A stretch of 64,000 bases of DNA from contig CAMIVR010000002.1 of NCBI GenBank assembly GCA_946402065.1, forward strand, positions 22,915-86,914, in the 5' to 3' direction. Under the pieces are notes generated by a model that was not told the origin of the DNA, did not search any database, and was given only the letters and a program-made list of their open reading frames with translations. The stretch is from an uncultured Brevibacillus sp. GTDB lineage: Bacteria > Bacillota > Bacilli > Brevibacillales > Brevibacillaceae. The translations under genes and the position numbers were made by a program. Positions 1 through 64,000 of this stretch are shown here, piece after piece; position 1 is the stretch's first letter, and each line of letters begins with the position of its first letter.

Positions 1-668
1 TATAGCGACGGGTTCGCTTCCGTCGAGACGCTTTTCCATTCCTGATCCAACACCTCGTCGAACGACTTCACCGAATCCTGCGGTTCGCCAGCCGATACAT
101 AATGTGCCTGTTTGTTTCGCTTGAACAGTGCCATCCAGTCTTCCAGCTTTCTCGGTGTTGATTTCATCTCGGCCTCTGCTAAAATGACATCCATCTCATC
201 GCCTGCAGGAATGTGCCGGAGTAGCGTAATTTCGTTGCCGACACCCAGAACGTAGAGTGAATCGCCAATCATAGCGATTTGCACGGACTTCCCATTCCCC
301 ACAGGGATTGCGCCGACGACTTTGATTGCTCCTGTCTGGCTCGCTCCGCCAAGTTGTCGACTTGCGAGAAAACGCAGCACCAGATAAATCAGGACGATCA
401 CGAGTCCAAGAGCAAAAACGACCTGTAACAAAAATGTCCATCCGCTGCCCGGCGTGTTTACCTGCAATTCATTCGGATCCGATTGTAATGGCTGCGTGTC
501 AGTCGCCCCAGGTGTTTTGTCGGTAGATGACTGCTGCTTGATCCAATCGTTTGCCGACCCGCCATCCTTGCCCGCCTCAGCCTGCACATGGACAGCGGAT
601 AGTCCGATGGCAAGCATCAAGACGCTGCATATGATGACCAGTTTAGCCACTGCATGGTGAAATCTCAT
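1..668 (-). CDS. fliO: Flagellar export protein FliO/FliZ (partial, C-terminus off window)
   Basis: FliO is a small membrane protein that helps assemble the FliPQR export gate of the flagellar type III secretion system. I translated it by hand: the start is ATG at 668, 2 bp after the cheY stop, and about 222 residues are present before the window edge. A hydrophobic N-terminal signal-like segment (about residues 8-26) is followed by a Ser/Asp-rich linker and a second membrane segment (about 75-95, around LLQVVFALGLVIVLIYLVL), then a cytoplasmic part with GAIPVGNGKSVQIAMIGD, typical of the family. The position directly behind cheY matches fliO/fliZ in Bacillus. The far C-terminus is not in the window. 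Confidence 0.9.
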   Translation of the reverse strand, partial: MRFHHAVAKLVIICSVLMLAIGLSAVHVQAEAGKDGGSANDWIKQQSSTDKTPGATDTQPLQSDPNELQVNTPGSGWTFLLQVVFALGLVIVLIYLVLRFLASRQLGGASQTGAIKVVGAIPVGNGKSVQIAMIGDSLYVLGVGNEITLLRHIPAGDEMDVILAEAEMKSTPRKLEDWMALFKRNKQAHYVSAGEPQDSVKSFDEVLDQEWKSVSTEANPSL

Positions 669-670
669 TG

Positions 671-1033
671 TTATCCCAACGTTTTCTTGATCGCCTCAAT
701 AACGCGATCTGCTTGGAATGGCTTCACGATAAAGTCTTTTGCTCCCGCCTGAATCGCATCGATAACCATCGCTTGTTGCCCCATCGCGGAACACATGATG
801 ACACGGGCGTTCGAGTCGAGCTTTTTGATTTCTTTCAGAGCGGTAATGCCATCCATTTCAGGCATGGTGATGTCCATTGTGACCAGGTCCGGGCCAAGCT
901 CTTTGTACTTCTCCACAGCCTGGGCACCGTCGCTTGCTTCGCCTACTACCGTGTACCCGTTTTTCGTCAGGATTTCCTTGATCATCATCCTCATAAATGC
1001 TGCGTCGTCTACGATCAATACTTTATTTGACAT
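671..1033 (-). CDS. cheY: Chemotaxis response regulator CheY
   Basis: Single-domain receiver of 120 residues. When phosphorylated by CheA it binds the flagellar switch (FliM/FliY) and changes rotation bias. The conserved residues are visible: the acidic pair in LIVDDAAFM (about 9-10), the phospho-acceptor Asp in TMDITMPEMDG (about 54), a Ser in the usual Thr/Ser switch position (MCSAMG), and the Lys in VKPF (about 104). A strong site AAGGAGGAACGAATCA precedes the ATG. It lies between fliY and fliO as in B. subtilis, which couples it to its phosphatase FliY and its target FliM. Confidence 0.97.
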   Translation of the reverse strand: MSNKVLIVDDAAFMRMMIKEILTKNGYTVVGEASDGAQAVEKYKELGPDLVTMDITMPEMDGITALKEIKKLDSNARVIMCSAMGQQAMVIDAIQAGAKDFIVKPFQADRVIEAIKKTLG

Positions 1034-1063
1034 TGATTCGTTCCTCCTTTATTGTGTGTAGAT

Positions 1064-2413
1064 TTACTGTAGTTTTTGGACCCTGTCCAACTGGCTGATG
1101 ATATCGGTTACCCGCACGCCGAAATTCTCGTCGATGACGACCACTTCGCCTTTGGCAATCAATTTGTTGTTGACGAGAATGTCTACGGGTTCGCCGGCCA
1201 GTTTATCCAGTTGAATAATCGATCCAGCTGACAGCTCGAGTATCTCTTTAATGAGTTTTTTCGTCCGGCCAAGCTCAACCGTAACTTGCAACGGGATATC
1301 GAGCAGCAGATTGAGATTTTGATCATCCGGTGCGCTGAAGCCCCCTGCTGTGAACGCCGAAAATTGGGCCGGTTTCACATTTGCTGGCGCCTGCCCGCTT
1401 GCACCTAGCCCGCCAAACGTCTGTGGAGCTGGTGGCTCAGGCGGCTGCTGATACTGCGGCGGATAGCCGTAAGCCGGATATGGATACGGGTAAGGCTGGT
1501 ATCCCGGCGGCGGCTGCATCGGATATCCTTGCTGAGCGTATGGATCCATCGGGTTTGCATATGGCTGTTGCATCATCGGTTGCCCTGCCGGTGGAGCTGG
1601 CGGCTGATTTGTTTGCGGACTCGCAGGTGTCTGCTGCATTTGCGCTCCTGCCGATGAATGTGCCGGCTGTTCTTGAACAGGTGCTGACATTTCCTGACTA
1701 GGCGGAACCGGTTCTTCCGAGCCGCCAATGAGCATGTCAATCATCTGTTTGGCAAACGAAATCGGGAGCAATTGCATGATAGACGAATCAATCAATTCTC
1801 CATGCTCACCGACTGACAGCTGGAATGAGATTTTGATCAAATAATCGACATCCGGAATGTTTTGTCCGCCTTTTCCTTGCGACAAATCCATGATGTCTAT
1901 TCCCGGCGGGGAAATATTGACCAATTTATTGAAAATGGTGGACATGGATGTCGCTGCTGAGCCCATCATCTGGTTCATCGCTTCCTGAACCGCACTGATG
2001 TGCATTTCAGACAGCTCTGTCGATTGTGGTCTGCCGTCGCCTCCCATCATCAAATCAGCGATTACGGCGGCATCATCCATCCGTATGACCAGCAAATTGA
2101 TTCCTTGAAAACCATCCGTATACTCCACGTGAATCGCGACGTGCGGTCGAGGGAATTCCTCTTCCAGCTCATCGCGCTTGATCATGGAAACGGTCGGCGT
2201 CGTGATATCCACTTTTTGATTGAGCAAGGTTGACAGCGCAGTCGCAGCGCTTCCGAATGAGATATTGCCAATCTCGCCCAAAGCGTCCTGCTCAAAAGGT
2301 GAAAGGAAATGACTGACATCCAGCTCATCCTCTGCCTGTTCATCGTCACCTGTCAAGTTGTTTGCTCTAAGCAGGGCATCAATCTCGTCCTGTGATAACA
2401 TATCTCTACTCAT
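1064..2413 (-). CDS. fliY: Flagellar switch/CheY-P phosphatase FliY
   Basis: Switch-complex protein of Gram-positives that also dephosphorylates CheY-P. The start is ATG at 2413, preceded by GGGGAGGAGACGT and overlapping the fliM end by 8 bp; this gives 449 residues, longer than the roughly 380 of B. subtilis. Order: an N-terminal CheY-P-binding peptide (LSQDEIDALL), a CheC-like domain (about 35-230) with two intact phosphatase motifs (D-x3-E-x2-N in DALGEIGN and S-x3-E-x2-N in SAVQEAMN, each followed by Pro at the expected distance), a Pro/Gln/Tyr-rich linker (about 233-367), and a C-terminal FliN/SpoA domain (about 370-449). The extra length is in the linker. Confidence 0.96.
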   Translation of the reverse strand: MSRDMLSQDEIDALLRANNLTGDDEQAEDELDVSHFLSPFEQDALGEIGNISFGSAATALSTLLNQKVDITTPTVSMIKRDELEEEFPRPHVAIHVEYTDGFQGINLLVIRMDDAAVIADLMMGGDGRPQSTELSEMHISAVQEAMNQMMGSAATSMSTIFNKLVNISPPGIDIMDLSQGKGGQNIPDVDYLIKISFQLSVGEHGELIDSSIMQLLPISFAKQMIDMLIGGSEEPVPPSQEMSAPVQEQPAHSSAGAQMQQTPASPQTNQPPAPPAGQPMMQQPYANPMDPYAQQGYPMQPPPGYQPYPYPYPAYGYPPQYQQPPEPPAPQTFGGLGASGQAPANVKPAQFSAFTAGGFSAPDDQNLNLLLDIPLQVTVELGRTKKLIKEILELSAGSIIQLDKLAGEPVDILVNNKLIAKGEVVVIDENFGVRVTDIISQLDRVQKLQ

Positions 2414-3401
2414 ACGTCTCCTCCCCTTCTTCGAGGACTTCGTCGATCTGTACGGCAATCCGCCCTTTTGCCGTTCCTGGTTGACCTTTAAACTTTACGC
2501 GTTCGCCTACTTTGATACTCAACTTGTTATCGATCAATTGATCAAGCTGAATGACGTCGCCAGCGGATAAATGCAGAAAGTCACCAACCGTTATGGTAGC
2601 CGTACCCAACTCGGCGATAATCGGCAATTTTGCCGTCTTGACTCTCTCTTGCAAGAGCAGCTGCTCGCTTGAGTCTCTCGTTCTGCGTTGTGTAGCAAAC
2701 CAGTACTGACCAGAAAGCTTGGGCATGATTGGTTCAAGTACGACATGCGGCAAACAGATGTTAATCATCCCGGTGGTATCACCGATCTTGGTACTGAGCG
2801 ATATAACCGCTACGATTTCGTTTGGCGAGACGATTTGCATAAACTGCGGATTCATCTCGAGTACTTCCAAATAAGGATCTATTTCAATGATTTGCTTCCA
2901 TGCTTCATGAAAACTGTCGAGCGCCTTGCTGAATACCCGCTCCATTACAGTGGTCTCGATTTCCGTCAAGGCTCCCATTTTATCCGGGATGCCGCCTTGC
3001 CCACCGAGCAATCGATCGAGCATCGTGTACGCTATATTCGGGTTTACCTCCATCACCATTCGCCCTTCGAGAGGCGGTGCTTCAAAGATATTGAGAATCG
3101 TCATCTTTGGGATGGAACGAATGAATTCATCATATGGCAACTGATCGACTGAGGCGACACTAATCTGCACAAAGGTTCGAAGCTGAGCCGAAAAGTATGT
3201 AGTTAAAAGTCTGGCATAGTTTTCGTGAATGCGGGTCAAGCCGCGGATTTGATCTTTGGAGAAGCGAAGTGCCCGTTTGAAGTCGTACACTTTGACTTTT
3301 TTCTCGGTCTCTTCTTTTTTCAGCTCGTTTGCATCCATCTCCCCTGAGGAGAGTGCGGCCAATAAAGCATCTATCTCACTCTGTGAGAGAACCTCGGCCA
3401 T
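2406..3401 (-). CDS. fliM: Flagellar motor switch protein FliM
   Basis: FliM forms the C ring with FliG and FliY/FliN and is the main CheY-P target. The protein has 331 residues, the normal size. The N-terminus carries the CheY-binding peptide LSQSEIDALLAAL; the middle is the CheC-like fold including the family signature LTRIHENYARLLTTYFSAQL (about 57-76); the C-terminus is a SpoA domain ending in KGRIAVQI. A clean site GGGAGGTGA precedes the ATG at 3401. Its stop overlaps the fliY start, so the two are probably translationally coupled. It sits in the fla/che operon between fliL and fliY. Confidence 0.97.
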   Translation of the reverse strand: MAEVLSQSEIDALLAALSSGEMDANELKKEETEKKVKVYDFKRALRFSKDQIRGLTRIHENYARLLTTYFSAQLRTFVQISVASVDQLPYDEFIRSIPKMTILNIFEAPPLEGRMVMEVNPNIAYTMLDRLLGGQGGIPDKMGALTEIETTVMERVFSKALDSFHEAWKQIIEIDPYLEVLEMNPQFMQIVSPNEIVAVISLSTKIGDTTGMINICLPHVVLEPIMPKLSGQYWFATQRRTRDSSEQLLLQERVKTAKLPIIAELGTATITVGDFLHLSAGDVIQLDQLIDNKLSIKVGERVKFKGQPGTAKGRIAVQIDEVLEEGEETYE

Positions 3402-3473
3402 CTGTGGTCACCTCCCTACCTATATGTATTGAATCGTCGACCGCGATGGGCCTGACGTATTGTGACCTGCTCG

Positions 3474-3932
3474 TTACGATAATACTCGTTTTGTTGTGAT
3501 GACTTGAAGGATTTTGCCTTCTTGCATGATGGCACTCACTTCGTTCATAATTTTTGCTTCCAGCTTGTTGAGCCCTTCTGTTCCTTTAATATCTTCCGGG
3601 CTGAGGCCTGCCATTGTCTTGATAATGATCTGGTTTACCTGTGGCAAACGCTTGGACAGCTCTTCCTGTCCTTTTTTCCCGTCAGCGGTGATGCTGAAAC
3701 GGATGACGATGTAGTTGTCTGTAGCCATATTCGTCGTGATTTCGCCGGTGTCCACCGTATACTGAACCATCTCATCGGCACTGAGCGGTTTCGCCACTGC
3801 CGACGTGTCATCCGTCGGTGACCCGTTCACGGGAGAAAAGTACACTTTAAACAGCACGAAAGAAACGCCGCCGAGTAAAGCAATTGCAATAATAATGATC
3901 AGGGCCATATTAAACAGTTTGTTTTGAAACAT
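3474..3932 (-). CDS. fliL: Flagellar basal body-associated protein FliL
   Basis: Single-pass inner-membrane protein of 152 residues that surrounds the stator in the basal body and supports torque. One N-terminal membrane segment (about residues 8-30, ALIIIIAIALLGGVSFVLF) is followed by an extracytoplasmic domain with the typical YIVIRFSI strand and the C-terminal IMNEVSAIM helix. A GCGGGAGGC site precedes ATG 3932. It lies 13 bp after the SwrD-like gene and 72 bp before fliM, as in other Bacillota fla/che operons. Confidence 0.93.
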   Translation of the reverse strand: MFQNKLFNMALIIIIAIALLGGVSFVLFKVYFSPVNGSPTDDTSAVAKPLSADEMVQYTVDTGEITTNMATDNYIVIRFSITADGKKGQEELSKRLPQVNQIIIKTMAGLSPEDIKGTEGLNKLEAKIMNEVSAIMQEGKILQVITTKRVLS

Positions 3933-3945
3933 TGTAAGCCTCCCG

Positions 3946-4167
3946 CTATTCTAATAAGTCGTCTTCTTGACGCGGAATCACGGTAGCCGTATGGGCTGCT
4001 TGATAAAAGGAAGTAACACGCTCTGCTATAACATGTGCAGGCTCTTTCACAAGGTGCTTTTTGCCGTTTATCAAAGTAATCACTGTATCAGGTGTTGCTT
4101 CTACGACTTCGATATGGGTTATGTTGAGAAAAAATGTAGTTCCGTTCAAACGCGTTAGCTCGATCAA
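3946..4167 (-). CDS. swrD: FlbD-family flagellar protein (SwrD-like)
   Basis: Small cytosolic protein of the FlbD family. In B. subtilis the homologue SwrD, encoded at this same place, raises flagellar power (family knowledge). I prefer the TTG at 4167 as start (MIELTRLNGTTFFLN, 73 residues): AAAAGGGG lies about 9 bases upstream, whereas the TTG at 4176 would touch that site. The family core LTRLNG...LNITHIEVVEATPDTVITLINGKKHLV is plain. The acidic tail (QEDDLLE) is less conserved. The gene lies between the hook gene and fliL. Confidence 0.88.
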   Translation of the reverse strand: MIELTRLNGTTFFLNITHIEVVEATPDTVITLINGKKHLVKEPAHVIAERVTSFYQAAHTATVIPRQEDDLLE

Positions 4168-4245
4168 AAGCCTCAACCCCTTTTGGAGTGGGCGGAGGGA
4201 GCAGCGTTATGCCGCCCGCTCCGCTTCCCTTACTTTATACCACGA

Positions 4246-5061
4246 TTAACGCTTGAGATTAATCAACTCTTCCAAAACCGTATCGGAAGTAGTAATGATC
4301 CGTGAATTCGCCTGGAATCCGCGTTGGGCGACGATCATCTCGGTGAACTCTTCGGACAAGTCGACGTTGGACATTTCCAGAGCGCCAGAGATGATTGTGG
4401 AGTTAAAAGCAGTCGGTGTACCAAGGTTAATGTCCGTGTCCCCATCCGGATTGGCGTTTGTCGTCATTTCATACAATGAGCTTCCAATCTTCTTTAATCC
4501 AGAGGGATTGCTCACGGAGAACATCCCTATAATTCCGTCAGCCACTTGTTGGGTATTTCCTGCAGCATCCGTGCCAATAACGGAGCCGTCTTTGCCGATC
4601 GAGTAGGACACGTATTGATCGCGTGGTATGTTAATGATAGCTCCGCCACTACTCAGCACAAACATTCCTTGTGCGTTAACCAAGTTACCATCGCCATCGC
4701 GGGTAAAGTTACCGGCTCGCGTCAAATATTTGGTTTCTCCGCCGTCGGGACTGACGACAAAAAATCCATCTCCCTCAATAGCCAGATCTGAGGTGAGATT
4801 CGTCGTCATCGGACTACCAGGAGAATGAACGGTGTCAATGGAGGCAGTGTTTGATCCAAGTCCGATTTGACGTGGATTCAAACCACCGCTAGTACCAGCT
4901 TGAGTTGCTCCTGAAATATTCTGACTGAGAATATCTTGAAACATGACGCGGCTTTTCTTGAAGCCTACGGTGTTGACGTTGGCGATGTTGTTGCCGATGA
5001 CATCCAGTTTTGTTTGAAACCCGCGCATACCGGAAACACCGGAGTACATTGATCTAAGCAT
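4246..5061 (-). CDS. flgE: Flagellar hook protein (FlgE/FlgG family)
   Basis: Rod/hook-family protein of 271 residues, exported and polymerised beyond the rod. The N-terminal flagellar rod signature is clear (YSGVSGMRGFQTKLDVIGNN, IANVNTVGFKKSR), the middle has the FlgE/F/G repeat LAIEGDGFFVVSPDGG, and the C-terminus has the usual helix (EMIVAQRGFQANSRIITTSD). By length and position (after fliK, before swrD) it corresponds to the B. subtilis hook protein FlgE, earlier called FlgG. Sequence alone does not fully separate FlgE from FlgG here. AAAGGGGA precedes ATG 5061. Confidence 0.92.
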   Translation of the reverse strand: MLRSMYSGVSGMRGFQTKLDVIGNNIANVNTVGFKKSRVMFQDILSQNISGATQAGTSGGLNPRQIGLGSNTASIDTVHSPGSPMTTNLTSDLAIEGDGFFVVSPDGGETKYLTRAGNFTRDGDGNLVNAQGMFVLSSGGAIINIPRDQYVSYSIGKDGSVIGTDAAGNTQQVADGIIGMFSVSNPSGLKKIGSSLYEMTTNANPDGDTDINLGTPTAFNSTIISGALEMSNVDLSEEFTEMIVAQRGFQANSRIITTSDTVLEELINLKR

Positions 5062-5150
5062 GAGTAGTCCCCTTTCAATTGTTTTGCTAAAGATTACCTC
5101 AATCGGTCGGTAATCTACTGGGCTTCCTCTGCGAGGGCCGGCCCGTTGTT

Positions 5151-5552
5151 CTACAATAAAATTGCACTGTCGATGTTGGTGAAGACATTGTCTTTCATAT
5201 GTCCCTCGTCTACTGCCGTAATCACTTTGCGATTGGCTACGCTGACGACGTAAGCGACCTTATCCATTACTATCAATGACTCTTTCGAACCTTTGCCGGC
5301 TGCCTTCTGTACGGCGCCTTCCAATCGGGCTATATCCGATTCTGCCAGCTCAATGCCTCGTTCCTGCAAACGGCTGATCGCGTGCTGACTAAACGACAGC
5401 GATTTTGGCTTGGGGGCCGTTTTCTCCGTTTGCAGCGATTCGTTCAGCCATTGCTGAAAAGGCTTTTGAACTTCCGCCGGGGCTGGCTGGTGTGCGACTC
5501 CCCGCGGTGTCGGAGGAAAGTACGTCTGGCCAACACGAAATGGATGATTCAT
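5151..5552 (-). CDS. Flagellar operon protein, TIGR02530-like
   Basis: Protein of 133 residues with a variable Pro-rich N-terminus (about 1-45) and a conserved C-terminal part (about 50-125: FSQHAISRLQERGIEL, IVMDKVAYVVSVANRKVITAV). This matches the small flagellar operon protein family found in Bacillota next to fliK and flgD/flgE. Its molecular role is not established. It lies 21 bp after fliK and occupies the slot where flgD normally stands. GAGGGGGAC precedes the ATG. No signal peptide or membrane segment is seen. Confidence 0.8.
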   Translation of the reverse strand: MNHPFRVGQTYFPPTPRGVAHQPAPAEVQKPFQQWLNESLQTEKTAPKPKSLSFSQHAISRLQERGIELAESDIARLEGAVQKAAGKGSKESLIVMDKVAYVVSVANRKVITAVDEGHMKDNVFTNIDSAILL

Positions 5553-5573
5553 GGTGGTTAGTCCCCCTCGTAC

Positions 5574-7082
5574 TTATGCGGAGTATTCGACATTCGCCTT
5601 GCTTGCCCGCAGCCAGCTCGCCACGTTTGTGCTGCTCTCATCGGTTAAGGCTTCAAGCGAAAATTCTGCTTGCTCCTCGTCTCCACGATTTCGCTGCTGC
5701 TGATTCTCCTGTTGTCCGCGATTTTGCTCGCGCTGTTGCTGGAAGCCAAACTGCGGCTGCTGTGTCTGTTGCTGTTGCGACACCTCCAAGCGATCGACCT
5801 GGAGTCCCATTTGAGTCAAGGCTGCACGCAGTTGCGGGAGTTGGTTGTCAAGCAGCTCTTTGCCATTTACGGTATCCGCAGCGAAATGCGCGGTAATTCC
5901 TTGGCTGCTGGAAATGATCTTGACATTCACCTGTCCAAGCGATTGCGGATGAAGGATCAATCTTGCTTCCGAAACACCATTTACATTTGTCATTTTCAGT
6001 TGCTTGACAAACATATTGCTCACATCTGTCGCAACATGCTGCTCACGCACGACATACTGCGAGCCTGCTGGCGCCGCTGACTGTCCCAGAGCAGCGGATT
6101 GATTCTGACTGGTAGAAACCGCAGGAGCGATCGTCGCGACCGTAACAGGCTCCGCTGTGTCCGTTAACGCTTCACCTGCAATTGGCTGTTGCCCATTGAG
6201 CAGGTGTTTGTCAACGGTAGTGTCGAGACTGGCCATTTGCGCTACTGGCTTTAACTGATATGTGGCCAGGGCAGCATTTACTTGATGGGCCGTCGGCTGT
6301 TGACGCAGACCCTGGCTGTTCAGGTGATTGACTTGAAAGCCGCGCTGACCCGCCAATGGATTTTTGGCGTTGAAGACGATGTTTGCTGTTTGCTTGCCCG
6401 TGTTTGTTTTTTCCGCTTTGTTCAGGTCGATCCCCATGCTCTCCAGAAGCTGTGTGACTTGCTGCCTCGCTTGAGTCACTTCCGGCAGCTCGGTTTCTTT
6501 TCCCGTCTGCCCCAGTGAAGAAAGCAATTGAACCATTTGGCTTGCCTCATCCTGAGACATGCCTTGCTGCATGAACGTAGTGGCCAAACCTTGTTTCGCT
6601 TGAACGAGCTTGTCCTCGTCAGGGTTTTGCAGAACATTTGCCAACTGCTGCAGGAAAGGGTCGACAGCTGTTTGCTTCTGCCCCGCCACCGCAGCCATGA
6701 TCGGCAAACTTGCCATGCTGCTGTTCATGTCCGCTGTCGATACGTCTTTCATCATTTGACTTACCTGCGCGTCAACCACTGCAACCTGTTGCTGCGTCTG
6801 ATTGTCCGTCGGAAGCTGGAACGGCAGCGGCGGCTGTTGCATGTTCGCCAGCATTTGTTCCAGCATCGCCAGCAAGTTGGTCAATTCCTCCGGCTGTTTA
6901 TCGATATCTGCGGGGAGCATTTGCATAATCGTCGACTGCTCTTGACCGCCCATGGCGTTCGTCAGCTCGGATGCCAGCATTGCCCCGAAAATTCCGGAAG
7001 CATTCGCCGCTCCCTGATCGCCCCCCAACGTCGCAAGGCCTGGACCTCCTCCAAGATTTGGAATCAGATTCGCTACATTCAT
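5574..7082 (-). CDS. fliK: Flagellar hook-length control protein FliK
   Basis: Exported molecular ruler that ends hook growth and switches the export apparatus to filament substrates. It has 502 residues and low-complexity Gln/Ala-rich composition through most of the chain. The conserved Flg_hook C-terminal domain is at about 365-445 (EARLILHPQSLGQVNVKI, followed by HFAADTVNGKELLDNQLPQL). After it comes a strongly Gln-rich tail (about 445-475) and a final stretch of about 25 residues. The start at ATG 7082 has GAGGAGGTGAG upstream. Position between the MotE-like gene and the small operon protein agrees with family context. Confidence 0.92.
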   Translation of the reverse strand: MNVANLIPNLGGGPGLATLGGDQGAANASGIFGAMLASELTNAMGGQEQSTIMQMLPADIDKQPEELTNLLAMLEQMLANMQQPPLPFQLPTDNQTQQQVAVVDAQVSQMMKDVSTADMNSSMASLPIMAAVAGQKQTAVDPFLQQLANVLQNPDEDKLVQAKQGLATTFMQQGMSQDEASQMVQLLSSLGQTGKETELPEVTQARQQVTQLLESMGIDLNKAEKTNTGKQTANIVFNAKNPLAGQRGFQVNHLNSQGLRQQPTAHQVNAALATYQLKPVAQMASLDTTVDKHLLNGQQPIAGEALTDTAEPVTVATIAPAVSTSQNQSAALGQSAAPAGSQYVVREQHVATDVSNMFVKQLKMTNVNGVSEARLILHPQSLGQVNVKIISSSQGITAHFAADTVNGKELLDNQLPQLRAALTQMGLQVDRLEVSQQQQTQQPQFGFQQQREQNRGQQENQQQRNRGDEEQAEFSLEALTDESSTNVASWLRASKANVEYSA

Positions 7083-7138
7083 GTACTCACCTCCTCAATT
7101 TAATTAGTTGCTTATGAAAACGATAGCGAGATAATCGC

Positions 7139-8035
7139 TTATCGGAGCAACTCGCTTGTAATTCGGGCAGCCATGGCACTATCGAGCTTGGAAATCTCCG
7201 TTAATACCTGTGCCCGTTTGTCGTTGGCCATTCCGGCGAGAATCGACATGGCTCGTTTGTGATTTGTATCCATTAACGTGATTAGGATAGTCGATGCAGT
7301 CTGTGCTGGCATTTGCGAAAACGTGTTAATCAAGGAATCCATGCTGGTCGAATCTTGTCTCGTTTCGCTCAAAGCCTTGGTGAGCACCTGTATCCGCTGC
7401 TGCAGCGCTGCGATATCGTCATCTTTGCTAACCACTGTGTCTTTCAACAGAATAGAAATGTCCGCAGCCTTTTTCGGATCCATCTTGGCTAAAATATCTG
7501 CCCGCTGTTCCGGCTTCATTTTGGTCAAGGCCGTTACCGCTTCCTCTACCGAAAGGTTTTCTACAATGGAAGCTGCATTCCTTGCAGACATTGTTGAATA
7601 TATTTTGGCTAAATCCTGAAATTGTTTTTGCCGCTCTTCGTCTGTAGCGCGTTTGTCTTCCATCATCTTCTGCAAATCCTGGACTTGCTTTTGCAGCGCC
7701 TGGATGGTGCTGTCCTTTTTCGCGACCTCCGCCTGAAGCGTCGTCAGCGTCTCTTTACTTTTGTTCAGGTCGCTTTTTGTCGTCTCCAGCTGTTTTGTCG
7801 TTTTGTCCGCGATCGCCTTTTCCGAATCAGGCTCGGCAGGAGGATCCGGGATAATCTTTTCTACGTAAGGAATCGAATTCGCAAACGTTAGCACTTTTCC
7901 GATGACGTTCACACCTAGGAGGCTAAGCAGTACACCACCTAAGAGACTCGCAAACAATGCCGGAATTAAAATCATATAGAAAAACCATTCCCATTTGCTA
8001 TATGACTTCTCTTCTTGTTCTTTGAGCTCTTCCAT
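7139..8035 (-). CDS. MotE/YlxF-like membrane coiled-coil protein (MgtE-N repeats)
   Basis: Protein of 298 residues encoded where B. subtilis has ylxF. A short charged N-terminus is followed by one membrane segment (about 18-45, FFYMILIPALFASLLGGVLL), a long coiled coil (about 75-135, repeated KLQ/TLQ heptads) and a C-terminal helical part of MgtE_N type (AASIVENLSVEEAVTALTKM, ADILAKMDPKKAADI). MotE-family proteins of this layout act as chaperones or scaffolds in flagellar motor assembly. That role is inferred from family and position. A GGAAGGAGC site precedes ATG 8035. Confidence 0.82.
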   Translation of the reverse strand: MEELKEQEEKSYSKWEWFFYMILIPALFASLLGGVLLSLLGVNVIGKVLTFANSIPYVEKIIPDPPAEPDSEKAIADKTTKQLETTKSDLNKSKETLTTLQAEVAKKDSTIQALQKQVQDLQKMMEDKRATDEERQKQFQDLAKIYSTMSARNAASIVENLSVEEAVTALTKMKPEQRADILAKMDPKKAADISILLKDTVVSKDDDIAALQQRIQVLTKALSETRQDSTSMDSLINTFSQMPAQTASTILITLMDTNHKRAMSILAGMANDKRAQVLTEISKLDSAMAARITSELLR

Positions 8036-8054
8036 ACTGAAGCTCCTTCCCCAC

Positions 8055-8495
8055 TTATCTGCGCATGTATTGATTCAGTCCGATTTCATCCAATTCTTTT
8101 TGTTCGCGCTGCTTGTATTCGTCCTCGAACTTTTCCCGTTCTTTTGCTTTCAGCTGTTCCCAGAGTCTCGTTTCCTGCATTTTAAACGTCAGCTTCCGCT
8201 GGCAAAGCTCCATTTCCTGTTCGCAGCCGTAGAGCGTGTTTTGCTGGGTGACAATCGCTTTATCGATGGCATCCCGATAACGCGTCATCTCGATGAGTTG
8301 AGCCGCTGTGCAGGCGCGGTCCTGAATCGCGTACATAGAGACGGTCAAGGCCTCCCGCCGATCATTCAGGCGCTCCAGCTTCGCTTCTTCTTCCGTCTTC
8401 TTCTGGACTGACTTGCCAAAGGCCCATTCTGCCTGCTCTTTTTCCTTTTCCTTCAAGTCGAGAATCTTTTGCAGATGATAGCTGAACTTTTTCAT
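8055..8495 (-). CDS. fliJ: Flagellar export chaperone FliJ
   Basis: Almost entirely helical, highly charged protein of 146 residues (DLKEKEKEQAEWAFGKS, KLTFKMQETRLWEQLKAKER). FliJ forms the central coiled coil that plugs the FliI ATPase ring and links it to FlhA. Its ATG at 8495 overlaps the fliI stop (GGATGA), which suggests coupled translation. The size is normal for Bacillota FliJ. Assignment rests on the coiled-coil character and the invariant position after fliI, since FliJ sequences diverge strongly. Confidence 0.9.
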   Translation of the reverse strand: MKKFSYHLQKILDLKEKEKEQAEWAFGKSVQKKTEEEAKLERLNDRREALTVSMYAIQDRACTAAQLIEMTRYRDAIDKAIVTQQNTLYGCEQEMELCQRKLTFKMQETRLWEQLKAKEREKFEDEYKQREQKELDEIGLNQYMRR

Positions 8496-9817
8496 CCGTT
8501 CATTCCCCCAAAGTGAGCAATGAGTGCTTTTATCGTCTGTTCAAGATTGGACGGCTCGTGCGTACCCTGCGCTGTAAATTCGCGGATCGCATCTTTTGCC
8601 CTGATCGCCGCATCGATTTCTCGATTGGTTCCCATTTTGTAGGCTCCGATATTGATCAAGTCCTCCGCCTCTTTATGCGTGGCAAGCAGCCGTTTCAGCC
8701 GTTGGGCCGCATCGAGATGAGCATCCGAGCAGATTCCGTTCATTACCCGGCTTACACTGGCGAGCACATCGATCGCGGGAAATTGGCCTTTTTGGGCAAT
8801 TTTTCGATCAAGCACGATATGCCCGTCCAAAATCCCGCGCACGGCGTCGGCAATCGGATCGTTCATATCGTCCGAGTCAACCAATACGGTGTAGAACCCG
8901 GTAATGCTTCCTTTGTTGGCAGTACCTGCCCGTTCCAACAGCTTCGGCAGAAGGGCAAAAACAGAAGGCGTATACCCGCGAGTCGCCGGCGGTTCGCCAA
9001 TCGCCAGGCCGACTTCCCGTTGAGCCATGGCAAAGCGCGTCACGGAATCCATCATCAGCATCACATTGAGCCCGCGATCGCGGAAGTATTCTGCAATCGA
9101 TGTGGCGATCATCGCGCCCTTGATCCGGATCATGGCCGGCTGGTCAGATGTCGCCACAACCAGCACAGAGCGCTTCAAGCCATCTTCACCCAAATCTCGT
9201 TCGATGAACTCCATTACTTCGCGGCCGCGCTCGCCGATCAGCCCGATGACGTTAATATCCGCTGTCGTATTTCGGGCGATCATTCCGAGCAACGTGCTTT
9301 TCCCTACCCCGGAACCCGCGAAAATCCCCACCCGCTGCCCTTTGCCGACCGTCATCAAGCCGTCAATCGCTCTGACTCCGACGCTCAACGGTTCGATAAT
9401 CCGCGGGCGGAGCAGCGGGTTCGGCGGTTGATTGTTGGTAGGAAAATTGGTTAATCCAAACGGCTGGGTTCCGCCAGTAAGCGGTCTGCCCAGGCCATCC
9501 AGAATCGTGCCGAGAATTTCCGGTCCGACTTTGACGCTGAGCGGTTTGCCGGTTGCAACCACGTCGCAGCCAGGTCCAATCGACGTCAGTTCACCGAGTG
9601 GCATCATCAGCACTTTATTGTCACGAAACCCGACAACTTCCGCCATGATCGGCTCTTGGTTCAACTGCGAATAAATCAGACAAACCTCCCCCAGCTTTGC
9701 TTCCGGCCCCTGTGATTCAATCGTCAACCCTACGACTTGCGTCACTTTGCCGTTTACCTTGACGGGATCAAGCTGTTCAATTGCCTGCACATACTTGGTG
9801 ATATCAAGTGAGCTCAT
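8492..9817 (-). CDS. fliI: Flagellum-specific export ATPase FliI
   Basis: Type III export ATPase of 441 residues, related to the F1 beta subunit, which forms a hexamer at the export gate and unfolds or releases substrates. Walker A is GIFAGSGVGKST (about 164-175), Walker B lies in NVMLMMDSVTRFA, and the family pattern GEPPATRGYTPSVFA is present. The start ATG 9817 overlaps the fliH end by 14 bp and has AGGAAG about 8 bases upstream. FliH (regulator) and FliJ (stalk) flank it, giving the complete ATPase module. Confidence 0.97.
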   Translation of the reverse strand: MSSLDITKYVQAIEQLDPVKVNGKVTQVVGLTIESQGPEAKLGEVCLIYSQLNQEPIMAEVVGFRDNKVLMMPLGELTSIGPGCDVVATGKPLSVKVGPEILGTILDGLGRPLTGGTQPFGLTNFPTNNQPPNPLLRPRIIEPLSVGVRAIDGLMTVGKGQRVGIFAGSGVGKSTLLGMIARNTTADINVIGLIGERGREVMEFIERDLGEDGLKRSVLVVATSDQPAMIRIKGAMIATSIAEYFRDRGLNVMLMMDSVTRFAMAQREVGLAIGEPPATRGYTPSVFALLPKLLERAGTANKGSITGFYTVLVDSDDMNDPIADAVRGILDGHIVLDRKIAQKGQFPAIDVLASVSRVMNGICSDAHLDAAQRLKRLLATHKEAEDLINIGAYKMGTNREIDAAIRAKDAIREFTAQGTHEPSNLEQTIKALIAHFGGMNG

Positions 9818-10625
9818 CTACTTCACTTCCTCGTGCTAACTCCAACAGTACCTGCTTGATCTCACTCAATTGCAAATCAATCCGCGCATCGATACTGCCC
9901 AGCGGTGTCCGAATGACGCAGCCTTCATCCTGAACCGTGTAGTCCGGATAAATCGTAAGCTCAGCCTGTCCATCCAGCAGTTCCAAAAGCTGTTTGCGGT
10001 GCTCCTGAATGAATTCGAACTGATGATGGTTGACACAGATGGTGATTTCGCCGTGAACCCGCGAGCGGCGGAGCACACGGCTCAGCATGTTCAATTTTTT
10101 CTCTGGTGAAAGAGCCAGCTCCTCACCGATAATTTTCTTGGCGATTTCCGTACTCAGCTCAATGAGGAACGGCTCGGCTTCGGCAAGAATTTTTTCTTTT
10201 TCGACGTACGCCTGCTCCAGCACTTCACGCGCGGTCTGGACTCGCTGCTGTTCTTCACTGATCACTTGCTGCATTCCTTGCTGAAAGCCGGCATGGTAGC
10301 CTTGTTCCATTACCTGCTGTCGTTCTTCTTCCATCGCTCGCTGTGCTTCCTGGCGCTTCTCCTCTATCCAGCTTTCAAGCTCGCTTGCCGCTGCTTGCTT
10401 CAGCTGCTCCGCATGTTGCGCTGCTTCCTGCAAAATCTTTTGTGCCATCTCTTCAGCGTCGCGAATGATGATCCGGGCTTCCGCTTCAGCATCTCTTAAA
10501 AATTTTTCATTCTCTTGCAACCTTTGATCTGTTTCTTCCGTCTTATGTTGCGAAGATGCTTTAACAGCGAGGATTATCTTTTCTTCTGATTCTGAATAGC
10601 TCGAAGCTTTGAAAATCCTAGACAA
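9804..10625 (-). CDS. fliH: Flagellar assembly protein FliH
   Basis: Peripheral-stalk-like protein that holds and regulates FliI. The reading frame is open up to 10664, but the best start is TTG 10625 (MSRIFKASSYSESEE), which has GGCGGAGGGG 9 bases upstream and overlaps the fliG stop by 8 bp; this gives 273 residues. The N-terminal half is a long Glu/Gln/Ala coiled coil (about 30-150). The C-terminal domain has the FliH/V-ATPase E-type pattern (ELSTEIAKKIIGEELALSP, then SIDARIDLQLSEIKQVL). Confidence 0.92.
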   Translation of the reverse strand: MSRIFKASSYSESEEKIILAVKASSQHKTEETDQRLQENEKFLRDAEAEARIIIRDAEEMAQKILQEAAQHAEQLKQAAASELESWIEEKRQEAQRAMEEERQQVMEQGYHAGFQQGMQQVISEEQQRVQTAREVLEQAYVEKEKILAEAEPFLIELSTEIAKKIIGEELALSPEKKLNMLSRVLRRSRVHGEITICVNHHQFEFIQEHRKQLLELLDGQAELTIYPDYTVQDEGCVIRTPLGSIDARIDLQLSEIKQVLLELARGSEVDELT

Positions 10626-11631
10626 TAATATCATCCCCTCCGCCGCGAGCGATGATGATTTCACCCGCTTCTTCTAGGCGACGGATTGTAGCAACAATGC
10701 GAGACTGTGCTTCTTCGACATCGCGAAGGCGAACGGGGCCCATGAACTCCATCTCTTCTTTAAATGTCTCAGCCATGCGTTTGGACATATTTTTAAAGAT
10801 AACTTCGCGAACTTCCTCGCTTGCCACTTTAAGCGCAAGCTGCAAATCGGCGTTTTCGACGTCGCGAATGACGCGTTGGATAGAGCGGTTGTCGAGGCTG
10901 GCAATGTCCTCGAACACGAACATCCGCTTCTTGATTTCTTCGGCAAGCTCCGGGTCTTGGATTTCCAATGCATCCAGGATCGTCCGTTCTGTGCTCCGGT
11001 CTACACCGTTTAATACATTGACGATGGCTTCGATACCACCCGCTTGCGAGTAATCCTGCGTGACCGTCGCCGACAGCTTTTGCTCGAGCACCTGCTCTAC
11101 CTGAGCGATAACCTCCGGAGACGTGCTGTCCATCAGAGCGATACGCTTCGCAACATCGGCCTGGCGCTCCTGTGGCAGTGCCGACAGGATGAGCGCAGAC
11201 TGCGTCGGATCCAAATAGGCAAGAACTAGCGCAATTGTTTGCGAGTGCTCATTTTGCAGGAAGTTCAAGATTTGATTCGGGTCTGCCTTGCGGGCAAAAT
11301 CGAAAGGTCTAACCTGCAGGTTAGCAGTCAATCGATTGATAATATCCATTGCTTTGGTTTCACCCAGTGCTTTTTGCAAAATCTCTTTCGCATAGGTGAT
11401 ACCGCCTTGTGAAATTACATCCTTCGCTACTGCGATCTGGTGGAATTCGGAGAGAATACGATCCTTCTCTTCGTTATCCACCCGTCTTACATTAGCAATT
11501 TCTAACGTCAACTGCTCAATCTCGTCTTCTCGCAAATGTTTGAACACTTGGGCTGATACTTCCGGTCCAAGCGAGATGAGAAGAATTGCAGCCTTCTGTC
11601 GGCCTGTCAATTCTTTGGCACCGCGAGCCAT
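10618..11631 (-). CDS. fliG: Flagellar motor switch protein FliG
   Basis: Rotor protein linking the MS ring (FliF) to FliM and taking up torque from the stator. Starting at ATG 11631 (MARGAKELTGRQKAAILL) gives 337 residues, equal to the family; AGGGAGTGAGAG precedes it, while the upstream in-frame GTG would sit on that site. The three FliG domains are visible: the N-terminal FliF-binding helices, the middle domain with the EHSQTIALVLAYL motif, and the C-terminal domain with the charged torque helix (EEIKKRMFVFEDI, then RVIRDVENADLQLALK). Confidence 0.97.
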   Translation of the reverse strand: MARGAKELTGRQKAAILLISLGPEVSAQVFKHLREDEIEQLTLEIANVRRVDNEEKDRILSEFHQIAVAKDVISQGGITYAKEILQKALGETKAMDIINRLTANLQVRPFDFARKADPNQILNFLQNEHSQTIALVLAYLDPTQSALILSALPQERQADVAKRIALMDSTSPEVIAQVEQVLEQKLSATVTQDYSQAGGIEAIVNVLNGVDRSTERTILDALEIQDPELAEEIKKRMFVFEDIASLDNRSIQRVIRDVENADLQLALKVASEEVREVIFKNMSKRMAETFKEEMEFMGPVRLRDVEEAQSRIVATIRRLEEAGEIIIARGGGDDIIV

Positions 11632-11643
11632 TTCTCTCACTCC

Positions 11644-13227
11644 CTAATCTTCAGCTAACCATGTGCGGAGCAAGACAACAAATTCGTCAGGCCTGCTACG
11701 CGCCAGTTTTTCCAGTTGTTTGCGCACTACTACTTCGTCGCTATCTTCGTTGTAAGCGATATCCGGTACTTCAAATGGCTGTGGTTGAGGAATATCAGGC
11801 AACTCTTCTTCTGCTGCTTTTGTTTGGCGTCGACGGTATACAAGAAAGGCAACCGCACCAAGAGCGAGGAGAGCTACTGCTCCAGCACCATAGAGTAGGG
11901 CAGGACTCAAGCTTGACGGATTTTCGATGACGACTTTACCTGAGAATGTCCGCGGGAATACAGAGATGCGATCGTCCAGCTGTGCCTGGGTAATCCCCGG
12001 ATTGCTGTCACTCAAAGTAACCCGAACTACGTTGCGCAACACTTGTTTAATGCTTTCAATCGTTTGATCGTCGATTTGCCCGCCTTCCGGTGGCTCCACT
12101 CCGACGTTTATCGTCAAATCTTTTACCTTGTACGGACTTTCCGTAATGTTTCTCGTAATCCGGTTTACTTCCCGATTGACGGTATCGCTCAGTTCTTCGT
12201 ATTGACTGTTGGTACCCTGCTGAGCAGCTCCCGGAAAGCTTGGTACGTCATTCGTTCCGGTCCCTGCTGTCCCGCCTGGAGGCGTTCCTTGACCGGTGAA
12301 CGTCTTCGTGCTTTTCTGGGTACTGATCGCCAATCCTTCATTATTCGCTTGATCAGGTGCTGTCACCAGATTTTCAACGCGATTTTCTTTGGAGAAGTCA
12401 ATCTTGACAGCTGTTTGCACAATGACCTTGTTCCTGTCCATAATCGTGCCGAAAAAATTGAACAAATCTTTTTGCAGCTTCTCTTCAACATCTGCCTTGA
12501 TTCTCTCTTGCTGCTGATATACTGTCAGCGAACCTGAGTCTTCATCGGTATCGTTTAATTTGAGCATGTTGGAAAATTGATCGGTGATCGTAATATTCTC
12601 GATCGGCAGCTTTTCTACACTGCGAGAAACAATATAGTATAATGCCCGTTTCTGATCTTCTGTCAGTTTCGTGCCAGGCTCCACTTCGATGATGACCGAC
12701 GCAGTTGCCTGATCCTTCGTATCTGTGATCCACTTTTCTTCATTTGCAAGCGAGAGCATGACCTGGGCGCTTTTGACATTCTTTACACGCTCAAGCATTT
12801 TTTTCAATTCAAGCTGCAGCGCATCTTTTTTCAGGACTTGAAATTGCTTGTCTGTAATCCCGAATGTACTGCTGCCTGTAAAAATTTGTGTGCTGATCCC
12901 CGCTTCGCTCGGAATCCCTTTCGCCGCTAGATCAACGATTACGTCCTGGGCGTTTTTCTCAGGAACCTCGATTCCCGTACCATTGTTAATGATATGGTAA
13001 TCAACTTTTCTCGAATCAAGCTCTTGTTTGATTGTTCCAATCTCTTGCTCACTTAGCCTCTGATTATAAAGGGATACATAAACCGGTCTGGAAGCAATAT
13101 ATATGTATAGACCAAGTGATATAAGCAGAAACAGAGTAATTGAGGAAAGCAACCATTTTTGCTTGTTGCTCAAACTATTCCATTTATCTACAAGTTGGTT
13201 GCGATAAATTAGCAGACGCTCTTTCAT
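11644..13227 (-). CDS. fliF: Flagellar MS-ring protein FliF
   Basis: Forms the MS ring that starts basal-body assembly. It has 527 residues. The first membrane segment is at about 25-45 (WLLSSITLFLLISLGLYIYI), followed by the YscJ/FliF ring-building motifs (YNQRLSEQEIGTIKQEL), a Gly/Thr-rich loop around 310-335, and a second membrane segment at about 440-462 (LLYGAGAVALLALGAVAFLV). The C-terminal cytoplasmic tail (KQLEKLARSRPDEFVVLLRTW) is the FliG-binding part. GGTGAGGTGA precedes ATG 13227. The gene stands 31 bp after fliE. Confidence 0.97.
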   Translation of the reverse strand: MKERLLIYRNQLVDKWNSLSNKQKWLLSSITLFLLISLGLYIYIASRPVYVSLYNQRLSEQEIGTIKQELDSRKVDYHIINNGTGIEVPEKNAQDVIVDLAAKGIPSEAGISTQIFTGSSTFGITDKQFQVLKKDALQLELKKMLERVKNVKSAQVMLSLANEEKWITDTKDQATASVIIEVEPGTKLTEDQKRALYYIVSRSVEKLPIENITITDQFSNMLKLNDTDEDSGSLTVYQQQERIKADVEEKLQKDLFNFFGTIMDRNKVIVQTAVKIDFSKENRVENLVTAPDQANNEGLAISTQKSTKTFTGQGTPPGGTAGTGTNDVPSFPGAAQQGTNSQYEELSDTVNREVNRITRNITESPYKVKDLTINVGVEPPEGGQIDDQTIESIKQVLRNVVRVTLSDSNPGITQAQLDDRISVFPRTFSGKVVIENPSSLSPALLYGAGAVALLALGAVAFLVYRRRQTKAAEEELPDIPQPQPFEVPDIAYNEDSDEVVVRKQLEKLARSRPDEFVVLLRTWLAED

Positions 13228-13258
13228 GATTCACCTCACCAGGATTTCTCAGCACCTA

Positions 13259-13555
13259 TTACAGCGACATGCGCATGATCTCTTGATATGATTCAATGGC
13301 TTTGTTGCGCACCTGCATCGTTAATTGTAATAGGACGGATGATTTCTGGCTGGCGATCGTCACCTGATGAACATCCTCAATCGTACCCGCAACGAATTGA
13401 TTCGTTAATTTCTCCGAAGCAAACTGGGCCTGGTTCACTTCATCCATCGCTTCATTCAAAAAATTGGAAAATGATTTCGCTACTTCGGCAGTTGACGGTC
13501 CATTCGTCGGTTTAAGCTGGGTTAACCCCACATTTCCAATACCATTTACCTCCAT
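13259..13555 (-). CDS. fliE: Flagellar hook-basal body protein FliE
   Basis: Small junction protein of 98 residues between MS ring and rod, and the first exported rod substrate. The C-terminal signature is intact (VHQVTIASQKSSVLLQLTMQ, followed by YQEIMRMSL). GATAAGGAG precedes ATG 13555. It lies between flgC and fliF, the standard arrangement. Confidence 0.95.
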   Translation of the reverse strand: MEVNGIGNVGLTQLKPTNGPSTAEVAKSFSNFLNEAMDEVNQAQFASEKLTNQFVAGTIEDVHQVTIASQKSSVLLQLTMQVRNKAIESYQEIMRMSL

Positions 13556-13568
13556 GAATGCTTACTCC

Positions 13569-14030
13569 TTATCTACCATTTATTTCGAAAGCTTTCATCA
13601 TCATACTTTTCGTAGCATTTAAGGCAGTAATATTGGCTTCATATGCGCGAGAAGCAGATATCATATCTACCATCTCTTTCATCATGTCAACATTCGACAT
13701 CAGAACGTATCCGTCTGCATCCGCATCCGGGTGATCCGGATTGTAAACCCGTTTAAAAGGAGTGTTGTCTTCGCGAATAGCGGTAACCCGTACCCCTTGT
13801 TCCGGCTGTGGAGAAACATAGCCGATCGCTGCTTGGAGAACATTGTCGAACGATTGATTCGTTTTCGGCGCGAGATCGACAACTTTGCGTCGATAAGGCT
13901 GCCAAACTCCGTTCACCATGTTTGCTCGTGTCGATCCCGCATTGGCGATATTTGCAGCAATCGTGTCCAAGCGAAGACGGTTAGCCGTTAGCGCGGATGC
14001 ACTGGTATCCATACCTTGAAACAAACTCAA
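13569..14030 (-). CDS. flgC: Flagellar basal-body rod protein FlgC
   Basis: Proximal rod protein of 153 residues. The N-terminal rod-family motif is seen (SALTANRLRLDTIAANIANA) with the flgC-type continuation RKVVDLAP; the C-terminal helix reads EMVDMISASRAYEANITALN. The start is TTG 14030, supported by GGGAGGTAATGCAAG directly upstream. It lies 6 bp after flgB. Confidence 0.95.
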   Translation of the reverse strand: MSLFQGMDTSASALTANRLRLDTIAANIANAGSTRANMVNGVWQPYRRKVVDLAPKTNQSFDNVLQAAIGYVSPQPEQGVRVTAIREDNTPFKRVYNPDHPDADADGYVLMSNVDMMKEMVDMISASRAYEANITALNATKSMMMKAFEINGR

Positions 14031-14036
14031 CTTGCA

Positions 14037-14441
14037 TTACCTCCCGCCTTCAATTACATTATGCAATTTGGCAAAATACTCGTTGGTCATTGTAACCAAG
14101 CCGTTGTACCAGATTTGATTTTTTGCCAATTGATTTCCTTCATACTCTACATCCACGTTGTTCCCGTTATTTTGCATAATGAAACCTGCATTCGAGGTAA
14201 TTTGTGGTAGAGGTATGCCGTTTCCTTTTCCGAACGGGATATGTTTCGGATTGGTGCGGTAAGCTTCCAGCCCTTTTGTCGAACCGTTCAGCTCCTCTCG
14301 GAGGAGATCCTCGAAGACGACCTGTTTGCTTTTGAATTGCGGGGTATCTTGGTTTGCAAGGTTATTCAAAATCGTGCGGTTTCGCAGAGTTGCTGCGTCC
14401 AAGGAACGTTCCAGCATTCCCAATGAATTGGTAGAAAACAA
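14037..14441 (-). CDS. flgB: Flagellar basal-body rod protein FlgB
   Basis: Proximal rod protein of 134 residues and first gene of the fla/che operon. The rod-family N-terminus is present in its FlgB form (LERSLDAATLRNRTILNNLA, then NQDTPQFKSKQVVFEDLL). The C-terminus (YEGNQLAKNQIWYNGLVTMT) is typical. The start is TTG 14441, 9 bases after GGAGG. The operon promoter should lie in the AT-rich region just upstream (14442-14640). Confidence 0.95.
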   Translation of the reverse strand: MFSTNSLGMLERSLDAATLRNRTILNNLANQDTPQFKSKQVVFEDLLREELNGSTKGLEAYRTNPKHIPFGKGNGIPLPQITSNAGFIMQNNGNNVDVEYEGNQLAKNQIWYNGLVTMTNEYFAKLHNVIEGGR

Positions 14442-14848
14442 CGTAATCCGCCTCCGTTAGAATTTCGTAGTATTCTTCTTCAGCAGAAACTATATTTCCT
14501 GCTGATTCGACAATTTGACACGAATAAATCATAACAAAATCGATTTTTTATAAAAAGCCCTATCTTTGTCGAATGGTATAATTGATTCAATTGAACTATA
14601 CTATTTGTAAAATTCAGCCGAGTATGTTTTTATCCATTATATTTCATGATAAGCTGCCGCAACAGTAAGCTGAGGTAAAATATTCTTCCCAGCTTTATTA
14701 CTTCAGTACCCTCGCTTGCATCCAAAATCCATTTACGGAATCGCTGCCAATTGCCGGAATCGTATTTTTCCACTCGCTTTTCCATTCGGATGAGAAAACT
14801 CGGCTGCGCCAAGCGCGCCTTCGCTGCACTTATGTCGATATAATCGAC
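14442..14848 (-). other. Leader/promoter region of the fla/che operon
   Basis: About 400 bp between the codY terminator and flgB. The part next to flgB (14460-14640) is very AT-rich, as expected for the operon promoter, but no box is convincing. The best minus-strand candidate is TTCGAC at about 14570 with a TATAAA/TAAAAA -10 near 14550, whose spacing is only 15-17. A clear SigD-type pair was not found. An open frame at 14630-14812 (about 60 codons, ending RQLIMKYNG) has no ribosome binding site and is not called as a gene; it could be a decayed one. Confidence 0.4.
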
Positions 14849-14898
14849 AAAAAAAAGAAAGTGCAGCTTTTGTATGAACGGCTACACTTTCTTTTTTT
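14849..14898 (-). terminator. Rho-independent terminator after codY (bidirectional)
   Basis: Inverted arms at 14857-14867 (GAAAGTGCAGC) and 14881-14891 (GCTACACTTTC), flanked by eight A on the left and seven T on the right. On the minus strand this is a hairpin followed by U8, placed 62 bp after the codY stop. It separates the sucC-codY block from the flagellar operon. Confidence 0.88.
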
Positions 14899-14960
14899 CA
14901 CCCTGCTACCTTATGCTTAACACAGCTTACAGGAATGGGATTATTTTCCCATCAGGTCTG

Positions 14961-15740
14961 TTAGGAGGTTTTCAATTTTTCCAACTCTGGCAGGAGCTTT
15001 TCGTTCAAGATTTTGATAAACGTCCCTTTCATCCCTAATGAGCGGGACTCGATCACGCCTGCGCTCTCCAGCTTGCGCAATGCGTTGACGATAACCGAAC
15101 GGGTAATCCCGACACGGTCGGCAATTTTGGAAGCCACGAGCAGCCCTTCTTTTCCTTCAAGCTCTTCAAAGATATGCTCAACAGCTTCCAGCTCGCTGTA
15201 CGACAAGGAGCCGATTGCCATTTGAACGACTGCTTTGCTGCGGGCTTCTTCTTCAATCGCTTCCGAGCGCTCGCGCAAAATTTCCATTCCGACCACGGTC
15301 GCGCCAACCTCTGCCAAAATCAAATCGTCTTCAACAAATTGATTGTTCAAACGGGCAAGGATGAGCGTACCGAGTCGATCGCCACCGCCCATAATCGGAA
15401 CAACCGTTGTCCAGCCTGAGCGGAAGACTTCTTTCATCTCTACCGGAAAAGCCGTGTACGGGCTTTCCACGTCGAGGTTTGCTGACGTTTCCTCTACTTT
15501 TAACAAATCTGCGCTGTACTGTTCAGGGAAGCGGCGATCATCCAACATTTTGCTGATGCGATCATTTTCGATTTCCTGAGCGATGGCAAAGCCCAGCACT
15601 TTTCCTTTGCGGCTCAGCACATACGTATTGGCTTCGATGACATCACGCAGAATTTGCGCCATCTCGTTAAAGTTCACGGCATGGCCGGCAGATTTTTGGA
15701 GCATGCGGTTAATTCTTCTCGTCTTTGAAAGTAAATCCAT
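14961..15740 (-). CDS. codY: GTP-sensing transcriptional pleiotropic repressor CodY
   Basis: Global regulator of Bacillota that senses GTP and branched-chain amino acids and represses nutrient-acquisition, motility and competence genes in rich conditions. The start at ATG 15740 ([17 protein letters not shown]) follows AGGAGG by 9 bases and gives exactly the family length of 259 residues. The N-terminal GAF part (about 1-155) binds branched-chain amino acids; the C-terminal winged helix is clear ([35 protein letters not shown]). It ends the xerC-hslV-hslU-codY group as in B. subtilis. Confidence 0.98.
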
Positions 15741-15782
15741 TGTTGAAATCCTCCTGATCATATTCTCTTGTCATGTTAATTT

Positions 15783-17180
15783 TTATAAAATGTACTGACT
15801 TAAATCGCGGTTTTTGACAATGCTGGCGAGCTTTTCGGTCACGTATTCCGGTGTAATCCGGACGACCTCCAAATGGATATCCGGCGCCTCAAACGACAAA
15901 TCCTCCAACATTTTCTCAAGAATCGTATGCAACCGTCTGGCCCCGATGTTGTCGGTTGACTGATTCACTTCTGCGGCCAGCGTCGCAATCTCCTTGATCG
16001 CTTCATCGGAAAATTCAACGCGTACTCCTTCTGTCTCCAGCAGCGCGATGTATTGTTTGATCAATGCGTTCTTGGGCTCAGTCAAAATCCGGACGAAATC
16101 TTCCACTTTCAAACTTGTCAGCTCTACGCGAATCGGAAAACGCCCTTGCAGCTCTGGAATCAGATCAGACGGTTTGGCAGTGTGGAACGCACCAGCCGAA
16201 ATAAACAGCATATAGTCCGTTTTAACCGGACCGTATTTCGTCATAACCGTCGACCCTTCGACGATCGGCAGAATGTCCCGCTGTACGCCTTCGCGCGAAA
16301 CGTCCGGGCCGCGCCCATCCTTGCCAGCAATCTTATCGATCTCGTCGATAAAAATGATCCCTTGCTGCTCAACGCGCTCGACAGACTCTTGAATAACTTC
16401 ATCCATATCAACCAGTTTTTGCGCTTCTTGCTGAATTAATACCTTTCGGGCTTCCTTAATTCGCAATTTTCTTTTCTTCATTTTCTTGGGAATCAGGCTA
16501 CCTAACATATCCTGCATCTGCATTCCCATCTGTTCTCCGCCAGGCATTTGAAACATGTCAAACATCGAAGGCGACTGGTCTTCCACTTCGATTTCAATCA
16601 CCTGGTCTTCCAGCTGGCCGGAAGCAAGCTGGAATGCCACTTGTCGCCGCTGCTGTTCCACATTCGCATCTTCGTGGTCATGGGTTGATGTGTTGGTTTG
16701 CTGCTGACCGCCGAACAGCATCTCCAGCGGATTTTTAAAACCGCTCTGCTGTTTGCGGGATGGCACTAGGAGCTCCACGATCAACTCGTTGGCCATTTTT
16801 TCAGCCTTGTCCTTCACGGCCTCCATCTTCTCACTCTTGACGATGCGGATAGCGGTTTCGGTCAGGTCGCGAACCATCGATTCAACATCTCTCCCGACAT
16901 ATCCAACTTCAGTGAACTTGGTAGCCTCGACCTTAATAAAAGGGGCACCAGTCAATTTTGCGATTCTACGAGCAATTTCTGTCTTCCCTACACCTGTCGG
17001 ACCAATCATTAAAATATTTTTGGGTACCACATCTTCTTTCATTGCTTCTGAAAGTCGGCTGCGACGAAATCGATTGCGCAGTGCAACAGCTATTGCCTTC
17101 TTGGCCTGAGCTTGCCCAACGATGTATTTATCGAGATGCTCCACGATTTTTCTAGGAGTTAATTGTTCGAGTGTTGGCAA
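15783..17180 (-). CDS. hslU: HslU (ClpY) ATPase subunit of the HslUV protease
   Basis: AAA+ unfoldase that feeds substrates to HslV. The frame opens at 17222, but TTG 17180 is the likely start ([20 protein letters not shown]) because GGGGAGG lies 7 bases upstream; this gives 465 residues, the family length. Walker A is GPTGVGKTE, Walker B is [13 protein letters not shown], the pore motif is in the normal GYVGRD sequence ([11 protein letters not shown]), and the C-terminus ends LSQYIL, which inserts into HslV. An intermediate I-domain (about 110-240) is present. hslV lies directly upstream. Confidence 0.97.
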
Positions 17181-17205
17181 TTGAAAGCCTCCCCTGCGTT
17201 TAATC

Positions 17206-17745
17206 TCATAACTCTTCGACAACCAGATTGGCGTTCGTAAAGACGCAGATTTCCGCTGCGGTCAAAAGCGCCGCTTCGGCTATTTCTTTCGCGCTGAGCT
17301 GAGGAGCAAACTTCTTCAAGGCCCGCCCTGCTGACAGGGCAAAGCTGCCGCCTGAACCGATTGCCAAAATGCCGTCATCGGGCTCGATGATTTCACCGTT
17401 ACCCGATACCAGCAACAGGTGTGTCTCGTTCATCACGATCAGCATTGCTTCCAGGCGGCGAAGAATTTTATCAGCTCGCCATTCCTTTGCCAACTCTACT
17501 GCTGCACGCTGCAAATTGCCATGGTATTCCTCAAGTTTCGCTTCAAACTTTTCAAACAAGGTGATGGCATCTGCGACAGACCCGGCAAAACCGGCAAGGA
17601 CCTCGCCACGGTAGAGACGCCTCACTTTCTTGGCACCGTGCTTCATCACCATACTGTTCCCAAAAGTCACTTGACCATCGCCTGCCATTGCAGCTTTACC
17701 CTGATGGTGAATGGCAAAGATCGTCGTCGCGTGGAACTGTTCCAT
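17206..17745 (-). CDS. hslV: HslV (ClpQ/CodW) protease subunit
   Basis: Proteasome-beta-like peptidase forming the HslUV core, 179 residues. The conserved core is clear ([57 protein letters not shown]). The start is ATG 17745, placed 6 bases after GGGAGGTGA, which also contains the xerC stop. The N-terminus is MEQFHATT: the Ser-2 reported as nucleophile of the B. subtilis protein (MSSFHATT) is Glu here, and the first candidate nucleophile is Thr-7. How the active N-terminus is made is therefore open. Confidence 0.96.
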
Positions 17746-17751
17746 CGCGCA

Positions 17752-18675
17752 TCACCTCCCGTGTTTTTCTGCCCGTGGATGTGCAGAATCGTACACTTGG
17801 CGCAACCGTTCTTTGGTCACGTGCGTGTAGATTTGCGTAGTCGAGATATTCACGTGTCCTAACAATTCCTGAACTGTCCGTAGATCTGCTCCCGCATTCA
17901 ACATATGAGTAGCGAACGTGTGGCGAAAAGTATGCGGCGAAACATTCAGATGTAAGGCAGTCTCATCCATGTATTTATCAACGATTCGGCGTACACTGCG
18001 ATCTGAAAGAGGTTCGCCCCGATAGTTCAGCAACAGATTGCCAGGGTCAGCTTTCCCCGCCAGCAATACGCTTCTGCCTGTTTGCAGATAGCGGCTGATG
18101 GCCTGCAATGCGTAGCTTCCTACCGGAACGTACCGCTCTTTTGACCCTTTCCCAAAAACGAGGGCTACACCCATTGAGATATTTATGGCATTCAGCTTTA
18201 GTGTTACCAATTCCGAGACACGGATTCCGCTGGCGTAGAGCAGCTCAAAAATTACTGCATCCCGCTGTCCGAGCGGAGTGGATGTGTCTGGTGAGTCAAG
18301 CAAGTGCTGTATCTCCTGCGGATACATGAAGGACGGCAGTTTTTTTTCTACTTTTGGTGTAGAGACAGTTTGGAATGGGTTTTGCGGAACAAAGCCCTCT
18401 CGTAGAAGAAACCTGTAAAAGCTGCGCAAACTGGACAGCTTTCGAGAAATGCTTCTCCGTGCCAGACCTCTTTTCGCCAGATGTGCGAGAAAAGAGCGCC
18501 CATGCAAATAAGAAACAGCAGCCAATGATCTGAGTTGGTGCTGTTCCATAAATGCAACGAATTCACTGATATCTGCCACGTATTGTTTTACAGTATGAAC
18601 AGAGGCGTTTTTTTCCACTTTTAAATAGTCGTGAAAGGCTTTTATTTCAGTGGAAAAATGTAGTTGACTGTCCAT
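17752..18675 (-). CDS. xerC: Tyrosine recombinase XerC (CodV)
   Basis: Site-specific recombinase that with a XerD partner resolves chromosome dimers at dif. The start at ATG 18675 (MDSQLHFSTEIKAFHDYL) has GAGGAGTG upstream and gives 307 residues. The SAM-like N-terminal core-binding domain is at about 10-95. The catalytic residues are all visible: Arg in YASGIRVSEL, Lys in VFGKGSKERYVPV, His-x-x-Arg in SPHTFRHTFATHML, His in LLGHVNIS and Tyr in TTQIYTHV. Gene order with trmFO before and hslV after is as in B. subtilis, so a housekeeping role rather than a phage integrase is expected. Confidence 0.96.
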   Translation of the reverse strand: MDSQLHFSTEIKAFHDYLKVEKNASVHTVKQYVADISEFVAFMEQHQLRSLAAVSYLHGRSFLAHLAKRGLARRSISRKLSSLRSFYRFLLREGFVPQNPFQTVSTPKVEKKLPSFMYPQEIQHLLDSPDTSTPLGQRDAVIFELLYASGIRVSELVTLKLNAINISMGVALVFGKGSKERYVPVGSYALQAISRYLQTGRSVLLAGKADPGNLLLNYRGEPLSDRSVRRIVDKYMDETALHLNVSPHTFRHTFATHMLNAGADLRTVQELLGHVNISTTQIYTHVTKERLRQVYDSAHPRAEKHGR

Positions 18676-18729
18676 CGTCGGAACACTCCTCAAAAGCACT
18701 TCTATAGTAACACAGCAAAAATTCGTTTA

Positions 18730-20049
18730 TCAACCCAAAGTGTGTCTTTTATGTGTAAAATTCTGAATAGTATCCAACGCCCGCTCAGCCAAGCGCTCAT
18801 TTTTCTCTTTTTTGTTGCGGATCCGCTCAGGCAGGGAAGGCAACAAACCAAAATTGGCGTTCATCGGTTGAAAATGCTTGGCGTCAGTAGTCGTGATGTA
18901 ATGCGCCATACTGCCCATGACCGTCTCTTGCGGAAGGACACAGAGCTCATCTCCTCTGACCATCCGGGCAGCATTGATCCCGGCGAGCAGCCCGGAAGCT
19001 GCTGACTCGACGTAGCCCTCCACACCTGTCATCTGGCCGGCAAAGAACAGGCTGTCGCGCTCACGGTACTGATACGTTGGACGCAGCAGTTTGGGCGAAT
19101 TGATAAACGTATTGCGATGCATGACCCCGTAACGGATGATCTCACAGTTCTCCAGCCCGGGGATGAGTGAAAACACGCGCTTCTGCTCGGGCCATTTCAG
19201 ATGTGTCTGAAAGCCTACGATGTTGTACAGCGTAGCGGCACTGTTGTCCTGTCTCAACTGGACCACCGCATAGGGCTGTTTACCTGTCCGCGGATCAGTC
19301 AATCCGACCGGCTTCAACGGTCCGAACAGCATGGTTTGTCGTCCGCGGCTTGCCATCACTTCGATCGGCATGCACCCTTCAAAGAAAATCTCTTTTTCAA
19401 ATTCTTTCAAGGGCACCGCTTCCGCTGCGATCAATGCGTCGTAAAAGCGCTGGAACTCTTCTTCGCTCATCGGACAATTCAGGTAGGCGGCTTCTCCTTT
19501 GTCGTAGCGCGAGGCGACAAACACCTTTTCCATGTCGATGGAGTCCTTTTCGATGATCGGCGCTGCCGCATCGTAGAAGTACAGGTATTCTTCGCCTGTG
19601 AGTGAGCGCAACTGCTCCGACAGCTGCGGTGACGTAAGCGGACCGGTAGCGATAATGACGATTCCATCCGGGATGGAGGTAATCTCTTCGGAAATGACTT
19701 CGATCAATGGATGGTTTCGGATCGTATCTGTGACGTAAGCGGCGAATTCATGGCGGTCGACAGCAAGCGCCCCGCCGGCCGGAACGGCGCAGCGGTCGGC
19801 TGCCGCGATGATGACGGAGTCCAGGCGGCGCATTTCTTCTTTTAATACGCCGACCGCGTTCGTCAGGGAATTGGCCCGCAAGGAGTTGCTGCAGACCAGC
19901 TCGGCGAATTTGTCCGTATGATGCGCCGGTGTCTGTACTTTCGGACGCATCTCGAACAATTTCACGCGAACACCTGCCTGGGCGATCTGCCAAGCGGCTT
20001 CACTGCCTGCCAAGCCTGCTCCGACTACGGTTACATACGGTATTGTCAT
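18730..20049 (-). CDS. trmFO: Folate/FAD-dependent tRNA (m5U54) methyltransferase TrmFO
   Basis: Makes 5-methyluridine at position 54 of tRNA using methylene-tetrahydrofolate and FAD. It has 439 residues. The FAD-binding start is [18 protein letters not shown]. The family motifs [19 protein letters not shown] (with a conserved Cys near 53) and [16 protein letters not shown] (catalytic Cys near 226) are both intact, as is [31 protein letters not shown] precedes ATG 20049. It lies 18 bp after topA, in the conserved topA-trmFO-xerC order. Confidence 0.97.
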
Positions 20050-20067
20050 GCTGCTCTTCCTCCAAAT

Positions 20068-22146
20068 CTACGAATCAGCCTCTTCCTGGTAATCGCACTG
20101 GGTGCAAGCGATGCTGACTCCCTGTTTCTTTTTCTTCTTCTCGACAAGCAAGCCCTGGCATTTCGGGCACGGACGGGCAATCGGCTTATCCCAGGAGACG
20201 AATTCACACTCCGGATAGCGGTTGCAGCCGTAGAAAACACGCCGCTTCTTGCTCTTCCGCTCAATAATCGAGCCGATTTTGCACGATGGGCACGCAACCC
20301 CGATTTCCTTGACGATCGGTTTCGTATTGCGGCATTCCGGAAAGCCGGAGCAGGCCAAAAACTTGCCGAACCTGCCGAGCTTGTATACGAGATGGCGACC
20401 GCACAACTCGCAAATCTCATCCGACACTTCGTCCTTGAGCTCCACTTGCTCCATCTGTTCTTCGGCCACTTCAACACGCTTGGCGAAATCCTCATAGAAG
20501 CGATCGAGCACTTTGACCCAATCGACGACGCCTTCTTCGACGTGGTCAAGATCCGACTCCATCTGCGAAGTGAACTCCACGTCGAGAATTTCCGGGAAGA
20601 ACTCTTCGACCAGCGAGATGACGATTTCGCCCAGCTCAGTCGGCACAAAGCGCTTTTCTTCCAGAGCGACGTAGCCGCGCTTTTGAATCGTTTCCAGGGT
20701 TGGCGCATACGTAGACGGGCGACCAATCCCATTTTCTTCCAGCGTTTTGACCAGACGGGCCTCGGAATAACGCGGTGGCGGCTGCGTAAAGTGCTGGCTT
20801 GGTTCGATCGCCTTTTCTTGCAAGACGTCGCCCTCTTCGATCGGAGGCAAAAAGCTGTCTTCTTCCTTGCTGCCGTCATCGTTTCCCTCGACGTAGACTC
20901 TCATGAAGCCGGGAAATTTGACTTTTGAGCCTGTCGCCCGGAAGTAGACGCCGTTCACTTCGATGTCAACCGTCATCGTATCAAGTACCGCCGAAGCCAT
21001 CTGACTCGCGACAAACCGCTCCCAAATCAAACGGTACAAGCGGAGCTGATCCTTGCTTAAATACTCCTTCAGCTCATCCGGGCTGCGCAGCACAGACGTT
21101 GGCCGGATCGCTTCGTGCGCGTCTTGCGCCCCTTCGCTCTTGCCGTGTACTCTCGCTTCTTCCAGTGCGTAGTCTGCACCGTAATGCTTCGTAATGTACT
21201 CTTTGGCTTCGTCCTGAGCGACGGTTGAAATCCTCGTCGAATCGGTACGCATATAGGTAATAAGACCCACCGTGCCAGCTTTGCCTAAATCGATTCCTTC
21301 ATACAGCTGCTGGGCGACCATCATCGTCTTGGCTGTACGGAAATTAAGCTTGCGTGCGGCTTCCTGCTGCAACGAGCTGGTGATAAACGGCGGCGCCGGA
21401 TTGCGGCGGCGTTCCTTTTTGGTCACTTTTTTGACCGTATACGTCTGCCCTTTGATCCGCGAGAGCACATCTTGCACTTCCTCTTCCGAGTGCAATTCGA
21501 CCTTGTCTGGGCCAAATCCGTGGAAACGGGCTTCAAATGCCTTGCCTGAACGAAGCAATGTGTTTGTGATCGTCCAGTATTCCTCCGGGATAAATTCCTT
21601 GATCTCTTTTTCGCGGTCGATGATCATTTTGACCGTAACGGACTGCACGCGCCCTGCGCTCAGCCCTTTTCTTACTTTTTTCCACAAAATCGGGCTTATG
21701 TTATAGCCGACGAGGCGGTCGAGAATGCGCCGCGCTTGCTGGGCGTTAACCAAATCCATATTTATGTGACGAGGATGCTTGAATGCGTCTTTAATGGCAT
21801 CCTTGGTGATTTCGTTAAAAACGACGCGGAGCGGCTGATTCAGATCCAAGCCGAGATAATGCGCCAAATGCCAGGCGATTGCTTCCCCTTCGCGATCAGG
21901 GTCGGCTGCGAGATAGACTTTCTTGACTTTTTTCGCAGCATCCTTCAACACTTTCAATACATCGCCTTTTCCGCGAATGGTGATGTATTTCGGGTCAAAA
22001 CCTTTTGTTACATCGACACCCATTTGGCTTTTGGGGAGATCTCTCACATGGCCCATCGAGGCTTTTACGATATATTTTCCACCTAAGTATTTGCCGATTG
22101 TTTTCGCTTTCGCCGGGGACTCGACGATAACTAGCGCATCTGCCAA
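20068..22146 (-). CDS. topA: DNA topoisomerase I
   Basis: Type IA topoisomerase that relaxes negative supercoils, 692 residues. The Toprim part has [18 protein letters not shown] and the acidic cluster [15 protein letters not shown]; the active-site Tyr is in [13 protein letters not shown] (about 305-317). The C-terminus carries three Cys4 zinc-ribbon units (CELCGRHL...[15 protein letters not shown]...[15 protein letters not shown]...CTQC). The start is TTG 22146, 7 bases after GGGGGAGGAAG. A good sigma-A promoter stands about 35 bp upstream of the start, so topA is probably also transcribed independently of sucCD-dprA. Confidence 0.97.
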
Positions 22147-22181
22147 TTTCTTCCTCCCCCTTACAGTTTAGAATCTCCCCT

Positions 22182-22210
22182 ATTATTGAATATGCTTTAT
22201 CATTTGTCAA
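22182..22210 (-). promoter_or_regulatory. Sigma-A promoter for topA
   Basis: On the minus strand a perfect TTGACA (22205-22210) is followed by a 17-base spacer and AATAAT (22182-22187). It lies between dprA and topA, about 36 bp from the topA start. Consensus -35 and optimal spacing make it convincing. Confidence 0.75.
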
Positions 22211-22226
22211 ACATTTGGAAGACCCC

Positions 22227-23321
22227 TCACCCTTTTCGCCTTCGCACATAGTAGCCTCCGGGCAGGCTTTTGATGACGTTTTTCACTTCCAGCGCCAGCA
22301 AATCCCGGTCGAGATTGCGTCGTTTGCCAGATTCGAGCTTGGCGTAGAGCTCGTTCCAATGTGTTGGCTGATCTGTGATGAGCGCGAGCAAATCACGCTC
22401 GTCGACCGACAGCACAATCTCGACCTGACGATTTTTCACAGGTGCTGGCAAGGAGATCAGATAGGCCAGCTCCTCGATTATATCCGCTGCCGATGTAACC
22501 AGCTTGGCCCCTTGTTTCAGCAGCTGGTGCGGACCTTCGCTGACCTCGGAAAAAATCGAGCCCGGTACGGCAAAGACTTCTCGCCCTTGCTCAAGGGCGC
22601 AGTCAGCCGTGACTAATGAACCACTTTTGGCTGCTGCTTCCACAACCAGGACACCGAGGGAAAGACCGCTGATTAATCGGTTTCGCTCCGGGAAAAGGCC
22701 TGGCGCCGGTTTGACTCCTGGCGGATATTCGCTGAGCAGCAACCCTCTTGCCTCGACTTCTTTATACAGAGTGCCATGAGATCGCGGGTAAATCTGGTCG
22801 ATGCCGCACCCGAGCACGCCAATCGTGCCGCCGCCTGACTCCAGTGCGCTTCTGTGCGCTTGCCCATCGATGCCATAGGCCAAGCCTGAAACGATGTCAA
22901 AGCCTGCATTCGACAATTGTTCAGTCAAATATTGACAGGCCATTATGCCATAAGTCGACGGCTTTCTCGCGCCGACGACAGCAATCAACGGATTTTGCAA
23001 AAGCGACAAATTTCCCCGATAGAACAGCAGCAGCGGCGGATCGGGAATTTCCTTCAAGGCAGCGGGAAACTGTTCATCAAAAATACAAATAAATTCTACG
23101 CCTTGCCTCTCGCGTGCCTGCTTGTCGGCGAGTACTTGCGCATATGTAAGACACGGCGAGCCATTTCCCCTGCCGACAGCGGGAAGATAACTGCTCCAGT
23201 CTACATTTGCCAGCGAGTCATTCTGTTCATAAATCCGGAAAATCGATTTCCGCCCCACTCCCTTCCTCAGCACTAGCGCGTAGAGCCAATCCCGCTCGGT
23301 CAGTTCGTTACCCATTCGCAT
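22227..23321 (-). CDS. dprA: DNA-processing protein DprA (Smf)
   Basis: Loads RecA onto incoming single-stranded DNA in natural transformation and is widely conserved. I start at ATG 23321 (MRMGNELTERDWLYALVL), 7 bases after GAGGG, giving 364 residues; the frame upstream runs through the sucD terminator side and has no better site. Seen are an N-terminal SAM-like part (about 8-75), the Rossmann-like core (PLIAVVGARKPSTYGIMACQ, VSGLAYGIDGQAHRSALE, VLGCGIDQIYPRSH) and a C-terminal winged-helix DprA_WH domain (LALEVKNVIKSLPGGYYVRR). Confidence 0.94.
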   Translation of the reverse strand: MRMGNELTERDWLYALVLRKGVGRKSIFRIYEQNDSLANVDWSSYLPAVGRGNGSPCLTYAQVLADKQARERQGVEFICIFDEQFPAALKEIPDPPLLLFYRGNLSLLQNPLIAVVGARKPSTYGIMACQYLTEQLSNAGFDIVSGLAYGIDGQAHRSALESGGGTIGVLGCGIDQIYPRSHGTLYKEVEARGLLLSEYPPGVKPAPGLFPERNRLISGLSLGVLVVEAAAKSGSLVTADCALEQGREVFAVPGSIFSEVSEGPHQLLKQGAKLVTSAADIIEELAYLISLPAPVKNRQVEIVLSVDERDLLALITDQPTHWNELYAKLESGKRRNLDRDLLALEVKNVIKSLPGGYYVRRRKG

Positions 23322-23373
23322 CCATCCGCCCTCTATTTTTTCTATTATTATAGGAAGAGACAGAGCAGCGGGC

Positions 23374-23408
23374 AAAAAAAAGAAGCCAGCGATGCTTTCG
23401 CCAGCCTC
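23374..23408 (-). terminator. Rho-independent terminator after sucD
   Basis: On the minus strand an 11-bp stem with three G-U pairs (GAGGCTGGCGA / TCGCTGGCTTC, loop AAGCA; 23382-23408) is followed by eight U (23374-23381). It starts 14 bp after the sucD stop. dprA probably therefore depends on read-through or its own promoter. Confidence 0.82.
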
Positions 23409-23422
23409 TTTCGCAACTGTTA

Positions 23423-24325
23423 TTATTTTACCAGTACTTTTTCCAGCATGCCTTTTTCCTTCAGCAGCTCTACGAGCGTTTCACCGATGACCGCAGGTGT
23501 TTTCGCAACGCGTACGCCACACGATTCGAGTTTGGCAATTTTTTCGGCAGCCGTGCCCTTGCCGCCGGAGATGATCGCGCCAGCGTGGCCCATGCGCTTT
23601 CCTGGAGGAGCCGTTTGACCGCCGATGAAGCCGACCACCGGTTTTTTCATGTTGGCAGCAATCCACTCGGCAGCTTCTTCTTCTGCCGTTCCGCCGATTT
23701 CGCCGATCATGATCACAGCTTCCGTATCCGGATCTTCATTAAACAAGCGCAGAACATCGATGAAGTTCGTTCCGTTAACCGGGTCTCCACCAATCCCCAC
23801 TGCTGTCGATTGCCCGATGTTGCGTGTGCTTGTCTGGTGCACCGCTTCGTACGTCAACGTACCGGAGCGGGATACGATGCCCACTTTACCAGGTGTGTGG
23901 ATGTATCCAGGCATGATGCCGATTTTGCACTCGCCCGGAGTGATCACGCCTGGGCAGTTTGGCCCGATCAGACGGGTTTTCTTGCCTTCCATGTAGCGCT
24001 TTACTTTTACCATGTCGAGAACCGGAATCCCTTCTGTGATACAAATTACGAGGTCAAGCTCAGCGTCAACCGCTTCCATAATCGAGTCAGCAGCAAAGGC
24101 CGGCGGTACGTAAATCACGGATGCGTTCGCACCTGTTTGGGCTACGGCGTCCGCAACGGTATTAAACACCGGAATGCCGTCGACTTCCGTGCCGCCTTTC
24201 CCTGGAGTAACGCCGCCTACCATTTTGGTTCCGTATTCAACAGCTTGCCGGGTGTGGAATAGACCCGTTGCCCCGGTGATACCTTGAGTAATGACTTTGG
24301 TATTTTTATTAATTAAGATACTCAT
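23423..24325 (-). CDS. sucD: Succinyl-CoA synthetase alpha subunit
   Basis: Alpha subunit of the TCA-cycle enzyme that converts succinyl-CoA to succinate with nucleotide formation. It has 300 residues. CoA-binding Rossmann fold at the N-terminus ([20 protein letters not shown]), the subunit-contact motif [20 protein letters not shown], and the phospho-His loop [20 protein letters not shown]. The gene lies 38 bp after sucC and is closed by a terminator. Confidence 0.98.
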
Positions 24326-24363
24326 CGCGTATCGTTCCCACCTTTTCTTCCGTAAGTTATCTC

Positions 24364-25524
24364 TTACTTCACGAGTGCTACAATTTTCTCCGCGCCGTCA
24401 GCCATCGATTCAGCCGCAACAATGTTCAAGCCCGATTCATTTAAAATTTTCTTGCCGAGGTCTACGTTTGTTCCTTCCAGACGTACAACCAGCGGACGAT
24501 CCAATTTTACTTGTTTCGCTGCGGCCACTACACCATTGGCAATGATGTCGCACTTCATGATTCCGCCGAAGATGTTGACGAAAATGCCTTTTACTTTCTC
24601 ATCGGACAAGATAATTTTAAATGCTTCGGTTACTTTCTCTTCCGTAGCGCCGCCGCCTACATCGAGGAAGTTAGCCGGATCTCCGCCGTAGAACTTGACG
24701 ATGTCCATCGTCGCCATCGCCAACCCTGCGCCGTTTACCATACAGCCGATGTTGCCGTCGAGAGCGATATAAGACAGATCGTATTTGGACGCTTCGATTT
24801 CCTTCGCATCTTCTTCGTCCAGGTCTCGCAGAGCCACGATGTCTTTATGGCGGAACAATGCGTTGCTGTCAAAGTTCAGCTTGGCATCAAGCGCCATGAC
24901 CTCGCCATCGCCTGTGACGACGAGCGGATTGATTTCAGCGATCGAGCAATCTTTATCGACAAACGCTTGGTACAAGCCGGTCATGAACTTGGCAGCCTTG
25001 TTTACCAATTCGCTAGGAATGTTGATGGAGAACGCCAGACGACGTGCTTGGAACGGGGTCAATCCAACGACCGGATCGATGGCTTCCTTGAAAATCTTTT
25101 CCGGTGAATGTTCAGCCACTTCTTCAATTTCCGTGCCGCCTTCTTCTGAAGCCATCATGGTTACGCGACCGGTCGCGCGGTCAACGACGATACCGACGTA
25201 GTATTCTTTCTTGATGTCGCAGCCTTGCTCAATCAACAGCCGCTTTACTTCTTTACCTTCCGGGCCGGTTTGGTGTGTAACCAGCACTTTTCCGAGAATC
25301 TCTTGGGCATATGTACGGACTTCATCAAGGTTTTTGGCAACCTTAACACCGCCCGCTTTACCGCGACCGCCGGCGTGAATTTGCGCTTTGACGACCACGA
25401 CCTGCGTGCCGAGCTGCTTCGCTGCTTCGACAGCTTCATCGACCGTGAACGCGACGCGCCCTTCAGGTACTTTTACACCGTACTGTTTTAGTATCTCTTT
25501 ACCTTGATACTCATGAATGTTCAT
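24364..25524 (-). CDS. sucC: Succinyl-CoA synthetase beta subunit
   Basis: ATP-grasp beta subunit that supplies the nucleotide site, 386 residues, normal length. The N-terminus [17 protein letters not shown], the grasp motif [18 protein letters not shown], the metal site [17 protein letters not shown] and the C-terminal [15 protein letters not shown] are all intact. TAGGAGGATGGAG precedes ATG 25524. First gene of the sucCD pair. The upstream region 25525-25722 contains the likely promoter and a cre-like palindrome. Confidence 0.98.
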
Positions 25525-25592
25525 TCTCCATCCTCCTATGGCAGATAAAGATCGGCAGTTCGTGTCGATCTGGCAATGCTGGAGCCTTTTGC

Positions 25593-25606
25593 CAGAAGCG
25601 CTTCCC
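25593..25606. promoter_or_regulatory. Candidate cre (CcpA) site upstream of sucC
   Basis: The palindrome GAAGCGCTTC (25595-25604) matches the AAGCGCTT core of catabolite-responsive elements; the outer bases of the 14-bp consensus are not kept. It lies about 70 bp upstream of the sucC start. Possible -35/-10 pairs (TTGTAC with TATGTC at 16 spacing, or TTGCGA with TTATGT at 17) lie in 25625-25665, so the site would sit downstream of the transcription start, a usual position for repression of TCA genes. Inference only. Confidence 0.35.
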
Positions 25607-25722
25607 TGCCCAAATCGTACAACATAACTATATTACGACATATCTCGCAAATATGGTAGTACAAGTCTCATTCTCTTTTAGGGTGTGCATTTGCCGCGAT
25701 TCTCATGAGGCCCGATTTGCCT

Positions 25723-26757
25723 TTATTTTTGCGATTCGTTCAAGAGAGCCTTTATCGAGGCGGTCAGCCCGGGGTGCTGAAAGGAAAGCCCCTGCCAAAT
25801 AAATGTATCATCGACGCAGGGAATGTCTATTTCTTGATCATCAACCGTATAATGCAAAATGAGTTCGGATTTTTTTCCTTCATTTTCCAAATGGATTGGC
25901 GTACTTTCTTTCAATAGACGGACTACTTGTTGAGCGGTTCCTTTCAGCACGCTGGACTCGGCGATCTCGTAGCGCTGTTCCTGCATTTTTCCCTGTTTTT
26001 CGGCAGAGACGCGAAATTGCGTAGCGCGAAACAGCATATCGAGCTGGTTCGGATCCGGGTTTTGCAAAGGCAGCAAGCTGGCCAGGCGCGAAAACAGCTG
26101 CGTGTCGATTCGGTAATACAGCTCCTCCTTGCCAAAGGCAACCGCCATCAGGCTTGGCGTCAGCAGAGTCGCTTCCAGGTCGCGGTTGCCCATGTCGATC
26201 GTCAGCTGATAGGCCGGATAGAGTGGGTACTGATGCGGTTGAGCCACATCTTCAAACGTCGCTTCCTGCAGTTTCTTCGTGATAAAAGCAGTGTCATCTT
26301 CGCCTGGCAGCAGGGAAGCGTGCAAGTCTTTCATTTTCATTTCCTGCGTGCGAATATTGGGCTGCTTAAACAGGGCATTTCCCGTGATCTTGCGCATCCA
26401 GTGATACAGCCGCTCCATCTCCGGCTGGTTGCTTCCCACTTCCAGCACAAAGGGCGCCCCTTTCTTGCGGTTGACGATAAGCGTGTACCGGATGTCTTCC
26501 CGGTCAAGCGGCGGCAAGGACGGTTTGATGAACGACTTGGATTCATGGGAAACGTCCTTAATGAACTCAGCGACATCAATGACAACTTCTTGTCCATCAG
26601 TAGATAGCACGGAGACCTTTTCAATGGAATCAAGCTCTGTGTGAAGCTGTGTTTCCACCTCTGAAGCGGGCACATCGGAAACATTGGAGCAAGCAGTGAG
26701 TAATGAGAACATCAAGAGAGCGCATGCGTACTTACAAGCGAGAAATCGTGCTCTCAT
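25723..26757 (-). CDS. Hypothetical lipoprotein
   Basis: Protein of 344 residues with a type II signal peptide (charged RARF, hydrophobic ACALLMFSLL, lipobox LTAC with Cys near 23), so exported and lipid-anchored. The mature part is acidic/basic alternating and shows no family I recognise. A segment near the N-terminus (KVSVLSTDGQEVVIDVAEF) and a C-terminal copy-like strand (ELILHYTVDDQEIDI) suggest beta domains. I start at ATG 26757, 8 bases after GGAGG. It lies 38 bp after the AlbA_2 gene and may share its promoter. Function unknown. Confidence 0.75.
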   Translation of the reverse strand: MRARFLACKYACALLMFSLLTACSNVSDVPASEVETQLHTELDSIEKVSVLSTDGQEVVIDVAEFIKDVSHESKSFIKPSLPPLDREDIRYTLIVNRKKGAPFVLEVGSNQPEMERLYHWMRKITGNALFKQPNIRTQEMKMKDLHASLLPGEDDTAFITKKLQEATFEDVAQPHQYPLYPAYQLTIDMGNRDLEATLLTPSLMAVAFGKEELYYRIDTQLFSRLASLLPLQNPDPNQLDMLFRATQFRVSAEKQGKMQEQRYEIAESSVLKGTAQQVVRLLKESTPIHLENEGKKSELILHYTVDDQEIDIPCVDDTFIWQGLSFQHPGLTASIKALLNESQK

Positions 26758-26795
26758 CAAGCCTCCCTCCTTCTTGTGTGCGTTTGTACTCCGTC

Positions 26796-27695
26796 CTACA
26801 GTAACCCCAACCGTTTACTAATTTCGCTGCCGAGTTTGCGTTTTACGTAAATTTCTCCGATTTGATGCGGATCCTTGACGATAACCGAGCGGTTGTTGGT
26901 GCGAATCGCAACGAATTTTTCATTGTTCTTGTCCAATCCACAGATGAGTTCCGAGCCAACTTCGATGAAGATGGCCACGACGTACTTGTCGTCTACTTTT
27001 TTCAGCGTGATTTTTGGATAGGGAGCCAGCAACGGTGTCGTCTTATCTTGAATATATTGTGTGATCGCCAAGATATACTTGTCGGGGTCACCGTAATGGG
27101 CCAGTTCTTCATTTACCCCGATAATCTGTCCATCGTCGGCAATGCCCAGAAACAGGTTGCCGTTATTGCTGTTGGCAAAAGCCACGACCGCTTTGACAAT
27201 GGCGCTCTTGGACATGAGAAAATCCCGCTTGAATTCAATCATATCGTTTTCGCCAATTTGCGTGGCCGTCAGCGGATCATCTATTTTTCCCAAATAGCGA
27301 AAACGGCTTAATGCGCCCAAACGATAGACATACTCTTCAAACAGGTCTGAGGGCAAGGAAACTTCCTCGATGAATGCATCCGCATTTTGCCAAAGCTTAT
27401 ACGTCTGCGGCGAGAAGCAAATGTCAAACCGGACGGTGTTTCCGAGTGATTTGATATTCATCCCGATTGCCACTGGCGCTACCTGGTCGGGTTGGTACGC
27501 GGGCAATCCTTGCATTTCCATCACACCACTGTGAATGAGAAAATCAAAATAGTGCCTCGGCAGTTGAACAGAAGCTTTGATCAATTCACGGCTTTGGACG
27601 ACATGCGGTCGCTTTAACACGTTATGTAAATCAAATAGCACCTCGTGCTCGCTGGCTTTGTGGACGATGGCGAGAAAATAGCATTGGTATCCCAT
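26796..27695 (-). CDS. AlbA_2/Schlafen-type putative nucleotide-binding protein
   Basis: Protein of 299 residues. The C-terminal half (about 145-290) looks like the AlbA_2 (divergent AAA_4/Schlafen) domain: IEFKRDFLMSKSAIVKAVVA, FANSNNGNLFLGIADDGQII and the later GSELICG strand. Proteins with this domain are usually transcription regulators or nucleases. The N-terminal half (about 1-140) has no match that I can name. It starts at ATG 27695 behind AGGTGAACC and has its own good promoter 50-80 bp upstream. Soluble, no signal peptide. Confidence 0.72.
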   Translation of the reverse strand: MGYQCYFLAIVHKASEHEVLFDLHNVLKRPHVVQSRELIKASVQLPRHYFDFLIHSGVMEMQGLPAYQPDQVAPVAIGMNIKSLGNTVRFDICFSPQTYKLWQNADAFIEEVSLPSDLFEEYVYRLGALSRFRYLGKIDDPLTATQIGENDMIEFKRDFLMSKSAIVKAVVAFANSNNGNLFLGIADDGQIIGVNEELAHYGDPDKYILAITQYIQDKTTPLLAPYPKITLKKVDDKYVVAIFIEVGSELICGLDKNNEKFVAIRTNNRSVIVKDPHQIGEIYVKRKLGSEISKRLGLL

Positions 27696-27743
27696 GGTTC
27701 ACCTGGCTTTTTGGTAAGTTTTGAACTGCCTGCCGCTCCTTTC

Positions 27744-27773
27744 ATTATATGTAGGTAGATTGGCGCAATACAA
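27744..27773 (-). promoter_or_regulatory. Sigma-A promoter for the AlbA_2 gene
   Basis: Minus-strand TTGTAT (27768-27773), an 18-base spacer and a perfect TATAAT (27744-27749), about 50 bp upstream of the start codon at 27695. It lies between the MFS terminator and the gene it should serve, which supports the call. Confidence 0.7.
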
Positions 27774-27859
27774 CGGATTTTTTCCACCTACTTTTAGCAT
27801 GGTTGATCAAACCGTTGGTACTATGCGTTTTGTCGACGTAATTCGACAGAAAAAATTCG

Positions 27860-27889
27860 AAAAAACCCCTAGGGAAATCCCCAAGGGGT
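27860..27889 (-). terminator. Rho-independent terminator after the MFS gene
   Basis: On the minus strand ACCCCT...AGGGGT encloses an inner GGGGA/TTTCCC pairing (27865-27889) and is followed by six U (27860-27865). It lies 27 bp after the MFS stop. Confidence 0.8.
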
Positions 27890-27915
27890 CGGGTAGTATC
27901 CGGACAGGCTTGGCG

Positions 27916-29151
27916 TTAGGCTTTCATTTCCACGGGTTCCGTTTCGCCGCTAGGTCGCAAGCTGTTTTTGCAGATCAATCCGATCAATCCGGCGAGCAAA
28001 ATCAGCGCTCCTCCTGCGTAGTAAGCCGTTTTCACTCCGAAATGATCGGCGAGGAAGGTCATTGCAAACACGGATGCTGCAAACGTGATATACGACAGGG
28101 TCATTTGAGCGGAAAGAACTTTCGGAAACAGCTCCACTCCTACACTCCGCTGGCAGATCGTCTGTTTGGCGATCGTCTGCAGTTGGTAAACGGGTCCGAA
28201 CGCAGCAGAAAACAGCAGTGCCAAGAAAGGCACAGCAACAAAAGCAAAGGCTGCCGTAAGCGCTCCTGCGAATAGCGTTCCGAGTATGATCGACGGGACC
28301 AGGCGGTCATTCAATCGCTTGGCTAACGCCATGACAATCACTCCGCCGAGAATGGTTCCGATGAAGTAACTGGAGTTGATGAAGCCCCACCACGCTTCGC
28401 CTTTGTGCAGCACCTCGTCGACGTAGACCAGCAGTATCGCCGACATCCAAACGGCTCCGGCCACACCCTCGAGAACATCCATAAACGTGAGGACGCGCAG
28501 CGCTTTGTTGTGCCAAACAGCCATCCAGCCTTCTTTCAGGGAATTCCTAAGTCCTTTTGGCTTGTTCGTTTGTTGGACTTGTCGGTGTCGCAGGGAGATA
28601 AAAAAGATCGAAATCGTGGAGATGACAAACAAGCCAAACGTCAGCCAGAGAACCGATTCACCGCCGATCCAGGCGATAATGATTCCCCCTAACGACCAGC
28701 CGACCATCTGTACGGTTTGATCCACGGTCGACAACAGGCTGTTTGCCGAAAGCAGTTGGTCCTTGTTGACGATAAGCGGGATCATCGCGTTGCGCGTCGG
28801 CGTCGTCCAGCCATCAAGAAAGGCGAGCAGCAAAATAAACACATATAACAGGTACATGTTGCTGACTTGAAGGGACGTGTTGGCAAAAACGATCAAGAAG
28901 AACAGCAGAATGGTTTGACTGAGTTGAGATGAGAGCAGCAGCGCGTGCAGCCGAAACCGGTCGAGCATCAGCGGAGCGAGAATCCCGCTGACAAATTGCG
29001 CGCCTGTGCGGAGGGCAGGAAACAGCGCGGTATACAGTGCCGAGCCCGTTAACGTATAGACAAAAGTAACCAACGCGACAATATAAAATACATCTCCAAG
29101 GTTGGCCATGGTTTGGCCGACGATGAGAAGGCGAAAGTCTTTTGAGTTCAC
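27916..29151 (-). CDS. MFS transporter
   Basis: Major facilitator superfamily protein, probably an exporter of unknown substrate. GTG 29151 (MNSKDFRLLIVGQTMANLGD) is the likely start, 9 bases after AAAGGGG, giving 411 residues; a TTG at 29193 has no binding site. About 12 hydrophobic segments can be traced, with the usual motif-A-like loop region after segment 2 (APLMLDRFR) and a basic central loop (RHRQVQQTNKPKGL) between the two halves. It is monocistronic: own promoter upstream, own terminator downstream. Confidence 0.85.
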   Translation of the reverse strand: MNSKDFRLLIVGQTMANLGDVFYIVALVTFVYTLTGSALYTALFPALRTGAQFVSGILAPLMLDRFRLHALLLSSQLSQTILLFFLIVFANTSLQVSNMYLLYVFILLLAFLDGWTTPTRNAMIPLIVNKDQLLSANSLLSTVDQTVQMVGWSLGGIIIAWIGGESVLWLTFGLFVISTISIFFISLRHRQVQQTNKPKGLRNSLKEGWMAVWHNKALRVLTFMDVLEGVAGAVWMSAILLVYVDEVLHKGEAWWGFINSSYFIGTILGGVIVMALAKRLNDRLVPSIILGTLFAGALTAAFAFVAVPFLALLFSAAFGPVYQLQTIAKQTICQRSVGVELFPKVLSAQMTLSYITFAASVFAMTFLADHFGVKTAYYAGGALILLAGLIGLICKNSLRPSGETEPVEMKA

Positions 29152-29273
29152 AGCAAATAACCCCTTTGTTAGCAGAATAGGTTGAAAAATCAATCCATCA
29201 GTTAGTTTTTCTGCTGCTATCGGGGTTACTACACTGGCTTCGCCTCTTTCTGTAGAGTAGTTAGACTGTTTTC

Positions 29274-29303
29274 ACTATATCAAATAAATCCGTAACGAGA
29301 CAA
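29274..29303 (-). promoter_or_regulatory. Sigma-A promoter for the MFS gene
   Basis: Minus-strand TTGTCT (29298-29303), an 18-base spacer and TATAGT (29274-29279), preceded by TGA as in a partly extended -10. It lies about 120 bp before the MFS start and just after the end of the dehydrogenase gene. Confidence 0.6.
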
Positions 29304-29340
29304 TGCCGTTTTCGAAAGCTTGTGTTTATGCCGATGATGA

Positions 29341-30426
29341 TCACGATTCACAGTTGGCTACTCGCTGAAGCTCATTAATAACCGCTTGACTCGTTTCTTG
29401 CGTTGTAGCTGGTCCCCCCATATCAGGAGTTAATTTTGTCTGGTTTATCAATACTTGCTCAATCGACTGCAGCACGAGTTTACCCCAGGATTCGTACCCA
29501 AAGAAATCAAGCATTTGACTGGCAGACCAAAAAGCAGCCAATGGATTGGCGATCCCTTTACCGGCAATATCAGGTGCAGAACCGTGAATGGGCTCAAACA
29601 TAGATGGATAGTTCCGTTCGGGATTGATGTTTGCTCCTGCAGCCAAGCCAAGACCACCTGCCAAAGCCGCCCCCAAATCAGTGAGAATATCTCCAAACAG
29701 GTTGGAGGTGACCACCACTTCAAATCGCTCCGGCTGTTTGACAAAAAACATACTGGCTGCATCGACAAGATATGTATAAGTTGGAACATCCGGATATTCT
29801 AAGGCTAATTCCGAAAATATCTGGTCCCAAAAAACCATCGAGTAATTCAGCGCATTCCCTTTGCTTATGCTCGTCAACGACCTGCCCTGCTGACGTGCCG
29901 TCTCAAACGCATAGCGAATGATCCGCTCTGTTCCCTTTCGCGAAAAGACCCCCGTCTGTAATACTACTTCTTCTGGTTTTCCAGGATACAACCAATCTCC
30001 TGCTCCTGCGTACTCTCCTTCGCTGTTTTCCCGAATTACAAGCATATCGATCTGGTCTCGGTTCACTCCTTTCAAAGGACAAGGCGCGCCCGCCAACAGT
30101 TTGATCGGCCGGATGTTCACGTATTGGTCGAAACCTTTTCGAATCTTTAAGAGCAACTCCCATAAGGAGATATGGTCAGGAACTCCGGGATATCCTACTG
30201 CTCCCAAATATATGGCATCGAATTCCTTCAGTTTTTCCATGCCATCATCGTCCATCATTTTTCCATGCTTTACATAGTACTCGCAGCCCCATGGAAAATA
30301 CTCAAAAGCAAAGGAAAATCGACCGTCCAAATCTGCTATTTTCTGTAATAACTTTACTCCCTCTGCTATCACCTCCTTACCTATTCCATCACCAGCAATT
30401 ACAGCTATTCGATGCGTTTTGACCAA
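29341..30426 (-). CDS. Isocitrate/isopropylmalate-family dehydrogenase (tartrate or D-malate dehydrogenase-like)
   Basis: NAD-dependent beta-decarboxylating dehydrogenase of 361 residues. The family features are complete: IAVIAGDGIGKEVI at the N-terminus, the VIRENSEGEYAGAG motif and NLFGDILTDLGAALAGGLGL. The insert-free form with GYPGVPDHISLWELLLKIRK resembles tartrate/D-malate dehydrogenases (TtuC/DmlA) more than LeuB. TTG 30426 is the start, 7 bases after GAGGAGGA. It is the last gene of the 14-kb catabolic operon, about 95 bp after the binding-protein gene, so it may oxidise a 2-hydroxy acid end product. Exact substrate unknown. Confidence 0.85.
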   Translation of the reverse strand: MVKTHRIAVIAGDGIGKEVIAEGVKLLQKIADLDGRFSFAFEYFPWGCEYYVKHGKMMDDDGMEKLKEFDAIYLGAVGYPGVPDHISLWELLLKIRKGFDQYVNIRPIKLLAGAPCPLKGVNRDQIDMLVIRENSEGEYAGAGDWLYPGKPEEVVLQTGVFSRKGTERIIRYAFETARQQGRSLTSISKGNALNYSMVFWDQIFSELALEYPDVPTYTYLVDAASMFFVKQPERFEVVVTSNLFGDILTDLGAALAGGLGLAAGANINPERNYPSMFEPIHGSAPDIAGKGIANPLAAFWSASQMLDFFGYESWGKLVLQSIEQVLINQTKLTPDMGGPATTQETSQAVINELQRVANCES

Positions 30427-30479
30427 TTGTGTTCCTCCTCACTGAATAAACAAAAGATAATTGCTTGCCAAGCAGGCTA

Positions 30480-30499
30480 GCCGAAGGTTTCCCTTCGGC
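30480..30499 (-). promoter_or_regulatory. GNRA-capped intercistronic RNA hairpin
   Basis: On the minus strand GCCGAAGG-GAAA-CCTTCGGC: a perfect 8-bp stem with a GAAA tetraloop, without a U-tract. It sits in the gap between the binding-protein gene and the dehydrogenase gene. Such hairpins often protect the 3' end of binding-protein messages and set unequal expression within an operon; that role is inferred. Confidence 0.6.
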
Positions 30500-30520
30500 C
30501 TCACGCCTCACAGATTAGGT

Positions 30521-31834
30521 TTACGGCACGGGAATCGGTTTGACCAAAGCCTCATTGACTTTAAACAGGTCAGCCGGCGATTGGCAATCTTCACAATTGA
30601 TGTCGGGAACAGATGGAGCTTCCTTGATCGCATCTTTCGGGATTGGTTGAATTGTCATGCCGCCTGTAGGTATCGCATTCAACGCAGATACCAACGAGAT
30701 TTCCGGAACGAGCACCGGATCAAAAACTTCCGTTACGAATGAACTCGGAACCCTGCCCGTAGGGAAAGAGTTACAGCCATCTTTAAATTCATTTCCATCA
30801 CATGTCTTTACTTTATCCGAAGGCACCCACGGCAGTGGATACTCAATATTATGCGGCAGTTCGCTTTCTTTAAGGGAACCTGTCAACAGTTCCATCGCCA
30901 GCTTAAACGCATAGCCACCAACAGCAGGTGCGGATCCGCCAGAAACACCTTGCAAGCCTTGATCTTTTAACTCTAAGAGAGCATTGCGGAATCCATTTGA
31001 GTTTTCACCGACCACAGGAATCATCTTATGTCCTGTTTGTTGCAGTGCTTGTATGGCGCCATACTCACCATCCTGTGACCAAATACCATCTACGTCTGGG
31101 TGGGCAGCCAATGCCTTTAATGTATTTGTTTTGGATTGTACCTGATCCCAATTGCTGTAATATTCTGACACAATTTCAATACCAGGGTATTTTTTAAACA
31201 CTGACATGGCACCCTCGTACTGCATCATGTCTACACCCGTTCCAGCTACACCGCGGTTCATAAAAATTTTACCCTTGCCGCCGAGCAGGTTAACCAGGTA
31301 CTGAGCCGTGTTTTGGCCTTGTCCAGCTGTAATATAGCTCACATTGTACGCACACTTGTGCGTCACTCCGGAATCGTAGAAGAACATCTTGACCCCTTGG
31401 GAGCATGCTTGCTCAACGACCCCATTCAGTGCCTTTGGTGAGATCGGATAGGAAATGATGGCATCTGCTCCTGCTGCGACCATGCTTTGAATGTCGGAAA
31501 TTTGTTTCTGAGCATCCGCACCGGAAATAATCTTTGTGAATTCGACCATCTCGTCATATGGAGGCGTTTTTGCTAATGATTCTATAATATTTGCTGCCTC
31601 ATTTGACCAGGAGTTTCCACTGTAACTTAAATTCAAGAATATCTTGTATTTTTTCTTCTTCGTATTCGTTCCAGAAGCATTTGCTGAATCTCCACTGGCT
31701 TCTGTTGCGCCCCCAGCAGTCTCTTTCGTACCAGTCGTTGATTCGCTCGAACCGCAAGCTGCAACAAATAAAAGAATACATACCAGAGTCATGAGAAAAA
31801 CATTCTTCGTAATCAACCCTTTGCTAACCTTCAC
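30521..31834 (-). CDS. ABC transporter substrate-binding lipoprotein (sugar-type, Peripla_BP_4)
   Basis: Extracellular solute receptor of 437 residues. GTG 31834 is preferred (GAGGGGG 10 bases upstream). The signal peptide ends in the lipobox VAAC, followed by a Ser/Thr/Gly-rich linker. The fold is that of ribose-type binding proteins (IFLNLSYSGNSWSNEAANII, AAGADAIISYPISP, VDGIWSQDGEYGAIQALQ). It is longer than RbsB, with extra C-terminal segments containing a Cys pair (INCEDCQSP). Encoded with a two-domain ATPase and two permeases, it defines the importer of this catabolic operon. The ligand cannot be read from sequence. Confidence 0.88.
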   Translation of the reverse strand: MKVSKGLITKNVFLMTLVCILLFVAACGSSESTTGTKETAGGATEASGDSANASGTNTKKKKYKIFLNLSYSGNSWSNEAANIIESLAKTPPYDEMVEFTKIISGADAQKQISDIQSMVAAGADAIISYPISPKALNGVVEQACSQGVKMFFYDSGVTHKCAYNVSYITAGQGQNTAQYLVNLLGGKGKIFMNRGVAGTGVDMMQYEGAMSVFKKYPGIEIVSEYYSNWDQVQSKTNTLKALAAHPDVDGIWSQDGEYGAIQALQQTGHKMIPVVGENSNGFRNALLELKDQGLQGVSGGSAPAVGGYAFKLAMELLTGSLKESELPHNIEYPLPWVPSDKVKTCDGNEFKDGCNSFPTGRVPSSFVTEVFDPVLVPEISLVSALNAIPTGGMTIQPIPKDAIKEAPSVPDINCEDCQSPADLFKVNEALVKPIPVP

Positions 31835-31859
31835 TGGCTTAACCCCCTCGATAATCACT

Positions 31860-32891
31860 CTACGTTTGTTTGACTTCGTTGCTTACTCCTGATTCACTTG
31901 CTTTCGTCGATATCGATACCCCCTTTCGAAATTTGAAGAAGATGACATATAGTTCTTTCCGCAACAACCCAAGCACTCCCAAAATCATGAATCCGTATAT
32001 GAAAGTTTGCCAGCCTTGATTAATACCGAGTGCTTGAATTAATGTAGAAATGGTGGTGAGAAGAATTGCAGCGCCAATTGTTCCCAAGTAGTTCCCGCTT
32101 CCTCCCAAAATAGACGTTCCACCTATAACGACCATCGCGATAGAAGGAAGCAGGTAAGCTTCTCCCATGGCCAGAGTCGCTCCACCGGCATATCCGACAA
32201 TGATCATCCCCGTTATTCCCGCACATACAGAACTGACAATATACGTCAAGATGATGAGTGCAGTTACCGGCAATCCTGCTAGATAGGATGTTCTTCGATT
32301 ACTTCCAATCGCATACAGGCTTCTGCCGAATTTTGTTTGCTTTTGAATAACTGTTCCTACGATCGCAATGATGACGAGCAAATAAATCGGAATCGGAATA
32401 CCAGCCCATCGTCCGGCTATCAATTTCTCCAGAACCGCCGGGGCACCGCCTAGAACCGTCCCTTTTGTGTAGCCAAGCGCTACTCCAAAAATGATCATTT
32501 GCGTGGCGAGCGTCATGATAAACGAAGGAATTTGTAAAAAAGTCACTCCTAAACCGTTCACACAGCCGATAATCACCAAAATCAAGACGATCGACAGGAA
32601 CGAAGTCCACGTAGGTTCCATCCCCAACCAGGCGGTAGTCAATACGCCTGATAATGCAATCGTCGAACCGATTGACAAGTCCAGTTCTCCAATCAGAATC
32701 ACCAAGCCTTGACCAAACCCGATAAGCACCGTCAAGAAAGAAATGACGAGAATCGATTCAATCTGGCTCCATGAACCGAACGAAGGGCTAATGAATCGTG
32801 AGAACAGAATAAGCAAAGTTGACAGAAGATAGATGGCGATAATGTAAGCACTCTCTCCACGAGACAGTTTAGTAACAAATTGAGAAACCAT
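31860..32891 (-). CDS. ABC transporter permease (RbsC family), second
   Basis: Membrane permease of 343 residues with about 10 hydrophobic segments. The family loop is clear: GELDLSIGSTIALSGVL near the N-terminal third and GGTSILGGSGNYLGTIGAAI near the C-terminal third. It overlaps the preceding permease gene by 1 bp (ATGA type), and GGGGAGAGGTG precedes the ATG. Two different permeases suggest a heterodimeric channel. Confidence 0.9.
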   Translation of the reverse strand: MVSQFVTKLSRGESAYIIAIYLLSTLLILFSRFISPSFGSWSQIESILVISFLTVLIGFGQGLVILIGELDLSIGSTIALSGVLTTAWLGMEPTWTSFLSIVLILVIIGCVNGLGVTFLQIPSFIMTLATQMIIFGVALGYTKGTVLGGAPAVLEKLIAGRWAGIPIPIYLLVIIAIVGTVIQKQTKFGRSLYAIGSNRRTSYLAGLPVTALIILTYIVSSVCAGITGMIIVGYAGGATLAMGEAYLLPSIAMVVIGGTSILGGSGNYLGTIGAAILLTTISTLIQALGINQGWQTFIYGFMILGVLGLLRKELYVIFFKFRKGVSISTKASESGVSNEVKQT

Positions 32892-33850
32892 TACACCTCT
32901 CCCCGCTTTGCCAGTCTTATGCTGAGACTACCGATCAGGACAGCCACGATTAACACCAGTCCCTGGAAAATGCTTGTGTAAAACGTCGCAACCCCGACGG
33001 CAAACAGCGTTTTTTGGAGTAAGGCTAAAATTCCCGCGCCAATCATGCTGCCAATCACACTGCCTCTACCCCCGCCAAACTTCGTACCACCGATTGCTAC
33101 TGCTGCGAATACGAGCAATAAGAAAAGCGAACTGCCTGTAGGGTCACCGCTCGCCGTTTGCGCACTGAGCATCACCCCCGCCAGCCCATAGATAAGACTT
33201 GCCTTCACGTAGATAAAAAACTTCACACGCCGTACGGGAATGCCCGCCTGGAAAGCAGCCTTTTCATCCTCGCCGATGGCATAAATATACACTCCGTAAG
33301 ACGTTCGTCTGTATAAGAGCCATAGCACAACAAGCAATAGCAACACGATTGCCGCACCGGGAATCACACCGACTGGCTTCGTCAAGGAGGTAATAATTGG
33401 AGAGACGTTTCCACCCGGCGCTGGCATAACGACCAGCGCAATTCCCTGGCACATAATCATCGTTGCGAGCGTGACTGCGATTGACTGAACACCTACGTAA
33501 GCGATAAAAAAGCCGTTAATTACCCCTACCACTATACTGGCGGCCAATACCAATCCAATCGATACGAAGACGTCAGATGCCGTTACGGCATGCGAGCTTG
33601 CCAGAATGACATTTGCCAGCACAACCACGCCACCGACGGATAAATCAAAACCTCCTGACAAAATAATCAGTGTCAAGCCAGTAGCCGCTATTGCCTGCGC
33701 TGTCATATTGACGATCAGATTATTCATAGAAAAAGCTGTAAAAACATTTTCTCCCGTGGATGCATAGATCGCGAAGATCATCACAAAAAGGATCGCTGAA
33801 ACAACAGAACCGTTAGAGAGACCTTTCCTTACGAGTAAACTTGTAGGCAT
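32891..33850 (-). CDS. ABC transporter permease (RbsC family), first
   Basis: Permease of 319 residues and about 9-10 membrane segments. The family loops are SGGFDLSVGGVVVLANVI and GGTKFGGGRGSVIGSMIGAG. CGTAGGAGGTAC precedes ATG 33850. Lies 23 bp after the ATPase gene and overlaps the second permease. Same importer. Confidence 0.9.
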   Translation of the reverse strand: MPTSLLVRKGLSNGSVVSAILFVMIFAIYASTGENVFTAFSMNNLIVNMTAQAIAATGLTLIILSGGFDLSVGGVVVLANVILASSHAVTASDVFVSIGLVLAASIVVGVINGFFIAYVGVQSIAVTLATMIMCQGIALVVMPAPGGNVSPIITSLTKPVGVIPGAAIVLLLLVVLWLLYRRTSYGVYIYAIGEDEKAAFQAGIPVRRVKFFIYVKASLIYGLAGVMLSAQTASGDPTGSSLFLLLVFAAVAIGGTKFGGGRGSVIGSMIGAGILALLQKTLFAVGVATFYTSIFQGLVLIVAVLIGSLSIRLAKRGEV

Positions 33851-33873
33851 TGATGCTGTACCTCCTACGCCAT

Positions 33874-35358
33874 TTAATGACCGGTAGCCGCTGATAAGAG
33901 TGTTTCCAGAGTGGCTTGCTCCTTTGGTACATCTGAAACGATACTCCCTTTATAAAACACCAGACATCGATCGCATACATTCAACAGTTCGGACAACTCC
34001 GTGGAATACCAGAGGACAGAGCCCCCTTCATCGCAAAAAGACCTGATCACCTCGTAAAACACTTGCTTGGTTCCCACATCTACTCCTCTTGCAGGATCAT
34101 ACAGTAATAAATACTTTGATCCTGTCATCAGGGCACGTGCCACAATCGCTTTTTGCTGATTTCCGCCAGAGAGCGATTCGATATTCATCTCAATGAATTT
34201 TGGGTTCATCTGTACTTTCTTTGCATGTGGCTCCGCAGTTTGCCGTTCCAGCTTATTTCGTAAGAGGCCATAGCGGGCTGCTTTTGATAGTGAAGACAGC
34301 GTGATGTTCGCAAGCGTTTTATGACCGGGCAGTATTCCCTCTGTTTTTCTTTCTTCTGGAACAAAACTAATTCCATAACGCAACGCTTTTAGTGGACTGG
34401 TAATATTTGCAACCTGGCCATTTACACTGATTGTACCGCCGCTCACCTGCTCAACTCCGGTCAGCATCTTGAACAGATCAGACTGTCCTTGTCCTTCTAA
34501 ACCCGCAATTCCCAATATCTCTCCTTTTTTGAGCGTGAAGGAGACGTTTTGAACTTTTCCTCCTTGCAAATTTTTTACTTCGATGCCAGGTTGATCGAAT
34601 AGTAGGTCTTCTCCCCTAGCTGAAACTGAGACCTCCTGTGCATCGCCTAGCATCATTTGAAAAATTTCTCTGTTCGAAACCCCTTCTAAACTTACGGTTT
34701 CAATTGTCGTACCGTTACGTAGAATCGTAGCGTGCTGGCATACTCTGCGAATCTCATTCAAACGATGTGAAATATAGAGAATCGTCAAATCTGCTGTCTG
34801 AAAGCGCTCCAGGATGCCAAACAGCCATTCCGGATCAGGCAGCGCCGCCGTAGGTTCATCAAGCAAGAGCATTTTTGGCTTGTGGCTTAAGGCCCGTGTG
34901 ATCTCCAGCTTTTGCCGTTCCGCTAAGGTTAAGGTACCGACTTCCTGGGTCGGTGAAATATGTCCGAGATCAAATTCCTGCAAAACATGTCGGGCGTGCT
35001 CGTTGTTTTCCTTTTTCGAGATAAGTAGATTGCCCTTTTTTCGCATATTGGGCAGAGCAAGATTCTCTGCCACCGTAAGATTCGTTAAAAGGCTTAATTC
35101 TTGAAAAGCAGTCGATACCCCAGCATGCCTGGATTCCACGATTGTATTCGGATGGAACGGACGGCCATCTAATAGAATCGATCCCTCGTCACACTGAACC
35201 AGTCCGCTTAGAATCTTAATCAATGTTGATTTACCCGCCCCGTTCTCCCCGATAATGGCATGGACTGCTCCTCGCTTGACATTGAAAGATACGTTGTTTA
35301 GGGCTATTGTCGCTCCATATTGTTTTCTTACATCTGCGATCTCCAACAATGCACTCAC
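33874..35358 (-). CDS. Sugar-type ABC transporter ATP-binding protein (two NBDs)
   Basis: RbsA/MglA-like fused ATPase of 494 residues that powers import. GTG 35358 is the start (AGGAGGGG 6 bases upstream). The first NBD has Walker A GENGAGKST, signature LTLAERQKLEI and Walker B KMLLLDEPTAALP. The second NBD has the degenerate Walker A typical of the family (GLEGQGQSDLF) and signature LSGGNQQKAIVARAL. The gene lies 33 bp after the aldehyde dehydrogenase gene. Confidence 0.93.
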   Translation of the reverse strand: MSALLEIADVRKQYGATIALNNVSFNVKRGAVHAIIGENGAGKSTLIKILSGLVQCDEGSILLDGRPFHPNTIVESRHAGVSTAFQELSLLTNLTVAENLALPNMRKKGNLLISKKENNEHARHVLQEFDLGHISPTQEVGTLTLAERQKLEITRALSHKPKMLLLDEPTAALPDPEWLFGILERFQTADLTILYISHRLNEIRRVCQHATILRNGTTIETVSLEGVSNREIFQMMLGDAQEVSVSARGEDLLFDQPGIEVKNLQGGKVQNVSFTLKKGEILGIAGLEGQGQSDLFKMLTGVEQVSGGTISVNGQVANITSPLKALRYGISFVPEERKTEGILPGHKTLANITLSSLSKAARYGLLRNKLERQTAEPHAKKVQMNPKFIEMNIESLSGGNQQKAIVARALMTGSKYLLLYDPARGVDVGTKQVFYEVIRSFCDEGGSVLWYSTELSELLNVCDRCLVFYKGSIVSDVPKEQATLETLLSAATGH

Positions 35359-35391
35359 AATACCCCTCCTGTTCACGCCAACATTCGTGCT

Positions 35392-36813
35392 TTAATTACG
35401 ATTGAATACAACGAGCTTCAACTCGGTCATTTCTTCTATCGCGTACTTTACACCTTCACGCCCCATACCGCTCTCTTTTACGCCTCCATATGGCATATGA
35501 TCAACCCGGAACGTCGGGATATCATTTATCATGACTCCACCGACATGCAGTTGTTCAGCCGCAGTCAGCGCCACATTGACGTCATTCGTATAGATCCCGG
35601 CCTGCAGTCCAAAGCGCGAATCATTTACGTGCGAGATCGCTTCTTCTACCGAGCTCACTTTATTAATCACGACTATCGGGGCGAATACTTCCTGACACGA
35701 TACTTTCAGACTAGGCGCCGCATCTAAGATGACCGTAGGGTGCAGGACATTTCCCTCTGCCTTGCCGCCAGTTGCCACCTTAGCTCCCTGCTGCCTTGCT
35801 TCCTCGATCCAGTCAAGCGCCCGTTTCACGTCCTGGGAAGAGATCAGTGAGGCAATATCGGTAGCTTCATCCAATGGATTTCCGATCGTTAGCTGCTTGG
35901 TTTTATCGATAAACTTTTCAACGAACGAAACGTAGAGATCCTCATGCACATATACGCGCTGCAGAGAGATGCACACTTGGCCTTGGAACGAAAAGGCTCC
36001 CGTCACACAGCGAGAAATGATTTTATCGATATCGACCCCTTTGTCCACAATCACAGCTGAGTTGGAGCCGAGCTCCAATGTCACACGTTTGAGTCCCGCC
36101 CGGTTGCGAATGCTGATACCGACGGAAGGGCTACCGGTAAACGTAATCTTGTTAATTCGCTCATCTGTTACAATCTTGTCACCGACAACACTGCCCCTGC
36201 CTGTAACCACATTAAAAATTCCTGGTGGCAAGCCAATTTCATCCAACAGCTCAGCGATCAGCAATGCGGACAATGGCGTCTGCATGGCTGGTTTTAAAAC
36301 AATCGTATTTCCCGAGGCAATGGCGGGACCAACTTTGTGGGCAACCAGATTCAGCGGAAAATTGAACGGTGTGATGGCTCCTACGACACCAACAGGCTCA
36401 CGCACGGTATAGGCAACCCGTCCTTCACCACCTGGTGCTGCATCTAGCGGAATCGTTTCTCCATGCAATCGCTTCGCTTCTTCAGCAGAAAACTTATACG
36501 TCTGAATCGTTCGCTGCACTTCTGCACGGGCGTGGACGATCGGCTTGGAAGCCTCCAAGGCAAGAATTTCTGTCGCACGATCAGCATTCTTTGCAAGTGA
36601 ATGAGCTAGTTTCTCCAGAATCTCCGCCCGTTTGTGGCTGGGCATTTTGGCTATCACTGTTTTTGCCGCATACGCTGCTTGTATGGCTTGTTCAACCTCT
36701 TCGGGAGTAGCCACGGGGATCTCGGCAATTGTTTCACCAGTATGCGGAGAATGATGTGGTACATATTCACTGCCAGTTACCCAGGCTCCATTGATATATA
36801 ACTGTTTTTTCAT
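35392..36813 (-). CDS. Aldehyde dehydrogenase
   Basis: NAD(P)-dependent aldehyde dehydrogenase of 473 residues, cytosolic. Motifs: the cofactor loop FTGSPSVGISIRNRAG, the general-base Glu in VTLELGSNSAV, and the catalytic Cys in FSFQGQVCISLQ (about 280). It belongs to the broad group of succinate-semialdehyde, lactaldehyde and glyceraldehyde-phosphate dehydrogenases. In this operon the omega-aminotransferase should yield a semialdehyde, which this enzyme would oxidise to the acid (inference). The site before ATG 36813 is weak, so expression may depend on coupling to the upstream gene. Confidence 0.9.
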   Translation of the reverse strand: MKKQLYINGAWVTGSEYVPHHSPHTGETIAEIPVATPEEVEQAIQAAYAAKTVIAKMPSHKRAEILEKLAHSLAKNADRATEILALEASKPIVHARAEVQRTIQTYKFSAEEAKRLHGETIPLDAAPGGEGRVAYTVREPVGVVGAITPFNFPLNLVAHKVGPAIASGNTIVLKPAMQTPLSALLIAELLDEIGLPPGIFNVVTGRGSVVGDKIVTDERINKITFTGSPSVGISIRNRAGLKRVTLELGSNSAVIVDKGVDIDKIISRCVTGAFSFQGQVCISLQRVYVHEDLYVSFVEKFIDKTKQLTIGNPLDEATDIASLISSQDVKRALDWIEEARQQGAKVATGGKAEGNVLHPTVILDAAPSLKVSCQEVFAPIVVINKVSSVEEAISHVNDSRFGLQAGIYTNDVNVALTAAEQLHVGGVMINDIPTFRVDHMPYGGVKESGMGREGVKYAIEEMTELKLVVFNRN

Positions 36814-36862
36814 CTGTCAACACCACTTTTCAAGAAATGTCTGCATTCCATTCAATCGCCGA

Positions 36863-37612
36863 TCATCTGGCAACAATTTCAATCCCGTTTTCCGCTAGCG
36901 CTGCGAAAATAGCCCGGGCCAGTTGCGGGGCACCAGGAGTATCGCCGTGGATACATACCGTATCAGCCTGAATATCGATATCTTCACCTGTGTTGGTAAT
37001 CACTTTCCCATTTTTTACCATACGTACTACACGAGCTGCTGCGGCTTCAAAATCCTGAATGGTTGGTCCAAAACGCGTCAGAACGTTGAAGCCGTTGTTC
37101 TTGTGCTCACGATCAGAGTATACTTCCTTGGCGACAGGGATCCCCATTTGATCCGCAACCATTACGACAGCAGAATTGTTTAAGGCATATACAATCATCT
37201 GATCATTGATTTGTGCAATCGCTTCCAAGAGAGGGCGGGCTATTTTTTCATCTTCCATCGCTGCTATGTACAAGGCACCATGCGGTTTGCAGTGGTTTAT
37301 TTCAACGCCGTAGATGTTGGCAAATTCTCGTAATGCCCCTATTTGATAAATGACATAGTCCTGAATTTCTTCTGGTGTACAATTCATGTATCTTCGGCCA
37401 AATCCAAGCAAGTCGGGAAATCCTGGGTGAGCTCCAACACTTACTCCATATTGCTTCGCTAATTGAACCGTTCTCCGCATAACGGACGGATCCCCCGCAT
37501 GAAACCCGCAAGCGATGTTAACAGAGGAGATATATTTCATCATCTCTTCGTCATTGCCTAGCTGATACAGTCCGAAGCTTTCCCCCATATCACAGTTAAT
37601 GTCAACTTTCAT
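36863..37612 (-). CDS. pxpA: LamB/YcsF family protein (5-oxoprolinase subunit A, PxpA-like)
   Basis: Protein of 249 residues matching YcsF/PxpA along the full length: VDINCDMGESFGLYQLGND at the start, NIACGFHAGDPSVMRRTV, GVSVGAHPGFPDLLGFGRR and VCIHGDTPGAPQLARAIF. PxpA works with PxpB and PxpC in ATP-dependent opening of 5-oxoproline to glutamate (family knowledge). Here it follows biotin carboxylase by 10 bp, a combination that points to a carboxylation-dependent variant. GGAGAGTGAGGAG precedes the ATG. Confidence 0.92.
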   Translation of the reverse strand: MKVDINCDMGESFGLYQLGNDEEMMKYISSVNIACGFHAGDPSVMRRTVQLAKQYGVSVGAHPGFPDLLGFGRRYMNCTPEEIQDYVIYQIGALREFANIYGVEINHCKPHGALYIAAMEDEKIARPLLEAIAQINDQMIVYALNNSAVVMVADQMGIPVAKEVYSDREHKNNGFNVLTRFGPTIQDFEAAAARVVRMVKNGKVITNTGEDIDIQADTVCIHGDTPGAPQLARAIFAALAENGIEIVAR

Positions 37613-37622
37613 CTTCCACTCC

Positions 37623-38978
37623 TCACTCTCCTGATGGATGAAAACGATACTGGTCTAAAAACCTGGTGGTGTATTGCCCTTTAAGAAATTCTTGGCGCTC
37701 AACTATATCTTTTAACAAAGGAAGATTTGACTTGATTCCCTCGATTTTTGTCTCCCTTAAAACTTGATCGAGTTGGCCAATCGTTTCACTTCTGCTGGAA
37801 CTCCAGGCGATGATTTTGCCAATCATCGGGTCATAAAAATGAGATACGTGGCTGCCTTCCTCAACTGCAAAGTCAAATCTGGCTTTCCCCTGCGGCAATT
37901 CCAGCTTGGTGATCGTTCCAGGCGAGGGAAAATAGGTAACCGGATCTTCCGCATAGACACGCGCTTCGATGGCGCTGCCAAGCAGGTGAATGTCCGCCTG
38001 TGCCAATGGCAGCGGTTCTTCAGCGGCTATTTTCAGCTGCCACTCGACCAGATCAAGTCCGGTAATCATTTCGGTTACGGGATGTTCCACCTGTAAACGC
38101 GTATTCATCTCGAGAAAGTAGAAGTTGCCGCTCTCATCAAAAATAAATTCCATTGTTCCGACATTGGTATAGCCAATCTGCTGTGCTCCGGACACCGCGG
38201 TATCACAAAGCGTTTGGCGGATTGCTTGATCAAGAAACGGAGATGGTGCTTCTTCGATGACTTTTTGATTTCTCCGTTGGATGGAGCACTCTCTCTCAAA
38301 GAGGTGAACGGCATTGCCAAATTCGTCACAGGCTACTTGTACCTCAATATGCCGTGGATTCCGGATGAATTTTTCCAGATATACAGCTCCATTGCCAAAA
38401 TAAGCAGTGGATTTTTGGATTATTGTCGTATATGCCGCTTGCAGCTCATCCTCGCTCTCGATTAGCTGCATGCCAATTCCGCCTCCACCAGCACTTGCTT
38501 TAAGCATTACAGGGTAACCTAGCGCTTTGGCGACTTCTATTGCCTCGACCAATGATTCAAGCGGTTTGTCACAGCCAGGTACAATCGGTACGCCAGCCTT
38601 GCTCATTTGTTTGCGCGCCTCTATTTTGTCGCCCATTAACTGAATGACATCATGCTTTGGCCCAATAAAGCGAATCCCATCTTCTGCACAGCTTTTGGCA
38701 AATGCCGCATTTTCCGAGAGAAATCCGTAGCCAGGGTGAATCGCCTCAGCATTACAAGCCTTTGCAATTGACAAAATTTTCGAGCCGTTCAGGTAGCTCT
38801 TCAGCGGTTGCGATTCGCCAAGCGGATAGCATTCATCCGCTTCCTTGACAAATGGAGCGCCGGCATCAGCGTCAGCGTAGATCGCAACTGTTTGAATGCC
38901 CAAGTTACGGCATGTCCGGATAATTCGACGGGCAATTTCCCCGCGATTGGCAATCAGCACTTTTTTAAACATAGCCAT
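37623..38978 (-). CDS. Biotin carboxylase (AccC family)
   Basis: ATP-grasp enzyme of 451 residues that carboxylates biotin on a carrier protein. Visible: FKKVLIANRGEIARRIIRTC, the Gly-rich ATP loop KASAGGGGIGMQ, the pair ECSIQRRNQKVIEEAPSP, and the active-site MNTRLQVEHPVTEMITGLDL. AAAGGGGAA lies 7 bases before ATG 38978. Because it is placed between a carrier gene and PxpA-like and PxpBC-like genes, I read it as the carboxylase part of a dedicated enzyme and not as the general acetyl-CoA carboxylase subunit. Confidence 0.93.
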   Translation of the reverse strand: MAMFKKVLIANRGEIARRIIRTCRNLGIQTVAIYADADAGAPFVKEADECYPLGESQPLKSYLNGSKILSIAKACNAEAIHPGYGFLSENAAFAKSCAEDGIRFIGPKHDVIQLMGDKIEARKQMSKAGVPIVPGCDKPLESLVEAIEVAKALGYPVMLKASAGGGGIGMQLIESEDELQAAYTTIIQKSTAYFGNGAVYLEKFIRNPRHIEVQVACDEFGNAVHLFERECSIQRRNQKVIEEAPSPFLDQAIRQTLCDTAVSGAQQIGYTNVGTMEFIFDESGNFYFLEMNTRLQVEHPVTEMITGLDLVEWQLKIAAEEPLPLAQADIHLLGSAIEARVYAEDPVTYFPSPGTITKLELPQGKARFDFAVEEGSHVSHFYDPMIGKIIAWSSSRSETIGQLDQVLRETKIEGIKSNLPLLKDIVERQEFLKGQYTTRFLDQYRFHPSGE

Positions 38979-38992
38979 CTGACACTTCCCCT

Positions 38993-39244
38993 TTAGTCTG
39001 CTGATTCGACACGGATAATCGCAATCTCTTGCCCGACATCGACGACATCCTCGCTGTGTACTTTGAATTCGACAAGAACGCCATCATATTCGGCCTTGAT
39101 TTCATAGAAATTCTTCATCACTTCGATAATGCCCAAGGTGTCACCGACTTTTACTTGCTGGTTTTCTACGACGAACACTTCTTCTTGCGGACTCGGTTTG
39201 CGATAGAATACGCCAGGTATAGGAGAAAAAATGGACTGTAGCAT
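38993..39244 (-). CDS. Biotin carboxyl carrier protein (short, biotinyl domain only)
   Basis: Stand-alone biotinyl domain of 83 residues. ATG 39244 (MLQSIFSPIPGVFYRKPSPQ) is the start, 5 bases after GGAGGGG. The target Lys is in the loop LGIIEVMKNFYEIKAEYDGV; the usual carrier motif is EAMKM, and here Val replaces Ala and Asn follows the Lys. The N-terminal extension and linker of AccB are missing. It lies 14 bp before accC and 42 bp after the PxpC-like gene. It most likely shuttles carboxybiotin between these two. Confidence 0.88.
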   Translation of the reverse strand: MLQSIFSPIPGVFYRKPSPQEEVFVVENQQVKVGDTLGIIEVMKNFYEIKAEYDGVLVEFKVHSEDVVDVGQEIAIIRVESAD

Positions 39245-39286
39245 GATTACCCCTCCGTATGTAATGGCTTGCCTGTTCAAAACAAC

Positions 39287-40255
39287 TCAGATTCGTTCCT
39301 CGACTTGCTTAATCTTTTCCATCATCTCTTTTTGTGCTGCCAAGGCTTGTTCGATCGTGACTGCAGTAAAGTGAATTTTTTCATTTGTTTTCGCTTGCGC
39401 CATAATATTGAGATCGGCTGTAATCACAGATCCAAGCGTTACGAACCCTCCTGCTGTCACAGCATCTCTTAGCAACACAATCGGCTCGATCCCATCGGGG
39501 ATTTGAATCGATCCTACTGGATAGAAGTTGTCAATTACGTTAGAAGGATTACTGCCCGCCCCAAACGGCTGCTCTCTGGGGACAAACGCCAATCGTTCCC
39601 CTTTTAAGCGGTAGCCGACACGATTGGCATCAGGAGTGATCAGCCACTCCGTTTGAAAGAACAATGATTTGCTCTCCTCTGTAAAACGATAGCTGCACAG
39701 TCCTACCAACACGCGAATTTCACTTGTCTTGCGAAAGTGAGGAGTGTATTGAGCGGGAATCGTTACGCCAGGAGTGACAGACTTATTGTTCATGTTGCCG
39801 ATTGGGAGCATATCTCCTTGCTTTAAGCTTCTTCCTTCATAGCCGCCAATTCCGGACAGGGAGTACGTGGAACGGGAGCCCATGACAGGCGGTGTTTCGA
39901 TTCCGCCTGCTACAGCCACGTACGCTCTGGCACCGCTCTTAAGATGGTCGAAGGACAGTAAATCGCCGTTTTTTACTCGGATTGCTTCCCATTGGGGGAC
40001 CGGTACGCCGTTTATCTTTGGAGGTAATTCAGCACCGGTAATGGCAATGATCGTCTCGCACAGAAATTCGAGTTCCGGACCCAAGTAGGTTATTTCCAGT
40101 GACGCTGCTGTTTTTGCGTTTCCCACGAGCAAATTCCCCAAAGTGTATGAGTAGAAGTCCATCGCGCCTGAAGGCGGAAAAGCAATGGAATAATATCCAT
40201 ACCTCCCATGATCTTGTACTGTCGTCTCAAGACCGGGTTTTAGAACCCTAATCAT
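39287..40255 (-). CDS. pxpC: Biotin-dependent carboxyltransferase-type protein (PxpC/KipA, AHS2 domain)
   Basis: Protein of 322 residues with the AHS2 (allophanate hydrolase subunit 2 / KipA) fold: VLKPGLETTVQDHGRYGYYS, AFPPSGAMDFYSYTLGNLLV, ALEITYLGPELEF-like strand, and RSTYSLSGIGGYEGRSLKQG. The same fold forms the carboxyltransferase part of urea carboxylase and the PxpC subunit of 5-oxoprolinase. The C-terminal tail (about 295-322) is a charged helix. It overlaps the PxpB-like gene by 8 bp, so the two products probably form one complex. Confidence 0.9.
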   Translation of the reverse strand: MIRVLKPGLETTVQDHGRYGYYSIAFPPSGAMDFYSYTLGNLLVGNAKTAASLEITYLGPELEFLCETIIAITGAELPPKINGVPVPQWEAIRVKNGDLLSFDHLKSGARAYVAVAGGIETPPVMGSRSTYSLSGIGGYEGRSLKQGDMLPIGNMNNKSVTPGVTIPAQYTPHFRKTSEIRVLVGLCSYRFTEESKSLFFQTEWLITPDANRVGYRLKGERLAFVPREQPFGAGSNPSNVIDNFYPVGSIQIPDGIEPIVLLRDAVTAGGFVTLGSVITADLNIMAQAKTNEKIHFTAVTIEQALAAQKEMMEKIKQVEERI

Positions 40256-41135
40256 TGTACAACCCCCTCATTACATCCTCTGTAAATCGTGCTAGATTAC
40301 CAATTACTTGATCAGGAGTGTAGGTTATACGTTTCATGCGATACTTGAAACTGCCATCTTCCACTTCTTTGCGTATCGACTCAAATTCGTCCAGGTCAAT
40401 TGGGCGATAGCGAAAGATGTCGCCTTGACGCGGAAATACCATTGATTCTGTAAAATCGGCCAATCGCTGCGTTTTATCAAAGACAGGCGCTGGCGCCATA
40501 CCGAGCATCTGGTATCCCCCTGCTCCTTGCACAGGATATATGCAAGCAAAAGCTCCACCGAATCCAAACGTTCGTTCAAGGGTAAACGTTCGGGGCCGCA
40601 AGTATTTCGGAGTCTGGATTTGCTGATCGCGGGGAACGAGTTGGAAACTCGTCCCCAAACCTGGAACAAATCCAAGCATTGTAATCAAGTACGGGGCTCT
40701 GGTCAAAGCCTCAATAAAATCGGCATGGTTGGTGAATCCATTGACTTGGGCAGAGTACTCAAAATCGCCAATCTCTTTTTCCTGATGTCGGTCTCGGAAC
40801 CTCATCGCTACTTCATGTGTCCACGGATCATTAAACAAAATAGGGACGTCGACTACTCTTGAAACGATTTCAATTTCACTCAAATCTTTTGTATGTTGTT
40901 CAATTCCCTTCAGTTCCTCAATCAGTGTGTCTGGATGCAAGATCATCGGGTCAAGTTGAATGAGACAAGAACCATTCCCCGGACAGATATCGATGACGCC
41001 CTCGATGTCTCTTTCCCTCAATTTGTTTGCAATCGCTAACGAACGAAAGTTTGCATCGAGCCTCATTTCTTCGGAAAGCTCGACGAATACAAATCCGTCT
41101 CCGCCGTAAGAATAGCGAAATGTAAATTCATTCAC
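40248..41135 (-). CDS. pxpB: PxpB/KipI-like protein (AHS1 domain, extended)
   Basis: Protein of 295 residues of the AHS1 (KipI) family, about 50-70 residues longer than E. coli PxpB or B. subtilis KipI. The family core is recognisable though diverged: TMLGFVPGLGTSF, IYPVQGAGGYQMLGMAPAPV and DIFRYRPID. The C-terminus has an added helical tail (RITYTPDQVIGNLARFTEDV). The start is GTG 41135 behind TGAGGTGAT. With PxpC it would form the carboxyltransferase/hydrolase part of the predicted split enzyme. Confidence 0.87.
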   Translation of the reverse strand: MNEFTFRYSYGGDGFVFVELSEEMRLDANFRSLAIANKLRERDIEGVIDICPGNGSCLIQLDPMILHPDTLIEELKGIEQHTKDLSEIEIVSRVVDVPILFNDPWTHEVAMRFRDRHQEKEIGDFEYSAQVNGFTNHADFIEALTRAPYLITMLGFVPGLGTSFQLVPRDQQIQTPKYLRPRTFTLERTFGFGGAFACIYPVQGAGGYQMLGMAPAPVFDKTQRLADFTESMVFPRQGDIFRYRPIDLDEFESIRKEVEDGSFKYRMKRITYTPDQVIGNLARFTEDVMRGLYND

Positions 41136-41177
41136 CGTATCACCTCATTTCTGAATCGTAACAGTCGTGAAAGAATA

Positions 41178-42551
41178 TTAGAGACTGGCTTCAACCTCTT
41201 TCAATGTTTCTCGCAAAATCTCCAGAATTTCACCGATTTGTTCTCTTGTGATGATTAGAGGCGGGCAGAGCGCCACAATATCGGTATTGTCAATGGTAAT
41301 TGCCCTTGTAATCAAACCTTTGGACATCGCTTTGTCAAACACTTGATTGGCCATCCGTACAGTTGCAGGGAATGCTTTTTTCGTCGCTCTGTCTTGAACA
41401 AATTCCAGTGAGGCAATCAGACCTCTTGACATTACATTACCGACAATCTCAAATTCTTTTGCCAGTTCAGCCAGTCCCTGCTTAAGGACTTGTCCCATAG
41501 CTTCAGCATTTTCTACCAGCTTTTCATCTGAAATGATATCGAGATTTCTCAATGCTACCGAACATGCTGTCGGGTGAGCGCTGTATGTATATCCGTGTGG
41601 CAGCACTTGATTTTGGTTGGAAAGCTCAATGATCTCCTGATGGATTCGTTCACTGATGACCACGCCGCCAAGCGGAATATAACCACTCGTCACGCCTTTT
41701 GCAAACGTCATTAAATCCGGGGCGACGCCTTCGTGTTCCATCCCGAACCATCTTCCGGTACGGCCAAAACCGGTAATAACCTCGTCAGCGATCATTAATA
41801 TCCCGTGTTGATCACAAATCTCTCTCACTTGCTTAATGTATCCCGGCGGTGGAACAATGACGCCCCCGGCACCCTGGATTGGCTCGAGAATAATCGCTGC
41901 GATTGTTTTCGGATCTTCTTTCTCAATCAAATCTTTAATACTTTGAACCGCACAAGCTCCCGAACAATCGGATTGACAAGATTCACAGCGATAACAATGC
42001 GGAGCAGCGGCATGGATAAAACCACTCGCCAGCGGCCCACCCATTTGGCGGAATATTGGAATACCCGTAGCACTCGTCGCTCCCATCGAAATACCGTGAT
42101 AAGCACGATATCGCGCAATGATCTTAAACCGATCCGGTTCACCTTTTAGCTTGAAATAATGGCGTACCAGCTTGAAGGCCGTATCATTTGATTCAGAACC
42201 ACCTGAAGTGAATTGAACAGCATTGAGGTCTCCAGGTGCGAGCGAAGCAATTTTTTCTGCCAAAAGCACTGCTGACTCATGACTAAAGCGGTTAAAGGAA
42301 TGGCTGAAAGCCAGTTTTTCCATTTGTGCTTTCGCCACTTCCGCGATTTCCTTTCGCCCATGACCAATATTTACGTTCCACAAAGAGGCCAAACCATCGA
42401 TATAGCGTTTTCCGTCAACGTCATAAAGGTAAATCCCTTCACCTCGCTCCAATAACACCATTGGTCCCTGATTGAAATTGTCTTTGACCGGGCTGGAAGG
42501 GTGCAGATGATGACGCTTGTCAAGATCTATCAGTTTTTCGGTTTTGTTCAC
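41178..42551 (-). CDS. Class III (omega) aminotransferase
   Basis: PLP enzyme of 457 residues of the omega-amino acid/GABA-pyruvate transaminase group. The cofactor Lys is in MTFAKGVTSGYIPLGGVV (about 285); the Asp/phosphate motifs SGGSESNDTAFKLVRHYF and IADEVITGFGRTGRWFG are intact. A Cys-rich stretch CYRCESCQSDCSGACA (about 195-210) is present in a region where relatives carry CYRC-type cysteines. GTG 42551 is preceded by AAAGGAGAA. As the first enzyme of the operon it would convert an omega-amino acid to a semialdehyde. Confidence 0.92.
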   Translation of the reverse strand: MNKTEKLIDLDKRHHLHPSSPVKDNFNQGPMVLLERGEGIYLYDVDGKRYIDGLASLWNVNIGHGRKEIAEVAKAQMEKLAFSHSFNRFSHESAVLLAEKIASLAPGDLNAVQFTSGGSESNDTAFKLVRHYFKLKGEPDRFKIIARYRAYHGISMGATSATGIPIFRQMGGPLASGFIHAAAPHCYRCESCQSDCSGACAVQSIKDLIEKEDPKTIAAIILEPIQGAGGVIVPPPGYIKQVREICDQHGILMIADEVITGFGRTGRWFGMEHEGVAPDLMTFAKGVTSGYIPLGGVVISERIHQEIIELSNQNQVLPHGYTYSAHPTACSVALRNLDIISDEKLVENAEAMGQVLKQGLAELAKEFEIVGNVMSRGLIASLEFVQDRATKKAFPATVRMANQVFDKAMSKGLITRAITIDNTDIVALCPPLIITREQIGEILEILRETLKEVEASL

Positions 42552-42635
42552 GGCTATGCTTCTCCTTTTCGTTATCTGAAATTATTTAGAGCGGAAGTAG
42601 TGCAAGTATCACCTCCCTTCAAAAGGGGACATTCG

Positions 42636-43358
42636 TTATGATTTATTAAATAATTTAATATAACTTAACTTTGTATTTTCAAAATGAACCTGCATAGCTT
42701 CCTTGGCTCCTTGGGAGTCGCTCTCAGCTATGGCTTGGTAGATTTTGAAGTGCTCATGGTCATAACTTATTTTCTGCTCCATCGGTATCTTCATGTCCTC
42801 CATCCTCCACTCCTCAATTCCCTGCAAGAACTTTTTGGAGAATAGCTTGACGATTTGCAACAACATCTTGTTATGGCTTGCTTTTACAATCGCTACGTGA
42901 AAATTGAGGTCTTCAACAGCACCGAGCCTTTGCTCGAACACAGCTCGCTCCAAGCTTTCATAGGCCTGTTTAATATTGAGCAGGTCAGAACTCGTGCGCC
43001 GCTGTGAGGCCAGACAGGCAGCCTGCACTTCTATTCCTTCCCTTACTTCAAGGAGTTCAAGAATATTAATTTTGTTGCCTTTTTGCTGAATGATGTTATT
43101 TAGCCCATCGATCAGCTCTTCGTTGCTGTCTTTCTTTAAAAAGATGCCGACACCGGGTAATGTATCTACCAATCCGGAAGCTTCCAGTACGCTAAATGCT
43201 TCCCGCACTGCGCTTCGCGAAACTGACAGTTGTTCTGCCAGGTCTCTTTCTGAAGGTAATTTATCTCCCGGTTTCAACTCTCCCCGTCTAACAGATTCCT
43301 GGATTTGCTTAATGATTATTTGATAAACACGTGGTTTTTTAATCGTAGAAAAATTCAA
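42636..43358 (-). CDS. GntR-family (FadR/FCD) transcriptional regulator
   Basis: Regulator of 240 residues and first gene of the catabolic operon. TTG 43358 (MNFSTIKKPRVYQII) is preferred: AGGAGG is 7 bases upstream, while the GTG at 43364 lies only 2 bases from it. The N-terminal winged helix is typical (GELKPGDKLPSERDLAEQLS, VSRSAVREAFSVLEASGLV). The C-terminal helical FCD domain (about 100-230) should bind an acid metabolite, with metal-type His in NFHVAIVKASHNKM. Two TGGTC-A-G(A/G)CCA sites stand 60-160 bp upstream; these fit FadR-type operators. Confidence 0.92.
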   Translation of the reverse strand: MNFSTIKKPRVYQIIIKQIQESVRRGELKPGDKLPSERDLAEQLSVSRSAVREAFSVLEASGLVDTLPGVGIFLKKDSNEELIDGLNNIIQQKGNKINILELLEVREGIEVQAACLASQRRTSSDLLNIKQAYESLERAVFEQRLGAVEDLNFHVAIVKASHNKMLLQIVKLFSKKFLQGIEEWRMEDMKIPMEQKISYDHEHFKIYQAIAESDSQGAKEAMQVHFENTKLSYIKLFNKS

Positions 43359-43408
43359 ACACACTTCCTCCTCTTTTATTTGCTGAACGTAATGATTTGA
43401 ATTTTAGC

Positions 43409-43428
43409 TGGTAGGGTGGTCAGACCAG
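43409..43428. promoter_or_regulatory. GntR operator-like site 1
   Basis: TGGTAGGGTGGTCAGACCAG contains the perfect inverted repeat TGGTC-A-GACCA (43417-43427), the form expected for FadR-type GntR regulators. It lies 51 bp before the regulator start, between promoter and gene. A second copy with one change in the repeat lies 88 bp further upstream. Confidence 0.72.
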
Positions 43429-43496
43429 AATCACAAAAATATAGCGCCCTTTACTCTTTCTCATAGGCTTTCTTTTGTTTGAACTTGAATAAAAAT

Positions 43497-43516
43497 TGGT
43501 AGGGTGGTCAGGCCAG
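43497..43516. promoter_or_regulatory. GntR operator-like site 2
   Basis: TGGTAGGGTGGTCAGGCCAG is identical to site 1 at 19 of 20 bases; the palindrome is TGGTC-A-GGCCA (43505-43515). The 88-bp distance (about 8.4 helical turns) would allow binding of two dimers. Possible -10 elements lie between the sites (GCTATATT near 43437-43444) and upstream (TAATAC near 43525), but no promoter is unambiguous. The remaining 43517-43912 is AT-rich near the operon and otherwise holds nothing I can name. Confidence 0.7.
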
Positions 43517-43912
43517 TTAGATATGTATTAACTGAAAAATAATACATTTTGAATTATTCCACCTTTTTTAATCGTTGTCAAGTTATTTTAAATATTTTAA
43601 ATATTGTAGCCGGAGTATTTATCTACATTATTTATTTGCGATAACTCCTGCAGACTTTGTCTTTTCTCCATCTGAATCGCTCCCGGACACAACTTATTGC
43701 AACATATTACAGTTGTGCCGCTTGCGTGTATGGGAAGAAAAAAACTTACCGCCCCGCGGCTGCAGGCGAAGGATGGTAGCGAACAGCTTGTTGTCTTCGC
43801 TTGTGTGGAACCGGCGAAGCATCTCTGTCCCCTACGCCAATGCCCTGACAGAAGCATATTTTTGCTCGGATTGCAGATGCTACCCATACAAAATCGCAAA
43901 GGAGCCAAGAGT

Positions 43913-44074
43913 ATGGACCAGCGCAAACACGACCGCGACACCACGCATCACCACGAGCCAACCATTGCACCCGGTATGGATTTGGACGATTTGGAGGTTG
44001 ATGCTACAGAAGAAGAAATACGCAACAACGACTATACCTCAGTGACAAAGTTATTTATTGATCGGGTCGAATAA
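43913..44074 (+). CDS. Small hypothetical protein (53 aa)
   Basis: Starts at ATG 43913 with AAAGGAG 8 bases upstream. Composition: a charged, His-containing N-terminus (MDQRKHDRDTTHHHEP) and an acidic C-terminal part with the segment ATEEEIRNNDYTSVTKLFID, which looks like a conserved small-protein motif in Bacillales; I cannot name the family. No signal peptide or membrane segment. It is on the plus strand, convergent with the oxidoreductase gene. The longer open frames around it lack binding sites and look like shadows. Confidence 0.65.
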   Translation: MDQRKHDRDTTHHHEPTIAPGMDLDDLEVDATEEEIRNNDYTSVTKLFIDRVE

Positions 44075-44152
44075 TGGCTGCAAACCCGTTTGGACACTGT
44101 GAAGCGCTAGCCTAGCAGCGAAAACAACTGAATGATCGCGACGATAAGCCGT

Positions 44153-44189
44153 AAAAAAAACCGACATTCCTTCTGAAAAGGAACATCGG
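44153..44189 (-). terminator. Rho-independent terminator after the beta-hydroxyacid dehydrogenase gene
   Basis: Minus-strand 12-bp stem with two G-U pairs (CCGATGTTCCTT / AAGGAATGTCGG, loop TTCAG) followed by eight U (44153-44160). Lies 38 bp after the stop at 44228. Confidence 0.88.
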
Positions 44190-44227
44190 CCTTACGATGA
44201 ATGAGATGGATGAAAAAAGTGCCTCGC

Positions 44228-45109
44228 CTATTTATCCATCAGCTTAAACAATGCTTGCGTCCCACTTTCTTCCTCACCCATCCTGGCCAATTCGTCATAA
44301 AGCGATTTGGCCAGCTCCAGCCCGGGAGTAAGCAAGCCCATCTCTTTCGCCGACTCCAGGGCGATCGTCATGTCCTTGATGAAGTGCTTGACGTAAAAGC
44401 CCGGGGCAAAATTGCCGGCCAGCATCCGCGGGGCGAGATTGCTTAACGACCAGCTGCCCGCAGCACCGGCTCCGATACTGTTGAGAACGTTGCCCGGATC
44501 TAGCCCCGCTTTCTTGGCGTACACCATCGCCTCGCAGACACCGATCATGTTAGAAGCAATCGCGATCTGGTTGCTCATTTTTGTGTGCTGTCCAGCCCCC
44601 GCCTTGCCTTGCAGGATAATATTCGTGCCCATCAGGGCTAAAATCGGCTGCACTTCGGCAAAGGCCGCTTCGTCGCCGCCGACCATAATCGTCAGCTTTG
44701 CTTCCCGCGCACCGACATCTCCGCCGGAAACTGGCGCATCGAGGGAAAACAGCCCTTTTGCTTTTGCTTCCTGATAAATTTTCTCCGCCAGCGATGGTTT
44801 GCTTGTCGTCATGTCGATCAGATAGCTGCCTGCTTTGGCATGATTGACAATCCCGTTTTCCCCGAGATACACTTCTTCGACGTCACTCGGGTATCCGACC
44901 ATCGTAATCATGACATTCGCTTTCGCAGCGACATCTGCCGGTGTGTCCTGCCATTGTGCTCCCGCTTGCAACAGCTCGTCGGCCTTGGATTTCGTCCGGC
45001 TGTAGACGACGAGCGGATAGCCGGCGCGCAGGATATGACCGGCCATGCTTTTGCCCATCACGCCGACCCCGATAAATCCTACTACTGTGTTTTCCTGATT
45101 TAGGCTCAC
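44228..45109 (-). CDS. Beta-hydroxyacid dehydrogenase (3-hydroxyisobutyrate / tartronate semialdehyde reductase family)
   Basis: NAD(P)-dependent enzyme of 293 residues. Rossmann start GFIGVGVMGKSMAGHIL; substrate motif DAPVSGGDVGAREAKLTIMV; catalytic Lys in GAGQHTKMSNQI (about 175). This is the family of 3-hydroxyisobutyrate dehydrogenase, GarR and GlyR1-type reductases; the substrate cannot be fixed from sequence. GTG 45109 is the start behind AAAAGGTGA. It is followed by a strong terminator, and 108 bp separate it from the spermidine-synthase-like gene, so the two may be cotranscribed. Confidence 0.9.
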   Translation of the reverse strand: MSLNQENTVVGFIGVGVMGKSMAGHILRAGYPLVVYSRTKSKADELLQAGAQWQDTPADVAAKANVMITMVGYPSDVEEVYLGENGIVNHAKAGSYLIDMTTSKPSLAEKIYQEAKAKGLFSLDAPVSGGDVGAREAKLTIMVGGDEAAFAEVQPILALMGTNIILQGKAGAGQHTKMSNQIAIASNMIGVCEAMVYAKKAGLDPGNVLNSIGAGAAGSWSLSNLAPRMLAGNFAPGFYVKHFIKDMTIALESAKEMGLLTPGLELAKSLYDELARMGEEESGTQALFKLMDK

Positions 45110-45217
45110 TTGTTTTCACCTTTTCCTATCACGCAAAATTTCTTCACCATCGCTTACTTTCGCTGCGCCCTGGTCATCTTCCTGCTTGGAAGGCGAGTGT
45201 CATTGTTGCCATGCGCT

Positions 45218-45865
45218 TCAAATGGCCACATACACACAATCCGGTTCACCGCGCTCCTGCTCGATGAGAATTTCGTCGACCCGGGAAAAATTGCGCGTTA
45301 ATCGCGCTTGAAAGTCAGGTGCAGGGGCTGCACTCCAAAAAGACACCACGCCACCCGGTGTGAGCATATCCTTCAGTCTGCCGAGCCCCGCATCGGTGTA
45401 GAGCGACAGATTGCTCTCGGTAACCGTCCAATCAGGACCATTGTCGATGTCGAGACAAATCGCGTCAAAGCGCTCGTCCGTTTGCGTCATCCAGGCGAGC
45501 AAGTCGGACTGGATCACACGTGTCCGCATATTTTCAACCGCGTTGCCGGAAAAATGATTGAGGTACCCTTTGTTCCATTCGATGATTTTCGGCTCGATTT
45601 CCACGACCGAGACTTGCTTGACGCGCTCGTCCAGCAACGCTTCCGCCAGCGAAAAACCGACGCCCAATCCGCCTATCAGCACATGGTTCGGTCGTGCACA
45701 AGCCCGCAGGGCAGCACTGACCAGCGTACGCTCTGATTCGCCGTTATACGTCGCCATGAGAAAAGTGCCATTGCTAATGATTTCATAGTGTAAGCCACGC
45801 CGCTGCAATTGAATTTCACCCGAATCGGTCGCGCATTTTTCAATCACTTCTACCGTTTTCAGCAA
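45218..45865 (-). CDS. Spermidine synthase-like class I methyltransferase-fold protein
   Basis: Protein of 215 residues with the spermidine-synthase core: a short N-terminal beta part (LQRRGLHYEIISNGTFLMAT), the nucleotide loop VLIGGLGVGFSLAEALL, the acidic ribose motif VSVVEIEPKIIEWNK and DAICLDIDNGPDWTV. It is shorter than SpeE (about 280) and lacks the full polyamine-binding gate, so it is a SpeE-like protein of unknown substrate. The start is TTG 45865, with GGAGG 10 bases upstream. A perfect palindrome and TATAAT lie upstream. Confidence 0.82.
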   Translation of the reverse strand: MLKTVEVIEKCATDSGEIQLQRRGLHYEIISNGTFLMATYNGESERTLVSAALRACARPNHVLIGGLGVGFSLAEALLDERVKQVSVVEIEPKIIEWNKGYLNHFSGNAVENMRTRVIQSDLLAWMTQTDERFDAICLDIDNGPDWTVTESNLSLYTDAGLGRLKDMLTPGGVVSFWSAAPAPDFQARLTRNFSRVDEILIEQERGEPDCVYVAI

Positions 45866-45931
45866 AACGAACCATCCTCCCTATCTTTCATTCGCTGTTT
45901 TTCCCCAGTGAACCGATTTGAGGAGTTTTTA

Positions 45932-45967
45932 ATTATATTTTTATCTAATTAGATTATCTTCTAATTA
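45932..45967 (-). promoter_or_regulatory. Promoter with overlapping 22-bp palindrome
   Basis: Minus-strand TATAAT (45932-45937) with the inverted repeat TAATTAGA-AGATAA-TCTAATTA (45946-45967) covering the spacer and -35 position. The -35 itself is poor (AAGATA), which fits a regulated promoter. Placed 67-100 bp before the spermidine-synthase-like gene. Confidence 0.5.
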
Positions 45968-46020
45968 TTTTCCGAGAAAGTCAAGCTATCTTCCGGCATT
46001 CGAAAAAATGGCCCGCCCCT

Positions 46021-46057
46021 AAAAAAAGAACCAACCCCGTTACGGAATTGGTTCTTT
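46021..46057 (-). terminator. Rho-independent terminator after the amidohydrolase gene
   Basis: Inverted arms AAAGAACCAA (46025-46034) and TTGGTTCTTT (46048-46057), followed on the minus strand by seven U. Ends the peptide-use gene group. Confidence 0.88.
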
Positions 46058-46078
46058 GCATCGAACAGCTTGAAGGAT

Positions 46079-47296
46079 TTACTTGTGATGAGAAGCCAGA
46101 TAACGCGACTCCCCAGCCAGCAACACCTCTTGCACCTGTTTGAGCGCGGTGATGTCCTCCAGCGGATTCCCTTTGACGACGAGCACATCAGCGAGCAAGC
46201 CTTCTGCCAGCGACCCGAAGCGGTCTCCCTGGTCAAGCACGTCAGCAGCTGTCTGGGTAGCGGCCTGAATTGCCTTGATTGGCGGCATGCCAAGCTCGAC
46301 CATCAATCCGATCTCGTCGGCGACCGGTGTAATCGGGTATTTGTCCAGCACGATATCGGTTCCTGTGGCGATTTTGACGCCTGTCTCCATCAGCTTGGCA
46401 AAATTTTCTCTGTATGCCTGTTCAGATTCCATGAAGAAGCTGCCATACTTGAGCAGATACTCGTAAAACTCTCCGCCGCTCTCCTCAGCTTGCATCGCCT
46501 GGCGGTAATGCTCGGCGATCTGGAAGAAGGTGATCATCGTCGGCACCCAGACGAGTCCCTTTTCAGCCATTTGCTTCGCCTGGTCGACAGTCATGAACGT
46601 TGCATGCTCAATCGTATCGAATCCCGCCTGAATCGCCATCGGTATCGCCGGCTGCAGCGATGCGTGCACACAGCATTTCCGCCCTAGGCGATGGGCCTCG
46701 TCGACGGCCGCATCCAGCTCCTCCTGGGTAAACTCCGGGGTCGGTGTACGATGGCTGCTCATCAGTTTGATCCAGTCAGCCCCGGCTCGCACCTGTTCAC
46801 GGACAGCCGCCCGCACGTCCCACGGGCCATTGGCCTCACGCAGCGCGCCTTTCAGCTGCCAGCCGTGTCCGCCGGTCATGATAATCCCCTGATTTACTTC
46901 GAAAATCCGCGGTCCTGCAATCATTTTCTGCCGCAGCGCTGTTTTCAGCGCGCCGCACAACCCGTCTGATGCCGCAACATCGCGGATCGTCGTTACCCCG
47001 AGCGACAGGGCCTCCTTAAGGTTTTTCGCTGCCAGCAGCGCTACGAGATAATCGTTGTACTGTGAGGCATCCGGCTTGTTCCACCAGTAGCCGATGTGTA
47101 CATGCAAATCGATTAATCCGGGGAGGATGGTACAGCCATCGTATCGAGTCGGCTCAACGTTTGGAAAGCGCTCCTGCATTTCCGCCGCTGTCCCTACAGC
47201 GACGATGCTGCCGCGCTGATCCACGCACATGCCTGCCTGTTCGATTACGCGCTCGCCGTCGCCGACGATTGCCCGATCAGCCAGCAAAATCTTCAT
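46079..47296 (-). CDS. Metal-dependent amidohydrolase (imidazolonepropionase/Xaa-Pro dipeptidase-like)
   Basis: Amidohydrolase-superfamily enzyme of 405 residues, cytosolic. The metal-site motif LIDLHVHIGYW is followed by a Lys in the strand WIKLMSSHRTPT, the His motifs KCCVHASLQPAIPMAI and DTIEHATFM, and the catalytic Asp in GTDIVLDKYP. Relatives include prolidase-type amidohydrolases and imidazolonepropionases. The gene stands 15 bp after the S9 peptidase, so a final dipeptide-cleaving step is plausible (inference). GAAAGGAGC precedes ATG 47296. Confidence 0.85.
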   Translation of the reverse strand: MKILLADRAIVGDGERVIEQAGMCVDQRGSIVAVGTAAEMQERFPNVEPTRYDGCTILPGLIDLHVHIGYWWNKPDASQYNDYLVALLAAKNLKEALSLGVTTIRDVAASDGLCGALKTALRQKMIAGPRIFEVNQGIIMTGGHGWQLKGALREANGPWDVRAAVREQVRAGADWIKLMSSHRTPTPEFTQEELDAAVDEAHRLGRKCCVHASLQPAIPMAIQAGFDTIEHATFMTVDQAKQMAEKGLVWVPTMITFFQIAEHYRQAMQAEESGGEFYEYLLKYGSFFMESEQAYRENFAKLMETGVKIATGTDIVLDKYPITPVADEIGLMVELGMPPIKAIQAATQTAADVLDQGDRFGSLAEGLLADVLVVKGNPLEDITALKQVQEVLLAGESRYLASHHK

Positions 47297-47311
47297 ACAA
47301 TCTGCTCCTTT

Positions 47312-49660
47312 CTACATGTTCCCCGCTGGCACAGCACTTCTTGCCTGACCGAGCGGAAATTCCTTGGGTGGCACAGCTCCAAGCAGGTGAGTAACGAAAT
47401 AATCCCAGCGCCTGCGGATAAAATACGGATCCATTGAAAAAGAATGGGCACGGTTTGGCATGATCAGCAAATCGACATCCTTGTTCGCTTTGATGAAGCT
47501 GTCCACCATTCTGATCGTATTGGCCGGATGCACGTTGTCGTCCAGCTCTCCCGTGACGAGCAGCAGCTTGCCCTGCAAATGGGCCGCCAGACTGGCGTTG
47601 TCCTGATTGCGGTACAGCTCTGCGTCGTACGGTCCGTGGTAGCGTTCGCCCCATCCCGAAATGTACAGACGCTGGTCGTGGTTGCCGCAACCGGATACGG
47701 CTGCTTTGTAAAAATCCGGGTACGTCAGCATCGCTCTGGTGGAAGCATAGCCGCCGCCGGATTCTCCGTAGATGCCCACCCTGTCTAAATCGATAAACGG
47801 ATAGCGCTGAGCCAATTGCCTGGTAGCGCAGACGTGATCGGCAAGACAGCCTGCCTCCTCAACTCTGCCGTAAGAGAAGTCATGGAATGCTTTTCCCCGG
47901 CCCGGCGTGCCTCGTCCGTCCATGATGACGACCGCGAAGCCGAGCTGGGCAAACGCCTGCGCTCCCCCCATCGGATCCGCCTTCTGTCCCGTCCACGTAA
48001 ACCGCTTGGGCGTGTGGAAACGCTGCACCCCGCCGTAAATGTAATCAAGCACGGGGTACGTGCGAGACGGCTCAAGCTGCGCCGGGCGAATCAGCACTCC
48101 GTACAGGTCCGTCACACCGTCCGCAGCCTTGACGCAAAACCGCTCGGGAAGCTGATAGCCTTCTGCCAGCAGGTGTTCGATGTCGGCTTGTTCCAGCTCG
48201 CGGATCAACTGTCCATCGGCTGCCCGCAGGACGGTAACCGGCGGCAGATCTACGCGTGAATACGTATCGACAAAATAGTCAAGACCCGGCGAAAGCGTCA
48301 CGAGATGCTCGGCATCCTCGGGAGTCAGCAGGGTCAATTCCGACCCATCCAGGCGAATCCGGTACAGGTGCTGATAATACGGGTCCCGCCCTTCCTCGCG
48401 CCCGCCTGCCGTAAAATAGACCCAGCCGTTCTGCTCATCCACAGCTTTGAGGTGACGCACGACCCATGGACCGGATGTGATTTGTCGTTGCAGGGCACCA
48501 GAAGCTACATCGTATAGATACAGATGGGCCCATCCGTCCCGCTCCGAAAGCCAGAGAAAGGAAGCCCCGTCATGGATCAAGCGGAAATTCTGCTCGGGCA
48601 TGGCGTCGCCAGGCGTAATATCGCCAATATTTTGCAAGTCGACATTCAGGTACGTTCCGGCCCGCTCGGTAAACAGCGTTCGCGTCGCTCCTGTCGCAGC
48701 ATCGGCGATCAGTACTTCGACCTCGCGATGATCGCGCGCCAAGCGGACGATGTAAATCTGCGTGCTGCTGGTCGCCCAGTCTGCCAGTTGAGTTCCCGGC
48801 AGCAGCGGAGAGATAAAATGAACAGGCAGCGGCTGCATTTGTAACGGAGTGACCGTTCGCTCCGCAAGGTCGCACACCACCAGCTCGGCCAAGGCTATAT
48901 GCTCGTCGCCGACCAGAGAATACCGGTACGTGTGCAATACGGGCCGCATATCGTCTCCCGGTGGAACAGACTGGACGAGGTGCATCTCGCGAACGAGCCG
49001 TTGGTCCAACCGATACGTCAGGATTTTTGTCGAGTCAGGCGACCAGATGGCAGCGGGCGGAAGCCTGATTCCAAGACGTTTTTCCGTGATCGCCGACGTC
49101 CGCGATTCCGGATGGGATGCGTAGTCGTAGTACGGTTGACCGTCATCAGTCAGCTGGACCACGTCCCCTGTTATAAGCGAGCGGACAAACAGGTTGTGCT
49201 CCGCCGCAAACAGCGACCACTCGCCATTTGGCGAAAGCAGCTCATCTCCTGGCTGTACGTCGACCGGCTCGCTTTTCGTACAACGATACTCAGTCAAATC
49301 ACAGCTCCACTGCCACCCGTCCGCCTCGAATCGGAGGATGCGCCGGTCTTTGCTCAAGACGAGCTTGGCCAAAGGCAAATGTGCCGGATCGTATGCCTGC
49401 CCGCTGGCTCCGGAGAGTGCAGCGGACAATCGCTCATGGTCGAACGCAGGCTGACAGCTATTTTGCTTGAGATCGACAAGCAGAAACTGCTTTCCGCATC
49501 CCCCATTGTCTGTGTGATATTCCCGGCAGTACCAGAACTGATCGGGAGCATCGGGATGCCACTGTGGAACGATTCGACCGTTCAATACATCGGGAGCCGT
49601 ATTGCTGGCGAGCATTCGCTCAGCCTTGGCGTACTGTTCGAACGTTACGCTGTTGCCCAT
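47312..49660 (-). CDS. S9 family peptidase (dipeptidyl peptidase IV-like)
   Basis: Serine peptidase of 782 residues with ATG 49660 as start (AAAGGAGGAG about 11 bases upstream). The N-terminal two thirds form a beta-propeller (DPPIV_N type; LSPNGEWSLFAAEHNLFVRS, IWSPDSTKILTYRLD, FLWLSERDGWAHLYLYDV). The C-terminal alpha/beta hydrolase has nucleophile Ser in YGESGGGYAS, Asp in VTGELDDNVHP and His in PNRAHSFSMD. Such enzymes remove dipeptides, often after Pro. No signal peptide is seen, so it acts inside the cell on imported peptides. Confidence 0.9.
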   Translation of the reverse strand: MGNSVTFEQYAKAERMLASNTAPDVLNGRIVPQWHPDAPDQFWYCREYHTDNGGCGKQFLLVDLKQNSCQPAFDHERLSAALSGASGQAYDPAHLPLAKLVLSKDRRILRFEADGWQWSCDLTEYRCTKSEPVDVQPGDELLSPNGEWSLFAAEHNLFVRSLITGDVVQLTDDGQPYYDYASHPESRTSAITEKRLGIRLPPAAIWSPDSTKILTYRLDQRLVREMHLVQSVPPGDDMRPVLHTYRYSLVGDEHIALAELVVCDLAERTVTPLQMQPLPVHFISPLLPGTQLADWATSSTQIYIVRLARDHREVEVLIADAATGATRTLFTERAGTYLNVDLQNIGDITPGDAMPEQNFRLIHDGASFLWLSERDGWAHLYLYDVASGALQRQITSGPWVVRHLKAVDEQNGWVYFTAGGREEGRDPYYQHLYRIRLDGSELTLLTPEDAEHLVTLSPGLDYFVDTYSRVDLPPVTVLRAADGQLIRELEQADIEHLLAEGYQLPERFCVKAADGVTDLYGVLIRPAQLEPSRTYPVLDYIYGGVQRFHTPKRFTWTGQKADPMGGAQAFAQLGFAVVIMDGRGTPGRGKAFHDFSYGRVEEAGCLADHVCATRQLAQRYPFIDLDRVGIYGESGGGYASTRAMLTYPDFYKAAVSGCGNHDQRLYISGWGERYHGPYDAELYRNQDNASLAAHLQGKLLLVTGELDDNVHPANTIRMVDSFIKANKDVDLLIMPNRAHSFSMDPYFIRRRWDYFVTHLLGAVPPKEFPLGQARSAVPAGNM

Positions 49661-49667
49661 GTCTCGA

Positions 49668-51797
49668 TTACTCCTCCTTTGCAGGTACAAGCGGCAGTTT
49701 TACATGACTCGGGTACGCTGTGTTATGGTACACCTGTTGAGTAGCTACGACGTACTCGGTATCGGTTGCCGGGTCATTCCCCGTGTTGTGATTGGGGAAG
49801 GCCAGATTTTTCGCCCCTGATGTGACAGCAACGCGGATGCGATGACCTTTTTTAAAGCGATTCGCGATTTTGGTCAGTATGATTTCATAGCGCTCAATCT
49901 TTCCGGGCACGAGCAATTCCGGCTGTGCGAAGGAATGACGGTATCTGGCCCGGATGATTCCGTCGGAGAGGCGAATCGAGTTCCCCTGTTCGTCGACATC
50001 CGTCAGCCTGACCAGCCAATCTGTATCCCGGGCGGAGCTGGCAGCGTACAAGACGGCGTACACATCGCCGGCAATGACAACATCGTCCTGAAGCGGTTCA
50101 GATGTATAGACCAGGACGTCCTCGCGCAGCTCCACATCGCGGTAGTTCTCCGGGACACTGCATTCGTTTTCCGCCATATCGATCAGAAACGGCGCAGGAT
50201 CCCTTGGATCAAACACGTATGTGTCGTATTGCTGCTCGCCAGGCTCGGCAAGCGTCAAGCAACCATCTCCGTTACTCGTATTGGCTCGCCCATTGCCATG
50301 CAAGTAGAAGGGCGTGTAAGCCACTTCTGCGGGCGGCCATTTTTCCGCTGTTTTCCATTCGTTTTCGCCGACCATATAGTACTCGACGCGAGCCCCTTGC
50401 TCTACCTGATTGAGCGTTCCTTTCAGAAAGCGGTCGAACCAGCGGAGCTGCAGGACGTCCAGGTCGTAGCGGATGGCGTTGTTGCCAAACGGGATGTTGT
50501 GAATTTGTCTGGTTGTATTTGCCTGATGGTACCAGGGGCCGAGAACCAGCTTGAGATGCTCGCGTTCGTGGCGCTCATTCATCTCCCATGCCTCTGTCGT
50601 TCCCATCCCGTCATCGTCATACCAACCGGAGATGAGCAGCGACGGCACGTTAATGTTTTCACCGTGGGCTGCCCAGTCGGCTTTTGCCCAGAACTCGTCG
50701 TAATTCGGATGCTTCATCCATTCCGACCAGAAATGAACGTCTTTGCCCAATGCTTTTAACGGAATATCTCGAATCGGACGAATCGCCAGAACCTCATCCC
50801 AGTCGTCGCGGACGGTCGCTTCGAAGTTCTTTTGCCGGTCCGCCATGGCAAACGCCCAGGCTAGAGTACCAGAGAGCACCGTTCCGCCTTTGCGGGGAAG
50901 ATCGACAAACGGTGTACCTGCGGTCACATAGCTGACAATCGCTTGCAGGTGAGGATTGCCGGACGCCGCAGCGGCCCATTGGACAAAACCGCCGTAGGAA
51001 CCGCCGATCATGCCGACTTTGCCGTCAGACCATGGCTGGGCGGCAATCCAGTTCAGCGTATCGTCGCCATCCTCAATTTCATGGGCGCACGGAACCCACT
51101 CCCCTTCAGAATCCTCCCGCCCTCTGACATCCTGGGAGACGAGCGCGTAGCCCCGCTGCACGAAGCGAAGCCAGCGTGTACCGCCGAAGACCGGATCAAT
51201 GCGTCCGTAAGGGGTGCGGACCAAAATCGTCGGCAGCTTGCTTCCTGCCGCTACGCCTTCGGGCAGCCAGACATCCGTAGCCAGCACGACACCGTCGCGG
51301 GTGACGACATCATGTCTGCCGAGATGTGCGACGCCATACTCCGCTGGCGAGATGCCCGGATCCTGCCAGAGAGTCAGCGGCGTAAACGACTCGAAGCCCG
51401 GTTTGACGAGAATGATCCCATAGTCGCGTCCTGTCTTCAAAAAGGCGACGACCTGATTATCGACAATGACCAGATCGATCGGGAATTTTTCTTCCTGCAG
51501 AGCCCAGATCCACCCTTGCTTCCCTTCGGCTTCGACGCACAGATAACGCTGATAGCTTGCGCCCCAACTGGTGCGGACCTCATCGGCAGCGTTCCAGTCC
51601 GTTACATTCCACTCCTGAAGGCGCTGCCCCAGCTCGTGCAGCGGAAGCTCGTAGTGCGTATTGTCAGGAGCCAGCTCTGCAAAGTCCGTACATTCATTCT
51701 GTTTCAATCGCTTCTGCCGATGCCGGATTGAATCGGGGCCAAAAACGATGTCAGCCGAATAGATTCCGGATAAAAACAGCAGAAATTGTTGCTCCAT
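49668..51797 (-). CDS. CocE/NonD-type hydrolase (X-Pro dipeptidyl-peptidase S15 fold)
   Basis: Hydrolase of 709 residues; ATG 51797 follows AAAGGGAGTG. After an N-terminal extension of about 190 residues unlike typical CocE, the alpha/beta hydrolase core begins (RDGVVLATDVWLPEG); nucleophile Ser in IGGSYGGFVQWAAA, then the C-terminal jelly-roll with RFKKGHRIRVAVTSG. S15 members are X-Pro dipeptidyl peptidases, cocaine esterases or beta-lactam acylases. Beside an S9 peptidase an X-Pro peptidase role is likely. It ends 7 bp before the S9 start, so they are cotranscribed. Confidence 0.86.
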   Translation of the reverse strand: MEQQFLLFLSGIYSADIVFGPDSIRHRQKRLKQNECTDFAELAPDNTHYELPLHELGQRLQEWNVTDWNAADEVRTSWGASYQRYLCVEAEGKQGWIWALQEEKFPIDLVIVDNQVVAFLKTGRDYGIILVKPGFESFTPLTLWQDPGISPAEYGVAHLGRHDVVTRDGVVLATDVWLPEGVAAGSKLPTILVRTPYGRIDPVFGGTRWLRFVQRGYALVSQDVRGREDSEGEWVPCAHEIEDGDDTLNWIAAQPWSDGKVGMIGGSYGGFVQWAAAASGNPHLQAIVSYVTAGTPFVDLPRKGGTVLSGTLAWAFAMADRQKNFEATVRDDWDEVLAIRPIRDIPLKALGKDVHFWSEWMKHPNYDEFWAKADWAAHGENINVPSLLISGWYDDDGMGTTEAWEMNERHEREHLKLVLGPWYHQANTTRQIHNIPFGNNAIRYDLDVLQLRWFDRFLKGTLNQVEQGARVEYYMVGENEWKTAEKWPPAEVAYTPFYLHGNGRANTSNGDGCLTLAEPGEQQYDTYVFDPRDPAPFLIDMAENECSVPENYRDVELREDVLVYTSEPLQDDVVIAGDVYAVLYAASSARDTDWLVRLTDVDEQGNSIRLSDGIIRARYRHSFAQPELLVPGKIERYEIILTKIANRFKKGHRIRVAVTSGAKNLAFPNHNTGNDPATDTEYVVATQQVYHNTAYPSHVKLPLVPAKEE

Positions 51798-51834
51798 TTC
51801 CGTGCACTCCCTTTCTGTACGTTGAAATGTATCG

Positions 51835-52698
51835 CTACTCAACAAAGATGTTGTGCTGGTTGTAAAACTGTTCCAGCTTTTGCTGACGATCGCGCAGGCC
51901 ATCCTGATCCTTCAAAATAACCCCCTTGACAATCGCGTGAATAATGCTGTTGGCTGACGCAAGCGACGCGAGTCCGGTATCGATATCGAGAGTAAAATTC
52001 GTCAAAAGCGGGATATCGGATATTCGGCCAATCGGCGACAGCACGCGATCCGTGATGGAAATGAGCGTGACTCCCTGTTTTTTGGCGTTTTCCGCCAGAT
52101 TCAGTGTCTCCCTGGAATAACGGGGGAACGAAATGGCCACAACAACTGATTGCCGGTTCAAATTGAACAGCTTTTCATACGTATCTCCGCCCGCTGGACA
52201 CAGATAGACGTGATTGCGCAGCGTCCCCAAGACGAACGCCAACCAGTGTGCAGTAGAATAGGAGGCTCTGTTGCCGACAACCATCACCTGATCTGCGGAG
52301 ACGATCGCCTCGACGGCCCGCCATATTTCTTCAAGGTTCAGTTGGCTTAACAGATTTTGCAATAATCCGATGTCATTTACAATAACCTTGGCAAACGGAT
52401 TCTCCTTCTCAACCTCGCCAGTGTCGCTTGACATGGTTGCTGTATTTGCCGGCATCGTTTTTGTCATAAATTGCTGCTGAATTCTCGCCTGCATCTCGGA
52501 AAAGCTGGCAAAACCGAGCGCATGCGACGAGCGGATGACCGTGGTCTCACTGACATCCACATCCCGCCCGATCTGGAGTGCCGTACTGAATGCCGCCTTT
52601 TCCAGATTGTTCAGCAGGTATTCGACCACTTTTTTCTGAGCGACCGACAGCTCATGGAACTTTTCTTTTACGATTCGATCAAATGACGTCGTATGCAT
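51835..52698 (-). CDS. RpiR-family (MurR-type) transcriptional regulator
   Basis: Regulator of 287 residues. The N-terminal HTH_6 domain is clear (LSVAQKKVVEYLLNNLEKAA, DVDVSETTVIRSSHALGFAS), and the C-terminal SIS domain (about 130-265) carries VMVVGNRASYSTAHWLAFVL and VVVAISFPRYSRETLNLAEN, which normally bind a sugar phosphate. ATG 52698 follows AAGGGAGTG. It lies between the binding-protein gene and the peptidases and probably controls this group. Two palindromic sites upstream of the binding-protein gene are candidate operators. Confidence 0.9.
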   Translation of the reverse strand: MHTTSFDRIVKEKFHELSVAQKKVVEYLLNNLEKAAFSTALQIGRDVDVSETTVIRSSHALGFASFSEMQARIQQQFMTKTMPANTATMSSDTGEVEKENPFAKVIVNDIGLLQNLLSQLNLEEIWRAVEAIVSADQVMVVGNRASYSTAHWLAFVLGTLRNHVYLCPAGGDTYEKLFNLNRQSVVVAISFPRYSRETLNLAENAKKQGVTLISITDRVLSPIGRISDIPLLTNFTLDIDTGLASLASANSIIHAIVKGVILKDQDGLRDRQQKLEQFYNQHNIFVE

Positions 52699-52723
52699 AG
52701 TTCACTCCCTTGTGTGGATGAGC

Positions 52724-54373
52724 CTATTGGTCCACCCAGCTGTCGTTGAACAGCAACCGGCCAACATTCAGCTTGACACCCTTGACCCGCTTGTTCACGA
52801 CGGTAAACAGCTTGTCGATGTAGATGGGAATGATGTAGGCCTGCTCAATCATCAGCTTTTGGGCTTCACCGTAAATCTTCTTTCGCTCTTGCAGATCCAT
52901 CGTCGTACGCGCTTTTACGACCAGCTCATCAAGCTTGTCATCTGCGACCGAACCGAAGTTGAAACCACCGATCTGGCTGGAGTGGAAGAACATGTATAAA
53001 ATATCCGGATCAAAATGCGTATACGACATCACTGTCAGATCGAAATCCCCTTTTGTCGCGGCATCCAGCATTGCTGCAGGCTCCAATTGGGTGATATTCA
53101 CTTTGATCCCTAACTCTCCAAGCATCGCTTGCACGAGCTGCGATTCTTTTGCCTGTCTTTCTCTGGACAGCAAGTTCAAGGTGAGGGTTTTACCGTTCTT
53201 CTCCCTGATTCCTTCTCCGTTCAGCTTCCATCCAGCCGATTCCAAAAGCTGCTTTGCTTTCTCTGCATCGTACTTGTAGCCGATTTTTTCCACTTCTTCG
53301 TCATAGCCGAACATCGACGGCGGCAGCGGCCCGTTGGCGACAACCCCTTCTCCCTGGAGGGCGGATTGGATGATGGCCTCTTTGTTGATCGCCATGTTCA
53401 GCGCCTTGCGTACCTGCACATCTTGAAAGATTTCATTTTTCATGTTCATTTCGACAAACAAACCGATCCCGCTGATCATTTCTTCCATTACGTCAAACTT
53501 GTCACTGTTTTTGTACCTTTTCGCATCTTTGGCGGTAACGTTGACAGCGACGTCGATGCTTCCGCTGTCCAGTGCCGCCATTTTCGTCTGGGCGTTTTGG
53601 ATGAATTTGAACACGAGCTTGTCTGCGTGAGGCGGCCCCTGGTTTTCAAAGAACGGTTGCCCCCAGTTAAACTGATCGTTTCGCGCGAACGTAATGTCCT
53701 GCCCGGTCTGCCAACTGACGAACTTCCATGGTCCTACTCCGACCGGGTTCCGTCCATAATCGGCGCCGTATTTCTCGATGGCCTGTATGGATTGAGGCTG
53801 CAGCCAGCCGGGAATCGCCAGGTAACCAAGCAGCGGAGCGAACGGTTCGTCCAGTTCCAGAATGAGCGTTTTGTCATCCGGGGCGCTTACGGCTTTGATT
53901 CCTTCCAGAAACGACAGCGTGTTCTTCGCTCCCGTCTTCGGGTCGAAAATGCGGTCAAACGTTTCCTTGTACGACTTGGCGGTAAATGGCGTCCCGTCGT
54001 GAAACGTCACACCGGAGCGAATCGTAAAGGTCCACGTCTTCCCGTCCGGCGAAATGTTGTAGCTTTCAGCCAAATCCGGCTTCAGCTCGTGTGTCACCGG
54101 ATCCATGTAGAGCAACGCCGCTCCCATCATCCCGCTGATTTCGTCCACTGCATTGGATCCGGTCGACTTGTGAATATCCAGTGAGTCCGGTTCGGCCGGA
54201 TACCCGACGGTAATCGTGCCGCCTGTCTTCGGCTGCCCGCTGGCGCTTTTTTGACCAGCCCCCGTGTTTTCTGATGTGGACGCTCCCCCGCTGCAACCCG
54301 TTACTGACAGCATAAGCAGGCCAGCAGCTATACAGACCGACAGGCATTTCTTCGTCCATTTGTCTCTCTTCAT
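52724..54373 (-). CDS. Oligopeptide/dipeptide-type ABC substrate-binding lipoprotein
   Basis: SBP_bac_5 family receptor of 549 residues. ATG 54373 (MKRDKWTKKCLSVCIAAGLL) follows AAAGGGGG by 6 bases. A signal peptide ends in the lipobox VTGC, then a Ser/Gly/Thr-rich linker. Family motifs: TIRSGVTFHDGTPFTAKSYK, GRNPVGVGPWKFVSW and AINKEAIIQSALQG. No permease or ATPase genes are next to it, so it must use a transporter encoded elsewhere or act as a receptor. It leads the peptidase group. Confidence 0.92.
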   Translation of the reverse strand: MKRDKWTKKCLSVCIAAGLLMLSVTGCSGGASTSENTGAGQKSASGQPKTGGTITVGYPAEPDSLDIHKSTGSNAVDEISGMMGAALLYMDPVTHELKPDLAESYNISPDGKTWTFTIRSGVTFHDGTPFTAKSYKETFDRIFDPKTGAKNTLSFLEGIKAVSAPDDKTLILELDEPFAPLLGYLAIPGWLQPQSIQAIEKYGADYGRNPVGVGPWKFVSWQTGQDITFARNDQFNWGQPFFENQGPPHADKLVFKFIQNAQTKMAALDSGSIDVAVNVTAKDAKRYKNSDKFDVMEEMISGIGLFVEMNMKNEIFQDVQVRKALNMAINKEAIIQSALQGEGVVANGPLPPSMFGYDEEVEKIGYKYDAEKAKQLLESAGWKLNGEGIREKNGKTLTLNLLSRERQAKESQLVQAMLGELGIKVNITQLEPAAMLDAATKGDFDLTVMSYTHFDPDILYMFFHSSQIGGFNFGSVADDKLDELVVKARTTMDLQERKKIYGEAQKLMIEQAYIIPIYIDKLFTVVNKRVKGVKLNVGRLLFNDSWVDQ

Positions 54374-54421
54374 AAATATCCCCCTTTTCGTAAGCGATCT
54401 CAATATGCGAAATATTTTTTA

Positions 54422-54469
54422 AAAAGATTTTAAAACTTCTCATTCTAAAAATGGAAGAATTAAAAACTT
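54422..54469. promoter_or_regulatory. Two 17-bp operator-like sites (candidate RpiR sites)
   Basis: Minus-strand GAAGTTTTTAATTCTTC (54453-54469) and GAAGTTTTAAAATCTTT (54422-54438), start-to-start 31 bp, i.e. about three helical turns. The first is a near-perfect inverted repeat (GAAG...CTTC); the second is the same with one arm weakened. They lie 50-95 bp upstream of the binding-protein start. The remainder of this gap, 54470-54795, should hold the divergent cupin promoter, but I find no clear boxes in it. Confidence 0.55.
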
Positions 54470-54795
54470 CTCTGCTTTTTTATACCACACTTTATCAGAC
54501 AAAGGAATCCTCAAAATTACAAACAGAAAAAAATGCAGCTGATACTGCCCACGGATGGCAAAAACTTGCAGATCGTTCCATATTAGAGGCTGGCAAACGG
54601 GTCCGTACACAAGCCTGTCGCTGTTAGTTCCCAGTTAGATTCGCGTAAGAACGATCCGCTATGATGAACGGGAATCGGCGATAACTTCAGGAGGGATGAG
54701 TATAGGCGATTGGGAAAGGATGAAAGCGATCTCACGTTTTGCCAAAGCTTTACACGACCTGCCACAGAATGCAAAGAAAGAAAGGGGCTTGCGCC

Positions 54796-55332
54796 ATGTC
54801 AGGAAATCAGAATGTACAAAATAAATTTTCTCCGTTCTACTGGATGAAATGTCCCGGCGATTCGCCAAAAGGTACACGCAAAGACTTTATCAACCCTGAA
54901 TGGATTCCCTGGACGAATTGGCTGATGCCAGGCACGTACTTTAAATTGCTGCTGTGTGATCTCGTATCTGGCAATTTCACCATGCTGCTGAAAGTCGATC
55001 CTAACATTCAGGCAACGACGCATTGGCATCTCCACAATACGGAAGCGTTCATTCTCGATGGCTGCTTCTACTACGAAGACGGCGACGACAAAGGACATGC
55101 CGGGTACTATACCTGTGAAACGGCCGGCTCTGTGCATACGCCGTTTACCACACCGGACGGCTGTCTGATGTTCGCCATCTCTCACGGACCGATCGCCGGC
55201 TATAACGACGATGGCGAGCTCGTCGTCATCGCCGATGCGCGCCTCCACTACTACATGGCACGGGAAAACAATGCCGTTGAACATACCACTGTAATCGATT
55301 ACGCTTACGGCTCCACTCATTTGCAAGACTGA
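54796..55332 (+). CDS. Cupin-domain protein
   Basis: Protein of 178 residues; ATG 54796 is 7 bases after AAAGGGG, and upstream in-frame codons lack a site. A single cupin fold of the ChrR / 2,4'-dihydroxyacetophenone dioxygenase-like type: the metal motif ATTHWHLHNTEAFILDG gives His-x-His plus Glu, and the second motif has GSVHTPFTTPDGCLMF. It could be a dioxygenase or a small-molecule binding protein. It is divergent from the peptide-binding gene and followed by a strong terminator, so it is monocistronic. Confidence 0.8.
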   Translation: MSGNQNVQNKFSPFYWMKCPGDSPKGTRKDFINPEWIPWTNWLMPGTYFKLLLCDLVSGNFTMLLKVDPNIQATTHWHLHNTEAFILDGCFYYEDGDDKGHAGYYTCETAGSVHTPFTTPDGCLMFAISHGPIAGYNDDGELVVIADARLHYYMARENNAVEHTTVIDYAYGSTHLQD

Positions 55333-55342
55333 GAAACAGAAG

Positions 55343-55385
55343 TGCTGAAGCTCCGGATCCATTCGATGAGCTTCAGCATTTTTTT
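55343..55385 (+). terminator. Rho-independent terminator after the cupin gene
   Basis: Perfect 11-bp stem TGCTGAAGCTC (55343-55353) / GAGCTTCAGCA (55368-55378) followed by seven T. It begins 11 bp after the cupin stop and runs straight into repeat copy 1. Confidence 0.92.
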
Positions 55386-55460
55386 GGTCGGCTAAACGCC
55401 ACATCCTGTGGCATCGCCGACACTCGCACACCCTGATCATCGCAACTAAGGCTACGCCAA
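55386..55460. repeat. 75-bp interspersed repeat, copy 1
   Basis: Matches 59295-59369 at about 71 of 75 positions. It can fold: outer arms GTCGGC / GCCGAC and an inner GCCACA-TCC-TGTGGC, then a conserved tail with TCGCAC, GATCATCGCAACT and GGCTACGCCAA. In this copy the tail forms an extra hairpin with the following bases (TACGCCAA / TTGGCGTA). It lies directly behind a terminator T-tract. The following 55475-55666 has no gene and no clear promoter. Confidence 0.85.
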
Positions 55461-55666
55461 AAGGCTTGGCGTAGGCAAGTTTTCCAAGGTTGTACGGCGG
55501 ACGACTCGTTACGGCGTTCCTTTGGGACAAAGCCTGGACATACGGCCTGATCAGTTACGCAAGCTGGTGCGATAGCAGCGGTTTGTTTTTCTTCGGTATC
55601 ACAAAAAAAATTAGGTGCTACCTAATGTTTCTTCGTTCGTATACTGCTAGTAAAAGGGGGATAACC

Positions 55667-55906
55667 ATGCTTGTATGGATGTTGAGAAAAATTATGGCTG
55701 AGCGGGAAATCTGGACGGGAGCGGCATTAGCCCGGCTGCTGAAGGAAAAAGCGGGTTATGAATTGTCAGCGCCGTCCATCAGCGCCCTGTTGACGGGTCA
55801 ACCAAAGCAAATGAAGGCTGATACATTAGACGCGCTGTGCACGGCGCTGGAGTGCACCCCAAGCGATTTGTGGGTGCACACGCCGCCGCAAACCATCGGC
55901 AAATAA
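55667..55906 (+). CDS. Small XRE-type (Cro/CI, HTH_26) regulator
   Basis: Protein of 79 residues; ATG 55667 follows AAAAGGGGG by 6 bases. One helix-turn-helix covers nearly the whole chain: WTGAALARLLKEKAGYELSA, then SISALLTGQPKQMKADTLDA and LCTALECTPSDLW, as in YozG-like mini regulators. It lies 24 bp before the deformylase gene on the same strand, so both are probably cotranscribed. Target unknown. Confidence 0.85.
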   Translation: MLVWMLRKIMAEREIWTGAALARLLKEKAGYELSAPSISALLTGQPKQMKADTLDALCTALECTPSDLWVHTPPQTIGK

Positions 55907-55930
55907 TTTATGAGTGGGAGATGAACAGCG

Positions 55931-56455
55931 ATGGCAGAAAGAACGATCGTCCCTTTTGGCGATCCCATCCTGCGCAAGGTCGCCAAACCGGTCGTCGACT
56001 TTGGCGAGCGCACGAATAAAATCGTAGATGACCTGGTCGATACGCTGTACGCTGAGCACGGCAGAGCAGGCCTGGCTGCTCCGCAAATCGGCATACTCCG
56101 GCGCATCGTCGTGATGGATTGCGGTGACGGATTACTTGAATTGATCAATCCGGAGATTCTGAAAGTGGACGGCGAACAGGTCGGCCCGGAAGCATGTCTG
56201 TCGTTTCCCGGCTATACCGGAATCGTCAAACGGTACAATTACGTGAAAATCAAAAGCCAGGACCGACGGGGCAAGCCGTTTACACTGGAGGCTGAAGAGT
56301 ATCTCGCCCGTTGCATCCAGCATGAGATCGACCATTTGGACGGAAAGCTGTTCATTGACTACATTGAAAATGATCAGCTTTACTATAAACAGTCAAAGCG
56401 GAAAGTCAATGTGATGGAAGTCCGGCGGATGACGTTTCAAAACGTTCAAAATTAA
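55931..56455 (+). CDS. def: Peptide deformylase
   Basis: Metalloenzyme of 174 residues that removes the formyl group from new proteins. Motif 1 is GLAAPQIG (47-54), motif 2 reads EACLSFPG (87-94) where the family has EGCLS, and motif 3 is HEIDH (131-135), which together supply Cys and two His for the metal plus the catalytic Glu. GGGAG lies upstream of ATG 55931. Bacillota commonly have two deformylases; this one is not in the def-fmt context, so it may be the second (YkrB-type) enzyme. Confidence 0.94.
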   Translation: MAERTIVPFGDPILRKVAKPVVDFGERTNKIVDDLVDTLYAEHGRAGLAAPQIGILRRIVVMDCGDGLLELINPEILKVDGEQVGPEACLSFPGYTGIVKRYNYVKIKSQDRRGKPFTLEAEEYLARCIQHEIDHLDGKLFIDYIENDQLYYKQSKRKVNVMEVRRMTFQNVQN

Positions 56456-56588
56456 ACGGGAAAATTTTGCTTCGCTGCACATTTGGCAGACCTTCGTTGC
56501 ACTTCCCCCCTCCATTGTTAGGCACCACTGACAAAGGCGGGTGTGGGATTCACCGGGTCCGCTCTTTTTGTGTTGAATTGGAATTTAT

Positions 56589-56626
56589 TTGCATTCTGCG
56601 TTTTCATTATGTATGATATATCGTAC
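56589..56626 (+). promoter_or_regulatory. Promoter with overlapping palindromic operator for the XRE-cupin regulator
   Basis: TTGCAT (56589-56594), exactly 17 bases, then TATGAT (56612-56617). The sequence GTATGATATATCGTAC (56611-56626) is a 16-bp palindrome with one mismatched pair and covers the -10. This suggests autorepression by the regulator encoded 43 bp downstream. Confidence 0.68.
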
Positions 56627-56669
56627 AAGTGTATGTTATAAAAGACATTCCAATTGAAAGGACGGAGTT

Positions 56670-57227
56670 ATGGAAGCGATCCACAAGCTGGTCGGCATGA
56701 ATTTGCAGAAGATCAGGAAAAAACGCGGGCTCAGCCTGGATAAGGTAGCGGATTTGACAGGGGTCAGCAAAGCCATGCTGCATCAAATCGAGCGGGGCGG
56801 ATCGCAGCCGACAGTCACAACCGTGTGGAAAATCGCCACCGGACTGAACTTATCGTTCTCCGCGCTGATTAAGCATGAGGAGACAGGCGTTGCCCTCGTC
56901 GCCCCCGCGGAGATCCCGCATATCACCGAAGACAACGGGCGCTGCAAAGCCTATTTGCTTTTTGCCTTTGATCCCCAGACGCGCTTTGAAATCCTCTCCC
57001 TTACCCTGCACCCGCAAGGCAGCTACAGTTCCCCGCCCCATCATGACGGCGTCCTGGAGTACATCACCGTCGTTTCCGGTCAATTGCGGCTACACATTGA
57101 CGAAGAAGCGTACATCTTGCCGCAAGGTCACGCGATTCGCTTCTCGGGAAATGTCAGCCATACGTACGCCAATGAGACGAATGAGGATGTCGTGCTGCAG
57201 GTCGTGATGTACTATGGGGAGTCGTAA
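56670..57227 (+). CDS. XRE-cupin transcriptional regulator
   Basis: Regulator of 185 residues with an N-terminal HTH_3 domain (LQKIRKKRGLSLDKVADLTG, VSKAMLHQIERGGSQPTVTT) and a C-terminal cupin_2 domain (about 110-180: SSPPHHDGVLEYITVVSGQL, LPQGHAIRFSGNVSHTYANE). Such proteins regulate small-molecule catabolism or transport genes and bind an effector in the cupin. AAAGGACGGAG precedes ATG 56670. AlaX-like gene follows by 58 bp on the same strand and may belong to the same transcript. Confidence 0.9.
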   Translation: MEAIHKLVGMNLQKIRKKRGLSLDKVADLTGVSKAMLHQIERGGSQPTVTTVWKIATGLNLSFSALIKHEETGVALVAPAEIPHITEDNGRCKAYLLFAFDPQTRFEILSLTLHPQGSYSSPPHHDGVLEYITVVSGQLRLHIDEEAYILPQGHAIRFSGNVSHTYANETNEDVVLQVVMYYGES

Positions 57228-57285
57228 GCGCTCAGGATAGCCAAGCTGTGCAAAAACCACTATGTGATCGTGAGGACGTGTATGT

Positions 57286-57927
57286 ATGACCAGAAAAATC
57301 TTTTGGGAAAACCCTTATCAAACCGAACTGGCAACGCGGATCGCCAGTGTCGACGGGAATGACATCACGGTGGACGAAACGATCTTTTACGCCTTTTCCG
57401 GCGGACAGGAAAGCGATTCCGGGACGATTGGACCTTACCCTGTCGTACAGGCCCGCAAGGAAGGCAAAGGCATTGTCTACACCGTCACTCCCGGCCATGA
57501 CTTGAAACCCGGCGATGCGGTCGACATGTCCATCGATTGGGAGCGGCGCTATGCGCTGATGAAGCTGCATTTCGCCGCCGAAATCATCCTGGAGCTCGTA
57601 TACAAGCATGCTAATCCGATCGAAAAGATTGGCGCGCACATCGCCCAGGATAAGGCACGAATCGATTTTATCTGGGGCGAAAATATTTCAACCCTCTTTC
57701 CCGCTATTTTGCCGGAGGCGCTTGCCTTGATCCGCGGCGACCACGAGATCATCAGCGCCTTCAGCGATGAGGAAAACCAGCGCAGATACTGGGAAGTGAA
57801 AGGATTCTCCCGCGTCTCCTGCGGAGGCACGCACTTGAAAAAGACAGGCGAAGTGGGAGAAATCCGCCTGAAGCGGAACAACATCGGCAAAGGAAAGGAA
57901 CGGATTGAAATATACTTGTGCAACTAA
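57286..57927 (+). CDS. Alanyl-tRNA editing protein, AlaX-like
   Basis: Free-standing homologue of the AlaRS editing domain, 213 residues, expected to deacylate mischarged Ser- or Gly-tRNA(Ala). The family segments TIFYAFSGGQESDSGTIG (N-terminal barrel) and RVSCGGTHLKKTGEVG (CxxxH zinc half-site, C179/H183) are present. The other half-site, normally HxxxH, reads H95-F-A-A-E99 (MKLHFAAEIILEL): the second His is Glu. The metal site may therefore be changed or the activity different. GTGAGGAC precedes ATG 57286. Confidence 0.86.
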   Translation: MTRKIFWENPYQTELATRIASVDGNDITVDETIFYAFSGGQESDSGTIGPYPVVQARKEGKGIVYTVTPGHDLKPGDAVDMSIDWERRYALMKLHFAAEIILELVYKHANPIEKIGAHIAQDKARIDFIWGENISTLFPAILPEALALIRGDHEIISAFSDEENQRRYWEVKGFSRVSCGGTHLKKTGEVGEIRLKRNNIGKGKERIEIYLCN

Positions 57928-57986
57928 GCTCTCCGCTCCCTCGGTTCTGGCTATCTACCTCTCGCCAAGCCAAGCTGAGGGACGAA

Positions 57987-59006
57987 TCACCCATGTCCCG
58001 TATAATCGACTGCTCGTCCACTATACGCCAAAAACTCTGCTCGCATCGCATGTGCTCGCAAAAAACACTGATAATAGTCGTGAAACGGTTCGCCGTGCGC
58101 AAGCAAGCGTTCGAGGTGCTTGGCAATTCCCAGCTTCTCGTAGAAAGTCAGGAGAGGAATGTTCTGCACATGCTCCTGCCTGAATAACAAGCTTTGATAG
58201 ACCATCTGCTCCGGTGAAACTCCTCGTCGCACTGCTTGCCTGATTTGTTCTTCACGGCGGTCGATGATCGCCAAATACACCTCCAGACCTTTCCGGTATT
58301 CCACTCTGCTGACCACACCTTTGTGATGAGACGTGACGTATGTCGCAGCGTCTACCTCTAGTGTTCGCCTGGCCGAAGCGACGAAGCTGTCGATATGACT
58401 GTCGGCACCGAAGTACCATGGGCCAAACGACGACAGGTCGAAGTCGCCGACGAGCATCACACCGTAGTCTGGAAAATACGGACAGCAAAAGCCCTCCACA
58501 TGTCCTGGCGTATGCAGCATGACTGCCCGCGTGCCGACAATCTCCACTTCCTGATCGTACGGATAGGTCCGATCGGCGGTCACTGGCGGCTGCTGCAAAT
58601 ACGCCTTGCTGTCAGCTTCTCTGTCTTTGGCCAGCTTTTGCGCCTCATATCGCTGCTCCTCATCCCAGATGCGCTCTGCCTGCTTGTGATCGAACATGGC
58701 ATAGTAGCCGGCTGCGCGAAACAGCTCGGCCTGATCAGCCAGTTTTGCAGCGTCCAGCGGATTGATCCAGATATTCGCGTCGGGAAACAAGCCTGCCCCC
58801 CATCGGTGATCAAGATGATAATGCGTCAAGATGATGTCCGCAATATTACGCTCACGCTTTACATAGTCGAATACCCGCTGTCCGCCGCCGCAGTCGATCA
58901 TGGCGTCTGCCTCTCTGCCTTTGAGCAAAAGCGACGTTGAATACGGAGCCCGACTCCCATTTTCGCCGAACAGGATTTCGATTGGTCCGATTTGCATATG
59001 ACTCAT
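57987..59006 (-). CDS. MBL-fold metallo-hydrolase
   Basis: Metallo-beta-lactamase-fold protein of 339 residues. The metal motif ILTHYHLDHRWGAGLFPD (His-x-His-x-Asp-His) is at about 58-75, the third metal His in MLHTPGHVEGFCCPYFPDYG, the bridging Asp in VMLVGDFDLSSFGP and a late His in TYVTSHHKGV. The C-terminal 100 residues are helical (RRGVSPEQMVYQSLLFRQEH). Resembles glyoxalase II-like/SoxH-type hydrolases; the substrate is not evident. GGAGTGAG precedes ATG 59006. Convergent with the AlaX-like gene. Confidence 0.88.
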   Translation of the reverse strand: MSHMQIGPIEILFGENGSRAPYSTSLLLKGREADAMIDCGGGQRVFDYVKRERNIADIILTHYHLDHRWGAGLFPDANIWINPLDAAKLADQAELFRAAGYYAMFDHKQAERIWDEEQRYEAQKLAKDREADSKAYLQQPPVTADRTYPYDQEVEIVGTRAVMLHTPGHVEGFCCPYFPDYGVMLVGDFDLSSFGPWYFGADSHIDSFVASARRTLEVDAATYVTSHHKGVVSRVEYRKGLEVYLAIIDRREEQIRQAVRRGVSPEQMVYQSLLFRQEHVQNIPLLTFYEKLGIAKHLERLLAHGEPFHDYYQCFLRAHAMRAEFLAYSGRAVDYTGHG

Positions 59007-59117
59007 ATAGTCTCACTCCATTTGACTCATCTTAAAGCTTCCGGCAGCTGTATCGGCGTTGCTTTCGTTCATATTTTACAGCATTTTCGGCAAAATAGGT
59101 CCAAAGGAGATGATGTC

Positions 59118-59213
59118 ATGGAAGTAAAAAGCCGCCCAATCATTTGGAGCATCGTCGGCATTATCGCATTAATTGTCGTTTCTACGATCGCAACCCTGTA
59201 TTTCTCTACGTAA
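59118..59213 (+). CDS. Small single-pass membrane peptide (31 aa)
   Basis: ATG 59118 stands 6-7 bases after AAAGGAG (AAAGGAGATGATGTC). The product has a short basic N-terminus (MEVKSRP) and one hydrophobic helix (IIWSIVGIIALIVVSTIATL), then YFST. It is followed by a clean terminator 45 bp downstream, which supports a real small transcript. Function unknown. Confidence 0.6.
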   Translation: MEVKSRPIIWSIVGIIALIVVSTIATLYFST

Positions 59214-59257
59214 ATGCGTTCCTCCTTCCTCGCATTAAACGACGTGCAAACGCAAAA

Positions 59258-59293
59258 GCTGACGCCAGGAAAATGAGTGGCGTCAGCTTTTTT
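59258..59293 (+). terminator. Rho-independent terminator after the 31-aa gene
   Basis: Perfect 10-bp stem GCTGACGCCA (59258-59267) / TGGCGTCAGC (59278-59287) and six T. Repeat copy 2 starts immediately after. Confidence 0.9.
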
Positions 59294-59294
59294 G

Positions 59295-59369
59295 GGTCGG
59301 CTAAACGCCACATCCTGGGGCATCGCCGACGCTCGCACATCCTGATCATCGCAACTCAGGCTACGCCAA
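59295..59369. repeat. 75-bp interspersed repeat, copy 2
   Basis: Second copy of the element at 55386-55460, same orientation, about four substitutions (in the inner loop, after GCCGAC, in CACCC/CATCC and in CTAAG/CTCAG). The outer GTCGGC/GCCGAC arms are unchanged; one inner pair is lost. Again it directly follows a T-tract. The rest of the gap to 59522 holds no gene I can support. Confidence 0.85.
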
Positions 59370-59522
59370 TGGGGCGGCGGGAATCGAGTTCACCACCTGA
59401 TTGCGGTCAACGAAAGTACCGATGCTGCCCAGGACAGCATTTTTTCTCAGGCTCAACATGATAGTATTCGTGCAATTACGGGATTACCTGCCAACCTTCT
59501 CCAAAGGGCACGAACGTACGCC

Positions 59523-60809
59523 CTACTTGCCGGCCTTTTTTTCAAACGTGTAATTGCCACTATATAGATTATCATCATGGAAAGCAATAATCAGGATGTC
59601 ATAGTGCTCGCTTGCCAAGATTTTTTTCAAGCTGAATTCCGAGTAGTAACGATTGTCGTAAACCGTTAGCTTGCCAAAGCTTTGCGCCAGATACGGCGTT
59701 AGCGGATTCATGAATGAATCTTTTAGCAGCAGGACGTGTAACTGATTGCCTGCTTTCGGGTTTTCGTACGTGATCTTTCGTCTGTCTCCGCCAAAGAAGG
59801 TGCCGTATGAAACCGGGTCTTGCCCGCTTTTGTACCCATAAAAATCGCGAAAGTCGCGAATGGTTTGGCTTCCATCTCCATTGATCACTTCAAAATGGGT
59901 AAATGTGAACGGCACTTTCGGTTCGTAAATCATCGTCCGATCGGCTTTTGCAGGGTCAACGGCATTATTGCTTTGCCTGTTATAGCTGCCATCGAATCTG
60001 CCGTCTGACAATCTGGTCACACGGATGTCGCTCAATGACATCGGCTTCCCTTTGAAAAGGGCCGACTTGTTCGAGATCTGGCGGATCGTCTCTTGGTAAG
60101 CGATAAACGCGCCTTTGATATTCCAATGGTGGTCGGTTTCCAGGTAAAGGTCTTCCAACTGCGCGTTCGTAAAGGTAGCAAATTCCCTTCTAATATCCAC
60201 GACGTTTATACTTTTGTCGAGCTTGGACAAGAAATAGTCTCTCGATCTGGCATAAGCGTCGGTTTGCAAGTAAGCAGGATACAAATGCATCAGCGATATC
60301 GTTCGCGACGGATTAAAGACGAAAAACGTTTCTGTGTTTTGCGCCTTGGCGAATGCGGCAGCGTCGTTTAATCTCGCCGTTGCTGCGTCAATTTCGCTTA
60401 TATGCACGACGTTATCCGGAACCGGCAAAATCCACTTGCCATTGATCAGCACCAGATTCGATACGATCCGCGAATCGTTTACGAGTGTTCCATCTTCGGG
60501 CTTGTGCTGCGTTTTATCGCGAAACATGTTCTCAAACAGCATGGAGTTGAACAACCTGGAATTTTGCTGCTTTTGATACATACTCACCATTTCGTTGCGG
60601 AACACGATTTGGTCATTGAAATACTGATTCATGTCCTCGAAGAAACGGGGTGTTGTCACAGCTGCAAAGCTGAAATCGGGCAGCTTGCTTAATCTTCGGT
60701 TTTCGATGCCAGAGATGTCTTTATGCGGCGAACAGCTGCTGGCAATGGCGAACCCGAAAATAATCGTTAAGAAAGCGACCATATATGCGATTGAAACCGG
60801 TTTACTCAT
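59523..60809 (-). CDS. DHHW-family protein (AlgX/AlgJ-like SGNH acetyltransferase partner)
   Basis: Protein of 428 residues with an N-terminal membrane anchor (about 6-26, SIAYMVAFLTIIFGFAIASS) and an extracytoplasmic SGNH-like domain. The family motif is LETDHHWNIKGAF (about 225), with other pieces such as GIENRRLSKLPDFSF at the N-terminus and LHVLLLKDSFMNPLTPYL near the C-terminus carrying the likely Ser. Such proteins transfer acetyl groups onto cell-surface or exopolysaccharides together with an MBOAT protein, which is encoded 20 bp upstream. The polymer is unknown. GAGGAGTAG precedes the ATG. Confidence 0.88.
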   Translation of the reverse strand: MSKPVSIAYMVAFLTIIFGFAIASSCSPHKDISGIENRRLSKLPDFSFAAVTTPRFFEDMNQYFNDQIVFRNEMVSMYQKQQNSRLFNSMLFENMFRDKTQHKPEDGTLVNDSRIVSNLVLINGKWILPVPDNVVHISEIDAATARLNDAAAFAKAQNTETFFVFNPSRTISLMHLYPAYLQTDAYARSRDYFLSKLDKSINVVDIRREFATFTNAQLEDLYLETDHHWNIKGAFIAYQETIRQISNKSALFKGKPMSLSDIRVTRLSDGRFDGSYNRQSNNAVDPAKADRTMIYEPKVPFTFTHFEVINGDGSQTIRDFRDFYGYKSGQDPVSYGTFFGGDRRKITYENPKAGNQLHVLLLKDSFMNPLTPYLAQSFGKLTVYDNRYYSEFSLKKILASEHYDILIIAFHDDNLYSGNYTFEKKAGK

Positions 60810-60829
60810 TTCGCTACTCCTCTTGATAA

Positions 60830-62236
60830 CTAGAATCGAAAATACAAGAACGGGTTATAGGTTGAATTGATCAAATACAAGATCACTTCCGCAAAGAGGA
60901 AGCAGTGGAACAGCAAGGCAAAAACGGTCTGTACGTTAGTGATCGACTTGCCGAATTGCCACGTTTGCAGCTTGGGAAATATCGGTGCGGCCACAAGTAT
61001 CGCAATGGCAAACTGAATCCAATTCATCGATAACAACGCGAGCGCTTGGGAATCGAACAGTTCGTTGCCGCGTGAATGGAACATGGTCGAGATGAAATCT
61101 GCTGCATAGCCAAAGTTGTCGGCACGGAAGAAAACCCATCCGATCATGACAAGCAGCAGCACGACAACGTGGTTCAGCGGATATATCCGGTGAAGGATCT
61201 TCTCGAGGCCGGCTTTTTCCAGAGCGATCAGGATGCCGTAATAGCTCCCCCACGCAATGAACGTCCAGCTTGCCCCATGCCAGAACCCTGTCAGCGCCCA
61301 GACGATCAATAAATTGCGGTAGATTTTCCATGTTGCCACTTTACTTCCGCCGAGCGGGATGTAAACATAATCCCGAAACCAGCTGCCAAGGGAAATGTGC
61401 CAGCGTCTCCAGAACTCGGAAACACTTTTAGAAATATATGGATAATTGAAATTCTCCGCGAATTCGAAGCCAAACATTTTCCCCAATCCGATCGCCATAT
61501 CACTGTAGCCCGAAAAATCATAATAGATCTGCAAGGTATAGGCGATGATCCCAACCCAGGCGCCTCCTGTTGAAAGGTCCACTGAAGGCGTGGCGAACAC
61601 GGTGTCGGCTACGAAGCCGAGAGGGTTGGCCAACAGGACTTTTTTCGACAAGCCCAAGATAAATCGTTTGATCCCCTCTGCGAATTGTATGGAAGAGAAT
61701 ACGCGTCTTGCCAGTTGTTCGGCGACGGAGTTGTAGCGAATAATCGGACCTGCCACAAGCTGCGGGAAAAATGTGATATAGAGCGACAAATTGAACAGAT
61801 TTCGTTGTGCTTTTTCTGTCTTTCGATAAACATCGATTAGATAGCTGAGCGCGTGAAACGTATAAAAAGAAATACCTAGCGGCAGCGGCACAGGTGTCAG
61901 CTGAATATTCGTTTGCAGCGCCTGATTCACAACATCTACGAAGAAATTCGCATACTTAAAGAAGCCCAGAAGTCCAATATTTGCAGCGATTGCAGCCGTT
62001 AAAATCGCGCTTCTTTTTTTCTTTTGATTTTCCGCTTGATCGATCCATATGCCGAAACCATAGTTCATGAGAATGGATAACATCATGAGAACGATGTACC
62101 TCGGTTCACCCCAGGCATAGAAGAGTAAGCTGAAAATCAATAGAATTGTATTTTTATATTTGAATGGAACAGCAAAATAGCAGGCGAGGACAAGCGGCAA
62201 AAAGAAAAACAAAAAACTGACGGAACTGAAGACCAA
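60830..62236 (-). CDS. MBOAT-family O-acyltransferase (AlgI-like)
   Basis: Multi-pass membrane acyltransferase of 468 residues that brings an acyl group across the membrane for O-acylation of a surface polymer. About 10-11 hydrophobic segments. Conserved motifs: ISFYTFHALSYLIDVYR, VSEFWRRWHISLGSWFRDYV, IPLGGSK and the catalytic-His region ALTGFWHGASWTFIAWGSYY. TTG 62236 is the start, with AGGAGGAAATCACA upstream. First gene of a two-gene operon with the DHHW protein. Confidence 0.94.
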   Translation of the reverse strand: MVFSSVSFLFFFLPLVLACYFAVPFKYKNTILLIFSLLFYAWGEPRYIVLMMLSILMNYGFGIWIDQAENQKKKRSAILTAAIAANIGLLGFFKYANFFVDVVNQALQTNIQLTPVPLPLGISFYTFHALSYLIDVYRKTEKAQRNLFNLSLYITFFPQLVAGPIIRYNSVAEQLARRVFSSIQFAEGIKRFILGLSKKVLLANPLGFVADTVFATPSVDLSTGGAWVGIIAYTLQIYYDFSGYSDMAIGLGKMFGFEFAENFNYPYISKSVSEFWRRWHISLGSWFRDYVYIPLGGSKVATWKIYRNLLIVWALTGFWHGASWTFIAWGSYYGILIALEKAGLEKILHRIYPLNHVVVLLLVMIGWVFFRADNFGYAADFISTMFHSRGNELFDSQALALLSMNWIQFAIAILVAAPIFPKLQTWQFGKSITNVQTVFALLFHCFLFAEVILYLINSTYNPFLYFRF

Positions 62237-62276
62237 TGTGATTTCCTCCTGGTGATGGCAATTACCATAAAAAATG

Positions 62277-62313
62277 AAAAACCCATGAAAGAAGTTGGTT
62301 AATCTTTCATGAG
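62277..62313 (-). terminator. Terminator or leader hairpin upstream of the MBOAT gene
   Basis: Arms CATGAAAGA (62284-62292) and TCTTTCATG (62303-62311); on the minus strand it is followed by GG and five U. It lies about 40 bp before the MBOAT start, so it ends a transcript coming from the right or acts as an attenuator for the MBOAT-DHHW pair. 62314-62475 further right holds no gene. Confidence 0.6.
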
Positions 62314-62526
62314 CCTCTTAGCATTCTATTTGTAGATACGCTAAAAAAACCAACAATTAGTGATAATTCGACACAACTTTTATTTTCCCTTCCAAAAACT
62401 CCAAATTCAAGTACGAAAAAGCGACAGTCACCTTGGGACTGTATCCTATTTGCTGGTCATATTATATAGTTGGAGCCAAAGTTTTTCTATGGCAAGATTT
62501 TCTGGGGAAGATGCAAGGACTGCCGC

Positions 62527-62640
62527 GAATGTCAGATCGCTGACGACGAAACGCTTGGCCTCTGTCTGCCGAAACTCTCGATCCAGGACATTTGCTGTAG
62601 TAGCTTCGTTGCAAGCCGTCTTATGGGGCTTATACTCTTC
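62527..62640 (-). pseudogene. IS3-family transposase (OrfB) remnant
   Basis: Translating the minus strand gives EEYKPHKTACNEATTANVLD followed by REFRQTEAKRFVVSDLTF, which matches the segment of IS3-family OrfB transposases just before the DDE catalytic core (the ..VVSDLTYV.. strand, whose Asp is the first D). After SDLTF the match stops, and before YKPH it fades within about 10 residues. Only about 40 residues remain, so this is a dead fragment. It is joined at its upstream side to the inverted-repeat copy at 62646-62699. Confidence 0.65.
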
Positions 62641-62645
62641 TGATA

Positions 62646-62699
62646 TCAGCTTAACAAGATAAGGGGTGATAACTCAAATCCAATTTCGGGGCTTAAAAG
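62646..62699. repeat. Inverted 54-bp repeat, left copy
   Basis: Reverse complement of 63947-64000 with a single mismatch (53 of 54). The match ends sharply at 62699, after TTAAAAG, and on the other side it is cut only by the window edge, so the true repeat may be longer. It encloses the Rhs tip and immunity gene. Confidence 0.92.
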
Positions 62700-62759
62700 C
62701 TTTCAGTAACTTGCTTATGGTTAAAGTACAGTTCTGAGTATTTGTTGTTTAAAAAACAT

Positions 62760-62797
62760 AAAAAACCCCAGACGAGTAGTTGGTTACTCGTTTGGGG
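62760..62797 (-). terminator. Rho-independent terminator after the immunity gene
   Basis: 13-bp stem with one wobble: CCCCAGACGAGTA (62766-62778) / TACTCGTTTGGGG (62785-62797), loop of six, then six U on the minus strand. Lies 8 bp after the immunity stop. Confidence 0.92.
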
Positions 62798-62805
62798 CAA
62801 TTAAT

Positions 62806-63159
62806 TTAGAGTTTATTACTTTTATCTTTCTCAAAAAGAATCTTGCAAACGAAACCTGTTTTTTTGGGGGTGAATGATAGAAGAAGATATTCTACATTAT
62901 CTTCGTAATCTTTTCTTTCGTACAAAGTAGAAGTATATTCAATGAAATGAAGAAGATCATTGAATACTTTTTTTATATTCACTATATTATGTGAGTTTAA
63001 TTTAATGGTAACTAAGTATTTTTTTTCGTCGAAGACCCCCAATTTAAAATCCATTACTTCTGGCAAACTGCTTAGACAATCCCTTATTTCAATAGCTAAT
63101 CCATCCACTAAATCAAATTGAATGTACTTCAGAACTATTTCTAATACAGATTTATTCAA
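62806..63159 (-). CDS. Putative immunity protein for the Rhs toxin
   Basis: Protein of 117 residues from TTG 63159, which has TTGGAG 7 bases upstream; the alternative GTG 63168 overlaps the toxin stop (GTGA) but touches the binding site. No family recognised. The chain is alternating alpha/beta and acidic/basic (FDLVDGLAIEIRDCLSSLPE, KKYLVTIKLNSHNIVNIKKV). The role is inferred from its position directly after the Rhs toxin tip, the overlap, the small size, the lower G+C content than the neighbours and a shared terminator, all usual for toxin-immunity pairs. Confidence 0.62.
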   Translation of the reverse strand: MNKSVLEIVLKYIQFDLVDGLAIEIRDCLSSLPEVMDFKLGVFDEKKYLVTIKLNSHNIVNIKKVFNDLLHFIEYTSTLYERKDYEDNVEYLLLSFTPKKTGFVCKILFEKDKSNKL

Positions 63160-63164
63160 ACAGG

Positions 63165-63980
63165 TCACTCCAATTTATCAATTTTTGTTTTTGGCGTCGG
63201 TTTCGGTTTCGGAACATAATTGCCCTTATTCTTTGATTCCGGGTGGTTATAGACCGTTACTATGTCTCCATTTTCATTAGTAATAACAGTATTTCCCCTT
63301 GAATCTTGATACCTCCAAGTGACCTTTCCCGTTATAGGATCAATCTCTTTAACACGCTTTTTACTGTTGTTATCAACAATACTATCCACTACCTCTTTGG
63401 TGAATCCTCTCTCATTTGCCCGTTCAGCTCCATGTTCCGTAAATACTCTACCTCTTGGCGTTACGTCGCCTTTCTTTATTACATCCTTATTCTTTTGTTC
63501 TTGCGCCTTTTTCTGTTCTTGTAATTTCCTTTCAAGATCAGCTTTTTCAGCAGGAGTTAAATCCCCTCCTACAACACCAGGATTAGCTGACCAAACAACT
63601 CCTGCCACTACAACAGGGACGGCAACAATTGCTTCTATTCCAGTTGCAACCCATCCGCCTAGGGTAACAGCTACACCGTTATTTCCGCTTGGATCAGTAT
63701 ACCGCAAAGGGTTATTACTTACATACGTATACCGATTCAAACTCAGCGGATTATCCACTTGCCCCTTATACGTATCCTGCGAGATAAACCGCCCCACACT
63801 CGGATCATAATACCGCGCCCTCAGGTAATAAAGCTTCGTCTCCGGATCATACACCTCACCCGAATACGTAAACGGATTATTCATCCCCTCCGTTTGGGAA
63901 AGCACGTTACCCCAAATATCATAGTCGTAGCTGTTCAAGGTCGTTCCTTTTAAGCCCCGAAATTGAATTTGAGTTATCAC
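63165..63980 (-). CDS. Orphan Rhs/YD-repeat C-terminal tip with DUF4258-like toxin (5'-truncated)
   Basis: Open frame of 271 codons; real Rhs sequence begins at about codon 12 (GTTLNSYDYDIWGN). The Rhs core end is intact (YLRARYYDPSVGRFISQDTY, NRYTYVSNNPLRYTDPSG, up to about 99), followed by a hydrophobic stretch, a Lys/Gln helix and the toxin part (about 175-255: FTEHGAERANERGFTKEVVD, DIVTVYNH) resembling DUF4258, a predicted RNase fold. The thousands of upstream bases of a full Rhs gene are missing: a TAA stands two codons before the GTG at 63980, and this part belongs to the inverted repeat. No good binding site, so expression is doubtful. Confidence 0.78.
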   Translation of the reverse strand: MITQIQFRGLKGTTLNSYDYDIWGNVLSQTEGMNNPFTYSGEVYDPETKLYYLRARYYDPSVGRFISQDTYKGQVDNPLSLNRYTYVSNNPLRYTDPSGNNGVAVTLGGWVATGIEAIVAVPVVVAGVVWSANPGVVGGDLTPAEKADLERKLQEQKKAQEQKNKDVIKKGDVTPRGRVFTEHGAERANERGFTKEVVDSIVDNNSKKRVKEIDPITGKVTWRYQDSRGNTVITNENGDIVTVYNHPESKNKGNYVPKPKPTPKTKIDKLE

Positions 63981-64000
63981 CCCTTATCTTGTTAAGCTGA
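63947..64000. repeat. Inverted 54-bp repeat, right copy (cut by window edge)
   Basis: Partner of 62646-62699. It covers the first 11 codons of the truncated Rhs frame and runs off the window. On the plus strand it would lead into the same IS3 OrfB sequence found on the left side, if the symmetry continues. Confidence 0.9.

Follow-up and report, generated by a model that had tools for sequence, protein, structure and literature searches.

What does a gene cluster do that sets the parts of a urea-carboxylase-like biotin enzyme beside a PxpA-like hydrolase, a transaminase pathway and a ribose-type importer? The question is raised by a locus of an uncultured Brevibacillus sp., found in a stretch of 64,000 nucleotides, here called the window. 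An earlier note on this DNA had read the locus as a possible operon for biotin-dependent opening of lactams or similar cyclic amides. The features concerned are as follows, numbered from the first letter of the window.

43553..43581, minus strand: promoter-like site TTGACA-17-AATAAT with extended -10 (consensus match only, 11/12)
43497..43510, minus strand: box 1, TGACCACCCTACCA, 14 bp, putative GntR operator, exact repeat of box 2
43409..43422, minus strand: box 2, TGACCACCCTACCA, 14 bp, putative GntR operator, exact repeat of box 1
42636..43364, minus strand: GntR/FCD-family regulator (PF00392, PF07729)
41178..42551, minus strand: class III omega-aminotransferase (PF00202)
40248..41135, minus strand: AHS1 (CT_C_D), urea-carboxylase-type carboxyltransferase subunit (PF02682)
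39287..40255, minus strand: AHS2 (CT_A_B), carboxyltransferase subunit (PF02626; TIGR00724 over its cut-off)
38993..39280, minus strand: biotin carboxyl carrier protein (BCCP), in which VMKNF holds the candidate biotinyl lysine (PF00364; NF005457 over its cut-off)
37623..38978, minus strand: biotin carboxylase (BC; PF00289, PF02786, PF02785)
36863..37612, minus strand: LamB/YcsF (PxpA-like) hydrolase (PF03746; NF003814 over its cut-off)
35392..36813, minus strand: aldehyde dehydrogenase (ALDH; nearest model lactaldehyde dehydrogenase NF040648)
33874..35376, minus strand: CUT2 (ribose-type) ABC ATPase (PF00005 in two stretches)
32891..33850, minus strand: CUT2 permease 1 (PF02653)
31860..32891, minus strand: CUT2 permease 2 (PF02653)
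30521..31858, minus strand: CUT2 solute-binding protein (PF13407; model pLDDT 86.7)
29341..30426, minus strand: D-malate/tartrate-type beta-decarboxylating dehydrogenase (TIGR02089)

Domain and profile matches bear out the family names that the earlier note had given for all thirteen proteins, and its remark that the six parts are separate is right, each being encoded as its own gene. The small gaps and overlaps it described also stand (-8 to 94 bp across the cluster), while its count needs mending: by open reading frame positions, the thirteen comprise the GntR gene, which comes first, and twelve co-directional minus-strand genes. We predict that this cluster forms one operon behind one promoter-like site and two 14-bp boxes. 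The site upstream of the GntR gene is the best scoring in the region in a consensus scan (11/12), where promoter-like sites as a whole occur at chance level (25 versus 22.9 by chance). Between it and the GntR gene, TGACCACCCTACCA occurs twice in exact form, at a spacing of 88 bp. Allowing up to two mismatches, the window holds two occurrences against 0.15 expected, and within one mismatch the 5.84-Mb genome has none besides these; since the reversed-pattern control gives three, the rarity of the motif alone says little and the exact pair says more. The boxes are probable GntR operators.

The carboxyltransferase subunits are of the urea carboxylase type, as the earlier note had it. AHS1 scores 127.8 bits with the urea carboxylase model and 58.9 bits with the PxpB model TIGR00370, and the best solved match of AHS2 is urea carboxylase 3va7. 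Lysine 177 of AHS1 aligns with the general-base lysine K1605 of urea carboxylase and also with its counterpart in a bacterial urea carboxylase. In the alignment, this lysine is present in 38/38 non-PxpB AHS1 rows and is an arginine in 6/6 PxpB rows, which form a clade separate from the urea-carboxylase-type rows. Residues 177 to 207 have a pLDDT below 50 in the AlphaFold model, so that the placement of the lysine rests on sequence alignment. By these sequence features, AHS1 is of the biotin type and urea-carboxylase-like.

The partners needed for biotin chemistry look competent. For the BC we compared 14 positions of Escherichia coli AccC, which we take to be its ATP, bicarbonate, and biotin residues, and 12 are kept: K116, K159, H209, Q233, K238, E276, E288, N290, R292, V295, E296, and R338 are found in 26/26 rows including that of the window, while H236 and I287 vary, the window having N and L there. 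In the carrier, the motif reads VMKN rather than MKM, and its lysine is present in every relative whose row covers the region (one row, L016, is incomplete). Biotin chemistry in the operon is likely because urea-carboxylase-type AHS1 and AHS2, with their lysine, stand beside an apparently competent BC and carrier, and the earlier proposal of a biotin-dependent set is thus upheld as a predicted activity.

Conservation separates a core from its surroundings. Among 51 loci with urea-carboxylase-type AHS1, 47 have retained AHS2 together with two or all three of PxpA, BCCP, and BC, and these loci are found in Bacillota, Actinomycetota, Pseudomonadota, and haloarchaea. Within the stretches examined, which reach up to about 10 to 13 kb from AHS1, a PxpA-like gene is present in 44 of the 47, with none seen near the core in the other three, and no BC was seen near the core in 6/47. 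It is the five-gene core PxpA-BC-BCCP-AHS1-AHS2 that is conserved as a unit. The stable neighborhood envisaged in the earlier note therefore holds for this core but not for its extension to the types of transaminase, ALDH, importer, and dehydrogenase found in the window, which occur together in 0/47 other loci; none of the loci examined is a second case of the whole 13-gene set, and the downstream pathway thus rests on one locus. A Thioclava leuB gene beside the core looked like another instance of the dehydrogenase found in the window but was rejected as a true LeuB (469.7 bits, over the cut-off of 353.2). This AHS1 type is rare in the phylum, with matches in 2/397 other sampled genomes (E 1e-40), and the stretch examined around each match (L122 and L047) does not show the full core. 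A broader protein search returned 1,883 AHS1 protein clusters at E 1e-30, which probably include sigma-54-linked copies.

Neighboring genes in relatives support lactams as substrates. GABA transaminase and succinate-semialdehyde dehydrogenase (GabT-GabD) adjoin the core in 5/47 loci, where roughly 0.6 would be expected by chance (assuming at most three pairs per ~5 Mb and 20 kb per locus), and this is the pairing that use of 2-pyrrolidone would need. The window's own enzymes fall below these models: the aminotransferase reaches 271 bits with GABA-T model NF005376 (cut-off 676), is under the cut-off in all 25 NCBIfam models shown, and has as nearest solved chain the amine transaminase 6fyq, while the ALDH reaches 369 bits with succinate-semialdehyde dehydrogenase model TIGR01780 (cut-off 646) and 552 bits with NF040648 (cut-off 650). 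Accordingly, the best neighbor evidence comes from relatives, and the window's substrate is probably a lactam other than 2-pyrrolidone. The course from lactam over omega-amino acid and semialdehyde to diacid that the earlier note proposed fits the GabT-GabD loci, yet is not matched at the level of these models by the window itself.

The remaining genes bear on the substrate less directly. What the earlier note called a 2-hydroxyacid-type decarboxylating dehydrogenase is better named a beta-decarboxylating dehydrogenase of the D-malate/tartrate type: this member of the isopropylmalate/tartrate type exceeds the tartrate dehydrogenase model TIGR02089 (490.9 versus 470.4 bits), and its best solved match is tartrate dehydrogenase/decarboxylase 3flk. 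The genome encodes seven PF00180 proteins, so the window's copy need not be special. The importer has the tandem ATPase, BPD_transp_2 permeases, and Peripla_BP_4 binding protein of the CUT2 type. Its binding protein belongs to a widely conserved clade, with relatives 56 to 72% identical in the alignment and 58 to 76% among the 120 matches listed (Paenibacillus sp. sgz302251, 67%). Two narrower searches show little: the phylum sample of 398 genomes held no close relative (other matches ≤36% identical), and a set of 344 genomes from a single family within the class gave none at E 1e-60. The predicted fold matches ribose-type proteins, and most of the nearest solved relatives are named as binding sugars or polyols; this ranking decides nothing on the ligand.

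We consider it fairly probable that the operon encodes a lactamase that depends on biotin, together with an importer and the pathway that follows, and infer these steps. BC and carrier would form carboxybiotin, from which AHS1/AHS2 would likely transfer the carboxyl group to the lactam ring nitrogen; the PxpA-like protein would hydrolyze the ring thus activated, giving an N-carboxy omega-amino acid that would release CO2. Action of the aminotransferase would then yield a semialdehyde and that of the ALDH a diacid, which the tartrate/D-malate-type dehydrogenase would decarboxylate. GntR may hold the operon repressed by way of the two boxes as long as neither the imported compound nor a product is present. 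The gene set weakly suggests a hydroxylated gamma-lactam such as 4-hydroxy-2-pyrrolidone, which could pass via 4-amino-3-hydroxybutyrate, malate semialdehyde, and D-malate to pyruvate; such a route via malate would fit all operon genes.

Against this lactamase reading stands the view that the operon simply encodes 5-oxoprolinase PxpABC, with biotin parts that are incidental or do no more than stimulate it. NCBI models do label the hydrolase PxpA (NF003814, 336 bits versus a cut-off of 226), and several AHS1 relatives are publicly annotated as 5-oxoprolinase subunit B family, but AHS1 stays below the PxpB cut-off of 145.55 bits, AHS2 reaches 227 of the 500 bits set for PxpC model NF045499, and residue 177 is lysine rather than arginine. 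Elsewhere in the genome there is also a pxpBAC locus, and its PxpB carries the typical arginine; the operon therefore does not have to act on 5-oxoproline. We regard this view as very improbable, and the distinction from PxpABC drawn in the earlier note stands.

The core could instead carboxylate an open-chain substrate (urea, guanidine, or some other amide or ureide), with PxpA or another hydrolase freeing ammonia and the transaminase pathway taking the carbon part. Urea carboxylase is the best solved match of AHS1 as well as AHS2, and Rubrobacter and two haloarchaeal loci have amidase genes close to the core, with an amidase-like match in L105; however, the 13 operon proteins have no amidase domain, PxpA-like genes accompany nearly all core loci, and the adjoining GabT-GabD pairs do not fit urea, which makes this quite unlikely. 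Only slightly less unlikely is that a shared transcript carries two pathways, one made up of the ring-opening genes and the other of the transaminase, ALDH, importer, and dehydrogenase; the first might scavenge a lactam, for instance, while the second consumes a hydroxylated amine or a sugar acid. The rhizobial plasmid stretches examined do have the importer clade but not the core, and the full set recurs in no other locus examined, but the genes are tightly spaced across the junctions (ALDH-PxpA, 49 bp; transaminase-AHS1, 42 bp), and transaminases and ALDHs of other subfamilies adjoin the core in other loci.

The lactamase reading can be set against known systems. Urea carboxylase/urea amidolyase (Kluyveromyces lactis 3va7, 5i8i) likewise has BC, carrier, and AHS1/AHS2 with the general-base lysine, whereas the operon has four separate chains (567.7, 261.2, 127.8, and 21.3 bits with TIGR02712, cut-off 1303.85) and a LamB/YcsF hydrolase in place of allophanate hydrolase. 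Prokaryotic PxpABC shares the PxpA-like hydrolase and AHS1/AHS2 relatives but lacks the biotin parts; its PxpB and PxpC are described as ATP-hydrolyzing (PMC8453981). ATP-coupled opening of a cyclic amide would be an outcome shared with CapAB, OplBA, and hydantoinases, for which all proposed mechanisms run via an activated lactim (PMC8453981). In contrast, the operon's route would run via carboxybiotin, and its 13 proteins have no hydantoinase/oxoprolinase A or B (HyuA/HyuB-type) Pfam domain. The lactam locus of Aspergillus nidulans (lamA, lamB, gatA) combines a LamB-family protein with a GABA transaminase for 2-pyrrolidinone. That locus is fungal. Growth on 2-pyrrolidinone is listed in PMC8683493.

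Searches of an openly licensed literature library listed no description of the five-gene system. Tentatively, it may be a third ATP-driven way of opening lactams, in which a split urea-carboxylase-like biotin enzyme carboxylates the ring nitrogen and a LamB/YcsF protein hydrolyzes it, spread over four phyla including haloarchaea under annotations as acetyl-CoA carboxylase and 5-oxoprolinase parts, and plugged into GabT-GabD (2-pyrrolidone), a lactam-making molybdenum hydroxylase, or, in the window, conversion of a C4-hydroxylated lactam to D-malate and pyruvate. If so, a large group of genes named as subunits of acetyl-CoA carboxylase, allophanate hydrolase, urea carboxylase, or 5-oxoprolinase would make up one unrecognized system of enzymes acting on 2-pyrrolidone and other cyclic amides, N-carboxylation would be a general means to break stable amides, and the enzymes could be put to use on lactam monomers and solvents. 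Because of the GabT-GabD-linked loci, the lactamase reading can be tested directly with a cheap and available substrate.

Two AHS1/AHS2-type proteins of Mycobacterium smegmatis have been solved bound to an acyl-CoA carboxylase complex, according to the title of entry 9yx5, for which we found no publication in the openly licensed literature; this hints that a biotin carboxylase can be borrowed by AHS1/AHS2. The two proteins are reported to be induced under nitrogen limitation (PMC4617892).

Neighborhoods of AHS1 relatives were compared across genome contigs, other genomes, and plasmids, with duplicates removed. Of the 51 loci with an AHS1 of the urea carboxylase type, 47 contain, in the same stretch, at least two of PxpA, the biotin carrier, and biotin carboxylase (BC); those falling short are L005, L045, L061, and L122 (L numbers denote stretches from other genomes or plasmids). 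Among these 47 core loci, AHS2 and the carrier are always present, PxpA is found in 44 and BC in 41, and the taxa comprise Bacillota, Actinomycetota (Prauserella, Rubrobacter), Pseudomonadota, and haloarchaea. The loci were picked among the best AHS1 matches and do not amount to 47 independent cases, because several come from the same genus or are strains of a single species. Of the neighborhood that the earlier note had proposed searching for, the core is stable, while the downstream part of the window's operon finds no match as a set in the 47 loci; the window is a variant of the core, and the interest lies in the core. In public annotation, its parts appear as acetyl-CoA carboxylase, allophanate hydrolase, urea carboxylase, and 5-oxoprolinase. 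An AHS1 of the operon type is uncommon under even sampling: at the phylum level it occurs in 2 of 397 other genomes (E 1e-40), with the full core in neither stretch, and with sigma-54-linked copies counted (E 1e-60) it occurs in 31 of 397 at the class level and 13 of 38 at the family level. The genus is represented by one further genome, which carries the sigma-54-linked copy alone.

The operon runs from 43364 down to 29341 with intergenic gaps of -8 to 94 bp, and both the gene families and the closely spaced minus-strand run described earlier are borne out. The count of 13 genes also holds, with the GntR regulator being one of the 13 and not an addition to them.

43581-43553, minus strand: promoter-like site, consensus score 11/12, the best of the region
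Operon, first part, minus strand: GntR/FCD regulator; class III aminotransferase; AHS1; AHS2; biotin carrier
Operon, middle, minus strand: biotin carboxylase; LamB/YcsF (PxpA-like); aldehyde dehydrogenase
Operon, last part, minus strand: CUT2 ATPase; two permeases; binding protein; tartrate/D-malate-type dehydrogenase

Promoter-like sites in the region total 25 against 22.9 expected by chance, which is chance level. Between the best site and the GntR gene lie two identical copies of a 14-bp box, the only two matches genome-wide at up to one mismatch (the backward-read control pattern gives three). The genes are likely a single transcription unit under their own regulator. An MFS transporter gene (27866-29193, same strand) follows 147 bp past the operon end, with the strongest terminator-like site at its end (27887-27866); it may be transcribed with the operon as a fourteenth gene, although a weak promoter-like site lies ahead of it (29303-29274). 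In addition, a 2-hydroxy-3-oxopropionate-reductase-like gene (44228-45109, same strand, below the model cutoff) lies 863 bp upstream of GntR. The G+C content of the operon is 44 to 48%, versus 49 to 57% in the flanks; this is only a hint of foreign origin, since another stretch of the window (12 to 16 kb) is equally low.

We consider biotin-dependent lactam opening the probable function of the operon. In this prediction, a split urea-carboxylase-like enzyme would N-carboxylate the lactam, and the PxpA-like protein would then hydrolyze the product; the enzyme would resemble urea amidolyase up to carboxyl transfer, and the reaction that of PxpA thereafter. As judged from sequence, the system is by definition a member of neither known family. 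Urea carboxylase is a single chain partnered with allophanate hydrolase, whereas the operon enzyme is split. PxpABC has PxpB and PxpC, whereas the operon proteins miss both models and the PxpB arginine is replaced, which also argues against the reading, named in the earlier note, of a PxpABC set acting alone on 5-oxoproline. Domain assignment of the 13 proteins gives no CapAB-type lactamase. The passages considered on ATP-dependent lactamases do not mention a biotin-linked version, and no account of the biotin-linked core was found in the openly licensed literature, a limited set.

An open-chain amide would be an alternative substrate, and amidase genes in the vicinity of the core (L031, L032, and L060) speak for it. 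Three lines of neighborhood evidence point to lactams as the substrate class of the core. A PxpA-like protein stands alongside the carboxylase in 44 of 47 loci. GABA transaminase and succinate-semialdehyde dehydrogenase (SSADH), the expected pathway since 2-pyrrolidone opening yields GABA, adjoin the core in five loci, above NCBIfam cutoffs; a sixth locus, L109, has a GabT-like match only. Finally, a molybdenum hydroxylase large subunit (aerobic CO/xanthine dehydrogenase type) is found in 21 of the 47.

GABA transaminase and SSADH beside the core (NCBIfam models): L064 (Aestuarium), L107, L113, L119, L121
Molybdenum hydroxylase beside the core: L007-L014, L032, L040-L042, L103, L104, L106, L108, L112, L114, L116, L117, L120

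For the L041 hydroxylase, the sole one scanned, the top-scoring model is that of aerobic CO dehydrogenase, below cutoff; companions that we take, from sequence, to be MoxR, CoxE, XdhC, and MocA-like proteins accompany the hydroxylase at several core loci. Molybdenum hydroxylases oxidize N-heterocycles adjacent to the nitrogen and can yield lactams, and those near the core perhaps make a lactam in this way.

The window's own transaminase and aldehyde dehydrogenase are by model neither GABA transaminase nor SSADH. The latter protein is closest to the model of lactaldehyde dehydrogenase, a 2-hydroxyaldehyde enzyme, without reaching its cutoff. The product of the last gene exceeds the tartrate dehydrogenase cutoff, in a family that also contains D-malate dehydrogenases, and is the weakest match to PF00180 among seven such proteins in the genome. 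A hydroxylated gamma-lactam is a tentative and rather doubtful candidate for the window's substrate. Opening of a 4-hydroxylated gamma-lactam would give 4-amino-3-hydroxybutyrate, transamination malate semialdehyde (a 2-hydroxyaldehyde), oxidation malate, and decarboxylation pyruvate; starting from the R form, the malate would be D-malate, and a 3-hydroxy lactam would likewise finish at malate. The 4-hydroxy route would employ each enzyme once.

The importer agrees only loosely with this hydroxylated-lactam route. The closest solved relatives of its binding protein are, for the most part, sugar or polyol binders by name, and its clade (56 to 72% identity to the window protein in the alignment) spans several phyla. 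Relatives occur on 13 plasmid records, of which seven (L096-L102) were examined: four (L096, L097, L098, L102) carry a lactonase-family gene no more than about 10 kb away, an amidase gene and nitrile hydratase genes follow in L100, and neither kind is seen near it in the L099 and L101 stretches. In L102:6158-12696 (Caballeronia), the relative (40%) is accompanied by a 3,5-dioxohexanoate:acetyl-CoA acetone transferase (above cutoff) with an adjoining lactonase-family gene, a grouping suggestive of a pyrone (triacetic acid lactone) pathway.

A further AHS1-AHS2 pair, which lacks biotin parts of its own, is regularly found after a sigma-54-type activator and in many cases directly behind the core.

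L041:13038-14903: sigma-54-linked AHS1-AHS2 pair
Similar pairs: L005, L040, L042, L045, L103-L106, L108-L111, L114, L116-L118

The general-base lysine is retained in the copies checked (L005, L040, L041, L042, L045), and the pair may borrow the core's BC for another substrate. Haloarchaeal plasmids also bear the core (L031, L033, L059-L062), frequently with a divergent BC gene; in L062, PxpA and BC lie several kilobases from the rest, and neither is seen in the L061 stretch. Exchange of the core between bacteria and archaea is possible. On an Acidiphilium plasmid, the biotin synthase gene bioB (L039:12150-13130) lies downstream of the core, in keeping with a need for biotin.
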